DNA of 64,000 nt, from NCBI RefSeq assembly GCF_004010955.1, contig NZ_CP025227.1:1178001-1242000 (forward strand). Reading direction: 5' to 3'. The position numbers and the translations under genes are program-made. Positions 1 through 64,000 of this stretch are shown here, one piece after another. The notes under the pieces were generated by a model. The model saw only the letters and a list, made by a program, of their open reading frames with translations. It was not told where the DNA came from and did no database searches. How positions within the stretch are numbered: the first letter of the stretch is position 1; every line of letters starts with the position of its first letter. The DNA is from Actinomyces wuliandei (GTDB lineage: Bacteria > Actinomycetota > Actinomycetes > Actinomycetales > Actinomycetaceae).

Positions 1-26
1 GGTCGGCGGACGCCGCAAGGCCCTGG

Positions 27-50
27 CTGCGGGGCCTGACGGCCCCGCAG
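27..50. terminator. GC hairpin, probable terminator of the preceding gene
   Basis: A perfect 10-bp inverted repeat (CTGCGGGGCC / GGCCCCGCAG) with a 4-base loop. It has no T-tract, as is common in high-GC actinobacteria. It lies between the window edge and the first gene and probably ends an upstream transcript. Confidence 0.5.
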
Positions 51-97
51 GGCACCTCCCGAGGACACTCCGAGACGAACCGACTGAGGACACGTAC

Positions 98-1132
98 ATG
101 GCACCCCTTCCCCCGTCGGCACCGTTGCTGACCCTGGTAGTTCCCGCCTACAACGCCCAGGACTACGTGACGCGGTGCTTGAGCACCCTGGTGGGGCACG
201 CGGAGGTGGAGGTCGTCGTCGTCGATGATGGCTCCACCGACTCCACGCCGAGGCTGCTTGACGACTACGCCAGGCGCGAGCCGCGCCTGGTCGTGGTCCA
301 CCAGGAGAACAAGGGCCACGGGGGAGCGGTCAACACTGGCCTGGCCCGTGCCCACGGGACCTGGGTCAAGGTGGTGGACTCCGACGACGCCCTGGACCGG
401 GCCAGCCTGCTGCGCCTGCTGTCCCACCTGCGGCGGTGGCGGCAGGCAGGCCGGGAGCCGGACCTGGTGATCACCAACTTCACCTACGTACGCGAGGGCA
501 GCCGTCTGCGGCGGCACTCGGTGCGCTACCGGGGGATCCTTCCCCAGGGGCGCCTGGGCACCTGGAGCGACGTGGGGCGCTTCCGCCCCGACCAGTACCT
601 CATGATGCACTCCCTGACCTACCGCACCCAGGTGCTGCGCGACTCCGGAATGCGCTTGCCGGAGCACTGCTTCTACGTGGACACCCTGTACTCCTTCCAG
701 CCCCTGGCCAGCGTGCGCTCCCTGACCTACCTGGACCTCGACCTCTACCTGTACACGGTGGGGCGCCAGGGGCAGTCGGTGGCCGACGAGGTCATCATCC
801 ACCGCCTGGACCAGCACGACCGGGTCAACGCCCTCATGCTGGAGTCGATGCCTCGTGCCCACGAGGTGCCACCAGAGCTGATGCGCTACCTGGTCCACAT
901 CTACACCATGAGCTGTGTCGTCATCACCACCATGGCGTTGCGCTCGGGGACGCCGGAGAACCTGGCGATCCGGGAGGGGCTGTGGCAGCGCCTGGACACC
1001 CGGCGCCCCGACGTCAGCGCCCGCGTGCGACGCAGCCTTATGGGACGCCTCATGAACCTGCCTGGCCGGGCCGGCAGCAGGGTCCCCGTCGCCGGATACC
1101 GGGTGGCCAGGAGGATCCTGGCCCTCAACTAG
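98..1132 (+). CDS. Family 2 glycosyltransferase
   Basis: This 344-residue protein begins with the GT-A opening of family 2 (LVVPAYNAQDYVTRCL, about residues 13-28). It continues with VVVDDGSTDST, the nucleotide-binding acidic motif, and VDSDD near residue 93, the DxD-like metal site. No membrane segment is obvious, so it should transfer a sugar from a nucleotide donor at the cytoplasmic face. The frame is open to the window edge; ATG 98 is chosen because GAGGAC precedes it and the family signature starts shortly after. The nearby UDP-galactopyranose mutase suggests cell-surface polysaccharide work, but donor and acceptor cannot be read from the sequence. Confidence 0.85.
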   Translation: MAPLPPSAPLLTLVVPAYNAQDYVTRCLSTLVGHAEVEVVVVDDGSTDSTPRLLDDYARREPRLVVVHQENKGHGGAVNTGLARAHGTWVKVVDSDDALDRASLLRLLSHLRRWRQAGREPDLVITNFTYVREGSRLRRHSVRYRGILPQGRLGTWSDVGRFRPDQYLMMHSLTYRTQVLRDSGMRLPEHCFYVDTLYSFQPLASVRSLTYLDLDLYLYTVGRQGQSVADEVIIHRLDQHDRVNALMLESMPRAHEVPPELMRYLVHIYTMSCVVITTMALRSGTPENLAIREGLWQRLDTRRPDVSARVRRSLMGRLMNLPGRAGSRVPVAGYRVARRILALN

Positions 1133-1138
1133 GGCCGC

Positions 1139-2563
1139 TCAGCCGATGTCGGCGCCACGGCTGCCACGGCCGTCTCGGTGGCGGTGGGAGGAGGCTGGGA
1201 GGGGCAGCAGCACGCGCAGCACGAAAGTGCCCTCCTGCGTCACGCTCGCTGTCACCTCGCCGCCGTAGGCGGCTGCGGCGTGGCGGATGGACGTGACCCC
1301 GAAGCCGTGGGCCGCCGGGTCCTCCTTGGAGGTGACCAGCTCCGAGCCGTCGGCTGAGAAGACCGGAGGGGTGGCGAAGGTGTTCTCCACCTCCAGCAGG
1401 ATCAGACCCTGGTGGGTGCGCAGGTCGACGCGCACCAGGCGCCGGTCGGCCTCGTCCACCTGGGCGCAGGCCTCCACGGCGTTGTCCAGCGCGTTGCCCA
1501 CCATGGTGGCCAGGTCCACGGCGGAGACGAACCCCACTGCGGCCCCGTCAGCCATGACTGTCAGGGTGACGCCGTGCTCCACGCAGGCCTGGCCCTTGTC
1601 GGTGAGGATGACGTCAAGCACCGGGTTGCCGGTGCAGTACTGGGCACCGTAGGGGCGCACCGAGTCCTCCAGCTCGTCAAGCTGGTCGCGCCGCAGCCCG
1701 GGGTCGGTCTCGGCCCGGATGGCGGTGACGAGGTTGCGCAGGTCGTGGTAGCGGCGGTTGACGACGTCGGTCACGCGCTTGGAGGCCAGGTACTGGTCGT
1801 GCTGGCTGCGCAGCAGGGCGCGTACGGTTGCCACCTCGCGGGCCGCCTGCTCCTCGCGGTCCTGCTCCAGCTGGGCGTAGAGGACGACGAAGCCGCACAG
1901 GTCCACCAAGGTGCGGACGTAGAAGATCTCGGCCCCCAGACGGGCGGAGAAGGGACTGGCTGTCGTCATGAAGCTGAGGTTGCTCATGGCGAAGGTGATG
2001 GCCGCGATCGCTGTGGACAGCACGAGGAAGCGAGAGGTGGGTACCACCGTGCCGTGGCCGCGACCTCGCTCCAGGAGGTAGACGAGGGCCAGCAGGAGGG
2101 TGTCGAGGACCAGCAGCAGGGTCAGGGCGGCAGCGCCTGCTTGCGGGGTCTCCGGGAGGAACGGCTCCGGGAGGAGCGATCCTGAGAAGGACAGCGACAG
2201 CTGCCACTGGAGGGAGGCCACCAGCTCGGCCAGGACGAAGGCACGCACTACCAGGTAGGTGCAGCGCCGTAGCGGGCCACCCAGGGCCAGGTGCAGGATC
2301 AGCCACATGAGGGCGACAGCACCGACCATGCCCGGCAGCCACAGGCTGGTCGGCAGCGTCCCCGCGCCGAGGTGGTAGGCGCACAAGGCGGGCAGGGCCG
2401 CTGCCATGACGACTGCCATGACGACGACGGCGCGTGCAGGCCGGTGCTGCCGTCCTCGGGCGACCAGGACGTAGAGGAGGCAGGCGCCCCACTCTGCCAG
2501 GGCGGTCCACAGGCGGGGGATGTCGGGCAGGGCCTCCTGGATGGGCAGGCTGCCTGGGGTCAC
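1139..2563 (-). CDS. GHKL-type sensor histidine kinase (LytTR-system partner)
   Basis: This 474-residue membrane kinase has about six hydrophobic segments in its first 230 residues, a short helical linker, and then a dimerisation/phosphoacceptor stretch with RYHDLRNL (the likely phosphorylated His). The ATPase domain follows, with N-box GNALDNAVEAC and the G-box HGFGVTSIRHAA. This is the AgrC/NatK-like architecture, in which the membrane part senses peptide or envelope signals. Its GTG start overlaps the stop of the upstream response regulator by four bases, so the two are translationally coupled. The ligand is unknown; no small peptide gene was seen beside it. Confidence 0.85.
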   Translation of the reverse strand: MTPGSLPIQEALPDIPRLWTALAEWGACLLYVLVARGRQHRPARAVVVMAVVMAAALPALCAYHLGAGTLPTSLWLPGMVGAVALMWLILHLALGGPLRRCTYLVVRAFVLAELVASLQWQLSLSFSGSLLPEPFLPETPQAGAAALTLLLVLDTLLLALVYLLERGRGHGTVVPTSRFLVLSTAIAAITFAMSNLSFMTTASPFSARLGAEIFYVRTLVDLCGFVVLYAQLEQDREEQAAREVATVRALLRSQHDQYLASKRVTDVVNRRYHDLRNLVTAIRAETDPGLRRDQLDELEDSVRPYGAQYCTGNPVLDVILTDKGQACVEHGVTLTVMADGAAVGFVSAVDLATMVGNALDNAVEACAQVDEADRRLVRVDLRTHQGLILLEVENTFATPPVFSADGSELVTSKEDPAAHGFGVTSIRHAAAAYGGEVTASVTQEGTFVLRVLLPLPASSHRHRDGRGSRGADIG

Positions 2564-3345
2564 GTCGAGGCCCCGGAGGCCCTGGACGTCCCGGCAGCCT
2601 GGCCGGAGGGCCTCCCGGCTACGGGCAGGCCGCCGACGTGGTCGGCTAGGGCGGACATGAGGCCCCGTCTGCGGGGACGGGAGACGCGCAGAGCCACTCC
2701 TGTGCTCATGAGGCAGTCCTGGTCGTGCACGCCAACCACGTGATCCAGGTTGACCAGGTAGCAGGAGTTGGAGCGGTAGAAGCTGTGGTCTCCGAGGAGG
2801 TCCTCCATCGCCCTGAGGCTCGAGGCCACTGTGAGCTCCTGGTCCAGGAGATGGATCCTCACCCGGTGGCGCACCGACTCCAGGTAGACGATGTCGCGGG
2901 CGTCCACCCGCCGCACCCCGCTGCCCTCCGGCAGGAGCACGGGGCCCGCACCCCGGCGGCGCAGTGCTGCCAGGGCGCGTCCCATCTCCTGGGCCAGCGC
3001 GGGGTAGGGCAGGGGCTTGAGCAGGTAGCCCAGCGCGCCCACCTCGTATCCTGCGACCGCGTACTGGTGCGCGGAGGTGATGAAGATGATGACGACCGCC
3101 GGGTCGCTGTCGCGCACCGTGCGGGCCGCGCTCATCCCGTCCACGCCCCCGCTCTGCGCACCCTCCATCCGGATGTCCAGCAGGAGGATGTCGTAGACGG
3201 GGCGGTAGTCCTCAAGGAGCGCCGAGGCGCTGGAGTAGGTGGTGACCTCCAGGTTGACCTGCCTCTCGGCCGCGTAGCGCTCCAGGTAGCCGGTCAGGGT
3301 GCGCAGGTGGAGAGGGTCGTCCTCGACGACGCCCACGCGGACCAT
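2560..3345 (-). CDS. LytTR family response regulator
   Basis: 261 residues. The N-terminal receiver domain has acidic residues VVEDD at 6-10, the phosphoacceptor Asp57 in LLLDIRM, and the LLKP lysine near residue 105. A LytTR DNA-binding domain follows from about residue 145 (DARDIVYLESVRHRVRIH ... FYRSNSCYLVNLDHV). The ATG at 3345 is preceded by GAGGAAG at good spacing. It is first in a two-gene operon with the sensor kinase. LytTR regulators typically bind paired imperfect repeats upstream of surface, bacteriocin or autolysis genes. It is divergent from glf, so the 3346-3539 gap may hold its sites. Confidence 0.88.
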   Translation of the reverse strand: MVRVGVVEDDPLHLRTLTGYLERYAAERQVNLEVTTYSSASALLEDYRPVYDILLLDIRMEGAQSGGVDGMSAARTVRDSDPAVVIIFITSAHQYAVAGYEVGALGYLLKPLPYPALAQEMGRALAALRRRGAGPVLLPEGSGVRRVDARDIVYLESVRHRVRIHLLDQELTVASSLRAMEDLLGDHSFYRSNSCYLVNLDHVVGVHDQDCLMSTGVALRVSRPRRRGLMSALADHVGGLPVAGRPSGQAAGTSRASGAST

Positions 3346-3539
3346 GGGTCATCACTTCCTCGGGATGGCGACGGACGGCTCTGTCCGACCCCCGGCTCTG
3401 CTGCTGTCTCCAGCCAGCCTGAGGCTGCGCGGTACCGGGACGGGCTGCGTGGGGGCAGGGTGAGAGGCTAGTCTAGCGCCCTGCTGTCCGGTGCTGTGCC
3501 ACTGTCGGACCGGAGTCGGTCGGCTGAAGGGAGACTGGT

Positions 3540-4709
3540 GTGCGAGCGGATCTTGTCGTGGTGGGCTCAGGCCTGTTCGGGGCCACGGTGGCCCAGCGCG
3601 CGGCGGAGGAGCTGGGGATCGACGTCGTGGTGGTGGAGGCGCGCGACCACCCCGGTGGCAACGTCTGGTCCCAGGCGGACCCGGACACCGGTATCGAGGT
3701 CCACACCTACGGCTCCCACATCTTCCACACCTCTGACGAGCGGGTGTGGACCTATGTCAACCGGTTCACCGCGTTCAACGGCTACCAGCACCGGGTGTGG
3801 GCGCAGCACCGTGGCGAGGTGTACCCCATGCCGATCAACCTGGGCACCATCAACCAGTTCTTCCGTTCCGCTATGGGGCCGGACCAGGCCCGCTCGCTCC
3901 TGCGTGAGCAGGCCGCCGAGGCTGCCCGTGCCGGCGGTGAGCCCACCAGCCTGGAGGACAAGGCCGTCAGCCTCATCGGGCGGCCGCTCTACGAGGCCTT
4001 TATCCGTGACTACACGGCCAAGCAGTGGCAGACCGACCCTGCCGAGCTGCCCGCCTCCATCATCACCCGCCTGCCCGTGCGCCTGAGCTATGACAGCCGC
4101 TACTTCTCCGACCGCTACGAGGGCATCCCCCTGGGGGGCTACGCGGCGTGGGTGGAGGCGATGCTGGACTCCCCGCGTATCGAGGTGCGGCTGGGGGAGG
4201 ACTTCCTGGCGGGGCCGGGGCCGCTCACGCGTGAGGCCTGCGTGGGGCAGGTGCCGGTGGTCTACACCGGTGCCCTGGACCGCTACTTTGACGGGTGCTT
4301 CGGCTTCCTGTCCTGGCGGACCCTTGACATGGAGACCGAGGTGGTGCCCACGGGGGACTTCCAGGGCACTGCCGTCATCAACCAGGTGGACGCCAGCGTG
4401 CCCTGGACCCGCGTCCACGAGTTCCGTCATTACCACCCCGAGCGCGTCTACCCTGACGACGCCACGGTCATCACCCGGGAGTACTCCCGGGACGCTGGCC
4501 CGGGGGACGAGCCCTACTACCCCGTGGGCACGCCGCGCGACCGGCAGCGCCTGGCCCGCTACCAGGAGCTGGCCGTCCGGGAGCGGGAGCGCAGCCGCGT
4601 AGTGCTGGGGGGCAGGCTAGGCGCCTACCGCTACCTGGACATGGACAAGACCGTGGCGGCGGCCCTGAACTGCTTCGAGCAGGTGGTGCGGCCCTGGTAC
4701 AGATCCTGA
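3540..4709 (+). CDS. glf: UDP-galactopyranose mutase
   Basis: 389 residues. The protein starts with the Rossmann FAD motif (VVGSGLFGATVAQRAAEE) and VVEARDHPGGN, followed by the GLF-family HTYGSHIFHT and the RVWAQHRGEVYPMPINL block. It interconverts UDP-galactopyranose and UDP-galactofuranose using reduced FAD, supplying Galf for cell-wall or capsular galactan. Length matches the family (about 370-400). The GTG at 3540 follows GAAGGGA at suitable spacing. A family-2 glycosyltransferase lies 2.4 kb upstream, but the two are separated by the two-component system on the other strand, so they are not in one operon. Confidence 0.95.
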   Translation: MRADLVVVGSGLFGATVAQRAAEELGIDVVVVEARDHPGGNVWSQADPDTGIEVHTYGSHIFHTSDERVWTYVNRFTAFNGYQHRVWAQHRGEVYPMPINLGTINQFFRSAMGPDQARSLLREQAAEAARAGGEPTSLEDKAVSLIGRPLYEAFIRDYTAKQWQTDPAELPASIITRLPVRLSYDSRYFSDRYEGIPLGGYAAWVEAMLDSPRIEVRLGEDFLAGPGPLTREACVGQVPVVYTGALDRYFDGCFGFLSWRTLDMETEVVPTGDFQGTAVINQVDASVPWTRVHEFRHYHPERVYPDDATVITREYSRDAGPGDEPYYPVGTPRDRQRLARYQELAVRERERSRVVLGGRLGAYRYLDMDKTVAAALNCFEQVVRPWYRS

Positions 4710-4769
4710 GGGGCCCGGCTGGCCTGAGGGGCTTCCTGGCCGGTGGTGGGTTCCTGCCGTAGCTACTTC

Positions 4770-4799
4770 TTGACACGAACAGGTCACGGTGGTTAAGCT
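4770..4799 (+). promoter_or_regulatory. Sigma-A-type promoter for the WXG-like gene set
   Basis: TTGACA at 4770-4775, an 18-base spacer, and TAAGCT at 4794-4799. It lies about 95 bases upstream of the next gene and after the end of glf, so the small-protein set is probably transcribed independently of glf. Confidence 0.6.
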
Positions 4800-4894
4800 A
4801 CGGGTGGCGTCCGAGCAGCGCGGAGCGGCAGCAATGTTGTCTGGGTGCTGCCCGGGGCTCGTGCGAGCCCGCTGTCTGGCATTCTGGAGGCTCA

Positions 4895-5311
4895 TTGTGG
4901 CTGGTGGATATTCATATTGTCGCGGGTGACCTGGAGGCGCTGGCCGCGTCTCTGGACGGTGTGCGTGGCAGGATCGCTTCCCTGGACGTGTCCGCTCCCC
5001 TGGAGCCGGTGGGTACGGCCATGCCCGGTTCGCTGAGCTCAGGAAGAGCCGGGAGCGCGGTGAGCCGCCTGGAGAGCCAGGGGCGGGTGGTGGGAGGCCG
5101 TTACGGGGCCGTGGGTGAGGGCACCCGGGCCCTGGTGTCCGCCCACCAGGCCAACGACGAGTCCGTGGCGCAGGGCGCGGAGTCGGCGGGGGCCTCGGCT
5201 GCCTCGGTGGACCAGTGGGCGCGTTCCAGGGGGGCTGGTGTGACATGGTGGCGTGGAGTGAGGTGTGTGCCTGGAGGCCGGATCCGCTGGCTGGGGCCGG
5301 TGACGGGCTGA
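4895..5311 (+). CDS. Small WXG100/ESX-like helical protein
   Basis: Up to 138 residues. The first ~105 are predicted helical, Ala/Gly/Ser-rich and without membrane segments or signal peptide (VAGDLEALAASLDGVRGRI ... SAVSRLESQ ... ANDESVAQGAES). This resembles small ESX-type partners in actinobacterial type VII export loci, although no strict WXG is present. The last ~20 residues overlap the next gene and look non-native. GGAGG at 4886-4890 fits either TTG 4895 (short spacing) or GTG 4904 (longer spacing), so the start is uncertain. It precedes a large LXG-like protein, consistent with a chaperone or co-secreted partner. No secretion ATPase is in the window. Confidence 0.6.
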   Translation: MWLVDIHIVAGDLEALAASLDGVRGRIASLDVSAPLEPVGTAMPGSLSSGRAGSAVSRLESQGRVVGGRYGAVGEGTRALVSAHQANDESVAQGAESAGASAASVDQWARSRGAGVTWWRGVRCVPGGRIRWLGPVTG

Positions 5312-6624
5312 GGGGCCTGGAGGGCTCGTTGGCGGACCTGGCGGATGAGGCGCGGGTGGCGGGCTCGCGGGTGGTCTCACTGGGTGCTGGTGTGGAGGCG
5401 GCGCGTGCGGCGCTGCACCGCTGCGGTGTGTTCCACGACGGTCTGGTGGAGGAGGTGGGTGTGCTGGCGCGTGCCACGGCTGAGGCGTGTGAGGGCGTGG
5501 TGGAGGTGCGGCGCAGGGTGCTGGACTGCCAGGACTTTGCTGAGGCGCGGCCCTACCTGGCGCTGGGTGGTGACGGGTCGGTGTCGGTGTCGCTGGTGTC
5601 TGCTGCTACGGCTGGTGCTTCCGGTGGTTCTGGTGGGCTGGCTGCGGGGGCTGCGGCTTCTGGGCAGGCGGTGGCCGTGGGGCTGGGCGGTGCCGTGGTG
5701 GAGGCGGCCCGGGCCCAGGCTGAGGCGCTTGAGCTGGAGGCGATGGTGGCCTCGGCTCTGGCCCTGGCCACCGAGGTGGATGAGGACTACGCCACCGCCC
5801 TGGCTGCATCGGCAGGTGCTGACCCGAGCCGGGACGTGGACAGCTCCCGGGCGGGCCGTCAGTGGACTGATCCCCGGGAGGCGGAGGACAGCCGCAGGAA
5901 CAGTGGTGGTGGTCACGGTGCCCCGGGGACGCAGGGCAGCGACGAGCTGGGTGAGCCGGTTCCCGGTGAGGAGGCGGACATGCCCGGGGTGGACCCCTGG
6001 GTCTACCCCGGGGACACCGAGGATGAGGGGTCCGGGGTCTACGGGAGCCGGCCGGCGGAGCCAGGGCACTACGTCGACCACGAGGCGGCCACGATCGCTG
6101 CGATGCTCATGGCGTCGCGGTGGCCGGACGCCTCCAGGAACCTGCAGCACTTCCTGGGCAACAGCGGGGACCCCCTGGAGCTCGACGCCGACCGCATGCT
6201 GGAGGATGTCCCTGAGTTTGACGCAGAGGTGGAGAACGCGGCCACCAGTATGTGTGGCGAGGCGGTGAAGGACGCGCGGGCTAGCGGGGTGGAGGGGCCG
6301 GTGACCTATCCCTTCACCACCAAGTGGCGGGGGTACTACATTCACTCCTGGGAGGACCAGAACTGGTTCTATGCCACGGGTGGGTGCAACTACGCCACGG
6401 AGGGCACGGTCACGGTCTACCCGCCCACGCAGGACAACCCGGAGTGGACCTACTCCTACGACTACCGTGTCCACGTGGCGGACCGCTACAACTGGGACGG
6501 GAACAAGTCAACCCAGATCGGTCCCCTTGAGATCAGTGACAGGCAGCTCCAGGAACTGCACCAGGCGGGGATGGCCCAGGAGTATGACATGTCTGGTGAG
6601 TCGTCGGTGAGGAGTGGGCCGTGA
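5245..6624 (+). CDS. Large LXG/WXG-like protein with uncharacterised C-terminal domain (putative secreted effector)
   Basis: 459 residues from ATG 5245. Residues ~1-180 are Ala-rich helices like the N-terminus of type VII-exported polymorphic proteins. Residues ~185-280 form a polar Asp/Gly/Glu linker. Residues ~285-459 make a compact aromatic domain (TKWRGYYIHSW, NWFYATGGCNYATEG, YDYRVHVADRYNWDGNKS, LEISDRQLQELHQAG). This helical export module, linker and C-terminal domain resemble a contact-dependent effector, but I recognise no toxin fold or catalytic motif. ATG 5245 is preferred over GTG 5215 because AGGGGGG lies upstream. It overlaps the preceding gene by 67 bases and the next by four, so the three probably form one unit. 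Confidence 0.55.
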   Translation: MVAWSEVCAWRPDPLAGAGDGLRGLEGSLADLADEARVAGSRVVSLGAGVEAARAALHRCGVFHDGLVEEVGVLARATAEACEGVVEVRRRVLDCQDFAEARPYLALGGDGSVSVSLVSAATAGASGGSGGLAAGAAASGQAVAVGLGGAVVEAARAQAEALELEAMVASALALATEVDEDYATALAASAGADPSRDVDSSRAGRQWTDPREAEDSRRNSGGGHGAPGTQGSDELGEPVPGEEADMPGVDPWVYPGDTEDEGSGVYGSRPAEPGHYVDHEAATIAAMLMASRWPDASRNLQHFLGNSGDPLELDADRMLEDVPEFDAEVENAATSMCGEAVKDARASGVEGPVTYPFTTKWRGYYIHSWEDQNWFYATGGCNYATEGTVTVYPPTQDNPEWTYSYDYRVHVADRYNWDGNKSTQIGPLEISDRQLQELHQAGMAQEYDMSGESSVRSGP

Positions 6625-7178
6625 GTGGTGGGAGGGGGTTGGTTCGTGAGGTGGTGGCGGCGGTTGCTGCCTTGGTGGTGTGCGTGGTGGCGCTCCTGGG
6701 GGTCTATGTTGCGGGGCACCTGCTCCTGGGCGGTGCCCGGGCTGAGAGGGCTGAGGCGTCGGCCAGTGCTGCGGGTGTGCAGGTGGGTGCCCCGTACCCG
6801 GCGGACACCGACCACCTGGAGGAGGTCCTGGCTGTGGCTGAGGTGGGTGGGCTGCCTGAGGGGGCGCAGGTGGTCTCGGTGGAGCCCGCAGTCAACTTTG
6901 CGGAGGAAATCCCGGGTGGGTGGGGGTACGTCATCGCCTTCACCGCCGGGGAGCAGGCCATCCGTGACTACGTGGACACCGAGACGGGCCTGTCGGGCGA
7001 CATTATCGAAAACCACCCAGCGGTGGACCCGACGCTGGTGCCTGCGGAGCTGGCTGACCTCGACCTCGCTAGTATCTCCCGGCCCTGGCAGACGGGGGTG
7101 GGTGGGACGACCACCTGGCTGGTTCTGGAGCGTCCGCTGGGGCGCGGGTGGCTGGTCACCTGTGGAGGTGGGATGTGA
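6621..7178 (+). CDS. Membrane-anchored protein of unknown function downstream of the LXG-like gene
   Basis: 185 residues. One strong membrane segment (about residues 9-37, VVAAVAALVVCVVALLGVYVAG) is followed by a soluble, probably extracytoplasmic domain of ~145 residues. No lipobox Cys sits after the segment. The GTG start overlaps the stop of the putative effector (GTGA), implying coupled expression. An immunity protein or an accessory lipoprotein-like factor would fit this position; I recognise no family. Confidence 0.6.
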   Translation: MSGGRGLVREVVAAVAALVVCVVALLGVYVAGHLLLGGARAERAEASASAAGVQVGAPYPADTDHLEEVLAVAEVGGLPEGAQVVSVEPAVNFAEEIPGGWGYVIAFTAGEQAIRDYVDTETGLSGDIIENHPAVDPTLVPAELADLDLASISRPWQTGVGGTTTWLVLERPLGRGWLVTCGGGM

Positions 7179-7371
7179 CGCTTTGTGGTGGTTGTCCGGG
7201 CGTGCCTGGTGCTGGTGGCTGGGCAGCGTGGCCTGGCGGGGTGAGTCGTCGGTGGAGCCTGCGGTGCCGTCGGGTCTCACACCGGTACCAGGAGGGAGGG
7301 CGGCCCGGTGCGTGGGACACTGAGCACAGACCCTGACCCCGCGCCCCACGGCGCCCTCCCGGAAGGCACCC

Positions 7372-9249
7372 GTGTCACCGATCCCCGCGCCAGACCAGCG
7401 TAACGGCGTGCAGCCTGCCGCCACCGCGCAGGAGCAGCTGCGCAGCTTTTGCATCATCGCGCACATCGACCACGGCAAGTCCACCCTGGCCGACCGCATG
7501 CTCCAGGCCACCGGCGTGGTCCAGCCCCGCGACATGCGCGCCCAGTATCTGGACCGCATGGACATCGAGCGCGAGCGGGGCATCACCATCAAGTCCCAGG
7601 CGGTCCGCATGCCTTGGGCCGTGGCCGGGCCGGACGGGACCGCCACCACCTACGCCCTCAACATGATCGACACCCCCGGGCACGTGGACTTCTCCTACGA
7701 GGTCAGCCGCTCCCTGGCCGCCTGCGAGGGCGCGGTGCTCCTCGTGGACGCCGCCCAGGGGATCCAGGCCCAGACCCTGGCCAACCTCTACCTGGCCATT
7801 GAGGGGGACCTGGCCATCATCCCCGTGCTCAACAAGATCGACCTGCCCGCTGCCGAGCCGCAGCGCCACGCCGAGGAGATCGCCTCGCTCATCGGCTGCG
7901 ACACCGACGACGTCCTGCAGGTATCCGGCAAGACCGGCCAGGGCGTGCCCGGGCTGCTCGACCGCATCGTGGAGGCCGTCCCCCCGCCCTCCGGGGTCCC
8001 TGACGCCCCCGCGCGCGCCATGATCTTCGACTCCGTCTACGACACCTACCGGGGCGTGGTCACCTACGTGCGCGTCGTCGACGGGGCGCTGCGGCCCCGC
8101 GAGCGCATCGAGATGCTGTCCACCGGCGCCGTCCACGACCTGCTGGAGATCGGGGTCATCAGCCCCGAGCCCATCCCCTCGGGGGGGCTGGGGCCGGGTG
8201 AGGTCGGCTACCTCATCACCGGGGTCAAGGACGTGCGCCAGTCCAAGGTCGGTGACACGGTGACCTCCGCGCTGCGGCCCGCCACCGAGCCCCTGGCCGG
8301 GTACCAGGAGCCCAAGCCGATGGTCTTCTCCGGGCTGTTCCCCGTGGACGGCTCCGACTTCCCGGCTCTGCGCGAGGCCCTGGACAAGCTCAAGCTCAAC
8401 GACGCCGCCCTGACCTATGAGCCGGAGACCTCCGTGGCCCTGGGCTTCGGGTTCCGCTGCGGCTACCTGGGCCTGCTGCACCTGGAGATCATCCGCGAGC
8501 GCCTGGAGCGGGAGTTCGGCCTGGACATCATCTCCACCGCCCCCTCCGTGGTCTACGAGGTCACCACGGAGGACGGCACCACCCACACGGTGACCAACCC
8601 CAGCGAGTTCCCCGAGGGGAGGATCGCGGGCGTGCGTGAGCCGGTGGTGCGTGCCACCATCCTGACTCCCTCGGAGTACGTGGGCACCGTCATGGAGCTG
8701 TGTCAGGCCCGCCGTGGGGCCATGTCAGGGATGGACTACCTCTCCGAGACCCGGGTGGAGATGCACTACACGCTGCCCCTGGCGGAGATCGTCTTCGACT
8801 TCTTCGACGCCCTGAAGTCGCGCACCCGTGGCTACGCCTCCCTGGACTACGAGCCCGACGGCTCCCAGGAGGCCGACCTGGTCAAGGTGGACATCCTCCT
8901 CAACGGGGAGCGGGTGGACGCCTTCAGCGCCATCGTCCACAAGGAGGCCGCCTACTCCTACGGGGTCATGATGACCAAGCGGCTCAAGGAGCTCATCCCG
9001 CGCCAGCAGTTCGAGGTGCCGGTCCAGGCGGCCGTGGGCAGCCGCGTCATCTCCCGCGAGACCATCCGCGCGCTGCGCAAGGACATGCTGGCCAAGTGCT
9101 ACGGGGGCGACGTCACCCGCAAGCGCAAGCTGCTGGAGAAGCAGAAGGAGGGCAAGAAGCGCATGAAGGCCATCGGCCGGGTGGACGTCCCCCAGGAGGC
9201 CTTTGTCGCTGCCCTGGGGGCGGACACCCCCACCGGCAGGGACAGGTGA
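7372..9249 (+). CDS. lepA: Elongation factor 4 (LepA), ribosomal back-translocase GTPase
   Basis: 625 residues with all translational GTPase motifs: G1 [10 protein letters not shown]2-region GITIKSQA, G3 DTPGHVDF, G4 NKID. Domains II and III follow, then the LepA-specific C-terminus ([49 protein letters not shown]). It acts on stalled ribosomes and in initiation or assembly under stress. GTG 7372 gives a ~20-residue polar leader before the G domain. The stop overlaps the start of trmB (GTGA). The 193 bases upstream contain no gene I can recognise. Confidence 0.97.
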
Positions 9250-10280
9250 GCCCTGTGCCAGACCAGCAGCACCCGCCCCGCTCCCACGCCATCCGCTCCC
9301 GGGTGCGCTCCTACTCGCGCGCCGGGGGGCGGCTGCGTCCCGGCCAGGCCCGGGCACTGGCGCGCCTGGCTCCCCGTTACGTGGTCCCCGTCCCCCGGGC
9401 GGACGCTGTGCGCACGGTCAGCCCGGACTTCCGCCTGGACCCGGAGCAGGTCTTCGACCATGTGGGGCAGGTGCGTCCCCTGGTGGTGGAGGTAGGTCCC
9501 GGCAGTGGTGAGGCCCTCCTGGCCCACGCCGCCGCCCGACCGGGGTGTGACTACCTGGCCGTGGAGGTGTGGGAGACGGCGGTGGCCCGCCTGGTGTCGG
9601 CCATCAGCCGCCAGGGGCTGCGCAACGTGAGGGTGGTTCCCGCCGACGCCGCCCAGCTCCTGGCCACGGCGCTGCCGGTGGGGTGCGCCAGCGAGGTCTG
9701 GGTGTTCTTCCCCGACCCGTGGCGCAAGCCCCGTCACCGCAAGCGCCGCCTGGTGACCACGGCCTTCGCGGACTCGGTGGCGCGCGTGCTGCGTCCTGGC
9801 GGCGTGTGGCGCATGGCCACGGACTGGGCGGACTACGCCTGGCAGATGCGTGACGTGGTGGAGGAGGTCTCCGCCCTGCCCCAGGGTGTGCGCGCTGACG
9901 ACACCCTGCCCTACTTCCGTCACGACGACGCGGGCGCCCGGGTGGACCTGGGGGCGCAGGACGCCCAGGAGGGCAGCCTGGGCAACGGGCCCGACCCGGG
10001 CTCCCCGGCCGGGACCCGGGGCGGGTGGTCCTCCCGCTACGCCGGGCGGGTCATGACCCGCTTCGAGAAGCGGGGCCTGGAGGCGGGCCGCACCGTGCGC
10101 GACCTGACGGTGACACGCACCGAGGTCCCTTGGGAGCCTGACCGGGGGGCCAGCATGCTCCAAGTCCTCCAGGACCAGGCGCGCTCCTGGCGGCAGCACG
10201 AGTCCCAGCCCTGGCACCTGCGTGACGCCGCCCCGCTGGGCAGCCTGGCGGGTGCCAGCGGCTGCCGCCCGCAGCCGTGA
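9246..10280 (+). CDS. trmB: tRNA (guanine-N7-)-methyltransferase
   Basis: 344 residues from GTG 9246, which overlaps the lepA stop. Residues ~75-95 carry the SAM-binding [20 protein letters not shown], and the TrmB signature [16 protein letters not shown] follows. It methylates G46 in the variable loop of tRNAs. The protein is longer than usual (~220-250): there is an N-terminal ~70-residue basic extension and a Gly/Asp-rich insertion around [19 protein letters not shown] before the last domain, plus a ~40-residue tail. It is coupled to lepA upstream and hemW downstream by overlapping start/stop codons. Confidence 0.93.
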
Positions 10281-11554
10281 GCCCCTCCCAGCCGCAGGGC
10301 GAGCCCCTGACTGACCCCGGGGCGCTGCCGTCGCAGGTGCGGTCGGCGCCACCGGCGGGGGGCGGGCCGCGCCCCTTCAGTGTCTACCTGCACGTGCCCT
10401 ACTGCCGGGTGCGGTGCGGGTACTGCGACTTCAACACCTACACCAACCTGAGCATGGGGGCGGGGGCCTCTGCCGCCGACTACGTGGGTACCGTGGCCAC
10501 GGAGCTGGAGGCGGCGCGGGCGGCCATGGAGGAGGCGGGGCTGCCCGCCAGGCCCGCCCAGACGGTGTTCCTGGGTGGGGGCACACCCACGGTGCTGCCT
10601 GCCGGTGACCTGGCGGCCCTGCTGGGCCTGGTCCGTGACTGCTTCGGGCTGGTCCCGGGCGCGGAGGTCACCACGGAGGCCAACCCGGACTCGGTGGACC
10701 AGGCCTACCTGGAGGCGCTGGCCGGGGCGGGGTTCACCCGGGTGTCCTTCGGCATGCAGTCGGCGGTGCCCCACGTGCTGGCGGTCCTGGACCGCACCCA
10801 CCAGCCCCACCGGGTGCCGCTGGTGGTGGAGTGGGCCCGCCGCTGCGGCCTGGAGACCTCCCTGGACCTCATCTACGGGGCGCCGGGGGAGTCCCTGGAG
10901 GACTGGCAGCGCTCCCTGGAGGCGGCCCTGGAGACGCAGCCGGACCACGTCAGCGCCTACGCCCTGGTCATCGAGGAGGGGACCAGGATGTGGGCGCAGG
11001 TGCGGCGCGGCGAGCTGGTCGAGCCCAGCGACGACGACGAGGCCACCAAGTACGAGATGGCTGACGCCGCCCTGGCCGCCGCCGGCTACCAGTGGTACGA
11101 GATCTCCAACTGGGCGCGGCCGGGGCGGGCCTGTCGGCACAACCAGGCCTACTGGCGTGACTGGGACTGGTGGGGTGCCGGACCGGGAGCCCACTCCCAC
11201 CTGGGGGACGTGCGCCTGTGGAACACCAGGCACCCGGTGGCCTGGGCCGGGCAGCTGGCTGACGGGAGGCTCCCGGTGGCCGGGCACGAGGTCCTGGACG
11301 TGCAGGCGCGTCGGCTGGAGCAGGTGATGCTGTCCGTACGCCTGCGCGAGGGCCTGGACCTGCGGCCGCAGGAGGCCCGGGACCCGGGGCGTCCAGGGGG
11401 CGTGCCGGACCACCTGGTCACGGTCGTGGACACCCTGGTGGGTGACGGCCTGCTCGACGAGGCCGCCGCAGCCAGGGGATGTGCGGTCCTCACCCTGCGG
11501 GGCCGTCTCCTGGCCGACACGGTGACACGGGCGCTGGCCCAGGGAAGTACCTGA
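10277..11554 (+). CDS. hemW: HemW, radical SAM heme chaperone
   Basis: 425 residues. The radical-SAM cluster motif C-x3-C-x2-C occurs as YCRVRCGYCDFNTYT near residue 37. It is followed by FLGGGTPTVLP, TEANPDS, VSFGMQS and LIYGAPGES, characteristic of HemW (formerly HemN-like). Members bind heme for delivery to respiratory proteins and lack the extra N-terminal features of true coproporphyrinogen dehydrogenase. GTG 10277 overlaps the trmB stop. In many actinobacteria hemW sits just ahead of hrcA-dnaJ; here ~16 kb of inserted material separates them. Confidence 0.93.
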   Translation: MSPSQPQGEPLTDPGALPSQVRSAPPAGGGPRPFSVYLHVPYCRVRCGYCDFNTYTNLSMGAGASAADYVGTVATELEAARAAMEEAGLPARPAQTVFLGGGTPTVLPAGDLAALLGLVRDCFGLVPGAEVTTEANPDSVDQAYLEALAGAGFTRVSFGMQSAVPHVLAVLDRTHQPHRVPLVVEWARRCGLETSLDLIYGAPGESLEDWQRSLEAALETQPDHVSAYALVIEEGTRMWAQVRRGELVEPSDDDEATKYEMADAALAAAGYQWYEISNWARPGRACRHNQAYWRDWDWWGAGPGAHSHLGDVRLWNTRHPVAWAGQLADGRLPVAGHEVLDVQARRLEQVMLSVRLREGLDLRPQEARDPGRPGGVPDHLVTVVDTLVGDGLLDEAAAARGCAVLTLRGRLLADTVTRALAQGST

Positions 11555-11582
11555 CAGGTGGCGGGGTCCGTGACCTGCTCCC

Positions 11583-11636
11583 GACGCACTGCCGAGACGC
11601 ACCGCCGAGGTCGAGACGCACTGCCGACGTACTGCC
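11583..11636. repeat. Short direct repeats in the hemW-ATPase gap
   Basis: GACGCACTGCCGA occurs at 11583-11595 and 11615-11627, with the variant GACGCACCGCCGA at 11596-11608 and a partial copy at 11628-11636. The array lies between convergent genes. It may be terminator-associated or replication slippage; no function is evident. Confidence 0.5.
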
Positions 11637-11689
11637 AGGGTGCGGCTGCTGGCACCCGGGCCACCTGGCTTTGGTACCGGTGCCCGTCG

Positions 11690-12958
11690 TCAGGGGCGCA
11701 GCCGGTGCAGCGGGAAGGTGAGCGTGCCGTCGGGCAGGGTGGCGGTGAAGCCCGTCCCGGTGATGACCGCCCGGAACGCCGGTGGCGGGGCGTCGATCTG
11801 CGCGACGGCTGCTGCGAGGCTGGCGGCGCCCTGCTGCACCTGCCCGCCTCCGAGCTTCACCTCGACTGCGGCCCAGCGGCCGTCTGGCAGCGAGAGGACG
11901 GCGTCGATCTCGTACCCGTTGGAGTCACGGTAGCGGAAGACGGAGCCTCCCATGGCCTCGGTGTAGACAAGCAGGTCGTGGACGACGGCCGACTCAAACA
12001 GGAGGCCCAGGGTCTCCAGGTCCGCAGTCAGGTCGTCTGCGTCAGCGCGCAGCGCCGCAGCCGCCAGGGAGGGGTCCGCCAGGTGGTACGCAGGAGAACG
12101 ACGCAGCCGGGCCCTGGACCGCAGGGCGGTCGCCCAGGGGTGGACGCGCTCAACCATGAACACCCGCTCCAGGAGCTCCAGGAGCTTGGCCATGGTCCCC
12201 TCGGAGGGGGCGGGCAGGACCCGCGCGATGTCCTTGCGCAGGGTCGCCTGCGAGACCTCGGTGGCGGTGGAGCGGGCCAGGGCGGCGATCAGCTGCTCAA
12301 TGACGACTGGCTCTGAGCGAAGACTCGACAGGCGGTTGAGGTCAGTGGTGGCGGTGTCCTTGATGTAGCTGTCCAGGCTCTGCGCCACGATGTCCCGTGG
12401 CAGGGACACGAGCCCGGGAAAACCAGGGCGGAGGAGCCTGGCGACCACCTCGGTGAGCGGGACGGTGGCCAAGGAGGCTTGCGGAGCGGCTCCGTCAAGG
12501 AGGCCGTGCAGGCAGACGCCGTCGGAGTCGAGGTCTCCGTTCTTCTCCGCCCAGGTCATGGTTCGCTGCCGGACGCGGATGAAGCGGGCGGCACCCGTGT
12601 GGCGTGTGGGGGCGGTTGCGGGGACTGCGGAGCCGGTCAGGATGAAGCGGCCGGGCTCGGCGGAGAAGTCGACCTCCCGGCGCGCCAGGTTCCATACCTG
12701 GGGAATGATCTGCCACTCGTCGAGCAGTCGGGGACTGTCCCCGGCCAGCAGCATCCGTGGGTCGATCTGGGAGGCCGCCTGCGCCTCCGGCGTGTCGAGC
12801 AGGGTGTAGGAAGAGGAGTGGTGGAGACCCGTCATGGTCTTGCCGCAGCCGCGCGGGCCTTCCAGAATGACCGCTCCGACCGCGCCAAGAGCGCGGCGCA
12901 CGAGCGGGTCCACGGCTCGTGGTAGGTAGGTGATTCCGGTGACCGCGCTGGTGTCCAC
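11690..12958 (-). CDS. AAA ATPase with DUF4143 domain
   Basis: 422 residues. The N-terminal P-loop reads ILEGPRGCGKTMTGL (about residue 32-46), with LLDEWQ as the Walker B-like segment. A DUF4143 region follows from about residue 180 (FPGLVSLPRDIVAQSLDSYI ... ATLRKDIARVLPAPSEGTMAKLLELLERVFMVERV), ending with a nuclease-like fold motif (YRDSNGYEIDAVLSLPDGRWAAVEVKLG). The D-x(n)-E-V-K pattern is that of PD-(D/E)XK nucleases. Family members are scattered orphan genes of unknown role, often linked to mobile DNA. GTG 12958 abuts a tandem repeat array that probably overlaps its promoter. Confidence 0.85.
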   Translation of the reverse strand: MDTSAVTGITYLPRAVDPLVRRALGAVGAVILEGPRGCGKTMTGLHHSSSYTLLDTPEAQAASQIDPRMLLAGDSPRLLDEWQIIPQVWNLARREVDFSAEPGRFILTGSAVPATAPTRHTGAARFIRVRQRTMTWAEKNGDLDSDGVCLHGLLDGAAPQASLATVPLTEVVARLLRPGFPGLVSLPRDIVAQSLDSYIKDTATTDLNRLSSLRSEPVVIEQLIAALARSTATEVSQATLRKDIARVLPAPSEGTMAKLLELLERVFMVERVHPWATALRSRARLRRSPAYHLADPSLAAAALRADADDLTADLETLGLLFESAVVHDLLVYTEAMGGSVFRYRDSNGYEIDAVLSLPDGRWAAVEVKLGGGQVQQGAASLAAAVAQIDAPPPAFRAVITGTGFTATLPDGTLTFPLHRLRP

Positions 12959-12971
12959 AACTACATCCTAG

Positions 12972-13059
12972 CCTGGTGGGGACTTTGCAGGGCTCCTGGT
13001 GGGGACTTTGCAGGGCTCCTGGTGGGGACTTTGCAGGGCTCCTGGTGGGGACTTTGCAG
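12972..13059. repeat. 23-bp tandem repeat array upstream of the ATPase gene
   Basis: Three perfect 23-base copies (12972-12994, 12995-13017, 13018-13040) plus 19 bases of a fourth (13041-13059). Each holds GGTGGGGACTTTGCAGGGC. There are no spacers, so it is not CRISPR. The array begins 13 bases before the GTG of the minus-strand ATPase gene, a position suited to operator or translational control. Confidence 0.9.
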
Positions 13060-13372
13060 AAACCGGGCAAGTTGTCCGGCGGCTGCGGCCTCGGACAGGG
13101 CGTGTGCTGAGGGGGACGGGGCAGGGTGCAGGCGGTAGAGAGGCGTCCCCAGGTCGGTGCAGGCACGTCCTGAAGGGTGTCAGGACAGGGGGACCAGGGA
13201 GAAGGCTGTTGACATCGGTGCAGATGTTGTCTCCGGGTGGTGTGCGAGCTACGGCTCCCGTCTCGGTAGGGATGCTCTTTTTCCTTGCTATGAAGCGGAT
13301 AGGCAAGTGTGGCTCCCATTCTTCGCTGACCACCTTATAAGACATCGGATGAACAGGTGCTCAGGATGCCTA
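13060..13372. other. Intergenic region upstream of the PTS operon
   Basis: No gene recognised. It contains mixed-GC sequence, including the AT-richer stretch around 13260-13370. At 13355-13362 is AGGTGCTC, a string that recurs at 23627-23634 upstream of the SorC regulator gene; this is a weak candidate regulator site. Confidence 0.3.
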
Positions 13373-13401
13373 TTGTCAGGGGCGGGTGGGCCGTCTAAGC
13401 T
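13373..13401 (+). promoter_or_regulatory. Promoter of the PTS-aldolase-DhaKL operon
   Basis: TTGTCA at 13373-13378, a 17-base spacer and TAAGCT at 13396-13401. The predicted transcript starts near 13408, leaving a ~90-base leader before the first gene. Confidence 0.55.
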
Positions 13402-13500
13402 GGAGGCACGTTGCTGGATCAAGGTGGATCTCGGTGGCGCTGCCAGCGGGCTGGGCCGCGTGGCGGGTCCCGGCGTTCCGCCCGTGGCCGAGGAGGCGCT

Positions 13501-13980
13501 GTGCACCGGGACCTGCTGAGAAGGGAGCTCGTCTTCCTGGACTGGTCCGAGCCCGACCAGAAAGCCGTCCTCAACCGTGTCTCGGTGGCACTGGAGGACA
13601 AGGGGTACGTGCGTCCCTCCTTCAGGGCGGCCCTGGTGGCTCGCGAGGAGGCCTACCCGACGGCACTGCCCCTGGCCCCCGAGGCTGTCGCTATCCCGCA
13701 CTGCGACCCCGAGCACGTTGTGGTCCCGTTCATCGCCTTACTGCGCCTGGGTGCGCCGGTGCCCTGGCGGGAGATGGGGCGCGACCAGGTCGTCCACGAC
13801 GTCCGCCTCGTGCTCGTCCTCGGCCTCACCGGCAACGGCGGGCACCTTGAGACGCTGCAGCAGCTGCTCCAGGCCCTCCAGCAGCCGGGGCTGACGACGA
13901 CGATGCTGGCGGCCCGCAGCACCGAGGACTACCTCGTGGCCGTGCGGGAGGCCGTGGCAGGTGGCTCGTCGCGCCCCTGA
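13501..13980 (+). CDS. PTS IIA component, fructose/galactitol type
   Basis: 159 residues from GTG 13501, chosen because GAGGAGG lies just upstream; an earlier in-frame TTG would add a non-native Arg/Gly stretch. It is a PTS_EIIA_2 domain with the phosphorylated His67 in AVAIPHCDPEHV. It accepts phosphate from HPr and passes it to the IIB partner encoded next. It is first in a six-gene operon (IIA, IIB, IIC, aldolase, DhaK, DhaL). Confidence 0.88.
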   Translation: MHRDLLRRELVFLDWSEPDQKAVLNRVSVALEDKGYVRPSFRAALVAREEAYPTALPLAPEAVAIPHCDPEHVVVPFIALLRLGAPVPWREMGRDQVVHDVRLVLVLGLTGNGGHLETLQQLLQALQQPGLTTTMLAARSTEDYLVAVREAVAGGSSRP

Positions 13981-14013
13981 CATCCAGCCAGACTCACGGA
14001 GGTACACATTCCC

Positions 14014-14316
14014 ATGACGACCAAAGTTGTTGTTGCCTGCGGCAGTGGTGTCGCCACGTCGCAGACTGTTGCCAGCAAGGTCAGCCGCCTGCTCAAGGAG
14101 GCCGGGGTCGAGGCCGACGTCCAGGCCGTTGACCTGAAGTCCGTGGAGCGTCACCTCAGGGACGCGGCTGCCTACATCTCCATCGTCCAGGGCTCCACAG
14201 GCTCAGGTGTGCCCGAGATCAACGGGATCGCCTTCCTGACCGGGGTTGGACAGGACGAGGAGATGGCCAGGCTCGTGGCCGCGATCCGGGCGAGCCAGGA
14301 CCCGGTCCTCACCTGA
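14014..14316 (+). CDS. PTS IIB component, galactitol type
   Basis: 100 residues. The phosphocysteine loop ACGSGVATSQTV (Cys9) at the N-terminus is diagnostic of the lactose/galactitol IIB fold. It relays phosphate from the IIA protein to the sugar being imported by IIC. GGAGG lies upstream of ATG 14014. It is 33 bases after IIA and 37 bases before IIC. Confidence 0.9.
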   Translation: MTTKVVVACGSGVATSQTVASKVSRLLKEAGVEADVQAVDLKSVERHLRDAAAYISIVQGSTGSGVPEINGIAFLTGVGQDEEMARLVAAIRASQDPVLT

Positions 14317-14353
14317 GCGCTGGCTCTTCCAGGACTACTCACAAGGTGACACC

Positions 14354-15739
14354 ATGCAGTTTCTTCAGGGATCAGTGGAGTTCCTGCTCTCTCTGGGAGC
14401 AGCCGTGTTCGTCCCCATCATCATGATTGCCGCCGGCCTCGCGGTCCGCATGCGGGCCAGGGAGGCGCTGTCGGCGGGAGTCACCCTGGGCGTGGCCTTC
14501 TCCGGCATGACGATGCTGATCGGCTACATGACCGATGCCATCACGCCCGCGGCCCAGGCCATGTCCACCACGGTGGGCGTGGACCTTCCCGTCACTGACG
14601 GCGGCTGGACCACCATGTCCACCATCTCCTGGTCCTGGCCCTACGCCTTCCTTATGTTCCCCCTGGTCGTGGGCATCAACGTCGTGCTCATCCTGGCCAG
14701 GCAGACCGAGACCTTCAACGCGGACCTGTGGAACGTGTGGGGCAAGATCTTCACCGCCGTCGCGGTCTACTCCATCACCGGCAACGTCGCGCTCGCCTTC
14801 GCCCTGGCCGCGGTCCAGACGGTGCTCGAGCTCAAGGCCGGCGACTTCCACCAGCACCGGGTGGAGTCGATGACCGGGATACCGGGGGTGACTATCACCC
14901 ACCGCATGGTCTTCATCGCGGCACCCATGTACGTCGTGGACTGCCTGCTGCGCCGGGTCCCCGGGCTGGACCGCTCCTTCAACGCCGCCGACCTGCGCAG
15001 CAAGGTCGGTATCCTCGCGGAGAACCACGTGCTGGGCTTTGTCCTCGGCCTGCTGTTTGGCGTGCTGGCCCGGTTCGACGTGGCCGCCACGCTCACCCTG
15101 GCGGTCCAGGCCGCCACCGCTCTGACGCTCTTCCCGGTGATCTCCAGGTACTTCATGCAGGCGCTGGAGCCCGTATCGGAGGCCATATCGGAGTTCATGA
15201 GGGCACGGTTCAGGGACCGTCGGCTCTACGTGGGCCTGGACTGGCCCTTCCTGGGCGGGTCCAACGAGATCTGGATCGCCGTCATCTGGACGGTCCCGGT
15301 CACCCTCCTCTACTCCTTCCTCCTTCCAGGGAACGGCATTCTCCCCTTTGCCGGGATCATCAACATCTGCGTGGCCGTGGGGGCCTTCTTCGCCAGTCGC
15401 GGCAACATCATCCGGATGATTATCCAGTGCACGATCTTCGCGCCGGTCTTCCTGTGGGCGGGGACAGCCTTCGCCCCCTTCATGACCGAGCTGGCCAACA
15501 CCACCAGGGCGGTCGACCTCGCGGCGGGGCAGTCCATCTCCAGCTCCTCCATCGACGCCCCGATCTTTACCTACGCCCTGTCCCACCTCATGCAGGTAGT
15601 AGAGGGCAACTGGCTCCCCCTGGGGATATTCCTGGCATGGCTGTTGTGCTTTGTCCTCTACTCGCGCAGCCTCGTGCGGGAGCGGGACCAGGCCCGTGCC
15701 GGGGCTGCGGCAGGCGGGGCGCCCACCGTCCAGGCCTGA
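14354..15739 (+). CDS. PTS IIC permease, galactitol family
   Basis: 461 residues from ATG 14354 (an upstream in-frame start would overlap IIB). About ten hydrophobic segments are visible. GatC-family landmarks include MRAREALSAGVTLGVAF, NVWGKIFTAVAVYSITGNV and the substrate-region GLDWPFLGGSNEIWIAV. It imports and phosphorylates a polyol or sugar. The family covers galactitol and several other polyols and sugar acids, so the substrate is not fixed by homology. Confidence 0.88.
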   Translation: MQFLQGSVEFLLSLGAAVFVPIIMIAAGLAVRMRAREALSAGVTLGVAFSGMTMLIGYMTDAITPAAQAMSTTVGVDLPVTDGGWTTMSTISWSWPYAFLMFPLVVGINVVLILARQTETFNADLWNVWGKIFTAVAVYSITGNVALAFALAAVQTVLELKAGDFHQHRVESMTGIPGVTITHRMVFIAAPMYVVDCLLRRVPGLDRSFNAADLRSKVGILAENHVLGFVLGLLFGVLARFDVAATLTLAVQAATALTLFPVISRYFMQALEPVSEAISEFMRARFRDRRLYVGLDWPFLGGSNEIWIAVIWTVPVTLLYSFLLPGNGILPFAGIINICVAVGAFFASRGNIIRMIIQCTIFAPVFLWAGTAFAPFMTELANTTRAVDLAAGQSISSSSIDAPIFTYALSHLMQVVEGNWLPLGIFLAWLLCFVLYSRSLVRERDQARAGAAAGGAPTVQA

Positions 15740-15885
15740 GCCGCCCCCGGGCGCCCCGGAACCCGTCGAGGGCGTCGTGCCCGCGCCGCCCCCGCCGCCG
15801 ATCTGCCCGGGCGCCCCGGGACCCGCCTGGGACCCGGTTTCTTCCGTCACCCATCCATACCTGACTATGCAAAGGAGCACCATCC

Positions 15886-16566
15886 ATGCTGGAGCCGTTG
15901 AAGAAGAACCTGTGCGAGATCGGCAGGCGTGCCCAGCACGACGGCCTGTGCAAGCACAGGTCGGGCAACTTCTCCGTGCGTGACCAGGAGACCGGTCTCG
16001 TCGCCGTCTCCCCGGCGGGGCTGGACCGCGACCAGATGAGCCCGCGCGACGTTGTCGTCGTGGACGGCCAGGCTCGGGTCGTGGAGAACGAGTCCGGGCT
16101 GCGTCCCTCCAGCGAGGCCCTCATGCACCTTGAGGTCTACCGGGTCCGCCCCGAGGTCGTGGCCGTGGTGCACACGCACTCGGTGTACGCCACGAGCTTT
16201 GCCGTGCTGGGCAGGCCGATTCCGGCCATCGTCTACGAGGTGGCCAGCCTCGGACTGTCCCGGGGACGGGTCCCGGTAGCCCCCTACGCGCGCCCCGGCA
16301 CCCCTGGGCTGGCTGCTTCCGTGGCCCAGGCGGTCCGGGAGGCGGACTGCGTGCTGCTGGAGAAGCACGGGACCGTCGCCGTGGACTCGCGCAGCATCTA
16401 CGAGGCCTACCTCAAGGCCGCCTACATTGAGGAGCTGGCGCAGCTCTACCACCACAGCCTGGTCGCCTCCGGCGGGCAGGAGCCGGGCAGTCTGACCCCT
16501 GACGAGCTCGGTGCCTGGTCCTACCCGGAGGAGATCACCCTGCCTGAGGGCCAGGCGCCCAGGTGA
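15886..16566 (+). CDS. Class II aldolase / L-fuculose-phosphate aldolase-like
   Basis: 226 residues with the zinc-binding pattern of the AraD/FucA family: GNFSVRD near residue 27, SPAGLDRDQM, VVHTHSVYA (two metal His) and EKHGTVAV (third His). It cleaves a ketose phosphate to a three-carbon ketone or phosphate plus an aldehyde. Genes for a PTS lie upstream and DhaK/DhaL downstream, so cleavage releasing free dihydroxyacetone that is then phosphorylated is a reasonable inference; release of DHAP directly, as in FucA, is the alternative. Confidence 0.85.
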   Translation: MLEPLKKNLCEIGRRAQHDGLCKHRSGNFSVRDQETGLVAVSPAGLDRDQMSPRDVVVVDGQARVVENESGLRPSSEALMHLEVYRVRPEVVAVVHTHSVYATSFAVLGRPIPAIVYEVASLGLSRGRVPVAPYARPGTPGLAASVAQAVREADCVLLEKHGTVAVDSRSIYEAYLKAAYIEELAQLYHHSLVASGGQEPGSLTPDELGAWSYPEEITLPEGQAPR

Positions 16567-16626
16567 GCACGACACCACAGACACCAAGAAGGACACCGAC
16601 TGGAACCGACTGGAAAGGACACTGCC

Positions 16627-17643
16627 ATGAAGAAGCTGCTTAATACCGCCGACTCCTTTGTCCGTGACACCATGGAAGGCATTGAGTCGGCCTACGGAGA
16701 CCGGGTGGGCCTGCTCGACGGCGACTACCGGGTCCTGGTCTCGCGGTACCCGACCCGCCAGGACAAGGTTGGCGTCGTCACCGCAGGGGGCAGCGGGCAC
16801 CTTCCCCTGTTCCTGGGCTACGTGGGCCAGGGTCTGCTGGACGGCTGTGCCGTCGGGGAGGTCTTCGCCTCGCCCTCGGCGCAGAAGATGGCTGACATGA
16901 TCCGGGCCTGCGACCGTGGCCGCGGGGTGCTGTGCCTGTACGGCAACTACAACGGGGACCTGTTCAACTTCCGGATGGCTTGTGACGACGTCGAGCTTGA
17001 CGGTATCAAGACCCGCCAGGTGCTGGCCCGCGACGACGTCGCCAGCGCACCCCCGGACTCCGCCTCCAGGCGGCGCGGCGTGGCCGGGCTGGTCCTGGCC
17101 TTCAAGACTGCGGGAGCGGCTGCGCAGGAGGGGATGGGCCTGGAGGAGGTCGCTGTGGTGGCCCAGCGCACGCTGGACCGAACCCGCACCATCGGCTTCG
17201 CCCTGTCCCCGTGCGTCGTCCCCCGGGTCGGTGAGCCCACCTTCAGCGTTGGCGAGGACGACATCGAGGTCGGCATGGGTATCCACGGCGAGGCGGGTAT
17301 CGAGACCCGGCCCATGATGAGCGCCCACGAGGTGGCTCAGCTCGCGGTGGAGACCATTGAGGCGGACATGCCCCTGTCCGAGGGCGAGGAGGTCTGCGTC
17401 ATGGTCAACGGTCTGGGGGCTACCCCGCTGGAGGAGCAGCTCATCGTCTACCGCAGCGTGCACTCCTTCCTGAGCGCCCGCGGGGTCAGGATCGTCATGC
17501 CCCACGTGGGGGAGTACGCCACCTCCATGGAGATGGCGGGCCTGTCGGTGACAGTCCTGCGCCTGGACGAGCAGCTGCGCAGCCTGCTTGAGGCTCCGGC
17601 GGTCTCTCCGTTCTACGCCGCCGCCAGCGTGGGTGCCAGGTAG
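16627..17643 (+). CDS. dhaK: Dihydroxyacetone kinase-type substrate-binding subunit (DhaK)
   Basis: 338 residues, the normal DhaK length. Key sites are visible: GGSGHLPLFLGYVG (active-site His), YNGDLFNFRMA (catalytic Asp) and MGIHGEAGIE (the His forming the covalent hemiaminal with substrate). It presents dihydroxyacetone or a related ketose such as erythrulose to DhaL. It lies in an operon behind an aldolase and a galactitol-type PTS. No DhaM phosphodonor gene is in the window, which leaves the phosphate source open. Confidence 0.92.
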   Translation: MKKLLNTADSFVRDTMEGIESAYGDRVGLLDGDYRVLVSRYPTRQDKVGVVTAGGSGHLPLFLGYVGQGLLDGCAVGEVFASPSAQKMADMIRACDRGRGVLCLYGNYNGDLFNFRMACDDVELDGIKTRQVLARDDVASAPPDSASRRRGVAGLVLAFKTAGAAAQEGMGLEEVAVVAQRTLDRTRTIGFALSPCVVPRVGEPTFSVGEDDIEVGMGIHGEAGIETRPMMSAHEVAQLAVETIEADMPLSEGEEVCVMVNGLGATPLEEQLIVYRSVHSFLSARGVRIVMPHVGEYATSMEMAGLSVTVLRLDEQLRSLLEAPAVSPFYAAASVGAR

Positions 17644-17654
17644 GAGGACGTGCT

Positions 17655-18374
17655 GTGCTCACCACGGACACTCTTTCCGAGGTCTTCACCTCCGTCAGTG
17701 CTGTCATGACGCGCAACCGCGACTACCTTGTCAGCCTGGACCAGGTAGGCGGTGACGGCGACCTGGGCGTCTCCATGGACGACGGGTTCGCAGCGGTAGC
17801 CAGCTTTCTTGGCAGCAGCGCGCCGAGGGACCTGGGCCAGGCCTTCCGGCAGGGGGCGCGGGTCCTCAACGAGGCCGCGCCGTCCTCCCTGGGGACGATC
17901 CTCAGCTTCGGTCTCATGGGGATGGCCAGGTCCCTGCGGGGACTGAGTGAGGCGGACCTGTCCACCACCACGAGGGCGCTGCGGGCTGGGACACAGACCA
18001 TCATGGCCCGGGCGGAGTGCGCCCCGGGGGAGAAGACGGTCCTGGACGCGTTGCTGCCTGCGGTGCAGGCCCTGGAGGAGGCGGTCGGTATAGCGCCGCA
18101 GGCAGTGACGCAGGGCCGGGAGGGCTCCTCGGCTGGGGAGGCGCCTCTGGTCGAGGAGGGGACCCTGGCTGACCCGGTCACGGCTGCCCTTCGCCGGGCT
18201 GCCCAGGCGGCGGCTGCCGGATCGGCGGCAACCCGGCAGATGCGCGCGGTTCACGGCCGCGCGGCCTACTCCGCCGACCGCAGCGTGGGTGTCCTGGACG
18301 GCGGGGCTGAGGTCGGCAGGCTCCTCTTCGACGGCATCCTCGCCTGGAGGACGGCTTGCCCCGGGCAGGAGTGA
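17655..18374 (+). CDS. dhaL: Dihydroxyacetone kinase nucleotide-binding subunit (DhaL)
   Basis: 239 residues from GTG 17655. VGGDGDLGVSM near residue 33 supplies the Mg-binding Asp residues, and GEKTVLDALLPA and HGRAAYSADRS are conserved nucleotide-lid elements. In PTS-coupled systems the bound ADP is rephosphorylated by DhaM; ATP-exchanging DhaKL pairs also exist. It follows DhaK by 11 bases and ends the operon. A stretch around residues 145-175 (AVTQGREGSSAGEAPLVEE) looks like a flexible insertion. Confidence 0.9.
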   Translation: MLTTDTLSEVFTSVSAVMTRNRDYLVSLDQVGGDGDLGVSMDDGFAAVASFLGSSAPRDLGQAFRQGARVLNEAAPSSLGTILSFGLMGMARSLRGLSEADLSTTTRALRAGTQTIMARAECAPGEKTVLDALLPAVQALEEAVGIAPQAVTQGREGSSAGEAPLVEEGTLADPVTAALRRAAQAAAAGSAATRQMRAVHGRAAYSADRSVGVLDGGAEVGRLLFDGILAWRTACPGQE

Positions 18375-18411
18375 CGCGTGGCTCGGCGCGGCGGGGGTGG
18401 CTCGGGGTGTG

Positions 18412-18813
18412 TCAGCGGTGGTGGAGGTGCTCGCTGACGGCGATGTAGAGCAGGTGGGCCAGGGTGTGGGTCTTCATGTTGTCGTAGCGGCGCTGCCAGT
18501 CCAGTTCCAGGTCCACCACGTCCCCGGTGGCCAGGTCGTGGCCGGGCAGGGTGTGGACGACCACTGCCGCAACGGGGACGGGGGCACCTGTGCCCACCTG
18601 CTCCAGGCGGGTCCTCTCGCGGCGCAGGCGTGCCACCTGGTGGCCGCCGACGCGGCCGGTGTCGGCGGCCTGCCCGCCGCCCTCGGGATAGAACAGAGTG
18701 CGGTCGAGGATGACGTCCTCCCCGCTGACCTCGGTGACGGTTGCCGTGGTCTCGGCCATGTAGGGATCGTGGTTGTACAGGAGCTCGGTGTGATCGTCAG
18801 AGCTGGTCGTCAT
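18412..18813 (-). CDS. Short AlaX-like tRNA-editing domain, C-terminally truncated
   Basis: 133 residues. It has the AlaX/AlaRS editing-domain Gly motif (LFYPEGGGQAADTG, about residues 40-53) and RRYDNMKTHTLAHLL with the HxxxH metal site near the C-terminus. It stops about ten residues after that motif, lacking the C-terminal half with the CxxxH ligands, so it is probably truncated or inactive. ATG 18813 follows AAGGATG by a few bases, and the frame-corrected stop of the upstream PLP gene lies 13 bases before it, so it could belong to that operon. Its base composition is higher in GC than its upstream neighbours. Confidence 0.7.
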   Translation of the reverse strand: MTTSSDDHTELLYNHDPYMAETTATVTEVSGEDVILDRTLFYPEGGGQAADTGRVGGHQVARLRRERTRLEQVGTGAPVPVAAVVVHTLPGHDLATGDVVDLELDWQRRYDNMKTHTLAHLLYIAVSEHLHHR

Positions 18814-18826
18814 GTGTGGATCATCC

Positions 18827-19755
18827 TTACAGGATGTCTGTGTACAGTCCGCCCCGGTCAGGGAAGAAGGTAAGAACAGTGCTGTTGTCTCCCAGGCGCT
18901 CTAGCAGTCTCAGGGATGCACAGTACGCAACTCCCGAGGAGCCACCAACAAATATACATGCTTGGCTAGCCTTCTGCACGAGGAAATAGCCTCACAGTCC
19001 TTCACCCGAATAGCCTCCTGGACTAAGTTCATTGAGTTCTGGATGACCGCTGGAACTCTGTTCTGGTCGCCGACTCCCCGAATGACTGAGGAACCGGGGG
19101 AGCCCCCAAAAGTGATTGACCCCTCACGGTCTGCCGCGTAAGAAGGGGCACCGTGCTTCCTCAGCATCTCCGCTAAAGCCGTGAAGTGGCCTCCGCTGCC
19201 TACGGCAAAACAGCCCGCGTCTATGGGTGCAGATCCATGCAGTTTCAACCGTAGCCTCGGGACTAACCAGCGCCGATAAACTTCCGGATTTAAAGGCGAG
19301 TCGTTTTGGTTCGGCCAGTAGTAGTCGCTGTTAGTCGAGAGAATTTCAGTTAGCAGGTCGTCTCGGCTTTGCTGCATCCCTAAACTAGGATGAGGGATAC
19401 TTACGAGATGGATCACGGCTTGAAGGTGGTCAAGTTTTCGTAGCGTTATTTTGGGAATTCCGATATCAGAAATGAGGTGGACTCTGTGGCCAAGAAGTTT
19501 ACCTGCGTAAGCGAGCCCCACACCCAGAGAGCCGGAAGTGGACTCTATAACTGGTTGCCCAGGTGCCAGTAGTCCCTCCCTTCTTGCCAGCAGAAGCAAG
19601 CCAAGGCCAAGGATGGACTTAAAACTTGATTCCGTTGCAGGGGAGCCAAATATTGCGCGAATCTGACCATTCTGTTTCGGTAGGGTAAGTATTCTAAGAT
19701 CGCAAAACTCATGAATCCTGGCTTCTGCCTCGTCCAATGAAATTGGTGTACACAT
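18827..19755 (-). pseudogene. Fold-type-II PLP-dependent enzyme (cysteine synthase/SbnA-like), frameshifted
   Basis: The ATG 19755 frame encodes the PLP-lysine region (SSFKSILGLGLL), the TSGSLGVGLAYAGKLLGH phosphate/substrate loop and AGCFAVGSGGHFTALAEML. It then runs off family homology after EAISSC and stops at 18910. In the adjacent frame the lost C-terminus is intact: IFVGGSSGVAYCASLRLLE and VLTFFPDRGGLYTDIL, ending at TAA 18827. One extra T in the ATTTCC run near 18985 would restore a single ~310-residue protein. Family members do beta-replacement on O-phosphoserine, O-acetylserine or serine. The gene sits five bases after the exporter. Either a true inactivating indel or a sequencing error in a homopolymer. 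Confidence 0.8.
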
Positions 19756-19760
19756 AGTGT

Positions 19761-20711
19761 CTACGATTCCATTATTTCTCTAGATCGATATATTGCGGCA
19801 AGAAGAGCGCATACTCCCAGAACTTGGGTCGCTGTCAAAATTTCGTCGAACAGAATGTAAGAGTATAGGGCTGCAGCAACCGGCTGTAATAAAATGAAGA
19901 GTGATGCAAGTTGTATACTAATGTACTTAACACAGTGGGCCATCAATGTTTGGCCCAACAGTTGCGATGATACTGCGAGTCCAAGCAGTATCGACCAGCC
20001 CCGTAGAGTCTCCGGAGTGGCGTTCTCTCTAGCAATGGCAGAAACAAATAGGCAACCGACACCGCACCACACGCCTAATATAGTCATTACTTTTAAGGCA
20101 GAATGTCGTTCGCGTAAACTTTTGGTTACCAGAAGGAATGCGGCATAGAAAAAAGCTGTAGCAAGAGCCAACACATTTCCAATGAGATGGTTAATGTGTA
20201 GGGCGCCATTTGCCATAGTGAGCATAAGAAGGCCGGATATCGCAACAAGAGAAGGAAGCAGAAGGCGCCTGTCGGGCCTTTCCCTAAATAGTAGCCACAT
20301 ATAAAGTGCGACTACAAAGGGCACGAGATTTGCCAACAAATTGGATTCTGCGAGAGTGGTATAAAAGAAAGAAATATTCCAAAGGCAGAGATCTGCGCAT
20401 AAGAACATTCCACCATCAAATACCAGAATATTATCTCTGGCATTTAGTCTTCGGGTGCTTTTCGGCTAATCTTCTTTTATGTTCCTTCGGTTACTTGTAG
20501 CAAGATGAAGTGTGCCGAGAATGGGTGCGGCAATTAGTGATCGGTACCCACCGGTTGCCATGGGTCCGATTTCGCTGTAACGGACAAATACGCCTCCTAA
20601 TGCTAAGCAGCAAACTGCTAGCACAACACCAGATATCGGTAGTATGCTATTCTGGGTCAACTTGGCGATGCGCATTGGGGAATGAGCGTTACGGTTTCTG
20701 TCTAACAACAC
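19761..20711 (-). pseudogene. EamA/DMT-family exporter interrupted by an in-frame TAG
   Basis: Reading from GTG 20711, residues 1-81 hold the first two membrane helices (VVLAVCCLALGGVFVRYSEIG). A TAG at 20466-20468 then interrupts the frame. The same frame stays open for 20 codons and continues from ATG 20408 for 215 residues with the remaining ~8 helices (FFYTTLAESNLLANLVPF ... SIQLASLFILLQPVAAAL). Without the stop, this is a normal ten-helix drug/metabolite exporter of 317 codons. The lesion is a point nonsense change, not a frameshift. It lies between the kinase and PLP genes, so it probably exported the pathway product. Confidence 0.85.
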
Positions 20712-20716
20712 GTGTT

Positions 20717-21679
20717 TTATACTCCATATTCCAACAGCGTCAAGACGGGCATTGGTGCGCTATTCTCATTTTCTAACAGGCATTGCTGAATGTAAGACAC
20801 TTTTTCATCAATAGTTTCGTCTTCGGAAGGAAGCATCATCCCTATGGCAGTCCCGCTGTGTGCTACGCATACTCCAAGTGCATCAGTCTCAAATAACAGC
20901 GATAGCGCTTTGTCGAAAGACTCCTTAGGGAGGACTTTTTGATGTATTTCAGCACTTTCAGTGGCGATTGACCCAACTGCCTGGCGGTCGTTTTGCATTA
21001 ACGCTACGTGCATTCTCTTATATAGATCAGAGTATGTGCAAGCCAGAGACTCATTTGGGGTGATTTCTTTGTGAAACTTCTCCGTATCTATAAATCCTCC
21101 TTCGTCAACACCTACTATGGTTATTCCCATTCTTGTTTTGTAGCGTTGAAGTACCTTATGTTGACGCTGGGCGCAGGAGACTATGCCAGGACAAGTGAGG
21201 TGCTCGCCTCGCTCTATAGTAGACGCAATATGTGTGGTTAGTGCTGAAGCAATAGGGGTTGGCGTCCCCGGAAAGAAGCGCCGAAGAAATGCGTTAGTTG
21301 TAGCAATAATATCGGCGGTAGAACTAGAACAGCCCTTTCCGACGGGGATGTTGGAACTTAAGTTCAGTTCCATGGAGGTTATATCAACTCCTGTTTCATC
21401 TGCTAGTTTTTGGAGAGCAGTCATAGATTTCTGCTTGTGAGTGGAGGTTCCTTTTCGTTGGTTTGAGACTGTTCTCAGTGATGCTGTAGTTTGAAGTTCT
21501 TCGACCGGCAGCGTATACAGAAAGTGCTGAAACTCATTATCGTTCATGGTGTACCCTTGAAGAAGTTCTCCAAATGTTCCATGGACGCAGTTTCTGCAGT
21601 TTGTATGGTTCTGATTGCGACGAAGGTGTCTCGGCTTATAAGTATTGAAGATTCTTTTGTTTCTGGACGTTCCAGCCAT
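20717..21679 (-). CDS. GHMP-family kinase resembling PduX (L-threonine kinase)
   Basis: About 320 residues from ATG 21679. GTFGELLQG near residue 35 is the N-terminal motif of PduX-like small-molecule kinases, and SSNIPVGKGCSSSTADI is the GHMP ATP-binding motif 2. The C-terminal VAHSGTAIGMML matches motif 3. PduX phosphorylates L-threonine for cobalamin side-chain synthesis, but no cobalamin genes are near; the neighbours are a PLP beta-replacement enzyme and an exporter. Phosphorylation of serine, threonine or a derivative as an activated substrate is therefore likely. The first ~25 residues are basic and poorly conserved-looking. This is the only intact member of the island. Confidence 0.75.
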   Translation of the reverse strand: MAGTSRNKRIFNTYKPRHLRRNQNHTNCRNCVHGTFGELLQGYTMNDNEFQHFLYTLPVEELQTTASLRTVSNQRKGTSTHKQKSMTALQKLADETGVDITSMELNLSSNIPVGKGCSSSTADIIATTNAFLRRFFPGTPTPIASALTTHIASTIERGEHLTCPGIVSCAQRQHKVLQRYKTRMGITIVGVDEGGFIDTEKFHKEITPNESLACTYSDLYKRMHVALMQNDRQAVGSIATESAEIHQKVLPKESFDKALSLLFETDALGVCVAHSGTAIGMMLPSEDETIDEKVSYIQQCLLENENSAPMPVLTLLEYGV

Positions 21680-21686
21680 GTAGTCA

Positions 21687-21715
21687 ATATTACATGGTGC
21701 CTGAAATGACGTCAA
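21687..21715 (-). promoter_or_regulatory. Near-consensus promoter of the island operon (leaderless)
   Basis: On the minus strand TTGACG (21715-21710), 17 bases, then TAATAT (21692-21687). The predicted start point is at or one base from ATG 21679, giving a leaderless mRNA. This argues against using the in-frame TTG at 21715 as the start codon, because it is the -35 box. Confidence 0.7.
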
Positions 21716-22512
21716 TAGACGTCCGGAGCGTGGACAGGCGGGAAGCGATTCAAAATAGGTGCGTTTGTGCTCGGTATGCTGGGGTGTGTGCCAGTTTGGC
21801 TCGTGATTTCGTGCAAGATACTGGGAAAATTTTGTCTATAAACAATAGTGTTTGTCGTTCGTCTATAAGACGCTGGCTGTTGTGAGTTGTGATGGTGGCG
21901 CTGTAGGGTGAGAGCTAGGGGCGGAGCCGGGGTCTGTATGGGGCAGGCGGTGCCAGAGCGTCCCGCTTGACAGAAGGGTTGTGCCGACGATATTCCACCA
22001 AGGAACGACGTGAGGCCGCAGGGCCGTCTGCGGTTGTTGCCCCGGGGCTGGATGGGTGCCTCATCGCTTCTGTGGCAGCCGAGGCCAATATCGCCCGCTA
22101 GGTCCTGCCAAAGTGGGTGAGGCGCTACTGTGGCGCCGACTGGCGGCTCTCCAGGATCGCTCCACTGCACCCACCAGACGGCCCGCGCAGACTCCGCCCG
22201 CCTGATGGTTGTGGTCACCGACAAAGTAGCCAGCCGGACCTCTTTCCTCGCCAGGCACATACCCTCACTGGCCTTACGCCACCAGTGTATCCCGGCGTCT
22301 GCGCGCCCCGCCTGGGCCGCCACCGCCATGACCCTCACAGAGAAGTGCAGTTTTAGAGGGGCGCAGTTCACCCTAGGCCCTAGAGGCCGGGCTTGCATAC
22401 CCGGATCGTACGGTGGGGACGGGACCTGCCAGGTTCTTCATTTGGACAGGAACAACCCGGGTCAACCTCACGTCATTAGGCCGACTCCCCGGCTGGCAAG
22501 CGACGCGGGACG
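21716..22512. other. Gene-free junction between island and SorC gene
   Basis: The AT-richer composition continues to about 21890, then returns to normal high GC. Long open frames exist on both strands in the GC-rich part, but none shows a recognisable domain, a good ribosome site or a natural residue composition. It may hold an eroded gene. Confidence 0.4.
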
Positions 22513-23541
22513 CTAGCCCCTGGCCGTCGCGCCTCGGCCGGGAGGTGTCCTGGCCCTGACCTCCTGGCCCCTGGCCCTGACATCGTGGACGTGCTGGAGG
22601 ATCGAGGAGGCAGTCTCGTCGTCGGTGACCAGGCCGCTGAGGATGCCGCCGCGTACCGCGCTGACGACAGCCTCTACCTTGTCGCTGCCGGCCGCCACCC
22701 CGATGACCAGGGGGATCTTCTTGAGGTCGCGCAGCGGCAGGGCGAGGGTGCGCGCCGTCAGCGGCGTGGGCACGTGACGCCCGCGGGCGTCGAAGTGGTG
22801 GTCAAGAATGTGGCCGGTGGCCCCGCCTGCTCGGATCGCCTCCCTCACTTCCGCCGTGAGGTACTCCGCCAGGATGTTTCCTGCCCCGTGGGCCTCGATC
22901 CCGGCAACCCCCACCAGCGCCACATCGGCCCTCGCGGCCAGGGCGAGGACGGTGGCCACCTTCTCCTCACGCATGAGCGGCTGCAGCAGGGCCGGATCGT
23001 CCACCATGAGGGGGACCGCCATCCGGGCGGTCTTGGCGCCCAGCCTCTGGGCGATACGGCTGCACACCGTGGGAGCGTCCCGGCCCCAGGCGGGCAGGCC
23101 TCCCGGGACCGAGCCCAGCAGCTGGACGATCGTGCACCCGGGGCGGGGGACCGGGCGCAGGTGCCGCGCCGTGGCAGCCACCGAGCGCCCGTTGCCCACG
23201 GCCACCACCTGGCCGTCCGTGATGGTGTCGGTGAGGAGCTCGGCGGCGCCGCGTCCGATGGCGTCGAGGATGTTGTCGTCGTGCACCGGCGTGACCCGGA
23301 CGACCTGAAGGGGCAGCGCCTGGCGCAGTCCCCGCTCGACAGACAGGATCCTCTCCAGCGGGTGCGAGATGGAGATCGTCACGATTCCCGTCTCCCGGGC
23401 CCGGGTCAGCATGCGAGAGACAGTGGCACGCGAGTACCCCACTCGGCGGGCGATCTCAGCCTGAGTGAGCTGCTCCTCGTAGTACATGCGGGAGACTCGC
23501 AGCAGCAGCTCGATGTCGTCTCGTCTGCCAGCGTCGGCCAC
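22513..23541 (-). CDS. SorC-family sugar-responsive transcriptional regulator
   Basis: 342 residues. An N-terminal helix-turn-helix (YYEEQLTQAEIARRVGYSRATVSRMLTRAR, about residues 20-50) is followed by the SorC/DeoR-like sugar-binding domain (VAVGNGRSVAATARHL ... GVAGIEAHGAGNILAEYL ... GVAAGSDKVEAVVSAVRGGILSGLVTDD). Such proteins bind a phosphorylated sugar. The PTS-aldolase-DhaKL operon 4 kb away is the obvious target, and the AT-rich island seems to have been inserted between them. AGGTGCTC lies upstream of both units. The start ATG 23541 is the first good candidate. Confidence 0.88.
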   Translation of the reverse strand: MADAGRRDDIELLLRVSRMYYEEQLTQAEIARRVGYSRATVSRMLTRARETGIVTISISHPLERILSVERGLRQALPLQVVRVTPVHDDNILDAIGRGAAELLTDTITDGQVVAVGNGRSVAATARHLRPVPRPGCTIVQLLGSVPGGLPAWGRDAPTVCSRIAQRLGAKTARMAVPLMVDDPALLQPLMREEKVATVLALAARADVALVGVAGIEAHGAGNILAEYLTAEVREAIRAGGATGHILDHHFDARGRHVPTPLTARTLALPLRDLKKIPLVIGVAAGSDKVEAVVSAVRGGILSGLVTDDETASSILQHVHDVRARGQEVRARTPPGRGATARG

Positions 23542-23716
23542 GGCACCATCGTAGAGCCTGGCTCCGGGGTGCAGCAGGCTCCGGTGTCGACAGCCGAATC
23601 AAGGTGCGAGAAAAGGCGTTACAGAGAGGTGCTCGGGTGCACGTCTTTTCGGGCGGGGGCAGAGGGCGGCAGCACAGGTGGCAGGAGACGCCGCAGAAGT
23701 GCGTCATGATAGGTCC

Positions 23717-24544
23717 ATGACAACACCGCCGAACCCTCAGCAGCCCAGCCAGTACCCCGGTGCCTCCGGCCAGTACCCCGGTGCGCAGCAGCCCCAGCCC
23801 GGCTACGGCCAGCCAGGAGGCCAGCCTGGTGCTGCACCCGGCTACGGCCAGCCGGGCTACGCCCAGTCCGGCTACGGCGTGCCCGGCTATGGCGCGCCGA
23901 CAGGTCCTGCCATGGGGGTGGGTGACGGCCTGTCCTGGGCCTGGTCAAGGCTCAAGGCCAACCCGCTCGTGCTCGTTGTCGGCTTCATCGTCTGGACGGT
24001 CCTGTCAAGTATCGGCTTCAACGCGGAGACGACCGTCAACGGTGAGACCTACAGCTACGGTCTTGGACTAGGTTTCCTGGGCAGCCTGCTCAGCTTTGTG
24101 CTCAGTCTGCTCGGCACCATCGCCCTGGCCAGTGTCGCGCTCCGGACCGCCGCCGGGCAGCGGGTGACCTGGAGCGACTTCGTGTCCTTCCCGAACCTGG
24201 GCGGAGGGCTCCTCGCGGGCCTCCTCAGCGCTCTGGCTGCTATCCTGGCTGGCGTCCTGACCTTCTTCCTCCTTGGCGCTGGTGGGATCATCGTCGCCTA
24301 CCTGCTGCACTTCGCCGTCTACGTCACCACGGACAAGGGGGTGAACGGCATTGAGGGCATAACCACGTCCACGAGCCTCCTCGCTGGCAACGCGGGCCAG
24401 CTCATCCCCTTCGCGCTGGCCGGGTTCGGCCTGCTGGCCCTCGGCGTCGTCACGGTCGTCGGCTGGGTCGTCACCGTCCCGCTCGTCGAGCTCATGACCG
24501 CCTACGCCTACGTGCGGGTCCAGGGCCACGACGTCGCACGCTGA
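23717..24544 (+). CDS. Integral membrane protein with Pro/Gly/Tyr-rich N-terminus
   Basis: 275 residues from ATG 23717. Residues 1-65 are low complexity with repeated QPGYGQPG/QYPGA elements. Then WAWSRLKANPLVLVVGFIVW begins a membrane domain with about four to five helices and repeated Gly-rich segments (LGFLGSLLSFVLSLLGTIAL). The layout matches a common actinobacterial family of unknown function in which a PGY-rich cytoplasmic tail precedes a six-helix-like domain. It is monocistronic here, diverging from the SorC gene. Confidence 0.75.
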   Translation: MTTPPNPQQPSQYPGASGQYPGAQQPQPGYGQPGGQPGAAPGYGQPGYAQSGYGVPGYGAPTGPAMGVGDGLSWAWSRLKANPLVLVVGFIVWTVLSSIGFNAETTVNGETYSYGLGLGFLGSLLSFVLSLLGTIALASVALRTAAGQRVTWSDFVSFPNLGGGLLAGLLSALAAILAGVLTFFLLGAGGIIVAYLLHFAVYVTTDKGVNGIEGITTSTSLLAGNAGQLIPFALAGFGLLALGVVTVVGWVVTVPLVELMTAYAYVRVQGHDVAR

Positions 24545-24614
24545 CCCGGTTCGTCGGGACCATGGGGTGGCGTGGCCCAGGATGCGTGAGGGCAGGAGGC
24601 CCAGGGCGGGTCCG

Positions 24615-24808
24615 GGTGTCGCCGAGGCTGGTGATCGTCGCCCCGTCCGCCGGGCGCTCCGCCTCCAGGACGGCCAGCGACCCGACCCAGGCGAGCAGGA
24701 CCGCCCCGCTGGCGGCGTAGACAATGACCCTGCCGCGACCCTGCCGCGCAGTGCCGTGCCAGCCGTGCGGTGGAACAGCCGCAGCACCAGCACGAGGCGC
24801 AGCAGCCG
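24615..24808 (-). pseudogene. Remnant of a voltage-gated-like K+ channel
   Basis: On the minus strand one frame reads RLLRLVLVLRLFHRTAG (an S4-like arginine ladder) into ALRGRV. A second frame continues RVIVYAASGAVLLAWVGSLAVLEAER and TITSLGDT, the sequence just before the pore helix of such channels. The frames are separated by an exact 11-bp tandem duplication (GACCCTGCCGC at 24726-24736 and 24737-24747 on the plus strand); removing one copy joins them. The selectivity filter and everything after are missing. Confidence 0.65.
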
Positions 24809-25070
24809 CTGCCGATCGTGCGGCTGCGTCCGGGGCGCGCTGCCCGCAGCCCTGAGGACGCCCTGGTGCCGTGGCCCCTACGTGACAGCTTGGCTCAGGC
24901 AGGAGTAAAGTCGCACGCGTTTGTCCACGTGTCTGTCCACGTGTCGCAGCATGCTCGGGTCTCGCCTCTGGCTGAGCCCCGGGTGCTGCGTGAGGTGTCA
25001 CGTGGCGGATCCGGCGCGCTGCCGACGCTGGCTGGCAGCTGCTGACGGCTTGTTGACGAAGGAGCGATCC
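24809..25070. other. Intergenic, no gene recognised
   Basis: This stretch precedes the antiporter gene. It holds AAGGAG at about 25058-25063, the ribosome site of that gene. An in-frame upstream start at 24921 is open but yields Cys/Arg-rich, non-native sequence. Confidence 0.5.
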
Positions 25071-26525
25071 GTGCACCTGGAGTGGTGGTCTGTCCTGCCC
25101 TTTGCGGCCATGCTGGCCAGCATCGCCGTCCTGCCCCTGGTCCCCGCCACCTCGCACTGGTGGGAGAGACGCTCCAGCCAGCTGTGCGTGGCGCTGGGGC
25201 TGGGGCTGCCGGTAGCCGCCTGGATGTGGGTGGCCGGGGGGTGGCAGGTCGTCTTCGCCTCCGTGGTGGAGTACGCCCAGTTCATCGCCCTGCTCCTGTC
25301 CCTCTTCGTGGTCTCCGGAGGGATCTTCCTCAAGGGCGACATCCGGGCCACCCCGCGCAACAACGTCATCTTCCTGGCTGTGGGTGGGGTCATCGCCTCC
25401 TTCGTGGGGACCACCGGCGCCGCCATGCTGCTCATCCGTCCCCTGCTGGCCACCAACAAGGAGCGCCGCTACCGGGTCCACACCGTGTTGTACACGATCT
25501 TCGTCGTGGCCAACTGTGGGGGGCTGCTGACCCCGCTGGGCGACCCGCCCCTGTTCCTAGGGTTCCTGCGCGGCGTGCCTTTTACCTGGACCTTCAGCCT
25601 CCTGCCGGAGTACCTCTTCGTCAACGGCATGCTGCTCATCAGCTACTACGCCCTGGACTCCTACTACTACGCGCGCGAGCCTGTCGCTGCCGTCGCTGCC
25701 GACGAGACCGACATCGAGCCCCTGGGGCTGAAGGGGTCCGTCAACTTTGTGTTCTTCGCCGTCATCATTGCCGCAGTGGCCTTCGCCCCCTCGGTGGACA
25801 CCGAGGCCATTGAGGCCGGCCACGCCACCCTGGCCTCCTGGTTGCCTGTGCGCGAGGCGGTCATGCTCGCCGCCGCAGCGGCCTCCTACCTCCTGGGTGA
25901 CCGGGAGACCCGCTTCGGGGACAACCAGTTCACCTGGGCACCCATCGCCGAGGTCGCGGCCCTGTTCATCGGCATCTTCCTCACCATGATCCCGGCCCTG
26001 CACTACCTGGACGAGGTTGCCGGGCGGCTGCCTCTCAACGAGGTGACCTTCTTCGTGTTCACCGGGGGGCTGTCCTCCATGCTGGACAACGCCCCCACCT
26101 ACGCGACCTTCTTCGAGATGGCCGGGCAGGTCGCCCACCCCGGCGGGGCCACGGTGGCAGGCGTGCCCGAGGCCTACCTGGTCCCCATCTCCCTGGGCGC
26201 GGTGCTGTGCGGCGCCATCACCTACATCGGCAACGGCCCCAACTTCATGGTCAAGTCCGTCGCTGACGCCGACGGCGTGGACATGCCCTCCTTCGGCGGC
26301 TACGTGCTGCGCTCCTTCCAGCACCTGGTCCCTGTCATCGCCGCCATGGTCCTGCTGTTCCTCGCCCCGGGGGCCTGGTGGCGGGTGCTGGGGGTCGTGG
26401 TGGTCGTGGCCCTCCTGGCCCGTGACGCCAGGCTGCTGACCCGTTCGCGGCGCCTGGCGCTGGCCTCTCCGGAGGAGCAGGCGTCTCGGCCGGGTCGGCG
26501 CGCCCAGTCAACAGAAACGTCATAG
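25071..26525 (+). CDS. Sodium:proton antiporter / citrate-transporter-like (CitMHS-type) membrane protein
   Basis: 484 residues from GTG 25071 (AAGGAG upstream). About 11-12 hydrophobic helices. Ion-transporter superfamily motifs include FVGTTGAAMLLIRPLL and the first re-entrant GLLTPLGDPPLFLGFLRGV, and a matching second half GLSSMLDNAPTYATFFEMA ... ITYIGNGPNFMVKSVA. The paired loop motifs are typical of NhaD/CitMHS_2 proteins. It probably exchanges Na+ and H+ or transports a carboxylate. The last 19 coding bases form one arm of a long perfect hairpin. Confidence 0.85.
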   Translation: MHLEWWSVLPFAAMLASIAVLPLVPATSHWWERRSSQLCVALGLGLPVAAWMWVAGGWQVVFASVVEYAQFIALLLSLFVVSGGIFLKGDIRATPRNNVIFLAVGGVIASFVGTTGAAMLLIRPLLATNKERRYRVHTVLYTIFVVANCGGLLTPLGDPPLFLGFLRGVPFTWTFSLLPEYLFVNGMLLISYYALDSYYYAREPVAAVAADETDIEPLGLKGSVNFVFFAVIIAAVAFAPSVDTEAIEAGHATLASWLPVREAVMLAAAAASYLLGDRETRFGDNQFTWAPIAEVAALFIGIFLTMIPALHYLDEVAGRLPLNEVTFFVFTGGLSSMLDNAPTYATFFEMAGQVAHPGGATVAGVPEAYLVPISLGAVLCGAITYIGNGPNFMVKSVADADGVDMPSFGGYVLRSFQHLVPVIAAMVLLFLAPGAWWRVLGVVVVVALLARDARLLTRSRRLALASPEEQASRPGRRAQSTETS

Positions 26526-26566
26526 GACAACATGGTGCCGCGTTGTCCTATGACGTTTCTGTTGAC
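26507..26566. repeat. Perfect 25-bp inverted repeat between convergent genes
   Basis: Arms at 26507-26531 and 26542-26566 are exactly complementary around a 10-base loop. The arms are only moderately GC-rich in a very GC-rich setting, and the left arm includes the stop codon of the antiporter gene. It may act as a bidirectional terminator for the convergent genes; a dispersed palindromic element is also possible. There is no T-tract. Confidence 0.9.
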
Positions 26567-26597
26567 CGGGGTGAGTGCGCGCCCGCCTGCTGCCGGG

Positions 26598-27743
26598 CTA
26601 GCGCGTCCCGGGAGCCGTGACGAAGTCGATCAGCTCCTCCATGCGTCCCAGGAGGCTGGGCTCCAGGTCCTTGTAGGAGCGGACCCGCCCCAGGATCCGC
26701 TTCCAGGCGTGAGCGACGTCCGCCTGGGAGTCGTGCGGCCACCCCAGGGCCTCCAGCGTCCCGTGCTTGATGTCGGTGCCTCGTGGCACCTGCGGCCAGG
26801 CGCTCAGGCCGAGGCGCTCGGGCCTGACTGCCTGCCACACGTCGACGTAGGGGTGCCCCAGGACGAGGACGTTGTCGCCCCCAGGCATGGCGGCGACCTC
26901 CTGGGCGATACGTGACTCCTTGGAGCCGGGTACCAGGTGGTCCACGAGCACCCCGGCGCGCCTGGAAGGGGAGGGGGAGAACTCAGCCATGACCCGCGCC
27001 AGGTTGTCCACCCCTTCCAGCAGGAGGACCACGACCCCCTCGTGGCGCAGGTCGTCCCCCCAGACCTTCTCCACCAGCTCGGCGTCGTGGCGGCCCTCCA
27101 CCCAGATCCGTGAGGCTCGTGCCACCTTGGCTGTCCTGGCCTCCTCTCCCTCCACGGCGTAGGAGCCCGAGGCGGTCAGCCTGCGCCCCGAGGCGCTGAG
27201 CGGACCAGTGGGCTTGCGCCTAGCAGGTGCGGGAGGCTCCAGGACCACAGGACGCCCCTCGACCCAGAACCCCGGTCCCAGGGGAAAGGCGCGGCGGGTG
27301 CCGTGGCGGTCCTCCAGGACCACCAGGTGCTGGCCGCCCGATTTCTCCACCGCGACCGCCGCACCCACGAAACCAGTCTGACGGTCCTCGACCACCAGGC
27401 CGCGTGAGACCCGCAGGGGGACTGACTGCGGACGGACGGCTGCCGGACCCACCCGGTGCGGGTCGGCTGACAGCACGTCGCTGCCGTAACGGTCGGCGGA
27501 GGAGGGCCGCCGCAGCGGACCCCGCGCCGTTGAGGCCGGAGCAGAGGAGGGCGGAGCCGGGACGGGCCGAGGTGGTGCGGCCGGAACCGGGGGAGCTTGG
27601 CCCGGTACCGCCGTCCGGCTCGTCCCCGTCCCCCGCGCCTGGGCGGTGCCCGCCTGGGCACGTGCGCGCAGGGCGGCACGGCGGGCCGCAGTCGAGCCAG
27701 GGACCGGCTGGTGGTAGGGAGCGGGAGTGTTCACCCTCGGCAC
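26598..27743 (-). CDS. DUF3097 family protein
   Basis: 381 residues from GTG 27743. Residues 1-85 are Ala/Pro-rich and disordered. The conserved actinobacterial DUF3097 core starts at DRYGSDVLS and contains FVGAAVAVEK, SRIWVEGRHDAELVEKVWGDDLR, VLLLEGVDNLARVMAEF, RAGVLVDHLVPGSKESRIA and VLVLGHPYVDVWQAV. The VEGxxDAELVEKVWGDDLR segment and following acidic motifs resemble a Toprim fold, suggesting nucleic-acid work, but the function is not known. It is divergent from hrcA. Confidence 0.88.
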   Translation of the reverse strand: MPRVNTPAPYHQPVPGSTAARRAALRARAQAGTAQARGTGTSRTAVPGQAPPVPAAPPRPVPAPPSSAPASTARGPLRRPSSADRYGSDVLSADPHRVGPAAVRPQSVPLRVSRGLVVEDRQTGFVGAAVAVEKSGGQHLVVLEDRHGTRRAFPLGPGFWVEGRPVVLEPPAPARRKPTGPLSASGRRLTASGSYAVEGEEARTAKVARASRIWVEGRHDAELVEKVWGDDLRHEGVVVLLLEGVDNLARVMAEFSPSPSRRAGVLVDHLVPGSKESRIAQEVAAMPGGDNVLVLGHPYVDVWQAVRPERLGLSAWPQVPRGTDIKHGTLEALGWPHDSQADVAHAWKRILGRVRSYKDLEPSLLGRMEELIDFVTAPGTR

Positions 27744-27798
27744 GGTAGGGGAACCTCACGGCCTGCAGGCGGCGGACCCGCCGTCGGGCGGCGTAGGA

Positions 27799-27823
27799 TG
27801 GCACTCACACCCGGTGAGTGCCA
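27799..27823 (+). promoter_or_regulatory. CIRCE element (HrcA operator)
   Basis: TGGCACTC-N9-GAGTGCCA at 27799-27823, a perfect inverted repeat with the exact 9-base spacing of CIRCE (consensus TTAGCACTC-N9-GAGTGCTAA). It lies 161 bases upstream of hrcA, implying heat-shock autoregulation of hrcA-dnaJ. Confidence 0.9.
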
Positions 27824-27984
27824 GATGCGCCGCAGGCAGCGGCGCGTCCAGCGCGAAGCCGGCGCCGGGCAGACGGAGCCAGTCGGGGCCGGGCGGAGCC
27901 TAGGGCGCACGCCGCTCGGTGGCACGCCGTAGGCCCGTAGGGCTGTGTTGCCACGGGAAGTAGCCACGGGAAGGAGACGGGCGC

Positions 27985-30287
<2,303 letters not shown>

Positions 30288-30355
30288 GACGGTGAGGCCG
30301 GGCCCCTGCGCGCCACCCAGGGCGGGCAGGTTCTGACCAGTCTCGTGCGAGGGGC

Positions 30356-31219
30356 TCAGGCCTCTGGGGTGCTGGTGCGAGTACCTGTCCGCGTGGCGGA
30401 CATCGGGGTAGGACGGGCGCCGAAGATCGCCTGCCCCACGCGCACGCAGGTCGAGCCCTCCTCGACGGCCGTCTCAAGGTCCCCGCTCATGCCCATGGAC
30501 AGCAGTCCCGGCCCCACCGTGCCCGCCTGTGCCGCCTCGTCCCGCAGCTGACGGACCAGGCGGAAGCACTCACGCACACGCGCCTGGTCCGTGGTGTGGG
30601 CCGCCAGGGTCATGAGGCCTTGGACCCTCAGCGTCGGGTACGCCTGGAGCTGCGCCAGGAAGCCCGGGACCTCGGTGGGCTCCAGGCCGGACTTCGAGGC
30701 CTCGCCGGAGGAGTTGACCTGGACGTAGACGTCCAGGCTGCGCCCGGAGGCCTGGAGGCGACGGTCCAGGGCCTGGGCCAGGCGCAGGGAGTCCAGTGAC
30801 TGGAGCTCGTCGGCGACGGCTGCCGCGTCCCGGGCCTTGTTGGTCTGGACGTGGCCGATAAGGACCCACGCGATCCCCAGGTCAGCCAGGTTGCCCGCTT
30901 TGCGCCGTGTCTCCTGGACCTTGTTCTCGCCCATCTGGGTGGCGCCTGCCGCGTAGGCTGCCCTCAGCCGCTCCTCCGGGACAGTCTTGGACACGGGTAG
31001 CAGGCGGATTTCCGCGGGGTCACGCCCAGCCCGCCAGGCAGCGGCGTCGATACGGGCACGTACGGCGGCCAGCCTGCGGCGGAGCTCCTCCACCGACGCG
31101 GCGGTATCGGTACCGGCGGAGCCGGTACCGCTTACCAGGGTGCTGTCACCGATAGGTACCGAGCCGGTCCCGTCACCGGCCTCGTCGGGGACACCGGTGG
31201 GTACGGGAGAAGATGTCAT
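30356..31219 (-). CDS. YggS/PLPBP family PLP-binding protein
   Basis: 287 residues from ATG 31219. After a ~40-residue Thr/Ser/Gly-rich leader the YggS core follows: RLLPVSKTV (the PLP lysine), GENKVQE, WVLIGHVQTNKAR, QSLDSLRLA, VYVQVNSSGEASKSGL and LSMGMSGDLETAVEEGSTCVRVGQAIFG. It has no known catalysis and buffers pyridoxal phosphate and amino-acid homeostasis. It is divergent from rsmE with only 87 bases between them. The long extra N-terminus is unusual, but no later start is available before the core. Confidence 0.92.
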   Translation of the reverse strand: MTSSPVPTGVPDEAGDGTGSVPIGDSTLVSGTGSAGTDTAASVEELRRRLAAVRARIDAAAWRAGRDPAEIRLLPVSKTVPEERLRAAYAAGATQMGENKVQETRRKAGNLADLGIAWVLIGHVQTNKARDAAAVADELQSLDSLRLAQALDRRLQASGRSLDVYVQVNSSGEASKSGLEPTEVPGFLAQLQAYPTLRVQGLMTLAAHTTDQARVRECFRLVRQLRDEAAQAGTVGPGLLSMGMSGDLETAVEEGSTCVRVGQAIFGARPTPMSATRTGTRTSTPEA

Positions 31220-31306
31220 GAGCAACGACGCTACACCCATGCGACACCGGTACCGTGCGGCACACGGTACTGCGAAGCGGCTTGCGCTGGTCGTAGCCTG
31301 GGACGT

Positions 31307-32206
31307 GTGAGCGCGCCCGTCTTTGTCGTCACTCCTGGCACGGTTGAGCCCGCTGGCTCCTCTGCCCGGAAGGAGCCCCCTGCCGTCCCTTCCCCGTCTG
31401 GTTCTCGACCCGGTCCAGGGGCTGGTCTCGTGCTCACCCTCCTTGGCAGCGGCGACGAGCTCGTCCTGACTGGTACTGAGGCGCGCCACGCGGTGACCGT
31501 GCGGCGGCTTCGCGAGCCCGAGCGGGTGGACCTGGTTGACGGCTCGGGGCTGCGGCTGGTGTGCACGGTGACGTCTGCCGGGGACGGCGCCAGGGACCGG
31601 CTCGGGGTGCGGGTGCTGGAGCGGGTGGTGGAGCCCGCGCCCCTGGTGCGCCTGGTCCTGGTCCAGGCCCTGGCCAAGGGAGGGCGTGATGAGCAGGCGG
31701 TGGAGACCGCCACCGAGGTGGGGGCTGAGACGGTGCTGCCCTGGCAGGCCAGGCGGTGCGTGTCCGTGTGGCAGGGGGCCAGGCGGTCCAGGGGGCGGCA
31801 GCGCTGGCAGACCACTGCCCGGGAGGCGGCCAAGCAGGCCCGTCGCGCCGTCGTGCCCCAGGTTGAGGAGGTGCGGTCCACCGGTGAGCTGGCCCAGTGG
31901 GCACGTGCGACCACGCAGGCCGGGGGAGTGGTGGCGCTGCTCCACGAGGAGGCGAGAGCACCGCTGTCCGCCCTTGCGGGGCCGGGGCAGGACGGTCGGC
32001 CGGTGTTGGCGGTCATCGTCGGACCTGAAGGTGGTATCGAGCGGGAGGAGGTCGCCGTCCTTGAGGAAGCGGGGGCGATGACGGTCCGCCTGGGACCGCA
32101 CGTCATGCGTACGGCCTCAGCGGGGCCGGTCGCCCTGGCGGTCCTGGCCCAGCGTGCGGGCCTGTGGGAGCCTGCGGGTGCGCCTGGCACGGAGGTGGCC
32201 GGGTGA
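31307..32206 (+). CDS. rsmE: 16S rRNA m3U1498 methyltransferase RsmE
   Basis: 299 residues. After a ~40-residue leader come the PUA-like RNA-binding domain (GTEARHAVTVRRLREPERVDLVDGSGLRL) and the SPOUT knot: LVQALAKGGRDEQAVETATEVGAETVLPW, VIVGPEGGIEREEVAVLEEAGA and VRLGPHVMRTASAGPVALAVL. It methylates U1498 of 16S rRNA. GTG 31307 lies seven bases after a TAGCCT -10-like hexamer, so the transcript may be leaderless. Its stop overlaps the tetR start. Confidence 0.94.
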   Translation: MSAPVFVVTPGTVEPAGSSARKEPPAVPSPSGSRPGPGAGLVLTLLGSGDELVLTGTEARHAVTVRRLREPERVDLVDGSGLRLVCTVTSAGDGARDRLGVRVLERVVEPAPLVRLVLVQALAKGGRDEQAVETATEVGAETVLPWQARRCVSVWQGARRSRGRQRWQTTAREAAKQARRAVVPQVEEVRSTGELAQWARATTQAGGVVALLHEEARAPLSALAGPGQDGRPVLAVIVGPEGGIEREEVAVLEEAGAMTVRLGPHVMRTASAGPVALAVLAQRAGLWEPAGAPGTEVAG

Positions 32207-32820
32207 GCCCCCGGGGGCGGCGCCCGGCCGGCTCCCCCGACGCCAGGGAGGCGATCCTGGCCGCCGCACGTGCTGCCTTCGCCCGTGACGGCTACCAGAC
32301 GTCGCTGCGGGGGATCGCCCGCCAGGCAGGCGTGGACCCAGCCCTCGTCCACCACTACTTCCCTGACCGGGCCTCCCTGTTCTCTGCCGCAGTCATCTCA
32401 CCGAGCGCGGGGGTCGAGGCGGACCTGGGCGCCAGGGCGGCCGAGGTGGCCCGGCTGCCTGCACAGGACATCGGTGCCAACCTGGTGCGGTACTTTGTCT
32501 CCCTGTGGGACGAGGTCGGGGCGGACCGGTTCGCCGCCGTTTTCCGGGCCGCCACGAGCAGCCAGGACAGCCTTGCCCCGGTGGCCGGGTTCATCTTCGG
32601 TGGGATCCTCGGCCCTCTGATGGAGCGAATCTCCCCGGACAGGCCCCAGCTGCGCACTCAGCTCGTCGCCAGCCAGCTCATCGGCCTGGGGCTGGTCCGC
32701 TGGGTGGTGGGTGCGGAGCCGCTCGCCGCCCTTGACGTGGAGGAGCTGGTCGCCCTGGTGGGGCCGACCCTGCACCGCTACGCCGTCGGCCCGCTAAGGG
32801 CTGAGGAGACCGGCCAGTAG
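32203..32820 (+). CDS. TetR-family transcriptional regulator
   Basis: 205 residues from GTG 32203, overlapping the rsmE stop (GTGA). The N-terminal helix-turn-helix (AILAAARAAFARDGYQTSLRGIARQAGVDPALVHHYFPDRASLF) is typical of TetR, followed by a helical ligand domain. An ABC exporter operon lies 360 bases downstream with a 16-bp palindrome on its promoter, the natural candidate operator. The ligand is probably a toxic or antibiotic compound exported by that system. Confidence 0.88.
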   Translation: MSPRGRRPAGSPDAREAILAAARAAFARDGYQTSLRGIARQAGVDPALVHHYFPDRASLFSAAVISPSAGVEADLGARAAEVARLPAQDIGANLVRYFVSLWDEVGADRFAAVFRAATSSQDSLAPVAGFIFGGILGPLMERISPDRPQLRTQLVASQLIGLGLVRWVVGAEPLAALDVEELVALVGPTLHRYAVGPLRAEETGQ

Positions 32821-32956
32821 GCGGGCGTTCAAACGCGGCACCTGGGGGTGCTACAGACCGCAGTTGCACATCATCACCGCCCTGGGTCGGCCTGCTGAGA
32901 GGCCGCTAGCCCAGGACTGCGGCGTTCTGGGGATCGCGGCCCTCTCTGTTCAACCT

Positions 32957-33096
32957 GAAGATGTGCAGCAAAGGTCGCGCTGCACATCTTCGGGTCTGCT
33001 CTGGCTGGATGGAGCGAGGTGAACGCCTGCACCTGCGGGGATCCCGCACGTCTGTGCTGTCGAAGCGGGCGCAGGCCAAGGTTGAAGATGTGCAGC
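32957..33096. repeat. 13-mer inverted pair plus third copy upstream of the ABC operon
   Basis: GAAGATGTGCAGC at 32957-32969 and its exact complement at 32979-32991 form a hairpin with a 9-base loop. A third direct copy lies at 33084-33096. They fill the gap between tetR and the ABC operon. They could be a terminator plus a protein site, or copies of a dispersed repeat. Confidence 0.85.
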
Positions 33097-33143
33097 CCCC
33101 ATCCCCCAGCTCCCCAGCCCTCCTGTGTCTCCTCTGTTCTGCC

Positions 33144-33186
33144 TTGACAGGGTCTCCGCCGCCCTCTATATTCATCATATGATGAA
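33144..33186 (+). promoter_or_regulatory. Consensus promoter with palindromic operator and leaderless start of the ABC operon
   Basis: TTGACA (33144-33149), 17 bases, TATATT (33167-33172). The predicted transcript starts at ATG 33179, so the mRNA is leaderless. A perfect 16-bp palindrome TTCATCATATGATGAA (33171-33186) covers the -10 end, start point and start codon, an ideal repressor site. The tetR gene just upstream is the likely partner. Confidence 0.8.
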
Positions 33187-34102
33187 AAACGGGGCTGGTG
33201 GTACACCAGCAACAGCAGCTGGAGCAGGTGCCCCAGGTGCGGAGCCCACTAGCGGGGCACATGAGGGCGTGCCCGTCGTCGAGGTGACCGACCTGCACGT
33301 GTCGCGCGGAGGCAAGGAGATCCTCCACGGGCTGGGGCTCAGCCTCGCGCCCGGCACCGTGACCGGGCTGCTGGGCCCCTCGGGCTGCGGCAAGACCACG
33401 CTCATGCGCACTCTGGTGGGCGTCCAGCGCTACAGGGGCAGAGTCTCGGTACTGGGCCATACCCCCGGTGACCCTGCGGTGCGCGGGCGCGTCGGCTATG
33501 TCACCCAGGGGCTGGCCGTCTACAAGGACCTCACCGCACGGCAGAACCTCACCTACTTCGCCAGGCTCGCGGGCGCTCGCGCCCGTGACCCGCAGGAGGT
33601 CCTGGACCTGGTGGGTCTGGCGGATATCGCTGACAGGCCGGTGTCGAGCTACTCCGGCGGGGAGGCGGGCCGGGTGAGCCTGGCCTGCGCGCTGGTGGCC
33701 CGTCCTGACCTGCTCGTCATGGACGAGCCGACCGTGGGCCTGGACCCGCTGACCCGGGAGGACCTGTGGGAGAGGTTCCGGGCCATGGCGCAGGAGGGGA
33801 CCACCCTGCTGGTGTCCAGCCATGTCATGGACGAGGCCTTCCGCTGCGACCAGGTGCTCCTCATGCGTGAGGGACACCTGCTGGCCTGCACCACTGCGCC
33901 CGGGCTCCTGGAGGACACCGGGGCCACGACAGTCGACGAGGCCTTCCTGGCCGTCATCGCCCGCGACTCGGGCTGGTCAGACAGTGCTGTCGGTGCTGTC
34001 GGTGATGACTGTGCTGACAGTGCTGTCGGTGCTGACCAGACCAGCCGGGAAGCCAGCCAGGGCGTCACTCAGAAGACCGGACAGAAGGGAGGTTCACGAT
34101 GA
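33179..34102 (+). CDS. ABC transporter ATP-binding protein (export type)
   Basis: 307 residues from ATG 33179. Walker A LGPSGCGKTTLMRTL, Q-loop YVTQGLAVYKDLT, signature YSGGEAGRVSLACAL (SGGEAGR, a mild variant of LSGGQ), Walker B LLVMDEPTVGLDPLTRE and the H-loop SSHVMDEA are all present. It pairs with the ABC-2 permease that follows. The C-terminal ~45 residues contain a repeated DSAVGA element rich in Asp/Ser/Val, apparently a recent repeat expansion (33975-34050). Expression is probably controlled by the TetR protein through the palindrome at its start. Confidence 0.9.
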   Translation: MMKNGAGGTPATAAGAGAPGAEPTSGAHEGVPVVEVTDLHVSRGGKEILHGLGLSLAPGTVTGLLGPSGCGKTTLMRTLVGVQRYRGRVSVLGHTPGDPAVRGRVGYVTQGLAVYKDLTARQNLTYFARLAGARARDPQEVLDLVGLADIADRPVSSYSGGEAGRVSLACALVARPDLLVMDEPTVGLDPLTREDLWERFRAMAQEGTTLLVSSHVMDEAFRCDQVLLMREGHLLACTTAPGLLEDTGATTVDEAFLAVIARDSGWSDSAVGAVGDDCADSAVGADQTSREASQGVTQKTGQKGGSR

Positions 34103-34845
34103 GCCCACGCACCTACCTGGCTGCCACGGCACGGATCCTGGCCCAGCTGCGCGCCGACCGCCGCACGCTGGCGCTCATCTCCGTGGTCCCGTCGGTGCTG
34201 TTGACTCTGCTGTACTTCGTCTACGTTGACTCTCCTGGCGGTGACGTCCTGTTCAACCGTGTCGCCGTGTCCATGATGGCCATCCTGCCCATGACGATGA
34301 TGTTCCTGGTCACCAGCGTGGCCATGCTGCGCGAGCGCACCAGCGGCACCCTGGAGAGGCTGTGGACCACACCCACCCACCGGGCCGACCTCCTGTTCGG
34401 CTACGCCACCGCCTTCTCCGCCACCGCCGTGGTGCAGATCCTCGTCCTGTGCGCGGTGGGTGCCTGGGGCCTGGGCGTGGAGGTCGAGGCCGCCTGGGGG
34501 TGGGTGGTGCTGGTGGGACTGCTTGACGCCTTCGTCGGGGTGTCCCTGGGGCTGCTCGTCTCCGCCTTTGCCCGCAGCGAGTTCCAGGCCGTGCAGTTCA
34601 TGCCGGTGGTCATCTTCCCCCAGCTCTTCCTGTGCGGGTTGCTCGTGCCCCGCGACCAGATGCCCCGTGCCCTGGAGGTTGTCTCCGACGCTCTGCCCCT
34701 GAGCTGGGCGGTGGACTTCGTCGACGAGCTGCAGACCGTGGCCGGCCCCTCTGGGGACCTCACCCGCAACCTCGTCTACCTGCTGTGCTTCGGCCTGGTG
34801 GCACTGGTCCTGGCCGCTCTGACGGTCCCCCGGCGGACCCGCTAG
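34099..34845 (+). CDS. ABC-2 type transporter permease
   Basis: 248 residues with six hydrophobic helices. The ABC-2 landmark MLRERTSGTLERLWTTPTHRADLLFGY is at about residues 75-100 and PQLFLCGLLVPRDQMPRALEVVSDALPLSWAVDF near 175-205. It forms the membrane channel for the ATPase encoded upstream, with which it overlaps by four bases (ATGA). The likely role is efflux of a drug or lipid-like molecule. Confidence 0.9.
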   Translation: MSPRTYLAATARILAQLRADRRTLALISVVPSVLLTLLYFVYVDSPGGDVLFNRVAVSMMAILPMTMMFLVTSVAMLRERTSGTLERLWTTPTHRADLLFGYATAFSATAVVQILVLCAVGAWGLGVEVEAAWGWVVLVGLLDAFVGVSLGLLVSAFARSEFQAVQFMPVVIFPQLFLCGLLVPRDQMPRALEVVSDALPLSWAVDFVDELQTVAGPSGDLTRNLVYLLCFGLVALVLAALTVPRRTR

Positions 34846-34910
34846 GACGCTAGGACGGGCTCGGCGGCCCGGCGGCTGCGAGGTGAGGTGCGGACGACGC
34901 CTTCTGGTCC

Positions 34911-35753
34911 TCAGGCGGGACGGGCGAGCACCTCGCCGTGGACGACGGCGAACCAGCCGTCGCCCGCCTCGGCCCAGGCATGCCAGGCCTCGGCCATCTC
35001 CTGCAGTCCCTCCGGCGTGGTCAGACCCAGCTCGACGGCCTGTGGCCCGAAGGAGGACAGGCACCGCTGCGCCCAGGTGCGCCCCCACTGCCGACGCTGC
35101 GGCGCGGTGGCGTAGCACCAGGTGGAGGCGGAGCACTCGACCTGGGTCAGCCCAGCCTCCCGGCACCACGACAGGAGCCGGGCGCCTGCGTCCGGGTGCC
35201 CGCCGTTGTGCCGCGCTGTCGCGGTGTACACCCGCCGCCACTCCTCCAGGGGCACTGGCTGGGGGAACCAGGCCATGGCCGGGTAGACGGTGTCACGGGC
35301 CGCGACGAGCCCGCCGGGGCGGGCCACACGGGCCATCTCCCGCAGGGCCGCCACCGGGTCCGATACGTGCTGGAGCACCTGGTGGGCGTGGACGACGTCG
35401 AAGGAGCCGTCCTCAAAGGGGAGGCTGGCCACGTCCCCGGCCACGAGCTCCACGGCCGGTGCCGCGCCGTCTACGGCGCTGCCGGGCCGGGGTCGTCTGC
35501 CGGGGAGCGCCGTGCGTGCGGCCAGCGTGGCGCGCGCGGCCTCCAGCGCCGCTGGCGCGGGGTCCAGCCCGACGGTGCGCCCGGGGGCAACAGCCTGGGC
35601 GAGGTCAGCGGTGATCGTGGCCGGCCCGCAGTCGACGTCCAGCAGGTCCTGCCCCGCCTGGAGGTGGGGGAGGAGGTAGGCGGCACAGTCTGCTGCCGAG
35701 CGCTGTGAGTGGCTGACCAGCACCGCTGTGCCGTGACCGTGGGTGTAGCGCAT
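34911..35753 (-). CDS. SAM-dependent methyltransferase (UbiE/type 11-like)
   Basis: 280 residues from ATG 35753. Motif I reads LLDVDCGPATITADLA (glycine-poor variant of DxGxGxG), followed by VGLDPAPAALEAA, a Pro/Arg-rich insertion, FEDGSFDVVHAHQVLQHVSDPVAALREMARVARPGGLV and a C-terminal substrate-binding half. It should methylate a small molecule. The minus-strand frame stays open far upstream through phoH, but that extension is antisense to a clear gene. No operon partner. Confidence 0.85.
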   Translation of the reverse strand: MRYTHGHGTAVLVSHSQRSAADCAAYLLPHLQAGQDLLDVDCGPATITADLAQAVAPGRTVGLDPAPAALEAARATLAARTALPGRRPRPGSAVDGAAPAVELVAGDVASLPFEDGSFDVVHAHQVLQHVSDPVAALREMARVARPGGLVAARDTVYPAMAWFPQPVPLEEWRRVYTATARHNGGHPDAGARLLSWCREAGLTQVECSASTWCYATAPQRRQWGRTWAQRCLSSFGPQAVELGLTTPEGLQEMAEAWHAWAEAGDGWFAVVHGEVLARPA

Positions 35754-35834
35754 GGAGAGCGAGGCTACTGGGGCGTGCACACGGTGGGAGGCGCACGTCC
35801 AGGATGCGGCACCGGTAGGTAGGATCGGGCCACG

Positions 35835-37057
<1,223 letters not shown>

Positions 37058-37061
<4 letters not shown>

Positions 37062-37516
37062 CGACAGAAGTCAGCAACGAGACCTCCGTGCCGATTGACG
37101 GGGCCGAGTTCGCCGCCCTGGCTGACCACGTGCTCCAGGCCATGCACGTCTCGCCCGCTGCTGAGCTTGCCATCCTGTTCGTCGACCCCGAGCCGATGGC
37201 CGAGCTCCACGAGCGCTGGCTAGGCCTGCCCGGCCCAACCGACGTCATGAGCTTTCCCATGGACGAGCTGCGGCCGGGGACGGCCGGGACACCGACCCCG
37301 CCGGGGACCCTGGGTGACATCGTGCTGTGCCCGCAGGTGGCTGCCGAGCAGGCGCTGGAGGCCGGCCACTCCGCGGTGGAGGAGATGCTCCTGCTGACGA
37401 CCCACGGCATCCTGCACCTCTTGGGCTACGACCATGCCGAGCCGCGTGAGCGCAAGGAGATGTTTGCGCTCCAGCGCAGGCTCCTGCTGACCTTCCTGGC
37501 GGAGCGGGGCGCGTGA
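37058..37516 (+). CDS. ybeY: Endoribonuclease YbeY, rRNA maturation factor
   Basis: 152 residues from GTG 37058. The zinc-binding [14 protein letters not shown] (H-x3-H-x5-H) and [10 protein letters not shown] are the family signatures. It is a single-strand RNase needed for 16S rRNA 3'-end maturation and ribosome quality control. It is translationally coupled to phoH and to the CNNM gene by overlaps of four bases. Confidence 0.95.
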
Positions 37517-38823
37517 GCGGGATACCTGTCCTCCTTCTTGTCGTGGGTGCCCTCCTTGCCCTGGGTCTGGGGGCGGCGCTGTCGGCGGGGGAGGCGGCCC
37601 TGACCCGCTTCACCCGCGCTGCCGCTGAGGACCTGGTCGAGGCCGGGCGACGCGGGGCCGTGCAGGTGCGTGACCTGGCGCAGCGGCGTGACCAGGTGCT
37701 GGCCGCCGTGGCGCCTGCGCGCGTGGCGGTGGACATGCTCGCTGCGGTCCTGGTGACCCTGGCGGTCGCCGGCCTGGTCGACGAGTGGTGGCTGGTGCTG
37801 GTCCTGGCCGTCCTGGGCAACATTGTGCTCCTGGGGGTGCTGGTGGGCGTCTCCCCACGGTCGGCGGGCCAGCGCAACCCGGGAGGGACCCTCCTGGCGC
37901 TGGGAGGGCTCCTGGGGTGGGTCACCGCGCTGGGGGCGCCCTGGCGCGCGCTGGCAGCCCGCCGCCCCCGCCGCCGCGCTGAGCCGACCCACGCCCAGGC
38001 CCGGGAGGCCGTCAACGAGGACCTGCGGGAGATGATCGACGAGATCGGTGAGGCAGACACCATTGAGGACGAGGACCGCCAGATGCTGCGCAGCGTCGTC
38101 GAGCTGGGCCAGACCCTGGTGCGCGAGGTCATGGTGCCTCGTACCGACATGGTGACGATCGAGGCGGACAGGAGCGCCGCCAGCGCCATGCGCCTGTTCG
38201 TGCGCTCCGGGTTCTCCCGGGTCCCCGTCATCGGGGAGGACGCTGACGACGTGCGCGGCGTGCTCTACCTCAAGGACCTCCTGCGACGGCTGTCGGCCAG
38301 CCCCGACCAGGAGGGCCTGCCCGTGTCGGAGTTCGTGCGCGTGGCCGAGTACGTCCCGGAGACCAAGCTGGCTGACGACCTGCTGCGGGAGATGCAGACC
38401 GGCCACTTCCACATGGCCCTGGCGGTGGACGAGTACGGGGGCACCGCAGGGCTGGTCACCATGGAGGACCTGCTGGAGGAGGTGGTTGGTGAGCTCATTG
38501 ACGAGCACGACCCCCGGCTGCCCGAGCCCCAGGAGGTCGCTCCTGGCACCTACCGTGTCCCCGCCCGGCTCGGGCTGGACGAGCTGGGCGCCCTCTTCGG
38601 CCTGGAGATTGACGACGACGACGTGGACACCGCCGGGGGGCTGCTCACCAAGGCTGTCGGACGCGTCCCCCTTCCCGGGGCGAGCGGGGACGTCCAGGGG
38701 CTGCGTCTGGTGGCGCAGGACGTGGCCGGGCGCCGTCGCCAGCTGGCGACCCTGACTGCCACCAGGGTGCCCGAGGTCCCGGACCAGCCTGACCGGAAGG
38801 ACTCTGATGCCCCACTCCCGTGA
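37513..38823 (+). CDS. CorC/HlyC-type CNNM + CBS domain transporter-like protein
   Basis: 436 residues from GTG 37513. The N-terminal CNNM domain has four hydrophobic segments (residues ~5-140), followed by a CBS pair ([20 protein letters not shown] ... [24 protein letters not shown] ... [33 protein letters not shown]) and a C-terminal CorC domain. Family members are linked to Mg2+/Co2+ efflux. It sits between ybeY and era, as in many bacteria; its 3' end overlaps era by 17 bases. Confidence 0.92.
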
Positions 38824-39913
38824 CTTCAGCGGCTCCAGAGGCTCCAGCGGCTCGCGTGAGGGCCAGGCTGAGCCTCTGCGTGACGCCGACGGCTTCCCTG
38901 TCCTGCCCCCCGCCCTGGAGGACTCCGATCCGGGGCGGGGCGGGCCGGACGGCGTGCGTGTCGAGGTCGCAGTGCCGCAGCTCCCCGAGGGTTTCCGCGC
39001 CGGGTTCGCCTGCATGGTGGGGCGTCCCAACGCGGGTAAGTCCACCCTGACCAACGCGATGGTCGGCACCAAGGTCGCCATCACCTCCGGGAAGCCGCAG
39101 ACGACCAGGCACAACGTGAGGGCCGTGGTCCACCGTGCCAACGCCCAGCTGGTGCTGGTGGACACCCCTGGCCTCCACCGGCCCAGGACGCTGCTGGGCC
39201 GACGGCTCAACGACCTGGTGCGCACCACTCTGGCTGAGGTAGACGTCATCGTCTTCTGCCTGCCTGCCAACGAGAGGACCGGCCCCGGCGACCGCTTCAT
39301 CGCCCGCGAGCTGGCCGACCTGCGCACCCCCGTGGTGGCAGCGGTCACCAAGACGGACGCCGTCTCGCGCCCAGACCTGGCTGCCCGGCTCCTGGCCGTG
39401 GACGCCCTGGGGGACTGGGCCGAGATCGTCCCGGTCTCGGCCAGGCGCGGGGAGCAGGTTGACGTCCTGGAGGAGGTCCTGGTCTCTTACCTGCCTGCCA
39501 GCCCGCCCCTCTACCCCGCCAGCGAGGTCACTGACGAGCCTGAGACCACCATGATCGCCGAGCTGGTCCGCGAGGCCGCCCTGGAAGGGGTGCGCGAGGA
39601 GCTGCCGCACTCTCTGGCCGTCGTCGTCGACGAGGTCGTGGACCCTGAGCGGGCACGTCAGGAGGAGCGCGACCCGGGTCACCTCAAGGGGGCAGGGCGA
39701 CGCCTCCAGGTACGGGTGAGCCTGGTGGTGGAGCGCGACTCCCAGAAGGGGATCGTCATCGGGCGCAACGGGGCCCGGCTGAAGGAGGTCGGCGTCAGGG
39801 CACGGAAGAGCGTTGAGGAGCTGCTGGGGCGCAAGGTCTACCTTGACCTGCACGTGCGTACCGCCCGGGACTGGCAGTCCGACCCGAAGGCCCTGGCCCG
39901 CCTCGGCTTCTGA
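38807..39913 (+). CDS. era: GTPase Era
   Basis: 368 residues. G1 GRPNAGKSTLTNAMVG, the switch region KPQTTRHNV, G3 VDTPGLH, G4 TKTD and the KH domain (QKGIVIGRNGARLKEVGVRARKSVEELLGRKVYLDLHV) are all clear. It binds the 3' end of 16S rRNA and helps assemble the 30S subunit. An extra ~60 residues precede the G domain, longer than the usual ~300-residue Era. ATG 38807 lies inside the end of the upstream gene. Confidence 0.96.
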   Translation: MPHSRDFSGSRGSSGSREGQAEPLRDADGFPVLPPALEDSDPGRGGPDGVRVEVAVPQLPEGFRAGFACMVGRPNAGKSTLTNAMVGTKVAITSGKPQTTRHNVRAVVHRANAQLVLVDTPGLHRPRTLLGRRLNDLVRTTLAEVDVIVFCLPANERTGPGDRFIARELADLRTPVVAAVTKTDAVSRPDLAARLLAVDALGDWAEIVPVSARRGEQVDVLEEVLVSYLPASPPLYPASEVTDEPETTMIAELVREAALEGVREELPHSLAVVVDEVVDPERARQEERDPGHLKGAGRRLQVRVSLVVERDSQKGIVIGRNGARLKEVGVRARKSVEELLGRKVYLDLHVRTARDWQSDPKALARLGF

Positions 39914-39927
39914 GCAGGACCTGTCCC

Positions 39928-41751
39928 GTGATGTGTCCCCACCGCCCTGTCCGGCTCCTGCCCCGGCGGACCCGTTCCCGGGGAGAGCCTCTGAGGCCCA
40001 CCCAGGCTGAGATCACCTCCGGCTGGGTCTGGGTCCGTGCCTTCCCCCGGCGGGCTGCCAGGATGGTCGTCACAGTGTGCCGTGCTGGGTGCCGTCGCCT
40101 GGCCAGGCTGCTCCTGGGGGTCCTCGCCCTGGTCCTTCTCCTGCTGCTCCTCGGGGCGGGACTGACCGAGATCTGGCAGATCGTCCTCACCCTCGCGCTG
40201 GGAGCGCTGGTCCTGGCGGTCTCCTACGACCACCGCGTCATGGGGGGCAGCATCGTCCTGGTGCTGGGACTCAGCCTCGTGGGGACCCTGGCGGGTCCGC
40301 GCTGGTCGCCTGCGGTCTTCACCGCGCCGCTGGCCCCGACCACCCGTGACACCGGTATCGGCGGACAGGTCGAGACTGTCCCGGTAGGCACCTACGAGGT
40401 CAGGACCATCCAGGTGAGCGTGCCCCAGGCCGACGGCCAGGAGGTGCCCGCTCTCCTGCGCCAGCCGGTGGGGGCGCCCACCCCCACCGCGGGTGTCGTC
40501 TTCCTCCACGGCGCCGGGACCCACACGATCGAGGGCTTTGCCGAGCAGGCCGAGGCGCTGGCCTCGGCTGGGGCCACCACCATCGTGCCGGACAAGCCGA
40601 TGGAGGGCTACACCCTCACCGAGCGTGACTACGTGTCCATGGCGGCGGACTACGCCGACTCCGTGGAGCTCCTGCGCTCCCTGGAGGAGGTTGACGCGCT
40701 GCGGGTGGGGCTGTACGCCGAGTCCGAGGGCGGCTACCCCGGCGTGGTGCTGGCTGCCCAGGACTCCCGTATCGCCTTCCTGGTGCTGGCTTCCGCGCCG
40801 GTGGTGCCCATACGCCAGCAGGCTGCCTTCGCCATGGACTCCTACCTGCGTGAGGTGGGGGTGCCCGAGCCGCTGCTGGACATCATCCCCAGGATCCTGG
40901 GGTCCAGGGAGCTACCGGGTGGAGGGTTCAAGTACGCTGACTTCGACGCCTCCGTCTACGAGCGGCGCCTGACGGTGCCGGTCCTCATGCTGTATGGGAC
41001 GGAGGACTCCTCCATGCCTGTGCTCCAGGGGCCCAGGACGGTCTGGGACTCGATGCAGGAGGCGGGTAACGACCAGCTCACGGTGCGCTACTACGCCGGG
41101 GCCAACCATGGTCTCAAGTCGGGGACCAGCACTGAGGGGCTGCTGGTGCCCGGGGTGGCTCGGGACCTGGCCCGCTGGGTGACTGGGCTGCCGGAGACTG
41201 GCGGTGCTGGGCCCCGTGTGGCCGGGGCGGCGCCCACGCAGGTCTACTGGGCGCAGGTACCTGAGAGGACCCGGTGGTACGCCAGCGGTGACCTCATGCT
41301 GGTGACCGCCGTCCTGGGCCTGGGGCTGCTGGGCCTGTCGGCGGTGCTGTGGGGGGCTGGCCAGCTTCCGCGGCTGAGAGGCGGGCGTGGCCTGCACCTG
41401 CCAGCACCGCTTGGGCGGTGGGCGGTGTCGCTGGGCCTGTCCGTGACGTCCTCCTGGGTCCTGTACCTGGCCTACGTCCTGACCGTGGCCCAGCTCGCCT
41501 TGAACCGGACCTCCAACCTGTGGATCTCCTACGGGGGGTGGGCGCTGGCACAGGGGGCGGCGCTGATGACGGTCGTGCTTCTGGTCAAGCTGGTCGGCAG
41601 GGCCTGGCTCATGCGTGGGCACGTCCGCCAGGACGGGGGAGGGCGGTGGCTGACCCCCTGGACGGGGACCGTCCTGGTCAGTGCCCTGGGCGGCACCCTT
41701 GTCCAGCTGATGTTCCTGGCCTACTGGGGACTGTTCCCTCTGCTGCTGTGA
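39928..41751 (+). CDS. Membrane-embedded alpha/beta hydrolase
   Basis: 607 residues. Two helices at ~60-115 precede a periplasm-facing alpha/beta hydrolase domain and four helices follow at ~455-605. The hydrolase triad is visible: nucleophile YAESEGGYPG (Ser in ESEG), acid LYGTEDSSMP and base GANHGL; the oxyanion region is VVFLHGAGTHT. It should hydrolyse an ester, amide or peptide bond at the cell surface; the substrate is unknown. GTG 39928 and ATG 39931 are both possible starts. It follows era by 14 bases and may be cotranscribed. Confidence 0.8.
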   Translation: MMCPHRPVRLLPRRTRSRGEPLRPTQAEITSGWVWVRAFPRRAARMVVTVCRAGCRRLARLLLGVLALVLLLLLLGAGLTEIWQIVLTLALGALVLAVSYDHRVMGGSIVLVLGLSLVGTLAGPRWSPAVFTAPLAPTTRDTGIGGQVETVPVGTYEVRTIQVSVPQADGQEVPALLRQPVGAPTPTAGVVFLHGAGTHTIEGFAEQAEALASAGATTIVPDKPMEGYTLTERDYVSMAADYADSVELLRSLEEVDALRVGLYAESEGGYPGVVLAAQDSRIAFLVLASAPVVPIRQQAAFAMDSYLREVGVPEPLLDIIPRILGSRELPGGGFKYADFDASVYERRLTVPVLMLYGTEDSSMPVLQGPRTVWDSMQEAGNDQLTVRYYAGANHGLKSGTSTEGLLVPGVARDLARWVTGLPETGGAGPRVAGAAPTQVYWAQVPERTRWYASGDLMLVTAVLGLGLLGLSAVLWGAGQLPRLRGGRGLHLPAPLGRWAVSLGLSVTSSWVLYLAYVLTVAQLALNRTSNLWISYGGWALAQGAALMTVVLLVKLVGRAWLMRGHVRQDGGGRWLTPWTGTVLVSALGGTLVQLMFLAYWGLFPLLL

Positions 41752-41848
41752 CTGCGCGCAGCCTCCTGATGGCGCACACTGGGAGGTGGGCGCCCTGCCC
41801 GCTACCGGCCGACTAGACCAGTGCGTACCGGAACAGGAGACCACCAGG

Positions 41849-44800
41849 ATGATGATGTCCACACCCTCCGAGCCCCTGGGCACCGCAGACAGCTCCTCGC
41901 CCTCCTTGACCGACCCGGCCCCGGCCAGGCCCACGAACAGCCCCTGCCCACAGGAGATGTGGGAGCTGGGGCTGCGGGCCGTGGAGCGTGCGCGAGGCTG
42001 GGTGGAGGCCTCGGCCCGGCTCCCCGTTCCCAGGGCGGCGGCCCTGCTCTCCCGGATCCTGGCCGACCCCGACGGGCTGGCCTTCACCACCCGCTTCGTC
42101 GACGACGTCGTGCGCCCGGCTGACCTGGAGGTGGCGGGGCGCGCCCTGCGCCGCCTGGCCGACGGGCGCACGGATTTCCTCCCGCCGGCCCTGGCCGCAG
42201 CCACCGGCCTGGGCGGGGCCGCCTCAAGGCTGGCGCCGACCGTGGTGGCTGCCGCCGCCCGGCACACCTTCCGCCAGATCGTGGGTGACCTGGTCGTCGA
42301 TGCCACCGACCAGGGCCTGGGCCCGGCGCTGCGGCGTCTGCGCCGTGACGGCAACCGGCTCAACATCAACCTCCTGGGTGAGGCGGTCCTGGGGGACCAG
42401 GAGGCCGCCCGGCGCCTGGCAGAGGTCTCCCGGCTGGTCACCAGGCAGGACGTGGACTACGTCTCGGTGAAGGTGTCTGCCGTGACCGGTCCGCACAACC
42501 CCTGGGGCTTTGACGAGGTGGTCGCCCACGGGGTGGAGGTGCTGACCCCTCTGTACCGGCTGGCGCGTGACCACGGCACCTTCCTCAACCTGGACATGGA
42601 GGACTACAAGGACCTGGACCTGACCCTGGCCGTGTTCACCGCCCTCCTGGACCAGGAGGAGCTGGGCAGCTACGAGGCCGGGGTCGTCCTGCAGGCCTAC
42701 CTGCCCGACTCCCTGGGGGCGATGCAGCGCCTCCAGGACTGGGCGGCGGCGCGGGTGGCCCGGGGAGGCGCCCCGGTCAAGGTGCGGGTGGTCAAGGGGG
42801 CCAACCTCGCCATGGAGGCTGTTGACGCCGGTGTCCACGGGTGGGAGATGACCACCTGGCCCACCAAGCAGGAGACCGACACCTGCTACAAGCGTGTCCT
42901 CCACTGGGCCATGACCCCGCAGCGCACCCGGGCCGTGCGCCTGGGTGTGGCAGGTCAGAACATCTTTGACATCGCCCTGGCCTACGAGTTGCGGGCGGCC
43001 CGTGGGCTGGAGGGTACTGACGCCGTCGAGTTCGAGATGCTGTCGGGGATGGCCACCACCCTGGCGGAGGTCGTACGGCGCGACGTGGGCCACCTGCTGC
43101 TGTACGTCCCGGTGGTGGCCCCCCAGGAGTTCGACGTCGCCATCGCCTACCTGGTGCGCCGCCTGGAGGAGAACGCCGCGCCGCAGAACTTTATGTCCGG
43201 GGTGTTCGACATCGCCTCCGACAGCCGCGTGCTCACCCGGGAGCGTGACCGCTTCCTGGCGTCCCTGGCCGACCTTGACCCCCAGGCGCCTGTTCCCGGG
43301 CCCCGGCGGACCCAGGACCGCCTGGAGGGGCGGCCCGCTGGTGCTCTGGCACCGGCCCCGGCGCAGGACGGGGCCTTCGTCTCCACCCCGGACTCCGACC
43401 CCTCCCTGGGCGGCAACCGGCAGTGGGCTCGTCAGATCGCCCGGGCTGTGCCCGCCTCCCGGCTGGGAGTCGAGGCCGTGACGGCTGGTGCCGCCCGGTT
43501 TGCCATCAGGGAGGACGTGGACGCCGTCGTGGAGGTCCTCCGGGCGGCCGCACCCGGCTGGGCGGGACTGGGGGTCAGCGCCCGCGCGGAGATCATCCGG
43601 CGGGCCGGACAGCTCCTTGAGCAGCGGCGGGGCGCGCTGATCGAGGTCGCCGCCAGTGAGACCGGCAAGACGATCGACCAGTCCGACCCCGAGGTCAGCG
43701 AGGCGGTTGACTTCTGCAACCTCTACGCCCGCAACGCCCTGGCGCTGGAGGACCCCGGCTACCTGGGCGGAGGCCGGTTCGTGCCCAGCAGCCTGACCGT
43801 GGTCGCCTCGCCGTGGAACTTCCCCCTGGCCATCCCCACCGGTGGCGTGGCGGCGGCCCTGGCCACGGGCAGCACCGTCGTCCTCAAGCCGGCCCCGCCA
43901 GCCAGGCGCTGCGCGGCCGAGCTGGTCAGCGTCTTCCATGACGCCGGGGTCCCCACTGACGTCCTCATGCTGGCTCCGGTGGAGGACGGTGAGGTCTCCC
44001 GGCACCTGGTCACCCACGACGGCGTGGACCGGGTCATCCTCACCGGCTCCTATGACACCGCCCGCATGTTCCGCTCCTGGAAGCCGGACATGCGCCTGCT
44101 GGGGGAGACCAGCGGCAAGAACGCCATCATTGTCACGCCCTCTGCCGACCCGGACCTGGCGGTGCGTGACACCGTCGCCTCGGCCTTCGCCCACGCGGGC
44201 CAGAAGTGCTCGGCAGCCTCCCTGCTGGTCCTGGTCGGCTCGGCCGGGCGCTCGGAGAGGATCGCCCGCCAGCTGGTGGACGCTACCGCCTCCCTGGTGG
44301 TGGCCTCACCCGAGCACCTGGACTCCCAGGTGGGGCCGGTGGTGGTGCCTGACGACGCCAAGGCCCTGCGGGGACTGACGGTCCTGGGGGAGGGGGAGCA
44401 CTGGGTGCTGCGGCCCCGGCACCTGGGCTCCGGCCTGTGGCACCCGGGTATCCGCGCCGGAGTGAGGCCCGGCAGCGAGTTCCACCTCACGGAGTACTTC
44501 GCCCCGGTGCTCGGCGTCATGCGGGTGGACACCCTGGAGGAGGCCATTGAGGTGGTCAACGCCGTCGACTACGGCCTCACCTCAGGCCTGCAGACCCTGG
44601 ACTCTCAGGAGTTGGCCCAGTGGCTGGAGACGGTCCAGGCGGGCAACCTCTACGTCAACCGGGGGATCACTGGCGCCATCGTGAGGCGCCAGCCCTTTGG
44701 CGGGTGGAAGCGCTCGGCCATCGGCTCCACCACGAAGGCGGGCGGCCCCAGCTACCTGCTGGGCCTGGGGGAGGTCGTGCGCTCAGACGGTGCCGTGGAG

Positions 44801-45478
44801 GACATCCCGCAGCAGGTGGACGTCCTCGGCGGGGACGGTGAGGCTGAGCCCCTGGGTGACCTGGACGACCTGGACGACCTGTACGACTCGGTGCGTTCCG
44901 AGCTCGCTGGCCAGGACCTCCTGCTCCTGCGCACGGCTCTGGCCCAGGATGCCCAGGCGTGGCGCAGCGCCTACGGGCAGGCGGTGGACGTCACCGGACT
45001 GGCGTGTGAGCGCAATGTGCTTCGCTACCGCCCCGCAGAGGTCCTTGTGCGGGCTGAGGCAGGGACGGCGCTGGCGGACCTGGTGCGAGTCATGGCGGCG
45101 GGCTGCCTGGCTGGTGCCGGGCTGAGCCTGTCGGTGGCCGAGGCGCTGCCCGAGGCGCTGGGGGCGGTGCTGTGGGACCGTGGTGCCACGGTGGTCCAGG
45201 AGGACTCCCGGGCGTGGGCCCGGCGGTTGGGCGACCTTGCCGACTCCGGGGCGCTGGGGGTGCGTGTGCGGCTGCTGGGACCGCGGGAGCAAGCCGCCCA
45301 GGAGCGCTGGCAGGAGGGCTGCCACGCCACCGGCGGCAGCCCGGACGTCGCGCTGTACACCGGGGATGTGACCGCCTGCCCACACACCGAGCTGCTGCCC
45401 TTCCTGCGCGAGCAGTCAGTGTCTGTCACCGCGCACCGCTTCGGCACGCCCCTCGACCTGGCCGCCGGGCTGCTGTGA
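41849..45478 (+). CDS. putA: Bifunctional proline dehydrogenase / P5C dehydrogenase (PutA)
   Basis: 1209 residues from ATG 41849 (CAGGAGA upstream; two more ATGs follow). The FAD-linked proline dehydrogenase domain spans ~50-470 (VDYVSVKVSAVTG, FLNLDMEDYKDLDLT, VRVVKGANLAMEAVDAG, YVPVVAP). The aldehyde dehydrogenase domain spans ~550-1000 with catalytic Glu in LGETSGKNAI and Cys in AGQKCSAASLLVL. A C-terminal domain of ~200 residues follows. It oxidises proline to glutamate in two steps with channelling. No DNA-binding domain is present, so unlike enterobacterial PutA it should not repress itself. Confidence 0.95.
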   Translation: MMMSTPSEPLGTADSSSPSLTDPAPARPTNSPCPQEMWELGLRAVERARGWVEASARLPVPRAAALLSRILADPDGLAFTTRFVDDVVRPADLEVAGRALRRLADGRTDFLPPALAAATGLGGAASRLAPTVVAAAARHTFRQIVGDLVVDATDQGLGPALRRLRRDGNRLNINLLGEAVLGDQEAARRLAEVSRLVTRQDVDYVSVKVSAVTGPHNPWGFDEVVAHGVEVLTPLYRLARDHGTFLNLDMEDYKDLDLTLAVFTALLDQEELGSYEAGVVLQAYLPDSLGAMQRLQDWAAARVARGGAPVKVRVVKGANLAMEAVDAGVHGWEMTTWPTKQETDTCYKRVLHWAMTPQRTRAVRLGVAGQNIFDIALAYELRAARGLEGTDAVEFEMLSGMATTLAEVVRRDVGHLLLYVPVVAPQEFDVAIAYLVRRLEENAAPQNFMSGVFDIASDSRVLTRERDRFLASLADLDPQAPVPGPRRTQDRLEGRPAGALAPAPAQDGAFVSTPDSDPSLGGNRQWARQIARAVPASRLGVEAVTAGAARFAIREDVDAVVEVLRAAAPGWAGLGVSARAEIIRRAGQLLEQRRGALIEVAASETGKTIDQSDPEVSEAVDFCNLYARNALALEDPGYLGGGRFVPSSLTVVASPWNFPLAIPTGGVAAALATGSTVVLKPAPPARRCAAELVSVFHDAGVPTDVLMLAPVEDGEVSRHLVTHDGVDRVILTGSYDTARMFRSWKPDMRLLGETSGKNAIIVTPSADPDLAVRDTVASAFAHAGQKCSAASLLVLVGSAGRSERIARQLVDATASLVVASPEHLDSQVGPVVVPDDAKALRGLTVLGEGEHWVLRPRHLGSGLWHPGIRAGVRPGSEFHLTEYFAPVLGVMRVDTLEEAIEVVNAVDYGLTSGLQTLDSQELAQWLETVQAGNLYVNRGITGAIVRRQPFGGWKRSAIGSTTKAGGPSYLLGLGEVVRSDGAVEDIPQQVDVLGGDGEAEPLGDLDDLDDLYDSVRSELAGQDLLLLRTALAQDAQAWRSAYGQAVDVTGLACERNVLRYRPAEVLVRAEAGTALADLVRVMAAGCLAGAGLSLSVAEALPEALGAVLWDRGATVVQEDSRAWARRLGDLADSGALGVRVRLLGPREQAAQERWQEGCHATGGSPDVALYTGDVTACPHTELLPFLREQSVSVTAHRFGTPLDLAAGLL

Positions 45479-45605
45479 GCTGAGGACCTATGGCCACTGA
45501 GCTGACGGGGCGTCCGGTCTGGCGTGTGGTGGGGTCCTGGGTTGCTCTCGGCCAGTGGGATGACTTGGGCAGAGTAGATGTACCGCCTACTGCGAGAGGA
45601 TCGTC

Positions 45606-45653
45606 ATGGAGAGACGCGATGTTGAGGAGGGCTGGCCTGAGCTGTTCGAGTGA
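45606..45653 (+). CDS. 15-codon ORF upstream of the first accessory gene
   Basis: ATG 45606, preceded by AGAGGA at ideal spacing, opens a 15-residue reading frame (MERRDVEEGWPELFE) ending 13 bases before ATG 45667. It could be a leader ORF for translational coupling or the stump of an eroded antitoxin. Confidence 0.35.
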   Translation: MERRDVEEGWPELFE

Positions 45654-45666
45654 TCGCGAGGAGAAT

Positions 45667-46251
45667 ATGCGTCGTGTGCGCCGGGCAGGCGCACGTAGTG
45701 AGCAGGAGCCGGGAGAGCTGCGTTCCCGCTACGGCTACGGTGTTGAGGCTGACAGTACTGGTGCTGCCCAGGAGGCGGGGAGCCTGGGCGCCCGCCTCAT
45801 GCGGGACCGCGCCAGGTACGAGTACGCCGGTGCTGGGGCGGAAGGGGTCAGGGCGGCCTGGGACCGTGCTGAGGCGCAGCGGCTCCTGGCTCAGGCGGAC
45901 CGGGAGGACCTGCGGGCTGGGGAGACAGGGGTGGCGGCTGAGCACGAGCTGGACCCTGGGGAGCGTGCCCGGGCGGTGGCCGAGGCCGAGCAGCGTGAGG
46001 TGACAGCCGGCAGGGTTCGTGAGGACGGGCGCACCCTTTATGACAGTGCCGAGCGCCGTGCCAGTATGGCACGTGACATGGAGGCCAGGGGGATAGACCG
46101 GGACCTGGTGGCCATGAGGATGCGTGCCGATGTCAGCCAGGCCAGGCCCGCCACCGAGGCGGTCAGAGCGAGGACTTCCCGACAGGTGCCAAGGGTGCGT
46201 GGGGCGCGTGTCGGCCAGCAGCGGGTGCCGCGACCTGGACACAGTCGGTGA
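45667..46251 (+). CDS. Charged helical protein of unknown function at the head of the toxin array
   Basis: About 194 residues from ATG 45667 (GAGGAG just upstream; longer in-frame starts at 45490 and 45619 exist). It is very rich in Arg, Glu and Ala with strong helical/coiled-coil character (RARYEYAGAGAEGVRAAWDR, AEHELDPGERARAVAEAEQ). No domain recognised. Its C-terminus carries SQARPATEAVRARTSR and a basic Pro/Gly tail ending in Arg. The ATEAVR element matches those in the neighbouring Fic and Zeta toxins, which is the main clue that it belongs to the same system. Confidence 0.55.
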   Translation: MRRVRRAGARSEQEPGELRSRYGYGVEADSTGAAQEAGSLGARLMRDRARYEYAGAGAEGVRAAWDRAEAQRLLAQADREDLRAGETGVAAEHELDPGERARAVAEAEQREVTAGRVREDGRTLYDSAERRASMARDMEARGIDRDLVAMRMRADVSQARPATEAVRARTSRQVPRVRGARVGQQRVPRPGHSR

Positions 46252-46375
46252 GGACTCCCAAAACGTGTGGGGCAGACGTGGGAGGAGAAGGGCTCGGCAG
46301 CAAGGTTACAGCCTCCCCTCACGACCTTTTACGGGCCGACGGTGGCCGAGGGGCGACGGAAGTCGGCACGCCGGA

Positions 46376-46433
46376 CCGAAACCCTCGCGACCCAAGACTG
46401 CCCCTAGATCGTTTTCGGGAAATCGGCTAGAGT
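46376..46433 (+). promoter_or_regulatory. Toxin-array promoter/operator, copy A
   Basis: CCGAAA (46376-46381) and TTTCGG (46413-46418) form a spaced inverted repeat. CTAGAT (46404-46409), 18 bases and TAGAGT (46428-46433) form the promoter-like pair. The block CCCCTAGATCGTTTTCGG is nearly identical at copy C (49941-49957). Confidence 0.65.
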
Positions 46434-46463
46434 CGATTGGCGTCGAACGAGAGGGGCACCGCC

Positions 46464-46661
46464 GTGGCCACTGGTACAGCAGGCACCGCGACGACTGCGG
46501 CCGAGCGCGAGCTGCGGGTGGCCGAGGCGATTCACAGCGGCGAGATGGAAGGTATGCGCGTCGATGCTGCGACGCGTGCGGACGCCGACGAGTATGTCGC
46601 CGGGCGCATTGACTCTGACGAGCTGGTGGCCCGCGCTCGCGCGCGGTATGGCCTCGGCTGA
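46464..46661 (+). CDS. VbhA-like antitoxin of the first Fic module
   Basis: 65 residues from GTG 46464 (AGAGGGG seven bases upstream). A predicted helix carries SGEMEG, which fits the class I Fic inhibitory motif (S/T)xxxE(G/N); its Glu blocks the ATP gamma-phosphate in VbhA-type antitoxins. The C-terminal part (ADEYVAGRIDSDELVARARARYGL) matches the usual VbhA tail. It overlaps the fic start by 14 bases. It is the first gene behind promoter copy A. Confidence 0.8.
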   Translation: MATGTAGTATTAAERELRVAEAIHSGEMEGMRVDAATRADADEYVAGRIDSDELVARARARYGLG

Positions 46662-47445
46662 GCTCGTCGACCCGTATCTTGATCCTGAGACGGGTCTGCT
46701 GAGCAACAAGGTCGGCGCGACGACACAGAGCGCCCTCGACAAGGCCGAGGGCGCTCTGGTGTTCACCCGCCTGGTGCAACTCATGGATCGGCCAGTGAGG
46801 CCGACCGGTGACCTCGACGAGCTGCGCGCGATCCACCGCCATCTGTTCCAGGACGTCTACGACTGGGCGGGGGAGTTGCGCACCGTCGACATTCGCAAGA
46901 ACGTGGAGGGAGCCCAGTTCTTTCTTCCCGTGTCGATGATTGGTCGTGCCGCCGCATACTGCGCGGAGGAGTTGCGGGCCGACAACGAGTTGCGCGGCAT
47001 GAGCCGCGAGCAGTTTATCGACCGCCTGGCGTACCACTACGACCAGTTCAACTACGTGCACCCGTTCCGGGAGGGAAACGGTCGGACGCAACGAGTGTTC
47101 TGGAGCCGTGTCGCCCGCGACGCCGGGTGGCAGCTCGGCTGGCGCACCGTGCACGGCGCGGCCAATGACCAGGCCAGCCGTGCGGCAGCCGAGCAGCGGG
47201 ACTTCGGGCCGCTGTGCGAGATGCTCGATCAGATCCTCAGCAAGGCGACCCCGCAGGGTGCGCGGGACGCCGCCTGGCGCGTCGCGGAGCGCGCCCGGCT
47301 GTCGTTCCCCACGAGTGCCTCCCAGGCTGTGCGACAACCCCAGAGCAGCCCGCCAAGCGCACCGCAGGCACGTTCGCCCACCATGCACGTGCCAGGACAG
47401 AGCCACCAAGGGCCTGGCAACGACGGACCAGGAGCGAGCCGATGA
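46648..47445 (+). CDS. Fic-family toxin (protein adenylyltransferase), first module
   Basis: 265 residues from ATG 46648. The complete Fic motif HPFREGNGR is at residues 138-146, with the active His138. The flap region is QFFLPVSMIG. It should AMPylate a target, classically DNA gyrase or topoisomerase IV for VbhT/FicT toxins, when free of its antitoxin. The C-terminal ~65 residues after the Fic fold are Ser/Pro/Gln-rich and start with RLSFPTSASQAVRQP (47296-47340). That motif recurs in the Zeta toxins of this array. A resolvase fragment follows directly. Confidence 0.9.
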   Translation: MASAELVDPYLDPETGLLSNKVGATTQSALDKAEGALVFTRLVQLMDRPVRPTGDLDELRAIHRHLFQDVYDWAGELRTVDIRKNVEGAQFFLPVSMIGRAAAYCAEELRADNELRGMSREQFIDRLAYHYDQFNYVHPFREGNGRTQRVFWSRVARDAGWQLGWRTVHGAANDQASRAAAEQRDFGPLCEMLDQILSKATPQGARDAAWRVAERARLSFPTSASQAVRQPQSSPPSAPQARSPTMHVPGQSHQGPGNDGPGASR

Positions 47446-47452
47446 CCAGTGT

Positions 47453-47575
47453 CGGCTGGATCGTGTTGCTGGCGGCAAGAAGATGGTCATCGGGACGATC
47501 AGCGACCTGGGTCGGCAAGGCGTGAGCATCCGGAGCCTGACCGGGCTGGGCATCGACACGACAACGCTGATGGGC
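47453..47575 (+). pseudogene. Serine resolvase fragment
   Basis: A ~41-codon stretch (LDRVAGGKKMVIGTISDLG ... GVSIRSLTGLGIDTTTLMG) matches the middle of the resolvase at 49142-49749, which reads LDRIAGSEKMAIETINDLA in the same place. It lacks the catalytic Ser region and the C-terminal DNA-binding domain. It is an old duplicate or recombination scar at the 3' end of the first Fic gene. Confidence 0.75.
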
Positions 47576-47641
47576 GAGTCCTGTGAGGTGAGATATACCG
47601 AGGGTTCGCCACCCGGAAGCAGCCACCGAAACCAGGATGTA

Positions 47642-47762
47642 CCGAAACGCATGGTGGACTGTTTCCGGTTATCCTAATACAACAAGGCGTGACTTAGACG
47701 GGGGAACTGTTATGGCCGGTGCTGTCTGGGTGGCTTGTGTCTGCTGGTCGGGCGGGTGCTGA
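47642..47762 (+). pseudogene. Vestigial toxin-array promoter with stub ORF, copy D
   Basis: CCGAAA (47642-47647), GTTTCCGG (47661-47668), TAATAC (47675-47680), a GTGACTTAGACGGGG stretch and ATG 47712 align base by base with the promoter-to-start region of copy C. The ORF from 47712 has only 16 codons before TGA. It looks like the remains of a fourth module whose coding region was lost. Confidence 0.6.
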
Positions 47763-47792
47763 CCCGAAGCAGTCGACCGAAGCCTAAGTCGC

Positions 47793-47834
47793 CCGAAAGT
47801 GCCGCTAGAACCTTTTTGGGCGTCTTGGTAGTAT
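47793..47834 (+). promoter_or_regulatory. Toxin-array promoter/operator, copy B
   Basis: CCGAAA (47793-47798), CTAGAA (47805-47810), 18 bases, TAGTAT (47829-47834), with TTTTTGG in the spacer where copies A and C have TTTTCGG. The spacing of the CTAGA block to the -10 box is identical in A, B and C. Confidence 0.6.
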
Positions 47835-47862
47835 GTGCTGAGGGCCAGAAAGGGTGTGCAGG

Positions 47863-48123
47863 ATGAGTGGTGGTGAGGACTTCAGTCCGGTGCTCTATGA
47901 CGTGATGCGTGAGCTGGCGACCCAGCTCGGGGGCAGGTACGTGGAGTGGGTGCGTGAGGCGGAGAGTGCCGGTGCCAGGGATCACTGGAGGGCTGAGCAG
48001 CTGCGGGTGATGCGCGAGGTCCGTGCGGTCGACCCGGACGACCGTCAGGCGATTGAGGAGCACACGATGGGGCTGCGTGCCGAGCTGGCCTTGATGCCGC
48101 GGTACGCTCCGGTCCTGTCGTGA
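47863..48123 (+). CDS. Probable antitoxin of the first Zeta module
   Basis: 86 residues from ATG 47863 (AAAGGG upstream; GTG 47854 in frame is a poorer choice). Small, helical and acidic (MRELATQLGGRYVEWVREAES ... AIEEHTMGLRAELAL). Its last codons overlap the zeta start (GTGA). Position, size and coupling fit a cognate antitoxin, although I see no clear similarity to the epsilon protein of streptococcal plasmids. Confidence 0.65.
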   Translation: MSGGEDFSPVLYDVMRELATQLGGRYVEWVREAESAGARDHWRAEQLRVMREVRAVDPDDRQAIEEHTMGLRAELALMPRYAPVLS

Positions 48124-49145
48124 GCGACCAGCTAAGCGGGCAGCAGCTGCGCTTATTTTTCGATCATGACGTGCTCCCGTACCTGGAGGACCTGCGTTTG
48201 CGGGCGCGGGGTGATGGGTCGTGGCCGCCGGTCCTGGTGTACACGGGTGGTCAGCCGGGGGCTGGTAAGAGCCGTGCGAACGAACGCGCAGCGAAGGCGA
48301 GGCCTTCGCTGGTGCCGGTGATCGGTGATGATCTTCGCCAGTTCCACCCGGACTACGCGCGTCTGATGCGTGAGGAGCCCCTGTCGATGCCGGCAGCGAC
48401 GGCGCAGGCGTCCGGGCAGTGGATCGGCATGGCGGCCGACTACCTGCGTGCGCAGCGCTCGGACGTGCTGATCGAGACGACGCTGCGCTCGCCTGAGGCG
48501 ATGGCGCAGACCATCTCGGCCTTCCGGCAGGCCGGTTACGTCGTCGAGCTGCGTGTGGTCGCGGTGCCCCAAGAGGTGTCCCGGCTCTCGACAGTGGAGC
48601 GGTACACCAGGCAGGTGGAGGACACGGGCGCGGGGCGGTGGACCCCGGCGGCCGCGCACGACGAGGCCTACGCCAAGGCTGCCGGGACGGTTGAGGAGCT
48701 GATCGCCTCGGGCAGGGTGGACCGCCTTGTCATTGAGGACAGGGGCGGATCGGTACTGCTTGACCGGAGCTACTTCGGCCTTCGGGACCGGGAGCTGTCC
48801 ACAGTGGGTCGGCAGGCCGCCGGTGCTGTTGAGCGCGTGCACGCCCTGTCGGGAAGTACTCCAGACCTGCTGGACACCATCAGGACCGTCGCTACAGTCG
48901 ACTCCCGTGAGGTGGCTGTGCGCGCCTGGCCCCACGACGGTGTGCGCGCTCGTGCCGCCGCAGACGCCCTCGCTGACATGGTCCCGCGCACAGTCCACCA
49001 CGTACGGTCATTGCTGAGCGTGAGCTTCCCCCAGAGCGCGCGAGCGGCGGTTGCCTCGACGCCGGGCCGCGAGGCCGACACGCGCGCTTATTGCGGGCTC
49101 CCGCCCCTGAGGGGCCGGGGTAAAGGAAACGAGTTGGACCGGTGA
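48120..49145 (+). CDS. Zeta-type toxin, first copy
   Basis: 341 residues from GTG 48120. The Walker A GGQPGAGKS lies at about residues 43-51, followed by IGDDLRQFHPDY (the substrate-site Asp) and VLIETTLRSPEAMAQTI. Zeta toxins phosphorylate UDP-N-acetylglucosamine and stop wall synthesis. The kinase fold ends near residue 200. The C-terminal ~140 residues are an extension ending with LLSVSFPQSARAAVAS (49014-49058) and a basic Gly/Arg tail. The stop overlaps the start of a broken resolvase. Confidence 0.85.
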   Translation: MSDQLSGQQLRLFFDHDVLPYLEDLRLRARGDGSWPPVLVYTGGQPGAGKSRANERAAKARPSLVPVIGDDLRQFHPDYARLMREEPLSMPAATAQASGQWIGMAADYLRAQRSDVLIETTLRSPEAMAQTISAFRQAGYVVELRVVAVPQEVSRLSTVERYTRQVEDTGAGRWTPAAAHDEAYAKAAGTVEELIASGRVDRLVIEDRGGSVLLDRSYFGLRDRELSTVGRQAAGAVERVHALSGSTPDLLDTIRTVATVDSREVAVRAWPHDGVRARAAADALADMVPRTVHHVRSLLSVSFPQSARAAVASTPGREADTRAYCGLPPLRGRGKGNELDR

Positions 49146-49749
49146 CTACGGCAGGCAGCGTGGTCGGGTGCGCCCGTGTGTCGACGCGTGAGCAGAACCC
49201 GCAGGCGCAGGAGGCCGGTTGCGCGCCGCAGGAGCAATACGCGTGTTCGTGGATCGTGGTGAGTCAAGCCGCCTCAGGGACCGGCCGCAGTGGGACGCGT
49301 GCCTGGACTACCTGCGTGAGGGCGACACGCTCGTCGTGCGCCGACTGGACCGGATCGCGGGTAGCGAGAAGATGGCCATTGAGACCATCAACGACCTGGC
49401 CGAGCGCGGCGTGAACATCCGGAGCCTGACTGAGCCGGACATCGACACGACAACGCCGATGGGGCGGGCTCTGTTCGGCATTGTGGCTGTGTTCGCTCAA
49501 CTCCGTGTCGACACGATCCGTGAGAGCACGAGGCGCGGACTGGCTCACGCCCGGGCGCAGGGGCGCGTGGGCGGCCGACCCACTGTAATGACCCCAGAGC
49601 GTGCCGAGGGGCGGAGCATCTCACACATCGCAAGGGTGTTGGCAGTCGGCAGCTCATCAGTGTCCAGAGCCCTGGCAAAGGCAGCCCAGCACGACGTGCC
49701 GACCAGCCCGGGCCCCACTCACCCCGGCCCCGCGCAGCAGGCAGGCTGA
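49142..49749 (+). pseudogene. Serine resolvase/invertase, frameshifted
   Basis: GTG 49142 opens with VVGCARVSTREQNPQAQEAGC (catalytic Ser in ARVSTREQ). The frame is then wrong; from about 49215 another frame continues AAGAIRVFVDRGESS, LVVRRLDRIAGSEKM, NIRSLTEPDIDTTTPMGR, and a shortened helix-turn-helix (SISHIARVLAVGSSSVSRAL). Sequence is missing around 49205-49218, and the linker before the DNA-binding domain is also short. It belongs to Tn3/Hin-type recombinases that often accompany toxin cassettes. Confidence 0.85.
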
Positions 49750-49924
49750 CGCCAAACCCCGACCATAGTCCCATGCAACTATGGTGTCATGATACCTCGG
49801 TATCAGTGTCTCCGAGGTAGTCCTGTGGAGAGGGCGCTTGCCGCTGCTCCGGTCATCAGGACAGCTAGTCCAGCCCACATGAGTGCCTGTGTAGTCGTCG
49901 TCGGAGTGACCAGCGCCTGCCTGC

Positions 49925-49972
49925 CCGAAACCTAACTTGCCCCTAGACCGTTTTCGGTTGCCTTGATATAGT
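49925..49972 (+). promoter_or_regulatory. Toxin-array promoter/operator, copy C
   Basis: CCGAAA (49925-49930) and TTTCGG (49952-49957) make an inverted repeat around CTAGAC (49943-49948). An 18-base spacer leads to TATAGT (49967-49972). The inner gap of the inverted repeat is 21 bases versus 31 in copy A, a difference of one helical turn. Confidence 0.65.
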
Positions 49973-50002
49973 AAGAAGTGACTGAGACGAAGGGGGCTTG
50001 AC

Positions 50003-50197
50003 ATGACCCACAGCGCCGTAGTTGTCCGACCAGCCGTTGACGTTGAGGGCGAGCTTGCGCTGATTGAGAAAGCTCAGCAGCTTGCTGGGCACTTCCCGGA
50101 CGCCGAGGCCCTTGACCGTGCCCGTCGTATCCTTGACGGGCACATCACTCCGGCTGAGGCGTATGCCGAGTTGGACGAAAAGTACGCGCGCGGGTGA
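50003..50197 (+). CDS. Small antitoxin-like protein of the second Fic module
   Basis: 64 residues from ATG 50003 (AAGGGGG upstream). Helical, with a C-terminal DGHITPAEAYAELDEKYARG resembling VbhA/Phd-like tails. The class I Fic inhibitory motif (S/T)xxxE(G/N) is not apparent, so inhibition may work differently or the protein may act mainly as a repressor. It overlaps fic by four bases. Promoter copy C lies 31-78 bases upstream. Confidence 0.65.
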   Translation: MTHSAVVVRPAVDVEGELALIEKAQQLAGHFPDAEALDRARRILDGHITPAEAYAELDEKYARG

Positions 50198-51159
50198 GCG
50201 AGGACGACAAGTATACGTATCCCGGCAGCGGGGGTGTCCTCGTTAACTCGAAGGGGATACGTGATTCGGTGCGGCTCGACGCCGCGATGAACGACTACGC
50301 CTCGGCCGCGATGGCGGAGTTGCGCATCGAGCCGGTGCCGCCTCAGCCTGGCTACGAGTACCTGCGCTATATCCATACGCGGATGTTCGAGCGGATCGTT
50401 CCCGGTATCGCTGGGCGGCTGCGCGACGTGAACGTGCAGGCCGTCGGGACGGGTGTCGTCTACGCTCGTCCCGAGTACATCCAGGACAGCCTGTCACAGC
50501 TCTTTGACCGGCTCGGCCGTGAGGACTACCTGACCGGGCTGGACGCAGCGACGTTCGCCACGCGACTCGCAGAGCGCTGGGGGGACCTGACAGCCATCCA
50601 TCCCTACAGGGACGGGAACACGCGCAGTCAGAGTTTCTACATGACTGCTCTCGCAGAGCGGGCTGGTCACCCCGTCAACTGGCGGCGTGTTGACGTGGAC
50701 ACGTTACGCGCGCTGCGCCTGCGAGCCGTCGTCGGCAATCCGCGTCCGCTGGCCGATTACCTCGTGTCGCGGCTGCTGTCCTGCGAGCCGTCACAGCAGA
50801 CTCCCTCGCTTGAGAGCCGGATCAGTTCCTTCGCACTTCGTGCGTCGTATCCGCAGGCCGCGACTGAGGCGTTGAGGGCGGCCCGTCGTGTGCCGGTGCC
50901 TAGGGAGGGGCAGCGGAGCGCGAGCCCGTACGAGGTGTGCCAGCGGTACGCGGCGGGGGAGCTGGACCGTGAGGAGGCGGTGGCGCAGCTGGTTGCCTGG
51001 CCCTGGGTGCCGGCTGGCGAGATGCGCACGAGTCCCGGTGATGATCTCATGGTTGTCCCGGAGGGCACTGTCCAGGACCTCTTCCGGGCTGAGCGGGCTG
51101 GTCTGATCGACGTGGGCATGTGCGAGGCGGTGCTCGACGCGCTGTACGGTGATGCCTGA
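50194..51159 (+). CDS. Fic-family protein with extended C-terminus, second module
   Basis: 321 residues from GTG 50194. The Fic core carries HPYRDGNTR at residues 136-144: the active His, Asp, Gly, Asn and final Arg are kept, but the usual second Gly is Thr, so activity or nucleotide choice may differ. After the core comes LRASYPQAATEALR (50836-50877), the same motif as at the C-termini of its neighbours. A further ~80-residue domain follows (CQRYAAGELDREEAVAQLVAWPW ... GTVQDLFRAERAGLIDVGMCEAVLDALYG). That extra domain abuts zeta, where a free antitoxin sits in the first Zeta module, and may have that role. Confidence 0.85.
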   Translation: MSEDDKYTYPGSGGVLVNSKGIRDSVRLDAAMNDYASAAMAELRIEPVPPQPGYEYLRYIHTRMFERIVPGIAGRLRDVNVQAVGTGVVYARPEYIQDSLSQLFDRLGREDYLTGLDAATFATRLAERWGDLTAIHPYRDGNTRSQSFYMTALAERAGHPVNWRRVDVDTLRALRLRAVVGNPRPLADYLVSRLLSCEPSQQTPSLESRISSFALRASYPQAATEALRAARRVPVPREGQRSASPYEVCQRYAAGELDREEAVAQLVAWPWVPAGEMRTSPGDDLMVVPEGTVQDLFRAERAGLIDVGMCEAVLDALYGDA

Positions 51160-52228
51160 GGTTCCCGCTGAGCTGGCCGCGCGGGCCGGGCTGCTGCGTG
51201 AGCTGTCTCGTGAGGGCGGGCCGCTGTCGCCGGACGCGCCAGGAGCCACTGTCCGCAACCCGGAGTGGTTCCGGCAGGTGCCTGGTGGGGACTTCGTGCC
51301 GCGGCCGGGGCGTCGTGAGCTGCACCGGCGTCTGCTGGCTCAGTTCTACGAGGAGCACGGTCGGGGTGACACGGGGCGTCAGGCCGTCGTGCTGGCCGGG
51401 CCGCCTGGTGCGGGCAAGGGGGTGGTCCGCAGCCGGGTCTTGGAGGAGGCGGGGCAGCGGTTCACTGTTGTGGATCCTGATGAGTTCAAGGTGCTGCTAG
51501 TCCGTGCGGCTGTCGAGGACGGCAGTATCGAGGCCATGATGCCGGCTGAGGCGGTGGGTCGTGGGGTGCGGCTGGCGCCGATGGAGCTGGCCGCGCTGGT
51601 GCACGAGGAGTCCTCCTACCTCGCGCTCCAGGTGCGAGAGGATGCTCTCGCGCGTGGTGAGAACGTCGTGGTCGATGGTGTGATGGCGGACGAGGTCAAG
51701 GCCGTGCGCCTGGCCTCCCAGCTGGCTGGGGCTGGTTACGACATCCAGGTGGTTGACGTCGAGGTTCCCGCTGAGGTGTCCAGGTACCGGATCGCCCAGC
51801 GGTGGGTGGAGCAGACCTACAGCAGCGAGCTGGGTGGGCGGTGGGTGCCCAGCGAGTTCCGCGAGCTGGTGTTTGACACCCAGGACGTAGCGGGCTCCCG
51901 GTGCGACCGGGCGGCGCGCGCTGTGGCTGAGCAGGTGCCTGAGGTGTCGCGCTACCGGCGCTTCTTCACTACCGTTGAGGAGGCCCGCCAGGCCGTGGCC
52001 ACGCCCCGGCTGACTGATGACCTGCGACGCGACGACAGGGGCAGCCAGCTGTGTGCGCCAGCCCCGTCACCGGCGAGCACGGGGAGCTCGGTGAGGTCAG
52101 CGGTCCAGGCGTCCTATCCGCGGGCCGCGACTGAGGCAGTGAGGCAGCCGGTTCGCGCTGCGCAGCAGCGGACCAGCAGCCGACCCGGGCGTGGTCGCGA
52201 GTCAGGACCCCACGGGATCGGCAGGTGA
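51152..52228 (+). CDS. Zeta-type toxin, second copy
   Basis: 358 residues from ATG 51152 (GTG 51149 also possible), overlapping the end of the second Fic gene by eight bases. Walker A is LAGPPGAGKGVV (about residues 81-92), followed by VVDPDEFK, ENVVVDGVMADEV and VVDVEVPAEVSRYRIAQRW. It is only distantly similar to the first Zeta protein. The C-terminal tail has VQASYPRAATEAVRQP (52103-52150) and ends in a basic Gly/Arg-rich stretch. It is third in an antitoxin-Fic-Zeta operon under promoter copy C. Confidence 0.82.
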   Translation: MPEVPAELAARAGLLRELSREGGPLSPDAPGATVRNPEWFRQVPGGDFVPRPGRRELHRRLLAQFYEEHGRGDTGRQAVVLAGPPGAGKGVVRSRVLEEAGQRFTVVDPDEFKVLLVRAAVEDGSIEAMMPAEAVGRGVRLAPMELAALVHEESSYLALQVREDALARGENVVVDGVMADEVKAVRLASQLAGAGYDIQVVDVEVPAEVSRYRIAQRWVEQTYSSELGGRWVPSEFRELVFDTQDVAGSRCDRAARAVAEQVPEVSRYRRFFTTVEEARQAVATPRLTDDLRRDDRGSQLCAPAPSPASTGSSVRSAVQASYPRAATEAVRQPVRAAQQRTSSRPGRGRESGPHGIGR

Positions 52229-52291
52229 ACGTCGCCGGGTAGACGCACTTCTACTCCTGTCACGGCGGAGTCGCAGCGTGGGAGCCTGTGC

Positions 52292-52747
52292 TCAGCCGGT
52301 GCTGCCTGGTGGTTCTGTCGGCTGTTCTCGTACGTCGGGGAACAGGCCTTCTGGTGGTGGGACGTAGGGGAGGGGCTCGCCTAGCCTGCAGGTGTTCTCT
52401 GTGCCTTGTGTGGCGGTGGCGAACGGGCCGTCGGGGCTCATGAGGACGGCCATGTGGTGGTCGGCGTGGTCGCGCCACCATATGCTCATGCCTGTGGCCG
52501 CGTCGCGGCGTAGGTGCTCCCAGGCGCGCCACAGCGCCTCCAGGCGGACCACGGCCTCCTCGTGCTGCCACCACCGGCCGACCCAGCACCGGTGGCGCCC
52601 GTCGATGCGTCGGCGGTAGACGTTGCGCAGGTAGTCGCGCACGAACTCGTCGACCGAGCCGAACCACAGCTGTTCGTCAGGCTCGTCAACAGCATCAGCA
52701 GGGTCGTTGCTGCTTGGCTGCGCCTCAGCTGTTCCCCAGTCGGTCAT
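52292..52747 (-). CDS. DUF4913 domain protein
   Basis: 151 residues. The conserved core runs from LWFGSVDEFVRDYLRNVYRR through WVGRWWQHEEAVVRLEALWRAWEHLR to GMSIWWRDHADHHMAVLMSPDGPF, characteristic of DUF4913. Members occur almost only in actinobacterial conjugative elements and phages, next to coupling proteins. Its start overlaps the end of the coupling-protein remnant by four bases. Function unknown. Confidence 0.82.
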   Translation of the reverse strand: MTDWGTAEAQPSSNDPADAVDEPDEQLWFGSVDEFVRDYLRNVYRRRIDGRHRCWVGRWWQHEEAVVRLEALWRAWEHLRRDAATGMSIWWRDHADHHMAVLMSPDGPFATATQGTENTCRLGEPLPYVPPPEGLFPDVREQPTEPPGSTG

Positions 52748-52974
52748 GGGTGTGCCTCCGTCTCATGGGCTTGCAGGGTTGCCTCTACTGCTGCCAGCTG
52801 TGTGGCTGCCTCGTTGATCGTCCGCTCAGCCTGTGGGTCGTGGGCGGTGATGGATGCCTTGACTGCGGTGGCGTGGGGGCCGGTCATCCACGGGAGGGTG
52901 CGTACGAGGGTGGGGCGTGAGCCTGAGGACAGGACGAGGGCGCGGCCCTTGGGCAGGGCGGCGAGGTCGGAAGC
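52744..52974 (-). pseudogene. C-terminal remnant of a VirD4/TraG-type conjugative coupling ATPase
   Basis: The last ~76 codons read ASDLAALPKGRALVLSSGSRPTLVRTLPWMTGPHATAVKASI and AHDPQAERTINEA. This matches the end of actinobacterial type IV coupling proteins as I know them. The ATPase domains are missing; upstream in this frame is only Gly/Pro/Arg low-complexity sequence. The preserved overlap with the DUF4913 gene shows the original gene order. Confidence 0.65.
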
Positions 52975-53096
52975 GCCACCACCGGGCACACCGCCGCGGC
53001 CTGCGGGACCAGCAGGCACGGCAGGACCAGCGGCGGCGGGGGCGGGTGGGCGCCCGCGCCCGAGCCAGCGGGGCCGGCCCCACCAGCGCCCGGGTG

Positions 53097-53962
53097 TCAC
53101 GACCCCACCCCCGGCCCGCCGGTGCCACCAGCACCGTCCGGCCCGTCGTCCTGGGTGCCTTCTGTGGCGATGGTGGCGGCGACCTGGGCCGCGGCGGCGG
53201 AGAAGTCCTGCTCCAGGGTGTGCTCCTGGGCCTGGGCCAGAAAGACCAGGTGGGCTACCGCGTCCTCGATGCCCACCTGGCTGGTGCTGGCCCACCCGGT
53301 GAGGCAGTAGGCTGGGGTCAGCCCGTAGACCTGGTCAGCGGCCAGCACCCCCAGGTTGCCTATGGCCCAGTCGGCCACCAGGACCCCGGTGTCGTCGTCA
53401 TCAAAGATGTCCTCCGACGCCGAGACCAGGGTGGTGGCGCCCATGCGCTCACGCATCACCGGGTCCGACATCCTGGCGGCCTTGCCCGCGTGGGGGTAGA
53501 CCCGCCCCAGGGCGGGGCAGACGTCCAGGGCGGGTCCGGAGACCTCCCCCCACAGCCTCATGGTCCCTGTCGCGTTGCGGGCCAGGCAGATCCGACAAGG
53601 GAGGCGAAGCGGGTCGAGCGCATGGTCCCTGTCGCGTTGCGGGCCAGGCACCACCACCGCTGGTGGGGGAAGGGCACCTCCGTGCCCTCCACCCAGGCGT
53701 CGACCACCGGCGCCCACCGGAGAGGGTCGGTGAACCACCACCGCCCCGCCCCGAAACCCTCGAAGCCGAACCTCTCCCACAGGTGCAGCACCGAGGCAGG
53801 CAGCACCCCACCAAAGTAGCCCACGTGCTCAGCAGTGACCGGGGCACCCACACCCATCGGCGACCACCCCCGCAGCTCCAGGACACCGTCGATCCTGGCG
53901 CCCACCCACTCCGGGGACGCGTGCAGCCACCCCTGGTACCACTCCTCCTCGCTCATCCGCAT
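53097..53962 (-). pseudogene. GAD-like/DUF1851-type protein disrupted by a 62-bp duplication
   Basis: From ATG 53962 the protein reads MSEEEWYQGWLHASPEW, LPASVLHLWERFGFEGFGAGRWWFTDPLRWAPVV and QRWWCLARNATGTMR, then shifts frame within a 62-bp duplication. Deleting one unit continues in frame with LWGEVSGPALDVCPALGRVY ... FDDDDTGVLVADWAIGNLG and VYGLTPAYCLTGWAST to stop 53097. The repaired ~265-residue protein resembles GAD-like + DUF1851 (Tdi1-type) proteins, often immunity proteins of polymorphic toxins. It lies in the conjugation-remnant block. Confidence 0.7.
53559..53650. repeat. 62-bp tandem duplication with 30-bp identical ends
   Basis: The 30 bases at 53559-53588 recur exactly at 53621-53650, so one 62-base unit was duplicated or inserted with a 30-base overlap. 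62 is not a multiple of three, which frameshifts the host gene. Confidence 0.9.
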
Positions 53963-54188
53963 AACCCCAGCCCTAACCCGAACCGCCACGACGACGGAGG
54001 CGTTTCACCCGATTGGCATCCCACTTCCCTGGCTATCGTGCCGCCGTGACAGGTTCCGATGCGACTGCCCTGCCGTAGGTCTCCACCACAGCAGTCGCCA
54101 GGTTCTCAATCGTGTCACCAACGGTCGACTCGACCCAGTTACCGAGGTGACAGCCAGCCTCATACCACGAGCATTCAGCCATTCAGAT

Positions 54189-54952
54189 TCATTCTCCCCA
54201 GACGATGTACCCACTCGTGTCGGGAATCTCGGCCAGGCGGAGCGGGTTGGAGAAGTCCTGTGGGAGGATCTTCCAGTCCCCCTCCTCCCACACCAGGTCG
54301 TAGACCGTGGACGCGAGCACGGTGTTTCCGGAGCCGGTCGCCTGTACTGCTACGTCGACGCGGGCGTTCGTGCCGTCGTAAGCGAGCAGCCGAAAGTCGG
54401 CAACCGTCATGCGGTTGGACGACGACGAGCCCGCTGGCACCTGGTCAAGAAGCGCTGACCGGTTCGGAGTCTCCGTCGACAGGAAGTACTTGATCCACGC
54501 GGGTGAGATGGTGGCGTCGGAGCCCTGAACGACGGCGTTTGCTGCGGCGAAGAGGGCTCCTTCGGGGGAGTGCTGGAAGCAGTAGCGGTAGCCGGCGTCG
54601 GCGGTGGCTCCCGGCCCGTACTCGGTGGAGGTGGGGTACGCGGTGGTCCCCTGGTACTGCCACTGTGCCTCCGGGGCGATCGACACCGTCCCCTCAAGAA
54701 CCTCGCCGTCCAGGCCGCACACGCTTGACCCGCCACCTGGGGACTGTGCCGACGCGGGGGTCGACGGCGCTGACGGGGGCGAGCTGGAGGCTGCGGCCGT
54801 GTCCTCCCTGCCGTCTCTGCTGCTCATGGTGTTGGCCAGCGCGAGGGCGGCGGCCACCACGGCGATCACGACCACGAGCGCGGTGGCGGCGATGAACCCC
54901 GGCCGCGTGAACGGGCGCGCCCCTCGGCGCCAGTGCTGTCTGAGGTGCTCAT
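54189..54952 (-). pseudogene. Membrane-anchored conjugation-associated protein (DUF8175-like), probable frameshift near the start
   Basis: The main frame has one membrane helix (FIAATALVVVIAVVAAALALA), a Ser/Pro/Ala linker and a globular domain with VCGLDGEVLEG, PEGALFAAANAVVQG, ISPAWIKYFLSTETPNRSALL and VYDLVWEEGDWKILPQD. This resembles NTF2/VirB8-like accessory proteins of actinobacterial conjugative elements. A good start (ATG 54952 with AGGAGAGG) is in a different frame: MSTSDSTGAEG. One extra G in the GGGG run near 54922 would join them into ~254 residues. Without it, the frame would have to start at a poor upstream site (55067). Confidence 0.6.
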
Positions 54953-54961
54953 GACCCTCTC

Positions 54962-55058
54962 CTAGGAGACGAGGAAGCCGACCAGGGAAGCGCCGGCAGA
55001 GATGACGATGACCCCGCCCAGGGCCATGCCGACGCGGAGCGCCAACAAGGTCGATGGT
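54962..55058 (-). pseudogene. C-terminal tail of a small membrane protein
   Basis: The minus strand reads STLLALRVGMALGGVIVI then SAGASLVGFLVS before TAG 54962-54964, a Gly-rich hydrophobic helix ending just before the next gene. Its upstream part is missing where the block meets the leuA leader region. In conjugative elements small pilin-like or PrgI-like membrane proteins occupy this place; assignment is tentative. Confidence 0.4.
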
Positions 55059-55134
55059 GCCGCACACTGCTCTCCCGCAGCAGCACTACCTGGCTGACTG
55101 CGCGGCCCGGCCCACCTGCCCGTCACGTCCCTGC

Positions 55135-55163
55135 CTGACACGCAGTCCGATTCGCGGTAGGTT
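55135..55163 (+). promoter_or_regulatory. Promoter of the leu leader peptide and leuA
   Basis: CTGACA (55135-55140), 17 bases and TAGGTT (55158-55163). The -10 box ends seven bases before GTG 55171, so transcription should start on the leader-peptide start codon (leaderless). Confidence 0.7.
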
Positions 55164-55170
55164 GTCTCCC

Positions 55171-55230
55171 GTGCGTGCGACCTCGTGGCTCCGAGTGAGC
55201 CTGCTGCTTAGTCGCCGCGGCGGGGCCTGA
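55171..55230 (+). CDS. Leu-rich leader peptide (leuA attenuation)
   Basis: GTG 55171 opens a 19-residue peptide, MRATSWLRVSLLLSRRGGA, with three adjacent leucine codons (CTG CTG CTT) and a stop at 55228-55230, 115 bases before leuA. Leu-codon runs in such leaders stall the ribosome when leucine is scarce and favour leuA expression. GC-rich complementary segments follow in 55235-55330, but the competing hairpins were not worked out. Leaderless leu leaders are known in actinobacteria. Confidence 0.75.
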   Translation: MRATSWLRVSLLLSRRGGA

Positions 55231-55257
55231 CCAGGCCGGCACCCCGACCGCGGCTGA

Positions 55258-57138
<1,881 letters not shown>

Positions 57139-57223
57139 GGTGTGCCCCGGGTCCCGGAGGTGCTGCGCCGGGACCCGGAGCCGGGGTGCGTGGCGGTGCG
57201 GAGCGCCGTGGCACACTAGGGCG

Positions 57224-57973
57224 GTGACACGCAGGCTCTACCGGGACGAGGCCGTGGTGCTGCGCACCCACAAGCTGGGGGAGGCCGACCGCATCGTCGT
57301 CCTGCTCACCCGCCACCACGGGCAGGTCCGCGCTGTGGCCAAGGGGGTGCGCCGCTCCTCCTCGCGCTTCGGGGCGCGCCTGGAGCCCTTCTCCATGGTT
57401 GACGTCCAGCTCCACCCCGGGCGCAGCCTCGACGTCGTCACCCAGGTGGAGACTATCGACCCCTTCAGCCGTGCCATCGCCGCTGACTACATGATGTTCA
57501 CCTGCGCCACCACCATGGTGGAGGCTGCTGAGCGTCTCAGCACCGACGACGGCGACCTGGGGACGGAGGCCAGCCCCCAGCAGTACCTGCTGCTGGCTGG
57601 TGCCCTGGCGGCCATGTCCCGGCGCAGGCACGCTCCCGGCCTGGTCCTGGACTCCTACCTGCTGCGCTGCCTGGCCCTGGGGGGCTGGGCGCCGTCCTGC
57701 TACGACTGCGCCGTGTGCGCGGCGCCCGGCCCCCACCGGTTCTTCCACGTCCAGACAGGGGGCGCCGTGTGCGAGTCCTGCCGCAGCGCGGGAGCAGCGG
57801 AGGTCGAGCCGGGTACGATGGTGCTGCTGGGCGCACTGCTGTCGGGGGACTGGCCAGTCGCGGACGCCTCGGCACCCAGGCAGCGCTCCCAGGCCTCCGG
57901 CCTGGTCTCGGCCTACACCACATGGCACCTGGAACGTCGCCTGCGTTCCTTGGCACTGGTAGAAAGAGGATGA
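57224..57973 (+). CDS. recO: DNA repair protein RecO
   Basis: 249 residues from GTG 57224. The N-terminal OB fold ([39 protein letters not shown]) is typical, and a zinc site [22 protein letters not shown] ... CESC follows near residues 168-190. RecO anneals DNA and loads RecA with RecR in gap repair. Its stop overlaps the possible uppS ATG 57970 (ATGA). The order leuA-recO-uppS is shared by many actinobacteria. Confidence 0.94.
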
Positions 57974-57975
57974 CC

Positions 57976-59007
57976 ATGGCACCTGAGGCACCTGGGCACA
58001 CTGCTGACGCGGGGGCAGGCTACGCAGGGACCGGAGGTACAGAGACCAGACCGGGCGGCGGCGTCGGCCCTGAGGGCGGTACCGTGTCCCAGTCAGGTCT
58101 TGACCGGCTCAAGGCCGCTGCGTCGCGCGGTGAGCCGCTGCTGACATCAGACATCATGCAGGCGGCTCCGCTGCACCGACCCGGTCTGGAGCCCCCCTCC
58201 CTGGCTCCTGACAGGCTGCCCGGGCACGTGGCGATCGTCATGGACGGCAACGGGCGCTGGGCCAACGCCCGTGGCCTGCCCCGTATTGAGGGCCACAAGG
58301 TGGGGGAGGCCAACCTCCTGGAGGTTGTCGCCGGCGCCGTCGAACTGGGGGTCAACGAGCTCAGCGCCTACGCCTTCTCCACCGAGAACTGGAGGCGCTC
58401 CCCGGCCGAGGTACGCTTCCTCATGGGGTTCGCCCGGACCGTGCTGCGTGGCCAGCGCGACCTGCTCAACTCCTGGGGAGTGCGCGTGCGCTGGGTGGGG
58501 CGGACCCCACGCCTGTGGAAGTCGGTGCTCTCCGAGCTGCGGGCCGCTGAGCGGCTGACCGCAGGCAACACGACACTGACCCTCAACCTGTGCATCAACT
58601 ACGGAGGGCGGGCCGAGATCGCCGACGCGGCCCGCGCCATCAGCCAGGAGGTGGCGGCGGGCCGCCTCAAGGCCTCCGCGATCACCGAGAAGACAATTCA
58701 GCGTCACCTGTACGCCCCCACCATGCGGGACGTGGACCTGTTCATCCGCACCAGCGGGGAGCAGCGGACCTCCAATTTCCTCATGTGGTCCTCAGCCTAC
58801 GCCGAGCTGTACTTCACGGACCTGGCCTGGCCGGACTTCGACCGGCGCGAGCTGTGGCGGGCCTGCGAGTCCTACGGCAGCCGTGAGCGACGCTATGGCG
58901 GCGCCGTTGACAAGGTGGGGGACACAGCGGGAGACACGGCCGGGGACAAGGAGGGCACGGTGGAGGAGGCGGCAGCGCCAGCAGAGGCAGGAGGGGCTGA
59001 CGCCTAG
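57976..59007 (+). CDS. uppS: Isoprenyl (undecaprenyl/decaprenyl-type) diphosphate synthase
   Basis: 343 residues from ATG 57976 (AGAGGA upstream; ATG 57970 also in frame). [30 protein letters not shown] near residue 84 has the catalytic Asp and phosphate-binding residues of cis-prenyltransferases. [31 protein letters not shown] and [27 protein letters not shown] complete the fold. It builds the lipid carrier for wall synthesis. About 80 residues at the N-terminus and ~35 acidic ones at the C-terminus lie outside the core. Confidence 0.94.
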
Positions 59008-59441
59008 GCCTTCTCCCGGGCCTCGCCCCCGCCGTCGGCGGCAGAGCAGTCCGCGCACAGGCCGAAGAACTCCGCAGTGTGCTCCATAGCGGTGAAGCCA
59101 TGCTGGGCTGAGACCCGCCTGATCCAGGTCTCCAGCTCGCCACCGGCCACCTCCACGGTAAAGCCGCATCCTCGGCACACGATGTGGTGGTGGTGCTCGA
59201 CCCTCTCGCAGGCGCGGTAGAGCACCTCGCCCTCTGTGCCGCGCAGCTGGTCCACCTGGCCGGAGTCGGCCAGGGCCTGAAGGTTGCGGTAGACGGTCGC
59301 CAGCCCCACCTTGGTGCCCTCAGCCTCCAGGGCGGAGTGGATCTGCTGGGCGGAGCGGAACTCGCTGGTGCGCTCCAAGATGTCCGCCACTGCCGCGCGC
59401 TGGCGGGTGGCACGGGGGCGGGAAGCGCTCTTCTGGCTCAT
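59004..59441 (-). CDS. zur: Fur-family zinc uptake regulator
   Basis: 145 residues from ATG 59441 (AGGAGG upstream). The winged helix ([49 protein letters not shown]) is followed by metal sites [11 protein letters not shown] and CADC. The context, last gene of a znuA-znuC-znuB operon with a Zur box in front, identifies it as Zur rather than Fur. It represses the operon when zinc is abundant. Its start overlaps the znuB stop (ATGA); it converges on uppS with a four-base overlap. Confidence 0.92.
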
Positions 59442-60391
59442 CACAGGACCTCCTGGCGGCGTCGGGCGCGGTGCACCCGACGAGTGAACCGTACTGCTCC
59501 TGCCAGGAGCGCGACGGCGCCGTAGGCACCCACGAGAAGGACGACGATCACGGCCCCGGGGGACAGGGGGAGGAGGTAGGTGATGGTCAGGCCGCTGACG
59601 CAGGCTGCGACTCCCAGCGCCATGGCCAGGTGCATCGTGCGGGTGAAGGAGGTGCACACCAGCTGGGCGACAGCGACGGGCACGATCATGACGGCAGAGA
59701 CCATGAGGGCGCCGACGACCCGCATCGACACCGACACCGTCAGGGCGGCGACCACGGCGATGACGATGCTGAGCGCGCCAGTGGGCAGCCCGCACGCCCT
59801 GGCCAGCTCCTCGTCGTGGCACAGGGCGAACAGCGGGCCGCGCAGCCCCAGGCCCACGAGCAGGACTCCGACGGCTAGCACGATGGTGAACCAGGCGTCC
59901 GTCACTGAGACCGTGGAGATGGAACCGAACAGGTAGGAGCTGAGGTTGGTCGTGGTCCCTCCGGCGAGCGCGATGAGGACGACGCCGCCAGCGATACCGC
60001 CGTAGAAGAGGATGGCCAGGGCGACGTCGCCCCGGGTGCGGCCCCGTGCCCGTATGACCTCGATGAGGACGGCTCCCGCTACGCTGGCCAGGATCGCCCC
60101 GGGCACGGCCAGGGCGTCGTGGGGGGAGACGTTGGCTGCGGTACCAGCCAGCCAGCCCAGGGCGATCCCGGTCAGGGCGATGTGGCCGATGCCGTCACCC
60201 AGGAGGGCCAGGCCCCGCTGGACCAGGTAGGTTCCCACCACCGGAGCGGCCAGGCCCACCAGCACCGCGACGACAAGCGCCCTCTGCATGAGCGGGCTGG
60301 CCAGCATCTGGCTCAGTGACTGGAGTAGTGCCTGGGGCAGTGAGGGCAGGACCTCTGCGGAGAGCCCTGCGGAGGTCATCAAGGGCATCAC
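59441..60391 (-). CDS. znuB: Zinc ABC transporter permease (ZnuB-like)
   Basis: 316 residues with eight to nine helices. ABC-3 family markers: YLVQRGLALLGDGIGHIALTGIALGW and ALMVSAVMIVPVAVAQLV. It forms the membrane channel for zinc or manganese import. GTG 60391 overlaps the znuC stop and ATG 60388 is an alternative start. Zinc specificity is inferred from the adjacent zur. Confidence 0.93.
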   Translation of the reverse strand: MMPLMTSAGLSAEVLPSLPQALLQSLSQMLASPLMQRALVVAVLVGLAAPVVGTYLVQRGLALLGDGIGHIALTGIALGWLAGTAANVSPHDALAVPGAILASVAGAVLIEVIRARGRTRGDVALAILFYGGIAGGVVLIALAGGTTTNLSSYLFGSISTVSVTDAWFTIVLAVGVLLVGLGLRGPLFALCHDEELARACGLPTGALSIVIAVVAALTVSVSMRVVGALMVSAVMIVPVAVAQLVCTSFTRTMHLAMALGVAACVSGLTITYLLPLSPGAVIVVLLVGAYGAVALLAGAVRFTRRVHRARRRQEVL

Positions 60392-61329
60392 GGTCTCTCC
60401 TCGTACCGACGTGCTCCGGGGGCGTCCGAGTCGTTCTCGGGGAGCCTGCGCCCAGGACGGTCTGCAGGGGTGCTGCCCGCAGGAGGGCCGGAGGAGCCGT
60501 CCGGGTCGTCGCCGGGGATGACCCGGCCGTCGGACAGGTGCACCCTGCGCCCGATGACGTCGGTGAGCTCCCCCGTCTCGTGCAGGACGGTGACCAGGGT
60601 CAGGCCGTCTTGGTGCAGGGAGGTAAGGGCGCGCGCCAGGGACTCACGGCTGGCCCGGTCGATCCCAGCCAGGGGCTCGTCGAGGAGGAGCAGGTCGGGG
60701 TCGCGCACCAGGGCGCGGGCGATGAGGACTCGCTGGGCCTGGCCTCCGGAGAGGACCTGGACAGGGTCCCTGGCGCGGTCGGCCAGGCCGACGGCCTCCA
60801 GGGCGTCCATGGCACGTCGCCGTGCGCGTCTGCCCCGGTCGCGCCAGAGGTGGCGTGGTCCCAGCAGGCCCGAGCCCACCACCTCCAGCGCGGTGGCGGG
60901 CACCCCGGCGGAGGCCGTGACCCGCTGGGGAACGTAGCCCACGCGGTCCCACGGCACCCGGCTGCGCCGGGAGACGTCGGCCCCCATGAGGTGCACGGTC
61001 CCGCTGGCCACGGGCACCAGGCCCAGGACCGTCCTGACCAGGGTCGACTTGCCCGAGCCGTTGGACCCCAGCAGGGCCACCGACTCCCCGGGAGACACGG
61101 TAAGACTGACGTCGTCCAGGACGACAGCCGAGCCCAGCACCACGGTGACCCGGGTGAGGCGCACCGGGTCCGATGACGCCTCTGGCAGGGCGGGACGCGC
61201 ATGTCGTCGGCGCGATGCCGTTCGGGCTTCCTGACCGGTGCTGGCGCCAGAGCCGTCGGCGGTCCTGGCGCTGGTCCTGGCGTCGGCCCCGCTGCCCGCA
61301 TCAGTCCTGGCCGGTATGGCGGTTCTCAT
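60388..61329 (-). CDS. znuC: Zinc ABC transporter ATP-binding protein (ZnuC-like)
   Basis: 313 residues. After a ~50-residue Arg/Ala/Ser-rich leader, Walker A LLGSNGSGKSTLVRTVLGL, Q-loop VGYVPQR, signature LSGGQAQRVLIARAL, Walker B LLLLDEPLAGID and H-loop VLHETGEL follow. A polar tail of ~40 residues is present. It powers the ZnuB channel. It is preceded by znuA 15 bases upstream in one operon. Confidence 0.93.
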   Translation of the reverse strand: MRTAIPARTDAGSGADARTSARTADGSGASTGQEARTASRRRHARPALPEASSDPVRLTRVTVVLGSAVVLDDVSLTVSPGESVALLGSNGSGKSTLVRTVLGLVPVASGTVHLMGADVSRRSRVPWDRVGYVPQRVTASAGVPATALEVVGSGLLGPRHLWRDRGRRARRRAMDALEAVGLADRARDPVQVLSGGQAQRVLIARALVRDPDLLLLDEPLAGIDRASRESLARALTSLHQDGLTLVTVLHETGELTDVIGRRVHLSDGRVIPGDDPDGSSGPPAGSTPADRPGRRLPENDSDAPGARRYEERP

Positions 61330-61344
61330 GCTGGTACCACGTGC

Positions 61345-62517
61345 CTACTGACAGGACAGTCCGGAGCGCAGCGCCTCCAGGTTGGTGCTCATGGCGTCAA
61401 CATAGTCGCCGTCGGCGGGAGCGGACTCAACAGGACTGAGGACGGCGGTCGTGGTCCCGGTCTCCTCGGCCAGTGCCTCGGCTGTCCTGGTGGAGACCAG
61501 CTCCTCGGTGAAGATGGTCGTGGTCCCGGTCTCCTCGACGACCTCCTTGATCTCCGCCAGCTCGGCGGGACTGGGCTCCGCCTCGGGGTCCAGGCCGGCC
61601 ACGGAGGCCTGGGTGAGGCCGTAGCGGTCAGCCAGGTAGCCGAAGGCGGCGTGGGAGGTCACGAAGGTGGTGCGTTCGCACTGGGCGAGGCCCTCGGTGT
61701 AGCTGGTGTCCAGGTCCGTCAGCGTGGTCGTGAGGGTCTCCAGGTTGTTCTCGTAGTCGCTGGCGTGGTCCGGGTCGGCGGCTGCCAGCGCCTCCTGGAT
61801 GGCTCCTGCGGTGGCGACCATGCGCTGCGGGTCGAGCCAGAAGTGGGGGTCGGTCTGCCCGTCCTCACCAGTGCTGTGGTCGTGCTCGTCGGTGCCGTGG
61901 TCGCTGCGCTCGCCGGACTCATGATCGTGGTCGCCAGGGCTGGCCTCCTGCGAGTCCTCCTCGGAGTCTCCCTCTGAGTCCTCGGCCTCGTGGTCGTGCC
62001 CGGCCCCCTCGTGATGAACCAGGTTCGCGGCCTCGCCCAGGTCCAGGACGGTCGGGCCGGAGACCTGGGAGACAGCCTCGTCCAGTGAGGGCTGGAAGCC
62101 GGGGACGTAGGCGATGACGTCGGCGGCCTCCAGAGCGGTGACGTCCTTGGGGGAGATCTCGTAGTCGTGCGGCTCGACACTGGTGGGAGTCACCGACGTG
62201 ACTGTCACGCGCTCCCCGCCCACAGCCCCCACCAGGTAGGCGACGGGGTAGAAGGAGGTGGACACGGCCAGGGCGGCGTCGGTGCCTCCGCCGCCTCCGG
62301 AGGCCTGGGAGGTGCTGGTGTCCTCGCCGCTGAGGGCGGAGCAGGACGTCAGGCTCGCGGCCAGGGCGAGCGCGGCGGTGCCGGCACCCAGGCGGTGGGC
62401 GGCAGAGCGTGAGTGGCGTGCTGCGAGCGGGCGCGAGGTCTGTGCGCCGCTAGACGTGGGCGTGCCCTCACGCGGGGGACGTGGGTCGGCGACGACGGGA
62501 CTGGTCCTTAGGGTCAT
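61345..62517 (-). CDS. znuA: Zinc-binding lipoprotein of the ZnuABC importer
   Basis: 390 residues from ATG 62517. A lipoprotein signal lies at ~55-75 (LGAGTAALALAASLTSCSA, lipobox LTSC), so the ~50 residues before it are unusual. The cluster A-I fold includes STSFYPVAYLVGAVGG, EPHDYEISPKDVTALEAADVI, DPHFWLDPQRM and VTSHAAFGYLADRYGL with the metal His residues. A His/Asp/Glu-rich loop (GHDHEAEDSEGDSEED ... DEHDHSTGEDG) is typical of zinc rather than manganese binders. The chosen ATG gives a leaderless mRNA from the promoter at 62523-62553. Confidence 0.92.
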   Translation of the reverse strand: MTLRTSPVVADPRPPREGTPTSSGAQTSRPLAARHSRSAAHRLGAGTAALALAASLTSCSALSGEDTSTSQASGGGGGTDAALAVSTSFYPVAYLVGAVGGERVTVTSVTPTSVEPHDYEISPKDVTALEAADVIAYVPGFQPSLDEAVSQVSGPTVLDLGEAANLVHHEGAGHDHEAEDSEGDSEEDSQEASPGDHDHESGERSDHGTDEHDHSTGEDGQTDPHFWLDPQRMVATAGAIQEALAAADPDHASDYENNLETLTTTLTDLDTSYTEGLAQCERTTFVTSHAAFGYLADRYGLTQASVAGLDPEAEPSPAELAEIKEVVEETGTTTIFTEELVSTRTAEALAEETGTTTAVLSPVESAPADGDYVDAMSTNLEALRSGLSCQ

Positions 62518-62553
62518 GGGAATCATTTTCATCATGCTAGGTAGGTGCGTCAA
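62517..62553 (-). promoter_or_regulatory. Zur box and leaderless promoter of znuACB-zur
   Basis: The minus strand has TGAAAATGATTCCCA (62531-62517), a close match to the actinobacterial Zur palindrome TGAAAATGATTTTCA-type sites. TTGACG lies at 62553-62548, and 17 bases later the weak -10 GAAAAT falls in the box, seven bases before ATG 62517. Zur binding there would block the promoter directly. Confidence 0.8.
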
Positions 62554-62700
62554 ACCAGGCAGCCGGTCGGTGAGCTGATCGGTGAACCGGTTAGTGAGGC
62601 AGGTAGTCGGCCCATGGGACCGGGGCCTCTAGACTGTCCCCACTCGCTCCCGCCAACCAGGTGGGACCACGACAGATGACAACTCCCTAGGAGAGTACCG

Positions 62701-64000
62701 GTGGCACAGACCCCCTCACGGCTTGACGCCGTCATCAACCTCGCCAAGCGTCGCGGCTTCGTCTTCCCCTGCGGCGAGATCTACGGCGGTACCCGCTCTG
62801 CCTGGGACTACGGGCCGCTGGGCGTGGAGCTCAAGGAGAACATCAAGCGCCAGTGGTGGCAGTACATGGTCCGCTCCCGCGACGACGTCGTGGGCCTGGA
62901 CTCCTCCGTCATCCTGCCGCGCGAGGTGTGGGTCGCCTCCGGACACGTCCAGGCCTTCACCGACCCGCTCATCGAGTGTACCAGCTGCCACAAGCGCCTG
63001 CGCCAGGACGAGCTCCAGGAGGCCTACGCCTCCAGGCACGGCGTGGAGGACGCCGCCGACGTCGCGATGGAGCGGCTGACCTGCCCCAGCTGCGGGACAC
63101 GGGGCCGGTTCACCGAGCCCAAGGCCTTCTCCGGGCTGCTCAAGACCTACCTGGGACCTGTGGACGACGAGTCAGGCCTGCACTACCTGCGTCCGGAGAC
63201 GGCTCAGGGCATCTTCGTCAACTTCACCAACGTCATGGGGGCGGCGCGCAGGAAGCCTCCCTTCGGCATCGCCCAGGTCGGCAAGTCCTTCCGCAACGAG
63301 ATCACTCCCGGCAACTTCATCTTCCGCACCCGGGAGTTCGAGCAGATGGAGATGGAGTTCTTCTGCGAGCCGGGAACCGACGAGGAGTGGCACCAGTACT
63401 GGATCGACCACCGCAAGGCCTGGTACGTGGACCTGGGGATCGACCCGGACAACATCCGGCTCTACGAGCACCCTCAGGAGAAGCTGTCCCACTACTCCAA
63501 GCGCACCGTGGACCTGGAGTACCGCTTCGGCTTCGCCGGGAGCGAGTGGGGTGAGCTGGAGGGGGTGGCCAACCGTACCGACTTCGACCTGTCCACCCAC
63601 GCCGAGCACTCCGGCAAGGACCTGTCCTACTACGACCAGACCCGGGGCGAGCGCTGGACCCCCTACGTCATTGAGCCCGCCGCCGGGCTGACCCGCTCTC
63701 TCATGGCCTTCCTGGTCGAGGCCTACACCGAGGACGAGGCACCCAACACCAAGGGAGGTGTGGACAGGCGGGTCGTGCTGCGGCTCGACCCCCGTATCGC
63801 GCCGGTCAAGGCTGCTGTGCTGCCGCTGTCGCGCAAGGAGGAGCTCACCGGGCCCGCGCGCGAGCTGGCCGCGCGCCTGCGCGGCTCCTGGAACGTCGAG
63901 TACGACGAGGCCGGGGCGGTCGGCCGCCGCTACCGGCGCCAGGACGAGGTGGGCACACCCTTCTGCCTCACCTACGACTTCGACTCCCCCCAGGACGGTG
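62701..64000 (+). CDS. glyS: Glycyl-tRNA synthetase, partial (runs off the window)
   Basis: 433 codons are visible from GTG 62701 (TAGGAGAG upstream) and the frame is open at the window end. Class II dimeric GlyRS features are present: [25 protein letters not shown], a two-part zinc-binding insertion (CTSC ... CPSC), [16 protein letters not shown], motif 2 [40 protein letters not shown] and [16 protein letters not shown]. It charges tRNA-Gly. It is divergent from znuA across a ~180-base gap. Confidence 0.96.

What the first reader, a model, noticed from the sequence alone, without database searches (positions are those of the whole stretch)
45667..52228. A common C-terminal motif in unrelated Fic and Zeta toxins and a fifth protein: candidate shared sorting/delivery signal
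Five proteins in this block share a short element after their catalytic domains: SQARPATEAVR (46132-46167), RLSFPTSASQAVRQP (47296-47340), LSVSFPQSARAAVAS (49014-49058), LRASYPQAATEALR (50836-50877) and VQASYPRAATEAVRQP (52103-52150). Fic enzymes and Zeta kinases have unrelated folds, so the motif is unlikely to be catalytic. Except in the second Fic protein it is followed by a polar basic Pro/Gly tail ending in Arg. Conjugation-machinery remnants lie next door, and the Bartonella VbhT Fic toxin is known to carry a C-terminal type IV secretion signal. I infer a system in which several toxins share a transfer or docking signal of an actinobacterial conjugative element. The first protein's match is the weakest.
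Basis: partly seen in the sequence, partly recalled or inferred. Interest (0 to 1): 0.88.

Follow-up and report, generated by a model that had tools for sequence, protein, structure and literature searches.

The report
Shared delivery tag on unrelated toxins
Several unrelated bacterial toxin genes from Actinomyces and related bacteria end in the same short tail, often beside one family of DNA- and protein-transfer machines, so the tail is probably an address label that lets the machine inject the toxins into neighbouring bacteria.

Summary
Two Fic and two Zeta toxins in the window share a C-terminal element (about [LV]xAS[FY]P-x4-EA[VT]R, then usually a basic Pro/Gly stretch ending in Arg). 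A profile from these four alone, run on 80 loci chosen only by VirD4 similarity, gave 10 hits at E<=0.01, all near C-termini of Fic proteins (9) or one phrog_2579-type protein; eight of nine control runs gave none, one shuffle gave one. Ntox15 nucleases, other Fics and perhaps an AbiEii protein carry it too. In a sister genome Fic2 and Zeta2 share their last 124 nt (90%) and no other detected similarity, so it moves as a module. VirD4-linked Fics have it in 10 of 12 cases, other Fics in 2 of 18. The sister genome holds, at the same site, a fuller island with VirD4, VirB4-like ATPase, these toxins, Ntox15 and an immunity gene; the window is a decayed copy. Best reading: a VirD4 translocation signal that makes toxins interbacterial effectors, working like VbhT/BID and XVIPCD systems with a new signal. 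Transport is untested; relaxase tails fail the motif test; the fifth protein passes modestly; some carriers lack this VirD4.

The parts
45667..46251 (+). p1: remnant of a protein family encoded beside the MobP relaxase in conjugative relatives; motif SQARPATEAVR at 46135-46167
   Evidence: homologs in 8 of 200 family genomes, own genome counted, and in 36 of 80 VirD4 loci, 29 of which also have the relaxase; no Pfam
46464..46661 (+). VbhA antitoxin of fic1
   Evidence: PF18495 1.5e-16
46564..47445 (+). Fic toxin 1 (true start probably downstream, overlapping VbhA); tail motif 47296-47340, tail to stop
   Evidence: PF02661 7.8e-16; its tail is a row of the profiles, so its profile match is by construction
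47453..47574 (+). resolvase fragment, 79% identical in DNA to 49342-49463
47854..48123 (+). 89-aa ORF overlapping zeta1 start; candidate zeta1 antitoxin (inference from position)
   Evidence: no Pfam
48120..49145 (+). Zeta toxin 1; tail motif 49014-49058
   Evidence: PF06414 3.8e-39
49219..49749 (+). serine recombinase (resolvase)
   Evidence: PF00239 1.4e-29
50003..50197 (+). 64-aa ORF before fic2; candidate antitoxin by position
   Evidence: no Pfam
50194..51159 (+). Fic toxin 2 fused to the C-terminal half of the zeta2 antitoxin; motif 50836-50877, junction near 50877
   Evidence: PF02661 4.8e-12; 97% DNA identity to sister fic2 over nt 1-684; residues 224-321 86% identical to sister antitoxin 77-174
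51149..52228 (+). Zeta toxin 2; tail motif 52103-52150, basic tail to stop
   Evidence: PF06414 7.5e-19
52292..52747 (-). DUF4913 protein, neighbour of VirD4 in related T4SS
   Evidence: PF16259 1.1e-37; annotated beside a TraM-recognition protein
52765..52971 (-). remnant of VirD4/TraG coupling protein (69 C-terminal residues, 72% identical)
   Evidence: G000:1230765-1230971
53097..53989 (-). frameshifted Tdi1/GAD-like immunity gene without a neighbouring toxin
   Evidence: PF08906 1.3e-4 (below its curated cut-off) and PF08887 3.1e-12 in two frames searched apart
54189..55067 (-). gene resembling L229:13306-14112 of the sister island (by C-terminal pattern, by eye)
   Evidence: no clear family

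Best explanation
The tail is a C-terminal translocation signal recognised by the VirD4 coupling protein of a family of actinobacterial T4SS. Toxin genes of unrelated folds (Fic, Zeta kinase, Ntox15 nuclease, perhaps AbiEii) came from toxin-antitoxin or toxin-immunity modules and received this ~45-residue module by 3'-end recombination. Producer cells are protected by the adjacent antitoxin or immunity gene. The toxin passes through the machine into a neighbouring cell, with plasmid DNA in relaxase-bearing elements and without it in the Actinomyces islands that lack a MobP relaxase. Shown: shared tail, tail exchange at DNA level, co-occurrence and linkage with VirD4, toxin-plus-partner organisation. 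Inferred: VirD4 binding, translocation, effect on the recipient. In the window's own strain the machine is reduced to remnants, so here the toxins are probably orphaned effectors kept as TA modules.
For: Window-only profile recovers C-terminal tails in independently chosen VirD4 loci with clean controls. Tail on at least three sequence groups of Fic, on Zeta, on Ntox15, on a phrog_2579-type protein and, weaker, on an AbiEii protein. Tail DNA shared between different toxin classes in three groups: sister fic2/zeta2 124 nt at 90%, window zeta1/Cutibacterium plasmid ORF 73 nt at 84%, G382 fic/zeta2 102-105 nt at 71%. VirD4-linked Fics carry it in 10 of 12, other Fics in 2 of 18 (p=1.2e-4; 7 of 9 after collapsing near-identical loci, p=1.2e-3). 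Among 49 genus genomes, 5 of 7 with carriers and 1 of 42 without have VirD4 family A, meaning 72% identity or more (p=6e-5); counting every VirD4 relative at E<=1e-20 it is 5 of 7 versus 10 of 42 (p=0.02). 13 of the 22 family hits lie 0.5-13.5 kb from this VirD4 or its remnant. Sister island has VirD4 (PF12696 2.1e-33), SCO6880-family and VirB4-like proteins. Toxins, p1 and relaxases at these loci have Arg in the last two residues in 0.60-1.00 of cases versus 0.18 for other genes, and charge of the last 40 residues +3.0 to +6.3 versus -0.3.
Against: No transport or binding data. Relaxases, the expected substrates, lack the motif. Only 9 of 80 VirD4 loci hold a window-profile hit in the flanks held. 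G165, G137 and G302 have the VirD4 but no carrier; G019, G388 and G369 have a carrier and no such VirD4; 5 of the 22 family hits (dispersed Ntox15 cassettes of G386 and G000) lie 46 kb to over 1 Mb from it and one is on another contig. The tail-bearing Cutibacterium plasmid has no VirD4 of this family in its whole record, and Kocuria plasmid RP1 has a 58% VirD4 but a tail-less, broken Fic; 7 of 8 plasmid Fics examined lack the tail. Four Zeta2-type toxins at VirD4 loci do not score above background. The order-wide scan found strong matches (E<1e-10) in 4 of 396 genomes, all of them sources of profile rows, so carriers are rare. The window's own T4SS is broken.
Confidence: 0.72

Rival explanations
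1. The tail docks the toxins on the element's relaxosome or coupling protein inside the donor, for control or localisation, without export.
For: p1, beside the relaxase, carries a related C-terminal motif; fic1 has an intracellular TA-type antitoxin.
Against: Ntox15 is paired with a Tdi1-like immunity gene, a partner type known from exported effectors (that knowledge recalled); genus islands without a PF03432 relaxase keep the tails.
Confidence: 0.13
2. The tail is a recombination cassette end: shared 3' DNA serves gene shuffling, perhaps with the resolvases next door, and the peptide has no function.
For: DNA identity at tails; resolvase genes or fragments beside fic1, zeta1, G386 fic2 and the G019 carrier.
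Against: Between different toxin classes DNA similarity was found in only three groups among the ten genes compared, while the peptide motif is wider.
Confidence: 0.08
3. The tail is an antitoxin-binding surface or a proteolysis tag.
For: fic1, zeta2 of the sister and the Ntox15 genes have adjacent partner genes.
Against: Partners are unrelated (VbhA PF18495, HTH-like protein, GAD/Tdi1); three plasmid Fics next to annotated VbhA antitoxins lack the tail.
Confidence: 0.04

Closest known systems
VbhT/VbhA of Bartonella schoenbuchensis pVbh (FIC-BID interbacterial effector; PMC5675462, abstract and passages)
   Same: Fic toxin with VbhA antitoxin and a C-terminal extension beside a T4SS; module shared between genes, as VbhT and TraA share BID; a BID-tailed PezT (a Zeta-type toxin, relation recalled) was proposed there too
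   Different: Signal is ~45 residues; the C-terminal part of the VbhT model is not matched; actinobacterial; more toxin classes; relaxase lacks the motif
X-T4SS effectors with XVIPCD (PMC6536674, PMC11253643, passages)
   Same: Diverse toxin domains, one common C-terminal signal for VirD4, cognate immunity genes, genes partly dispersed in the genome
   Different: XVIPCD is ~120 residues; the systems of those passages are in Gram-negative bacteria
Tde1/Tdi1-type Ntox15 nuclease and immunity pairs of T6SS (recalled; Pfam names)
   Same: Ntox15 nuclease next to GAD-like/Tdi1_C immunity protein
   Different: Here beside T4SS genes and carrying the T4SS-linked tail
Relaxase-poor monoderm-type T4SS of Patescibacteria (PMC12102498, passages)
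   Same: Monoderm (MPF-FATA) conjugation-type machine mostly without relaxase, proposed for other uses
   Different: Different phylum; no effector signal in the passages read

Membership tests
VbhT equivalog | NCBIfam NF045983 at its cut-off (800 bits) | tested here: not met
   fic1 137.8 bits, fic2 85.5 bits
VbhT-like (FIC-BID) | C-terminal BID domain | tested here: not met
   fic1 and fic2 match only positions 7-203 and 7-191 of the 419-position VbhT model; no BID family among Pfam matches at E<=0.1 (that this Pfam copy holds a BID model was not checked)
FicTA toxin-antitoxin module | Fic domain plus adjacent VbhA antitoxin | tested here: met
   PF02661 and PF18495 for fic1; the small ORF before fic2 has no Pfam match
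XVIPCD T4SS effector | ~120-residue XVIPCD | tested here: inconclusive
   no such family among Pfam matches, but I did not check that the library holds a model; the tail is far shorter
T4SS effector (general) | export dependent on VirD4/T4SS | not testable with these tools
   only linkage and co-occurrence
T4SS effector (general) | C-terminal region positively charged | tested here: met
   mean charge of last 40 residues +3.0 (12 Fic) and +3.6 (5 Zeta) versus -0.3 for 1120 other genes
Conjugative element | relaxase with the T4SS | tested here: not met
   G000, G386, G382, G391, G165 have no PF03432 match; G386 and G391 have a PF08751 relaxase near a distant coupling protein; other relaxase families were not searched; relatives G377 and G137 have PF03432
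Ntox15/Tdi1 effector-immunity pair | PF15604 next to GAD-like/Tdi1_C | tested here: met
   L229, L131, L082; the window keeps only the broken immunity gene

The most novel reading that the evidence does not exclude
Actinomyces carries a dedicated antibacterial type IV secretion system, derived from a conjugation machine that lost its MobP relaxase, that fires a modular arsenal (Fic, Zeta, Ntox15 and others) sharing a new short VirD4 signal, with immunity genes; effectors are partly dispersed in the genome like X-T4SS effectors. It would be a Gram-positive T4SS weapon in oral and animal bacteria.
Probability: 0.4. Interest if true: 0.9.

Novelty: new variant of a known kind. Interest (0 to 1): 0.8.

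Why it matters
The VbhT authors state that short basic T4SS signals are hard to predict and that they expect more toxin-antitoxin toxins to be secreted (PMC5675462, passage). Here is a recognisable short signal in Actinobacteria, with a profile, a linked VirD4 and several toxin classes, which makes that expectation directly testable. If right, it gives Gram-positive bacteria a T4SS-based interbacterial weapon or a toxin-coupled transfer strategy, and a way to find new effector domains by their tail.

Tried and rejected
Rejected: tail as chance or composition; relaxase carrying the same motif (negative; hhalign score 13.7, P 0.025, not convincing). hhalign of p1 against toxin tails: score 15.3, P 0.012; in the 30 column permutations of each of the two pairs tested, one odd value (129.9 and 129.0) appeared that I did not explain, so that test gets little weight. 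The order-wide scan had 33 of 396 genomes at E<=0.02; only 4 had E<1e-10, all sources of profile rows, and most weaker ones look like chance. The Mann-Whitney p values are inflated by homology among p1 and among relaxase rows. G389 (2.8e-4) and G151 (5.2e-4) were left out of the genome table as below threshold. The Fic comparison defined Fic ORFs by an active-site pattern; tail-bearing L299 and L304 fall outside it, and L018 counts as tail-less because its tail lies in another frame. Of the 22 family hits, 14 are rows of the profile. The threshold for VirD4 family A (72% identity) was chosen after seeing the list; the broad count is given beside it.
Full report
What is there. The block lies between two chromosomal genes (41786-45478, proline/aldehyde dehydrogenase-like; 55339-57138, isopropylmalate synthase-like; names recalled from sequence) in an Actinomyces genome: G332 and G165 are listed as the same genus, and contig lengths identify them as A. 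succiniciruminis AM4 and Actinomyces sp. oral taxon 448. It holds VbhA-Fic1, a resolvase fragment, Zeta1, a resolvase, Fic2 and Zeta2, and on the other strand DUF4913, a VirD4 remnant and a frameshifted GAD/Tdi1-like immunity gene.

The shared element is real. The tails align on an invariant S and P around F/Y, followed by about four residues and usually [EQA]-A-[VLT]. An HMM made from the four window toxins alone was tested on 80 loci chosen only for similarity to VirD4 (1.48 Mb, 13,782 ORFs). It gave 10 hits at E<=0.01 in 9 loci, each ending 0-25 residues from the C-terminus, 9 Fic and 1 phrog_2579-type protein. Reversed ORFs gave 0, three shuffles 0, 0 and 1, five permuted-column models 0. 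Broader profiles were run on 49 genus genomes, 396 genomes of the order and 213 of the family. In the family scan the 22 hits at E<=1e-6, in 10 genomes, are 9 Fic, 3 Zeta, 4 Ntox15, 1 phrog_2579-type and 5 others (a small unknown protein before a resolvase in G019, a short ORF in G391, three ORFs in G386 whose tails resemble the Ntox15 ones, two of them scanned without a Pfam match). Assignments are by Pfam or by homology to those; 14 of the 22 were rows of the profile. In the own genome the six matches at E<=0.02 are Fic1, Fic2, Zeta1, Zeta2 and two Ntox15 proteins; three of them were rows of that profile. The order-wide scan gave no strong match outside genomes that had supplied rows, so carriers are rare.

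The tail is a mobile module. In sister genome G386, fic2 and zeta2 share 124 nt at their 3' ends (90%), with no other similarity at the threshold used; G386 fic2 and window zeta2 share 120 nt (93%). Window zeta1 shares 73 nt (84%) with a different protein on a Cutibacterium modestum plasmid, where that gene follows a VbhA-Fic pair. A Fic of another group (G382) shares 102-105 nt (71%) with zeta2.

Link to a transfer machine. G386 has the same flanking genes and a fuller island: coupling protein (PF12696 2.1e-33, PF02534 4.3e-20), SCO6880-family protein, VirB4-like ATPase, transglycosylase, GAD/Tdi1 immunity gene plus Ntox15 with the tail, DUF4913-like gene, Zeta2 with a separate HTH-like antitoxin, resolvase, Fic2 and Fic1. 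The window is a decayed copy. Of the 22 family hits, 13 lie 0.5-13.5 kb from a VirD4 of this family or its remnant (G000, G386, G382, G391, G377, G224, G332). Five (dispersed Ntox15 cassettes of G386 and G000) are 46 kb to over 1 Mb away, one is on another contig, and three are in genomes without it. Among 49 genus genomes 5 of 7 with carriers have VirD4 family A (72% identity or more) and 1 of 42 others does (p=6e-5); with every VirD4 relative counted it is 5 of 7 versus 10 of 42 (p=0.02). Fics at VirD4 loci carry the tail in 10 of 12 cases, Fics fetched without regard to T4SS in 2 of 18. Of eight plasmid Fics, only the one of C. modestum has the tail, and its whole plasmid record has no VirD4 of this family; the Kocuria RP1 plasmid has a 58% VirD4 but a broken, tail-less Fic. 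So the link is strong but not exclusive.

Relaxase and the fifth protein. In A. polynesiensis (G377) and many other loci the p1 family is encoded beside a MobP relaxase: p1 in 36 of 80 VirD4 loci, the relaxase in 29, all 29 with p1. Its tails beat their own shuffles under the toxin profile in 18 of 30 cases (background 5 of 60), relaxases in only 2 of 25. Relaxases, p1, Fic and Zeta tend to end in a basic, Arg-ended tail, unlike other genes of the same loci. So p1 is plausibly a substrate or docking partner with a related signal; the relaxase shares only the general character. G386, G382, G391 and G165 keep the VirD4 but have no PF03432 relaxase, nor does the window's genome. G386 and G391 have a PF08751 relaxase near a different, distant coupling protein. 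Other relaxase families were not searched. This fits an export machine derived from conjugation.

Mechanism. Most likely VirD4 binds the C-terminal tail and passes the toxin through the T4SS into a neighbour; the producer is protected by VbhA, the HTH-like antitoxin or the Tdi1-like protein. This works like VbhT of Bartonella, reported by its authors to be translocated (PMC5675462, abstract and passages), and like XVIPCD effectors (PMC6536674, PMC11253643, passages), but membership in the VbhT family is not met and the signal is much shorter. Binding and transport are inferred. In this strain the machine is broken, so the genes may now act only as TA modules.

Novelty. Eight searches of open-licence PMC papers listed no paper whose title or abstract start reports this signal; bodies were read only as passages of the six papers. 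One passage (PMC12691689) notes a Streptomyces alarmone-synthetase protein beside Trw-type genes, and another (PMC12102498) says few monoderm T4SS protein translocators are reported, specifically in streptococci. I rate it a new variant of a known kind.

Noticed in passing
window 53097-53989 (-): Frameshifted Tdi1/GAD-like immunity gene without a neighbouring toxin, in a decayed T4SS island.
   Followed up: yes
L223 6620-8047, L225 13768-15324, L267, L268 (own genome at about 2.90, 1.28, 0.53 and 1.56 Mb); L229, L269-L274 in G386: Tail-bearing ORFs, five of the eight scanned being Ntox15 by Pfam, some preceded by Tdi1-like immunity ORFs, are dispersed in the chromosome; several copies look truncated or frameshifted, as if a reservoir of cassettes.
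   Followed up: partly
L082 11407-12606, L280 7107-8252, L223 C-terminus: A second recurrent C-terminal element, about TREEVLANI followed by a Pro-rich basic end, occurs by eye on Zeta and Ntox15 proteins, sometimes together with the first motif.
   Followed up: no
L345 12436-13305: AbiEii-type toxin (PF08843 2.6e-11) at a VirD4 locus of Propionicicella superfundia ends in ARAAFPDKARGAVG...GHGTER, a further candidate carrier class.
   Followed up: partly
window 18910-21715 (-): Low-GC insert (0.467 GC at 20001-22000) with PLP-enzyme-like, transporter-like and GHMP-kinase-like ORFs (names recalled), perhaps acquired.
   Followed up: no
L218 9614-10003 (G019): Unknown ~130-aa protein with the tail, followed by a resolvase and preceded by a 110-aa ORF that may be its antitoxin: candidate new toxin class.
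   Followed up: partly
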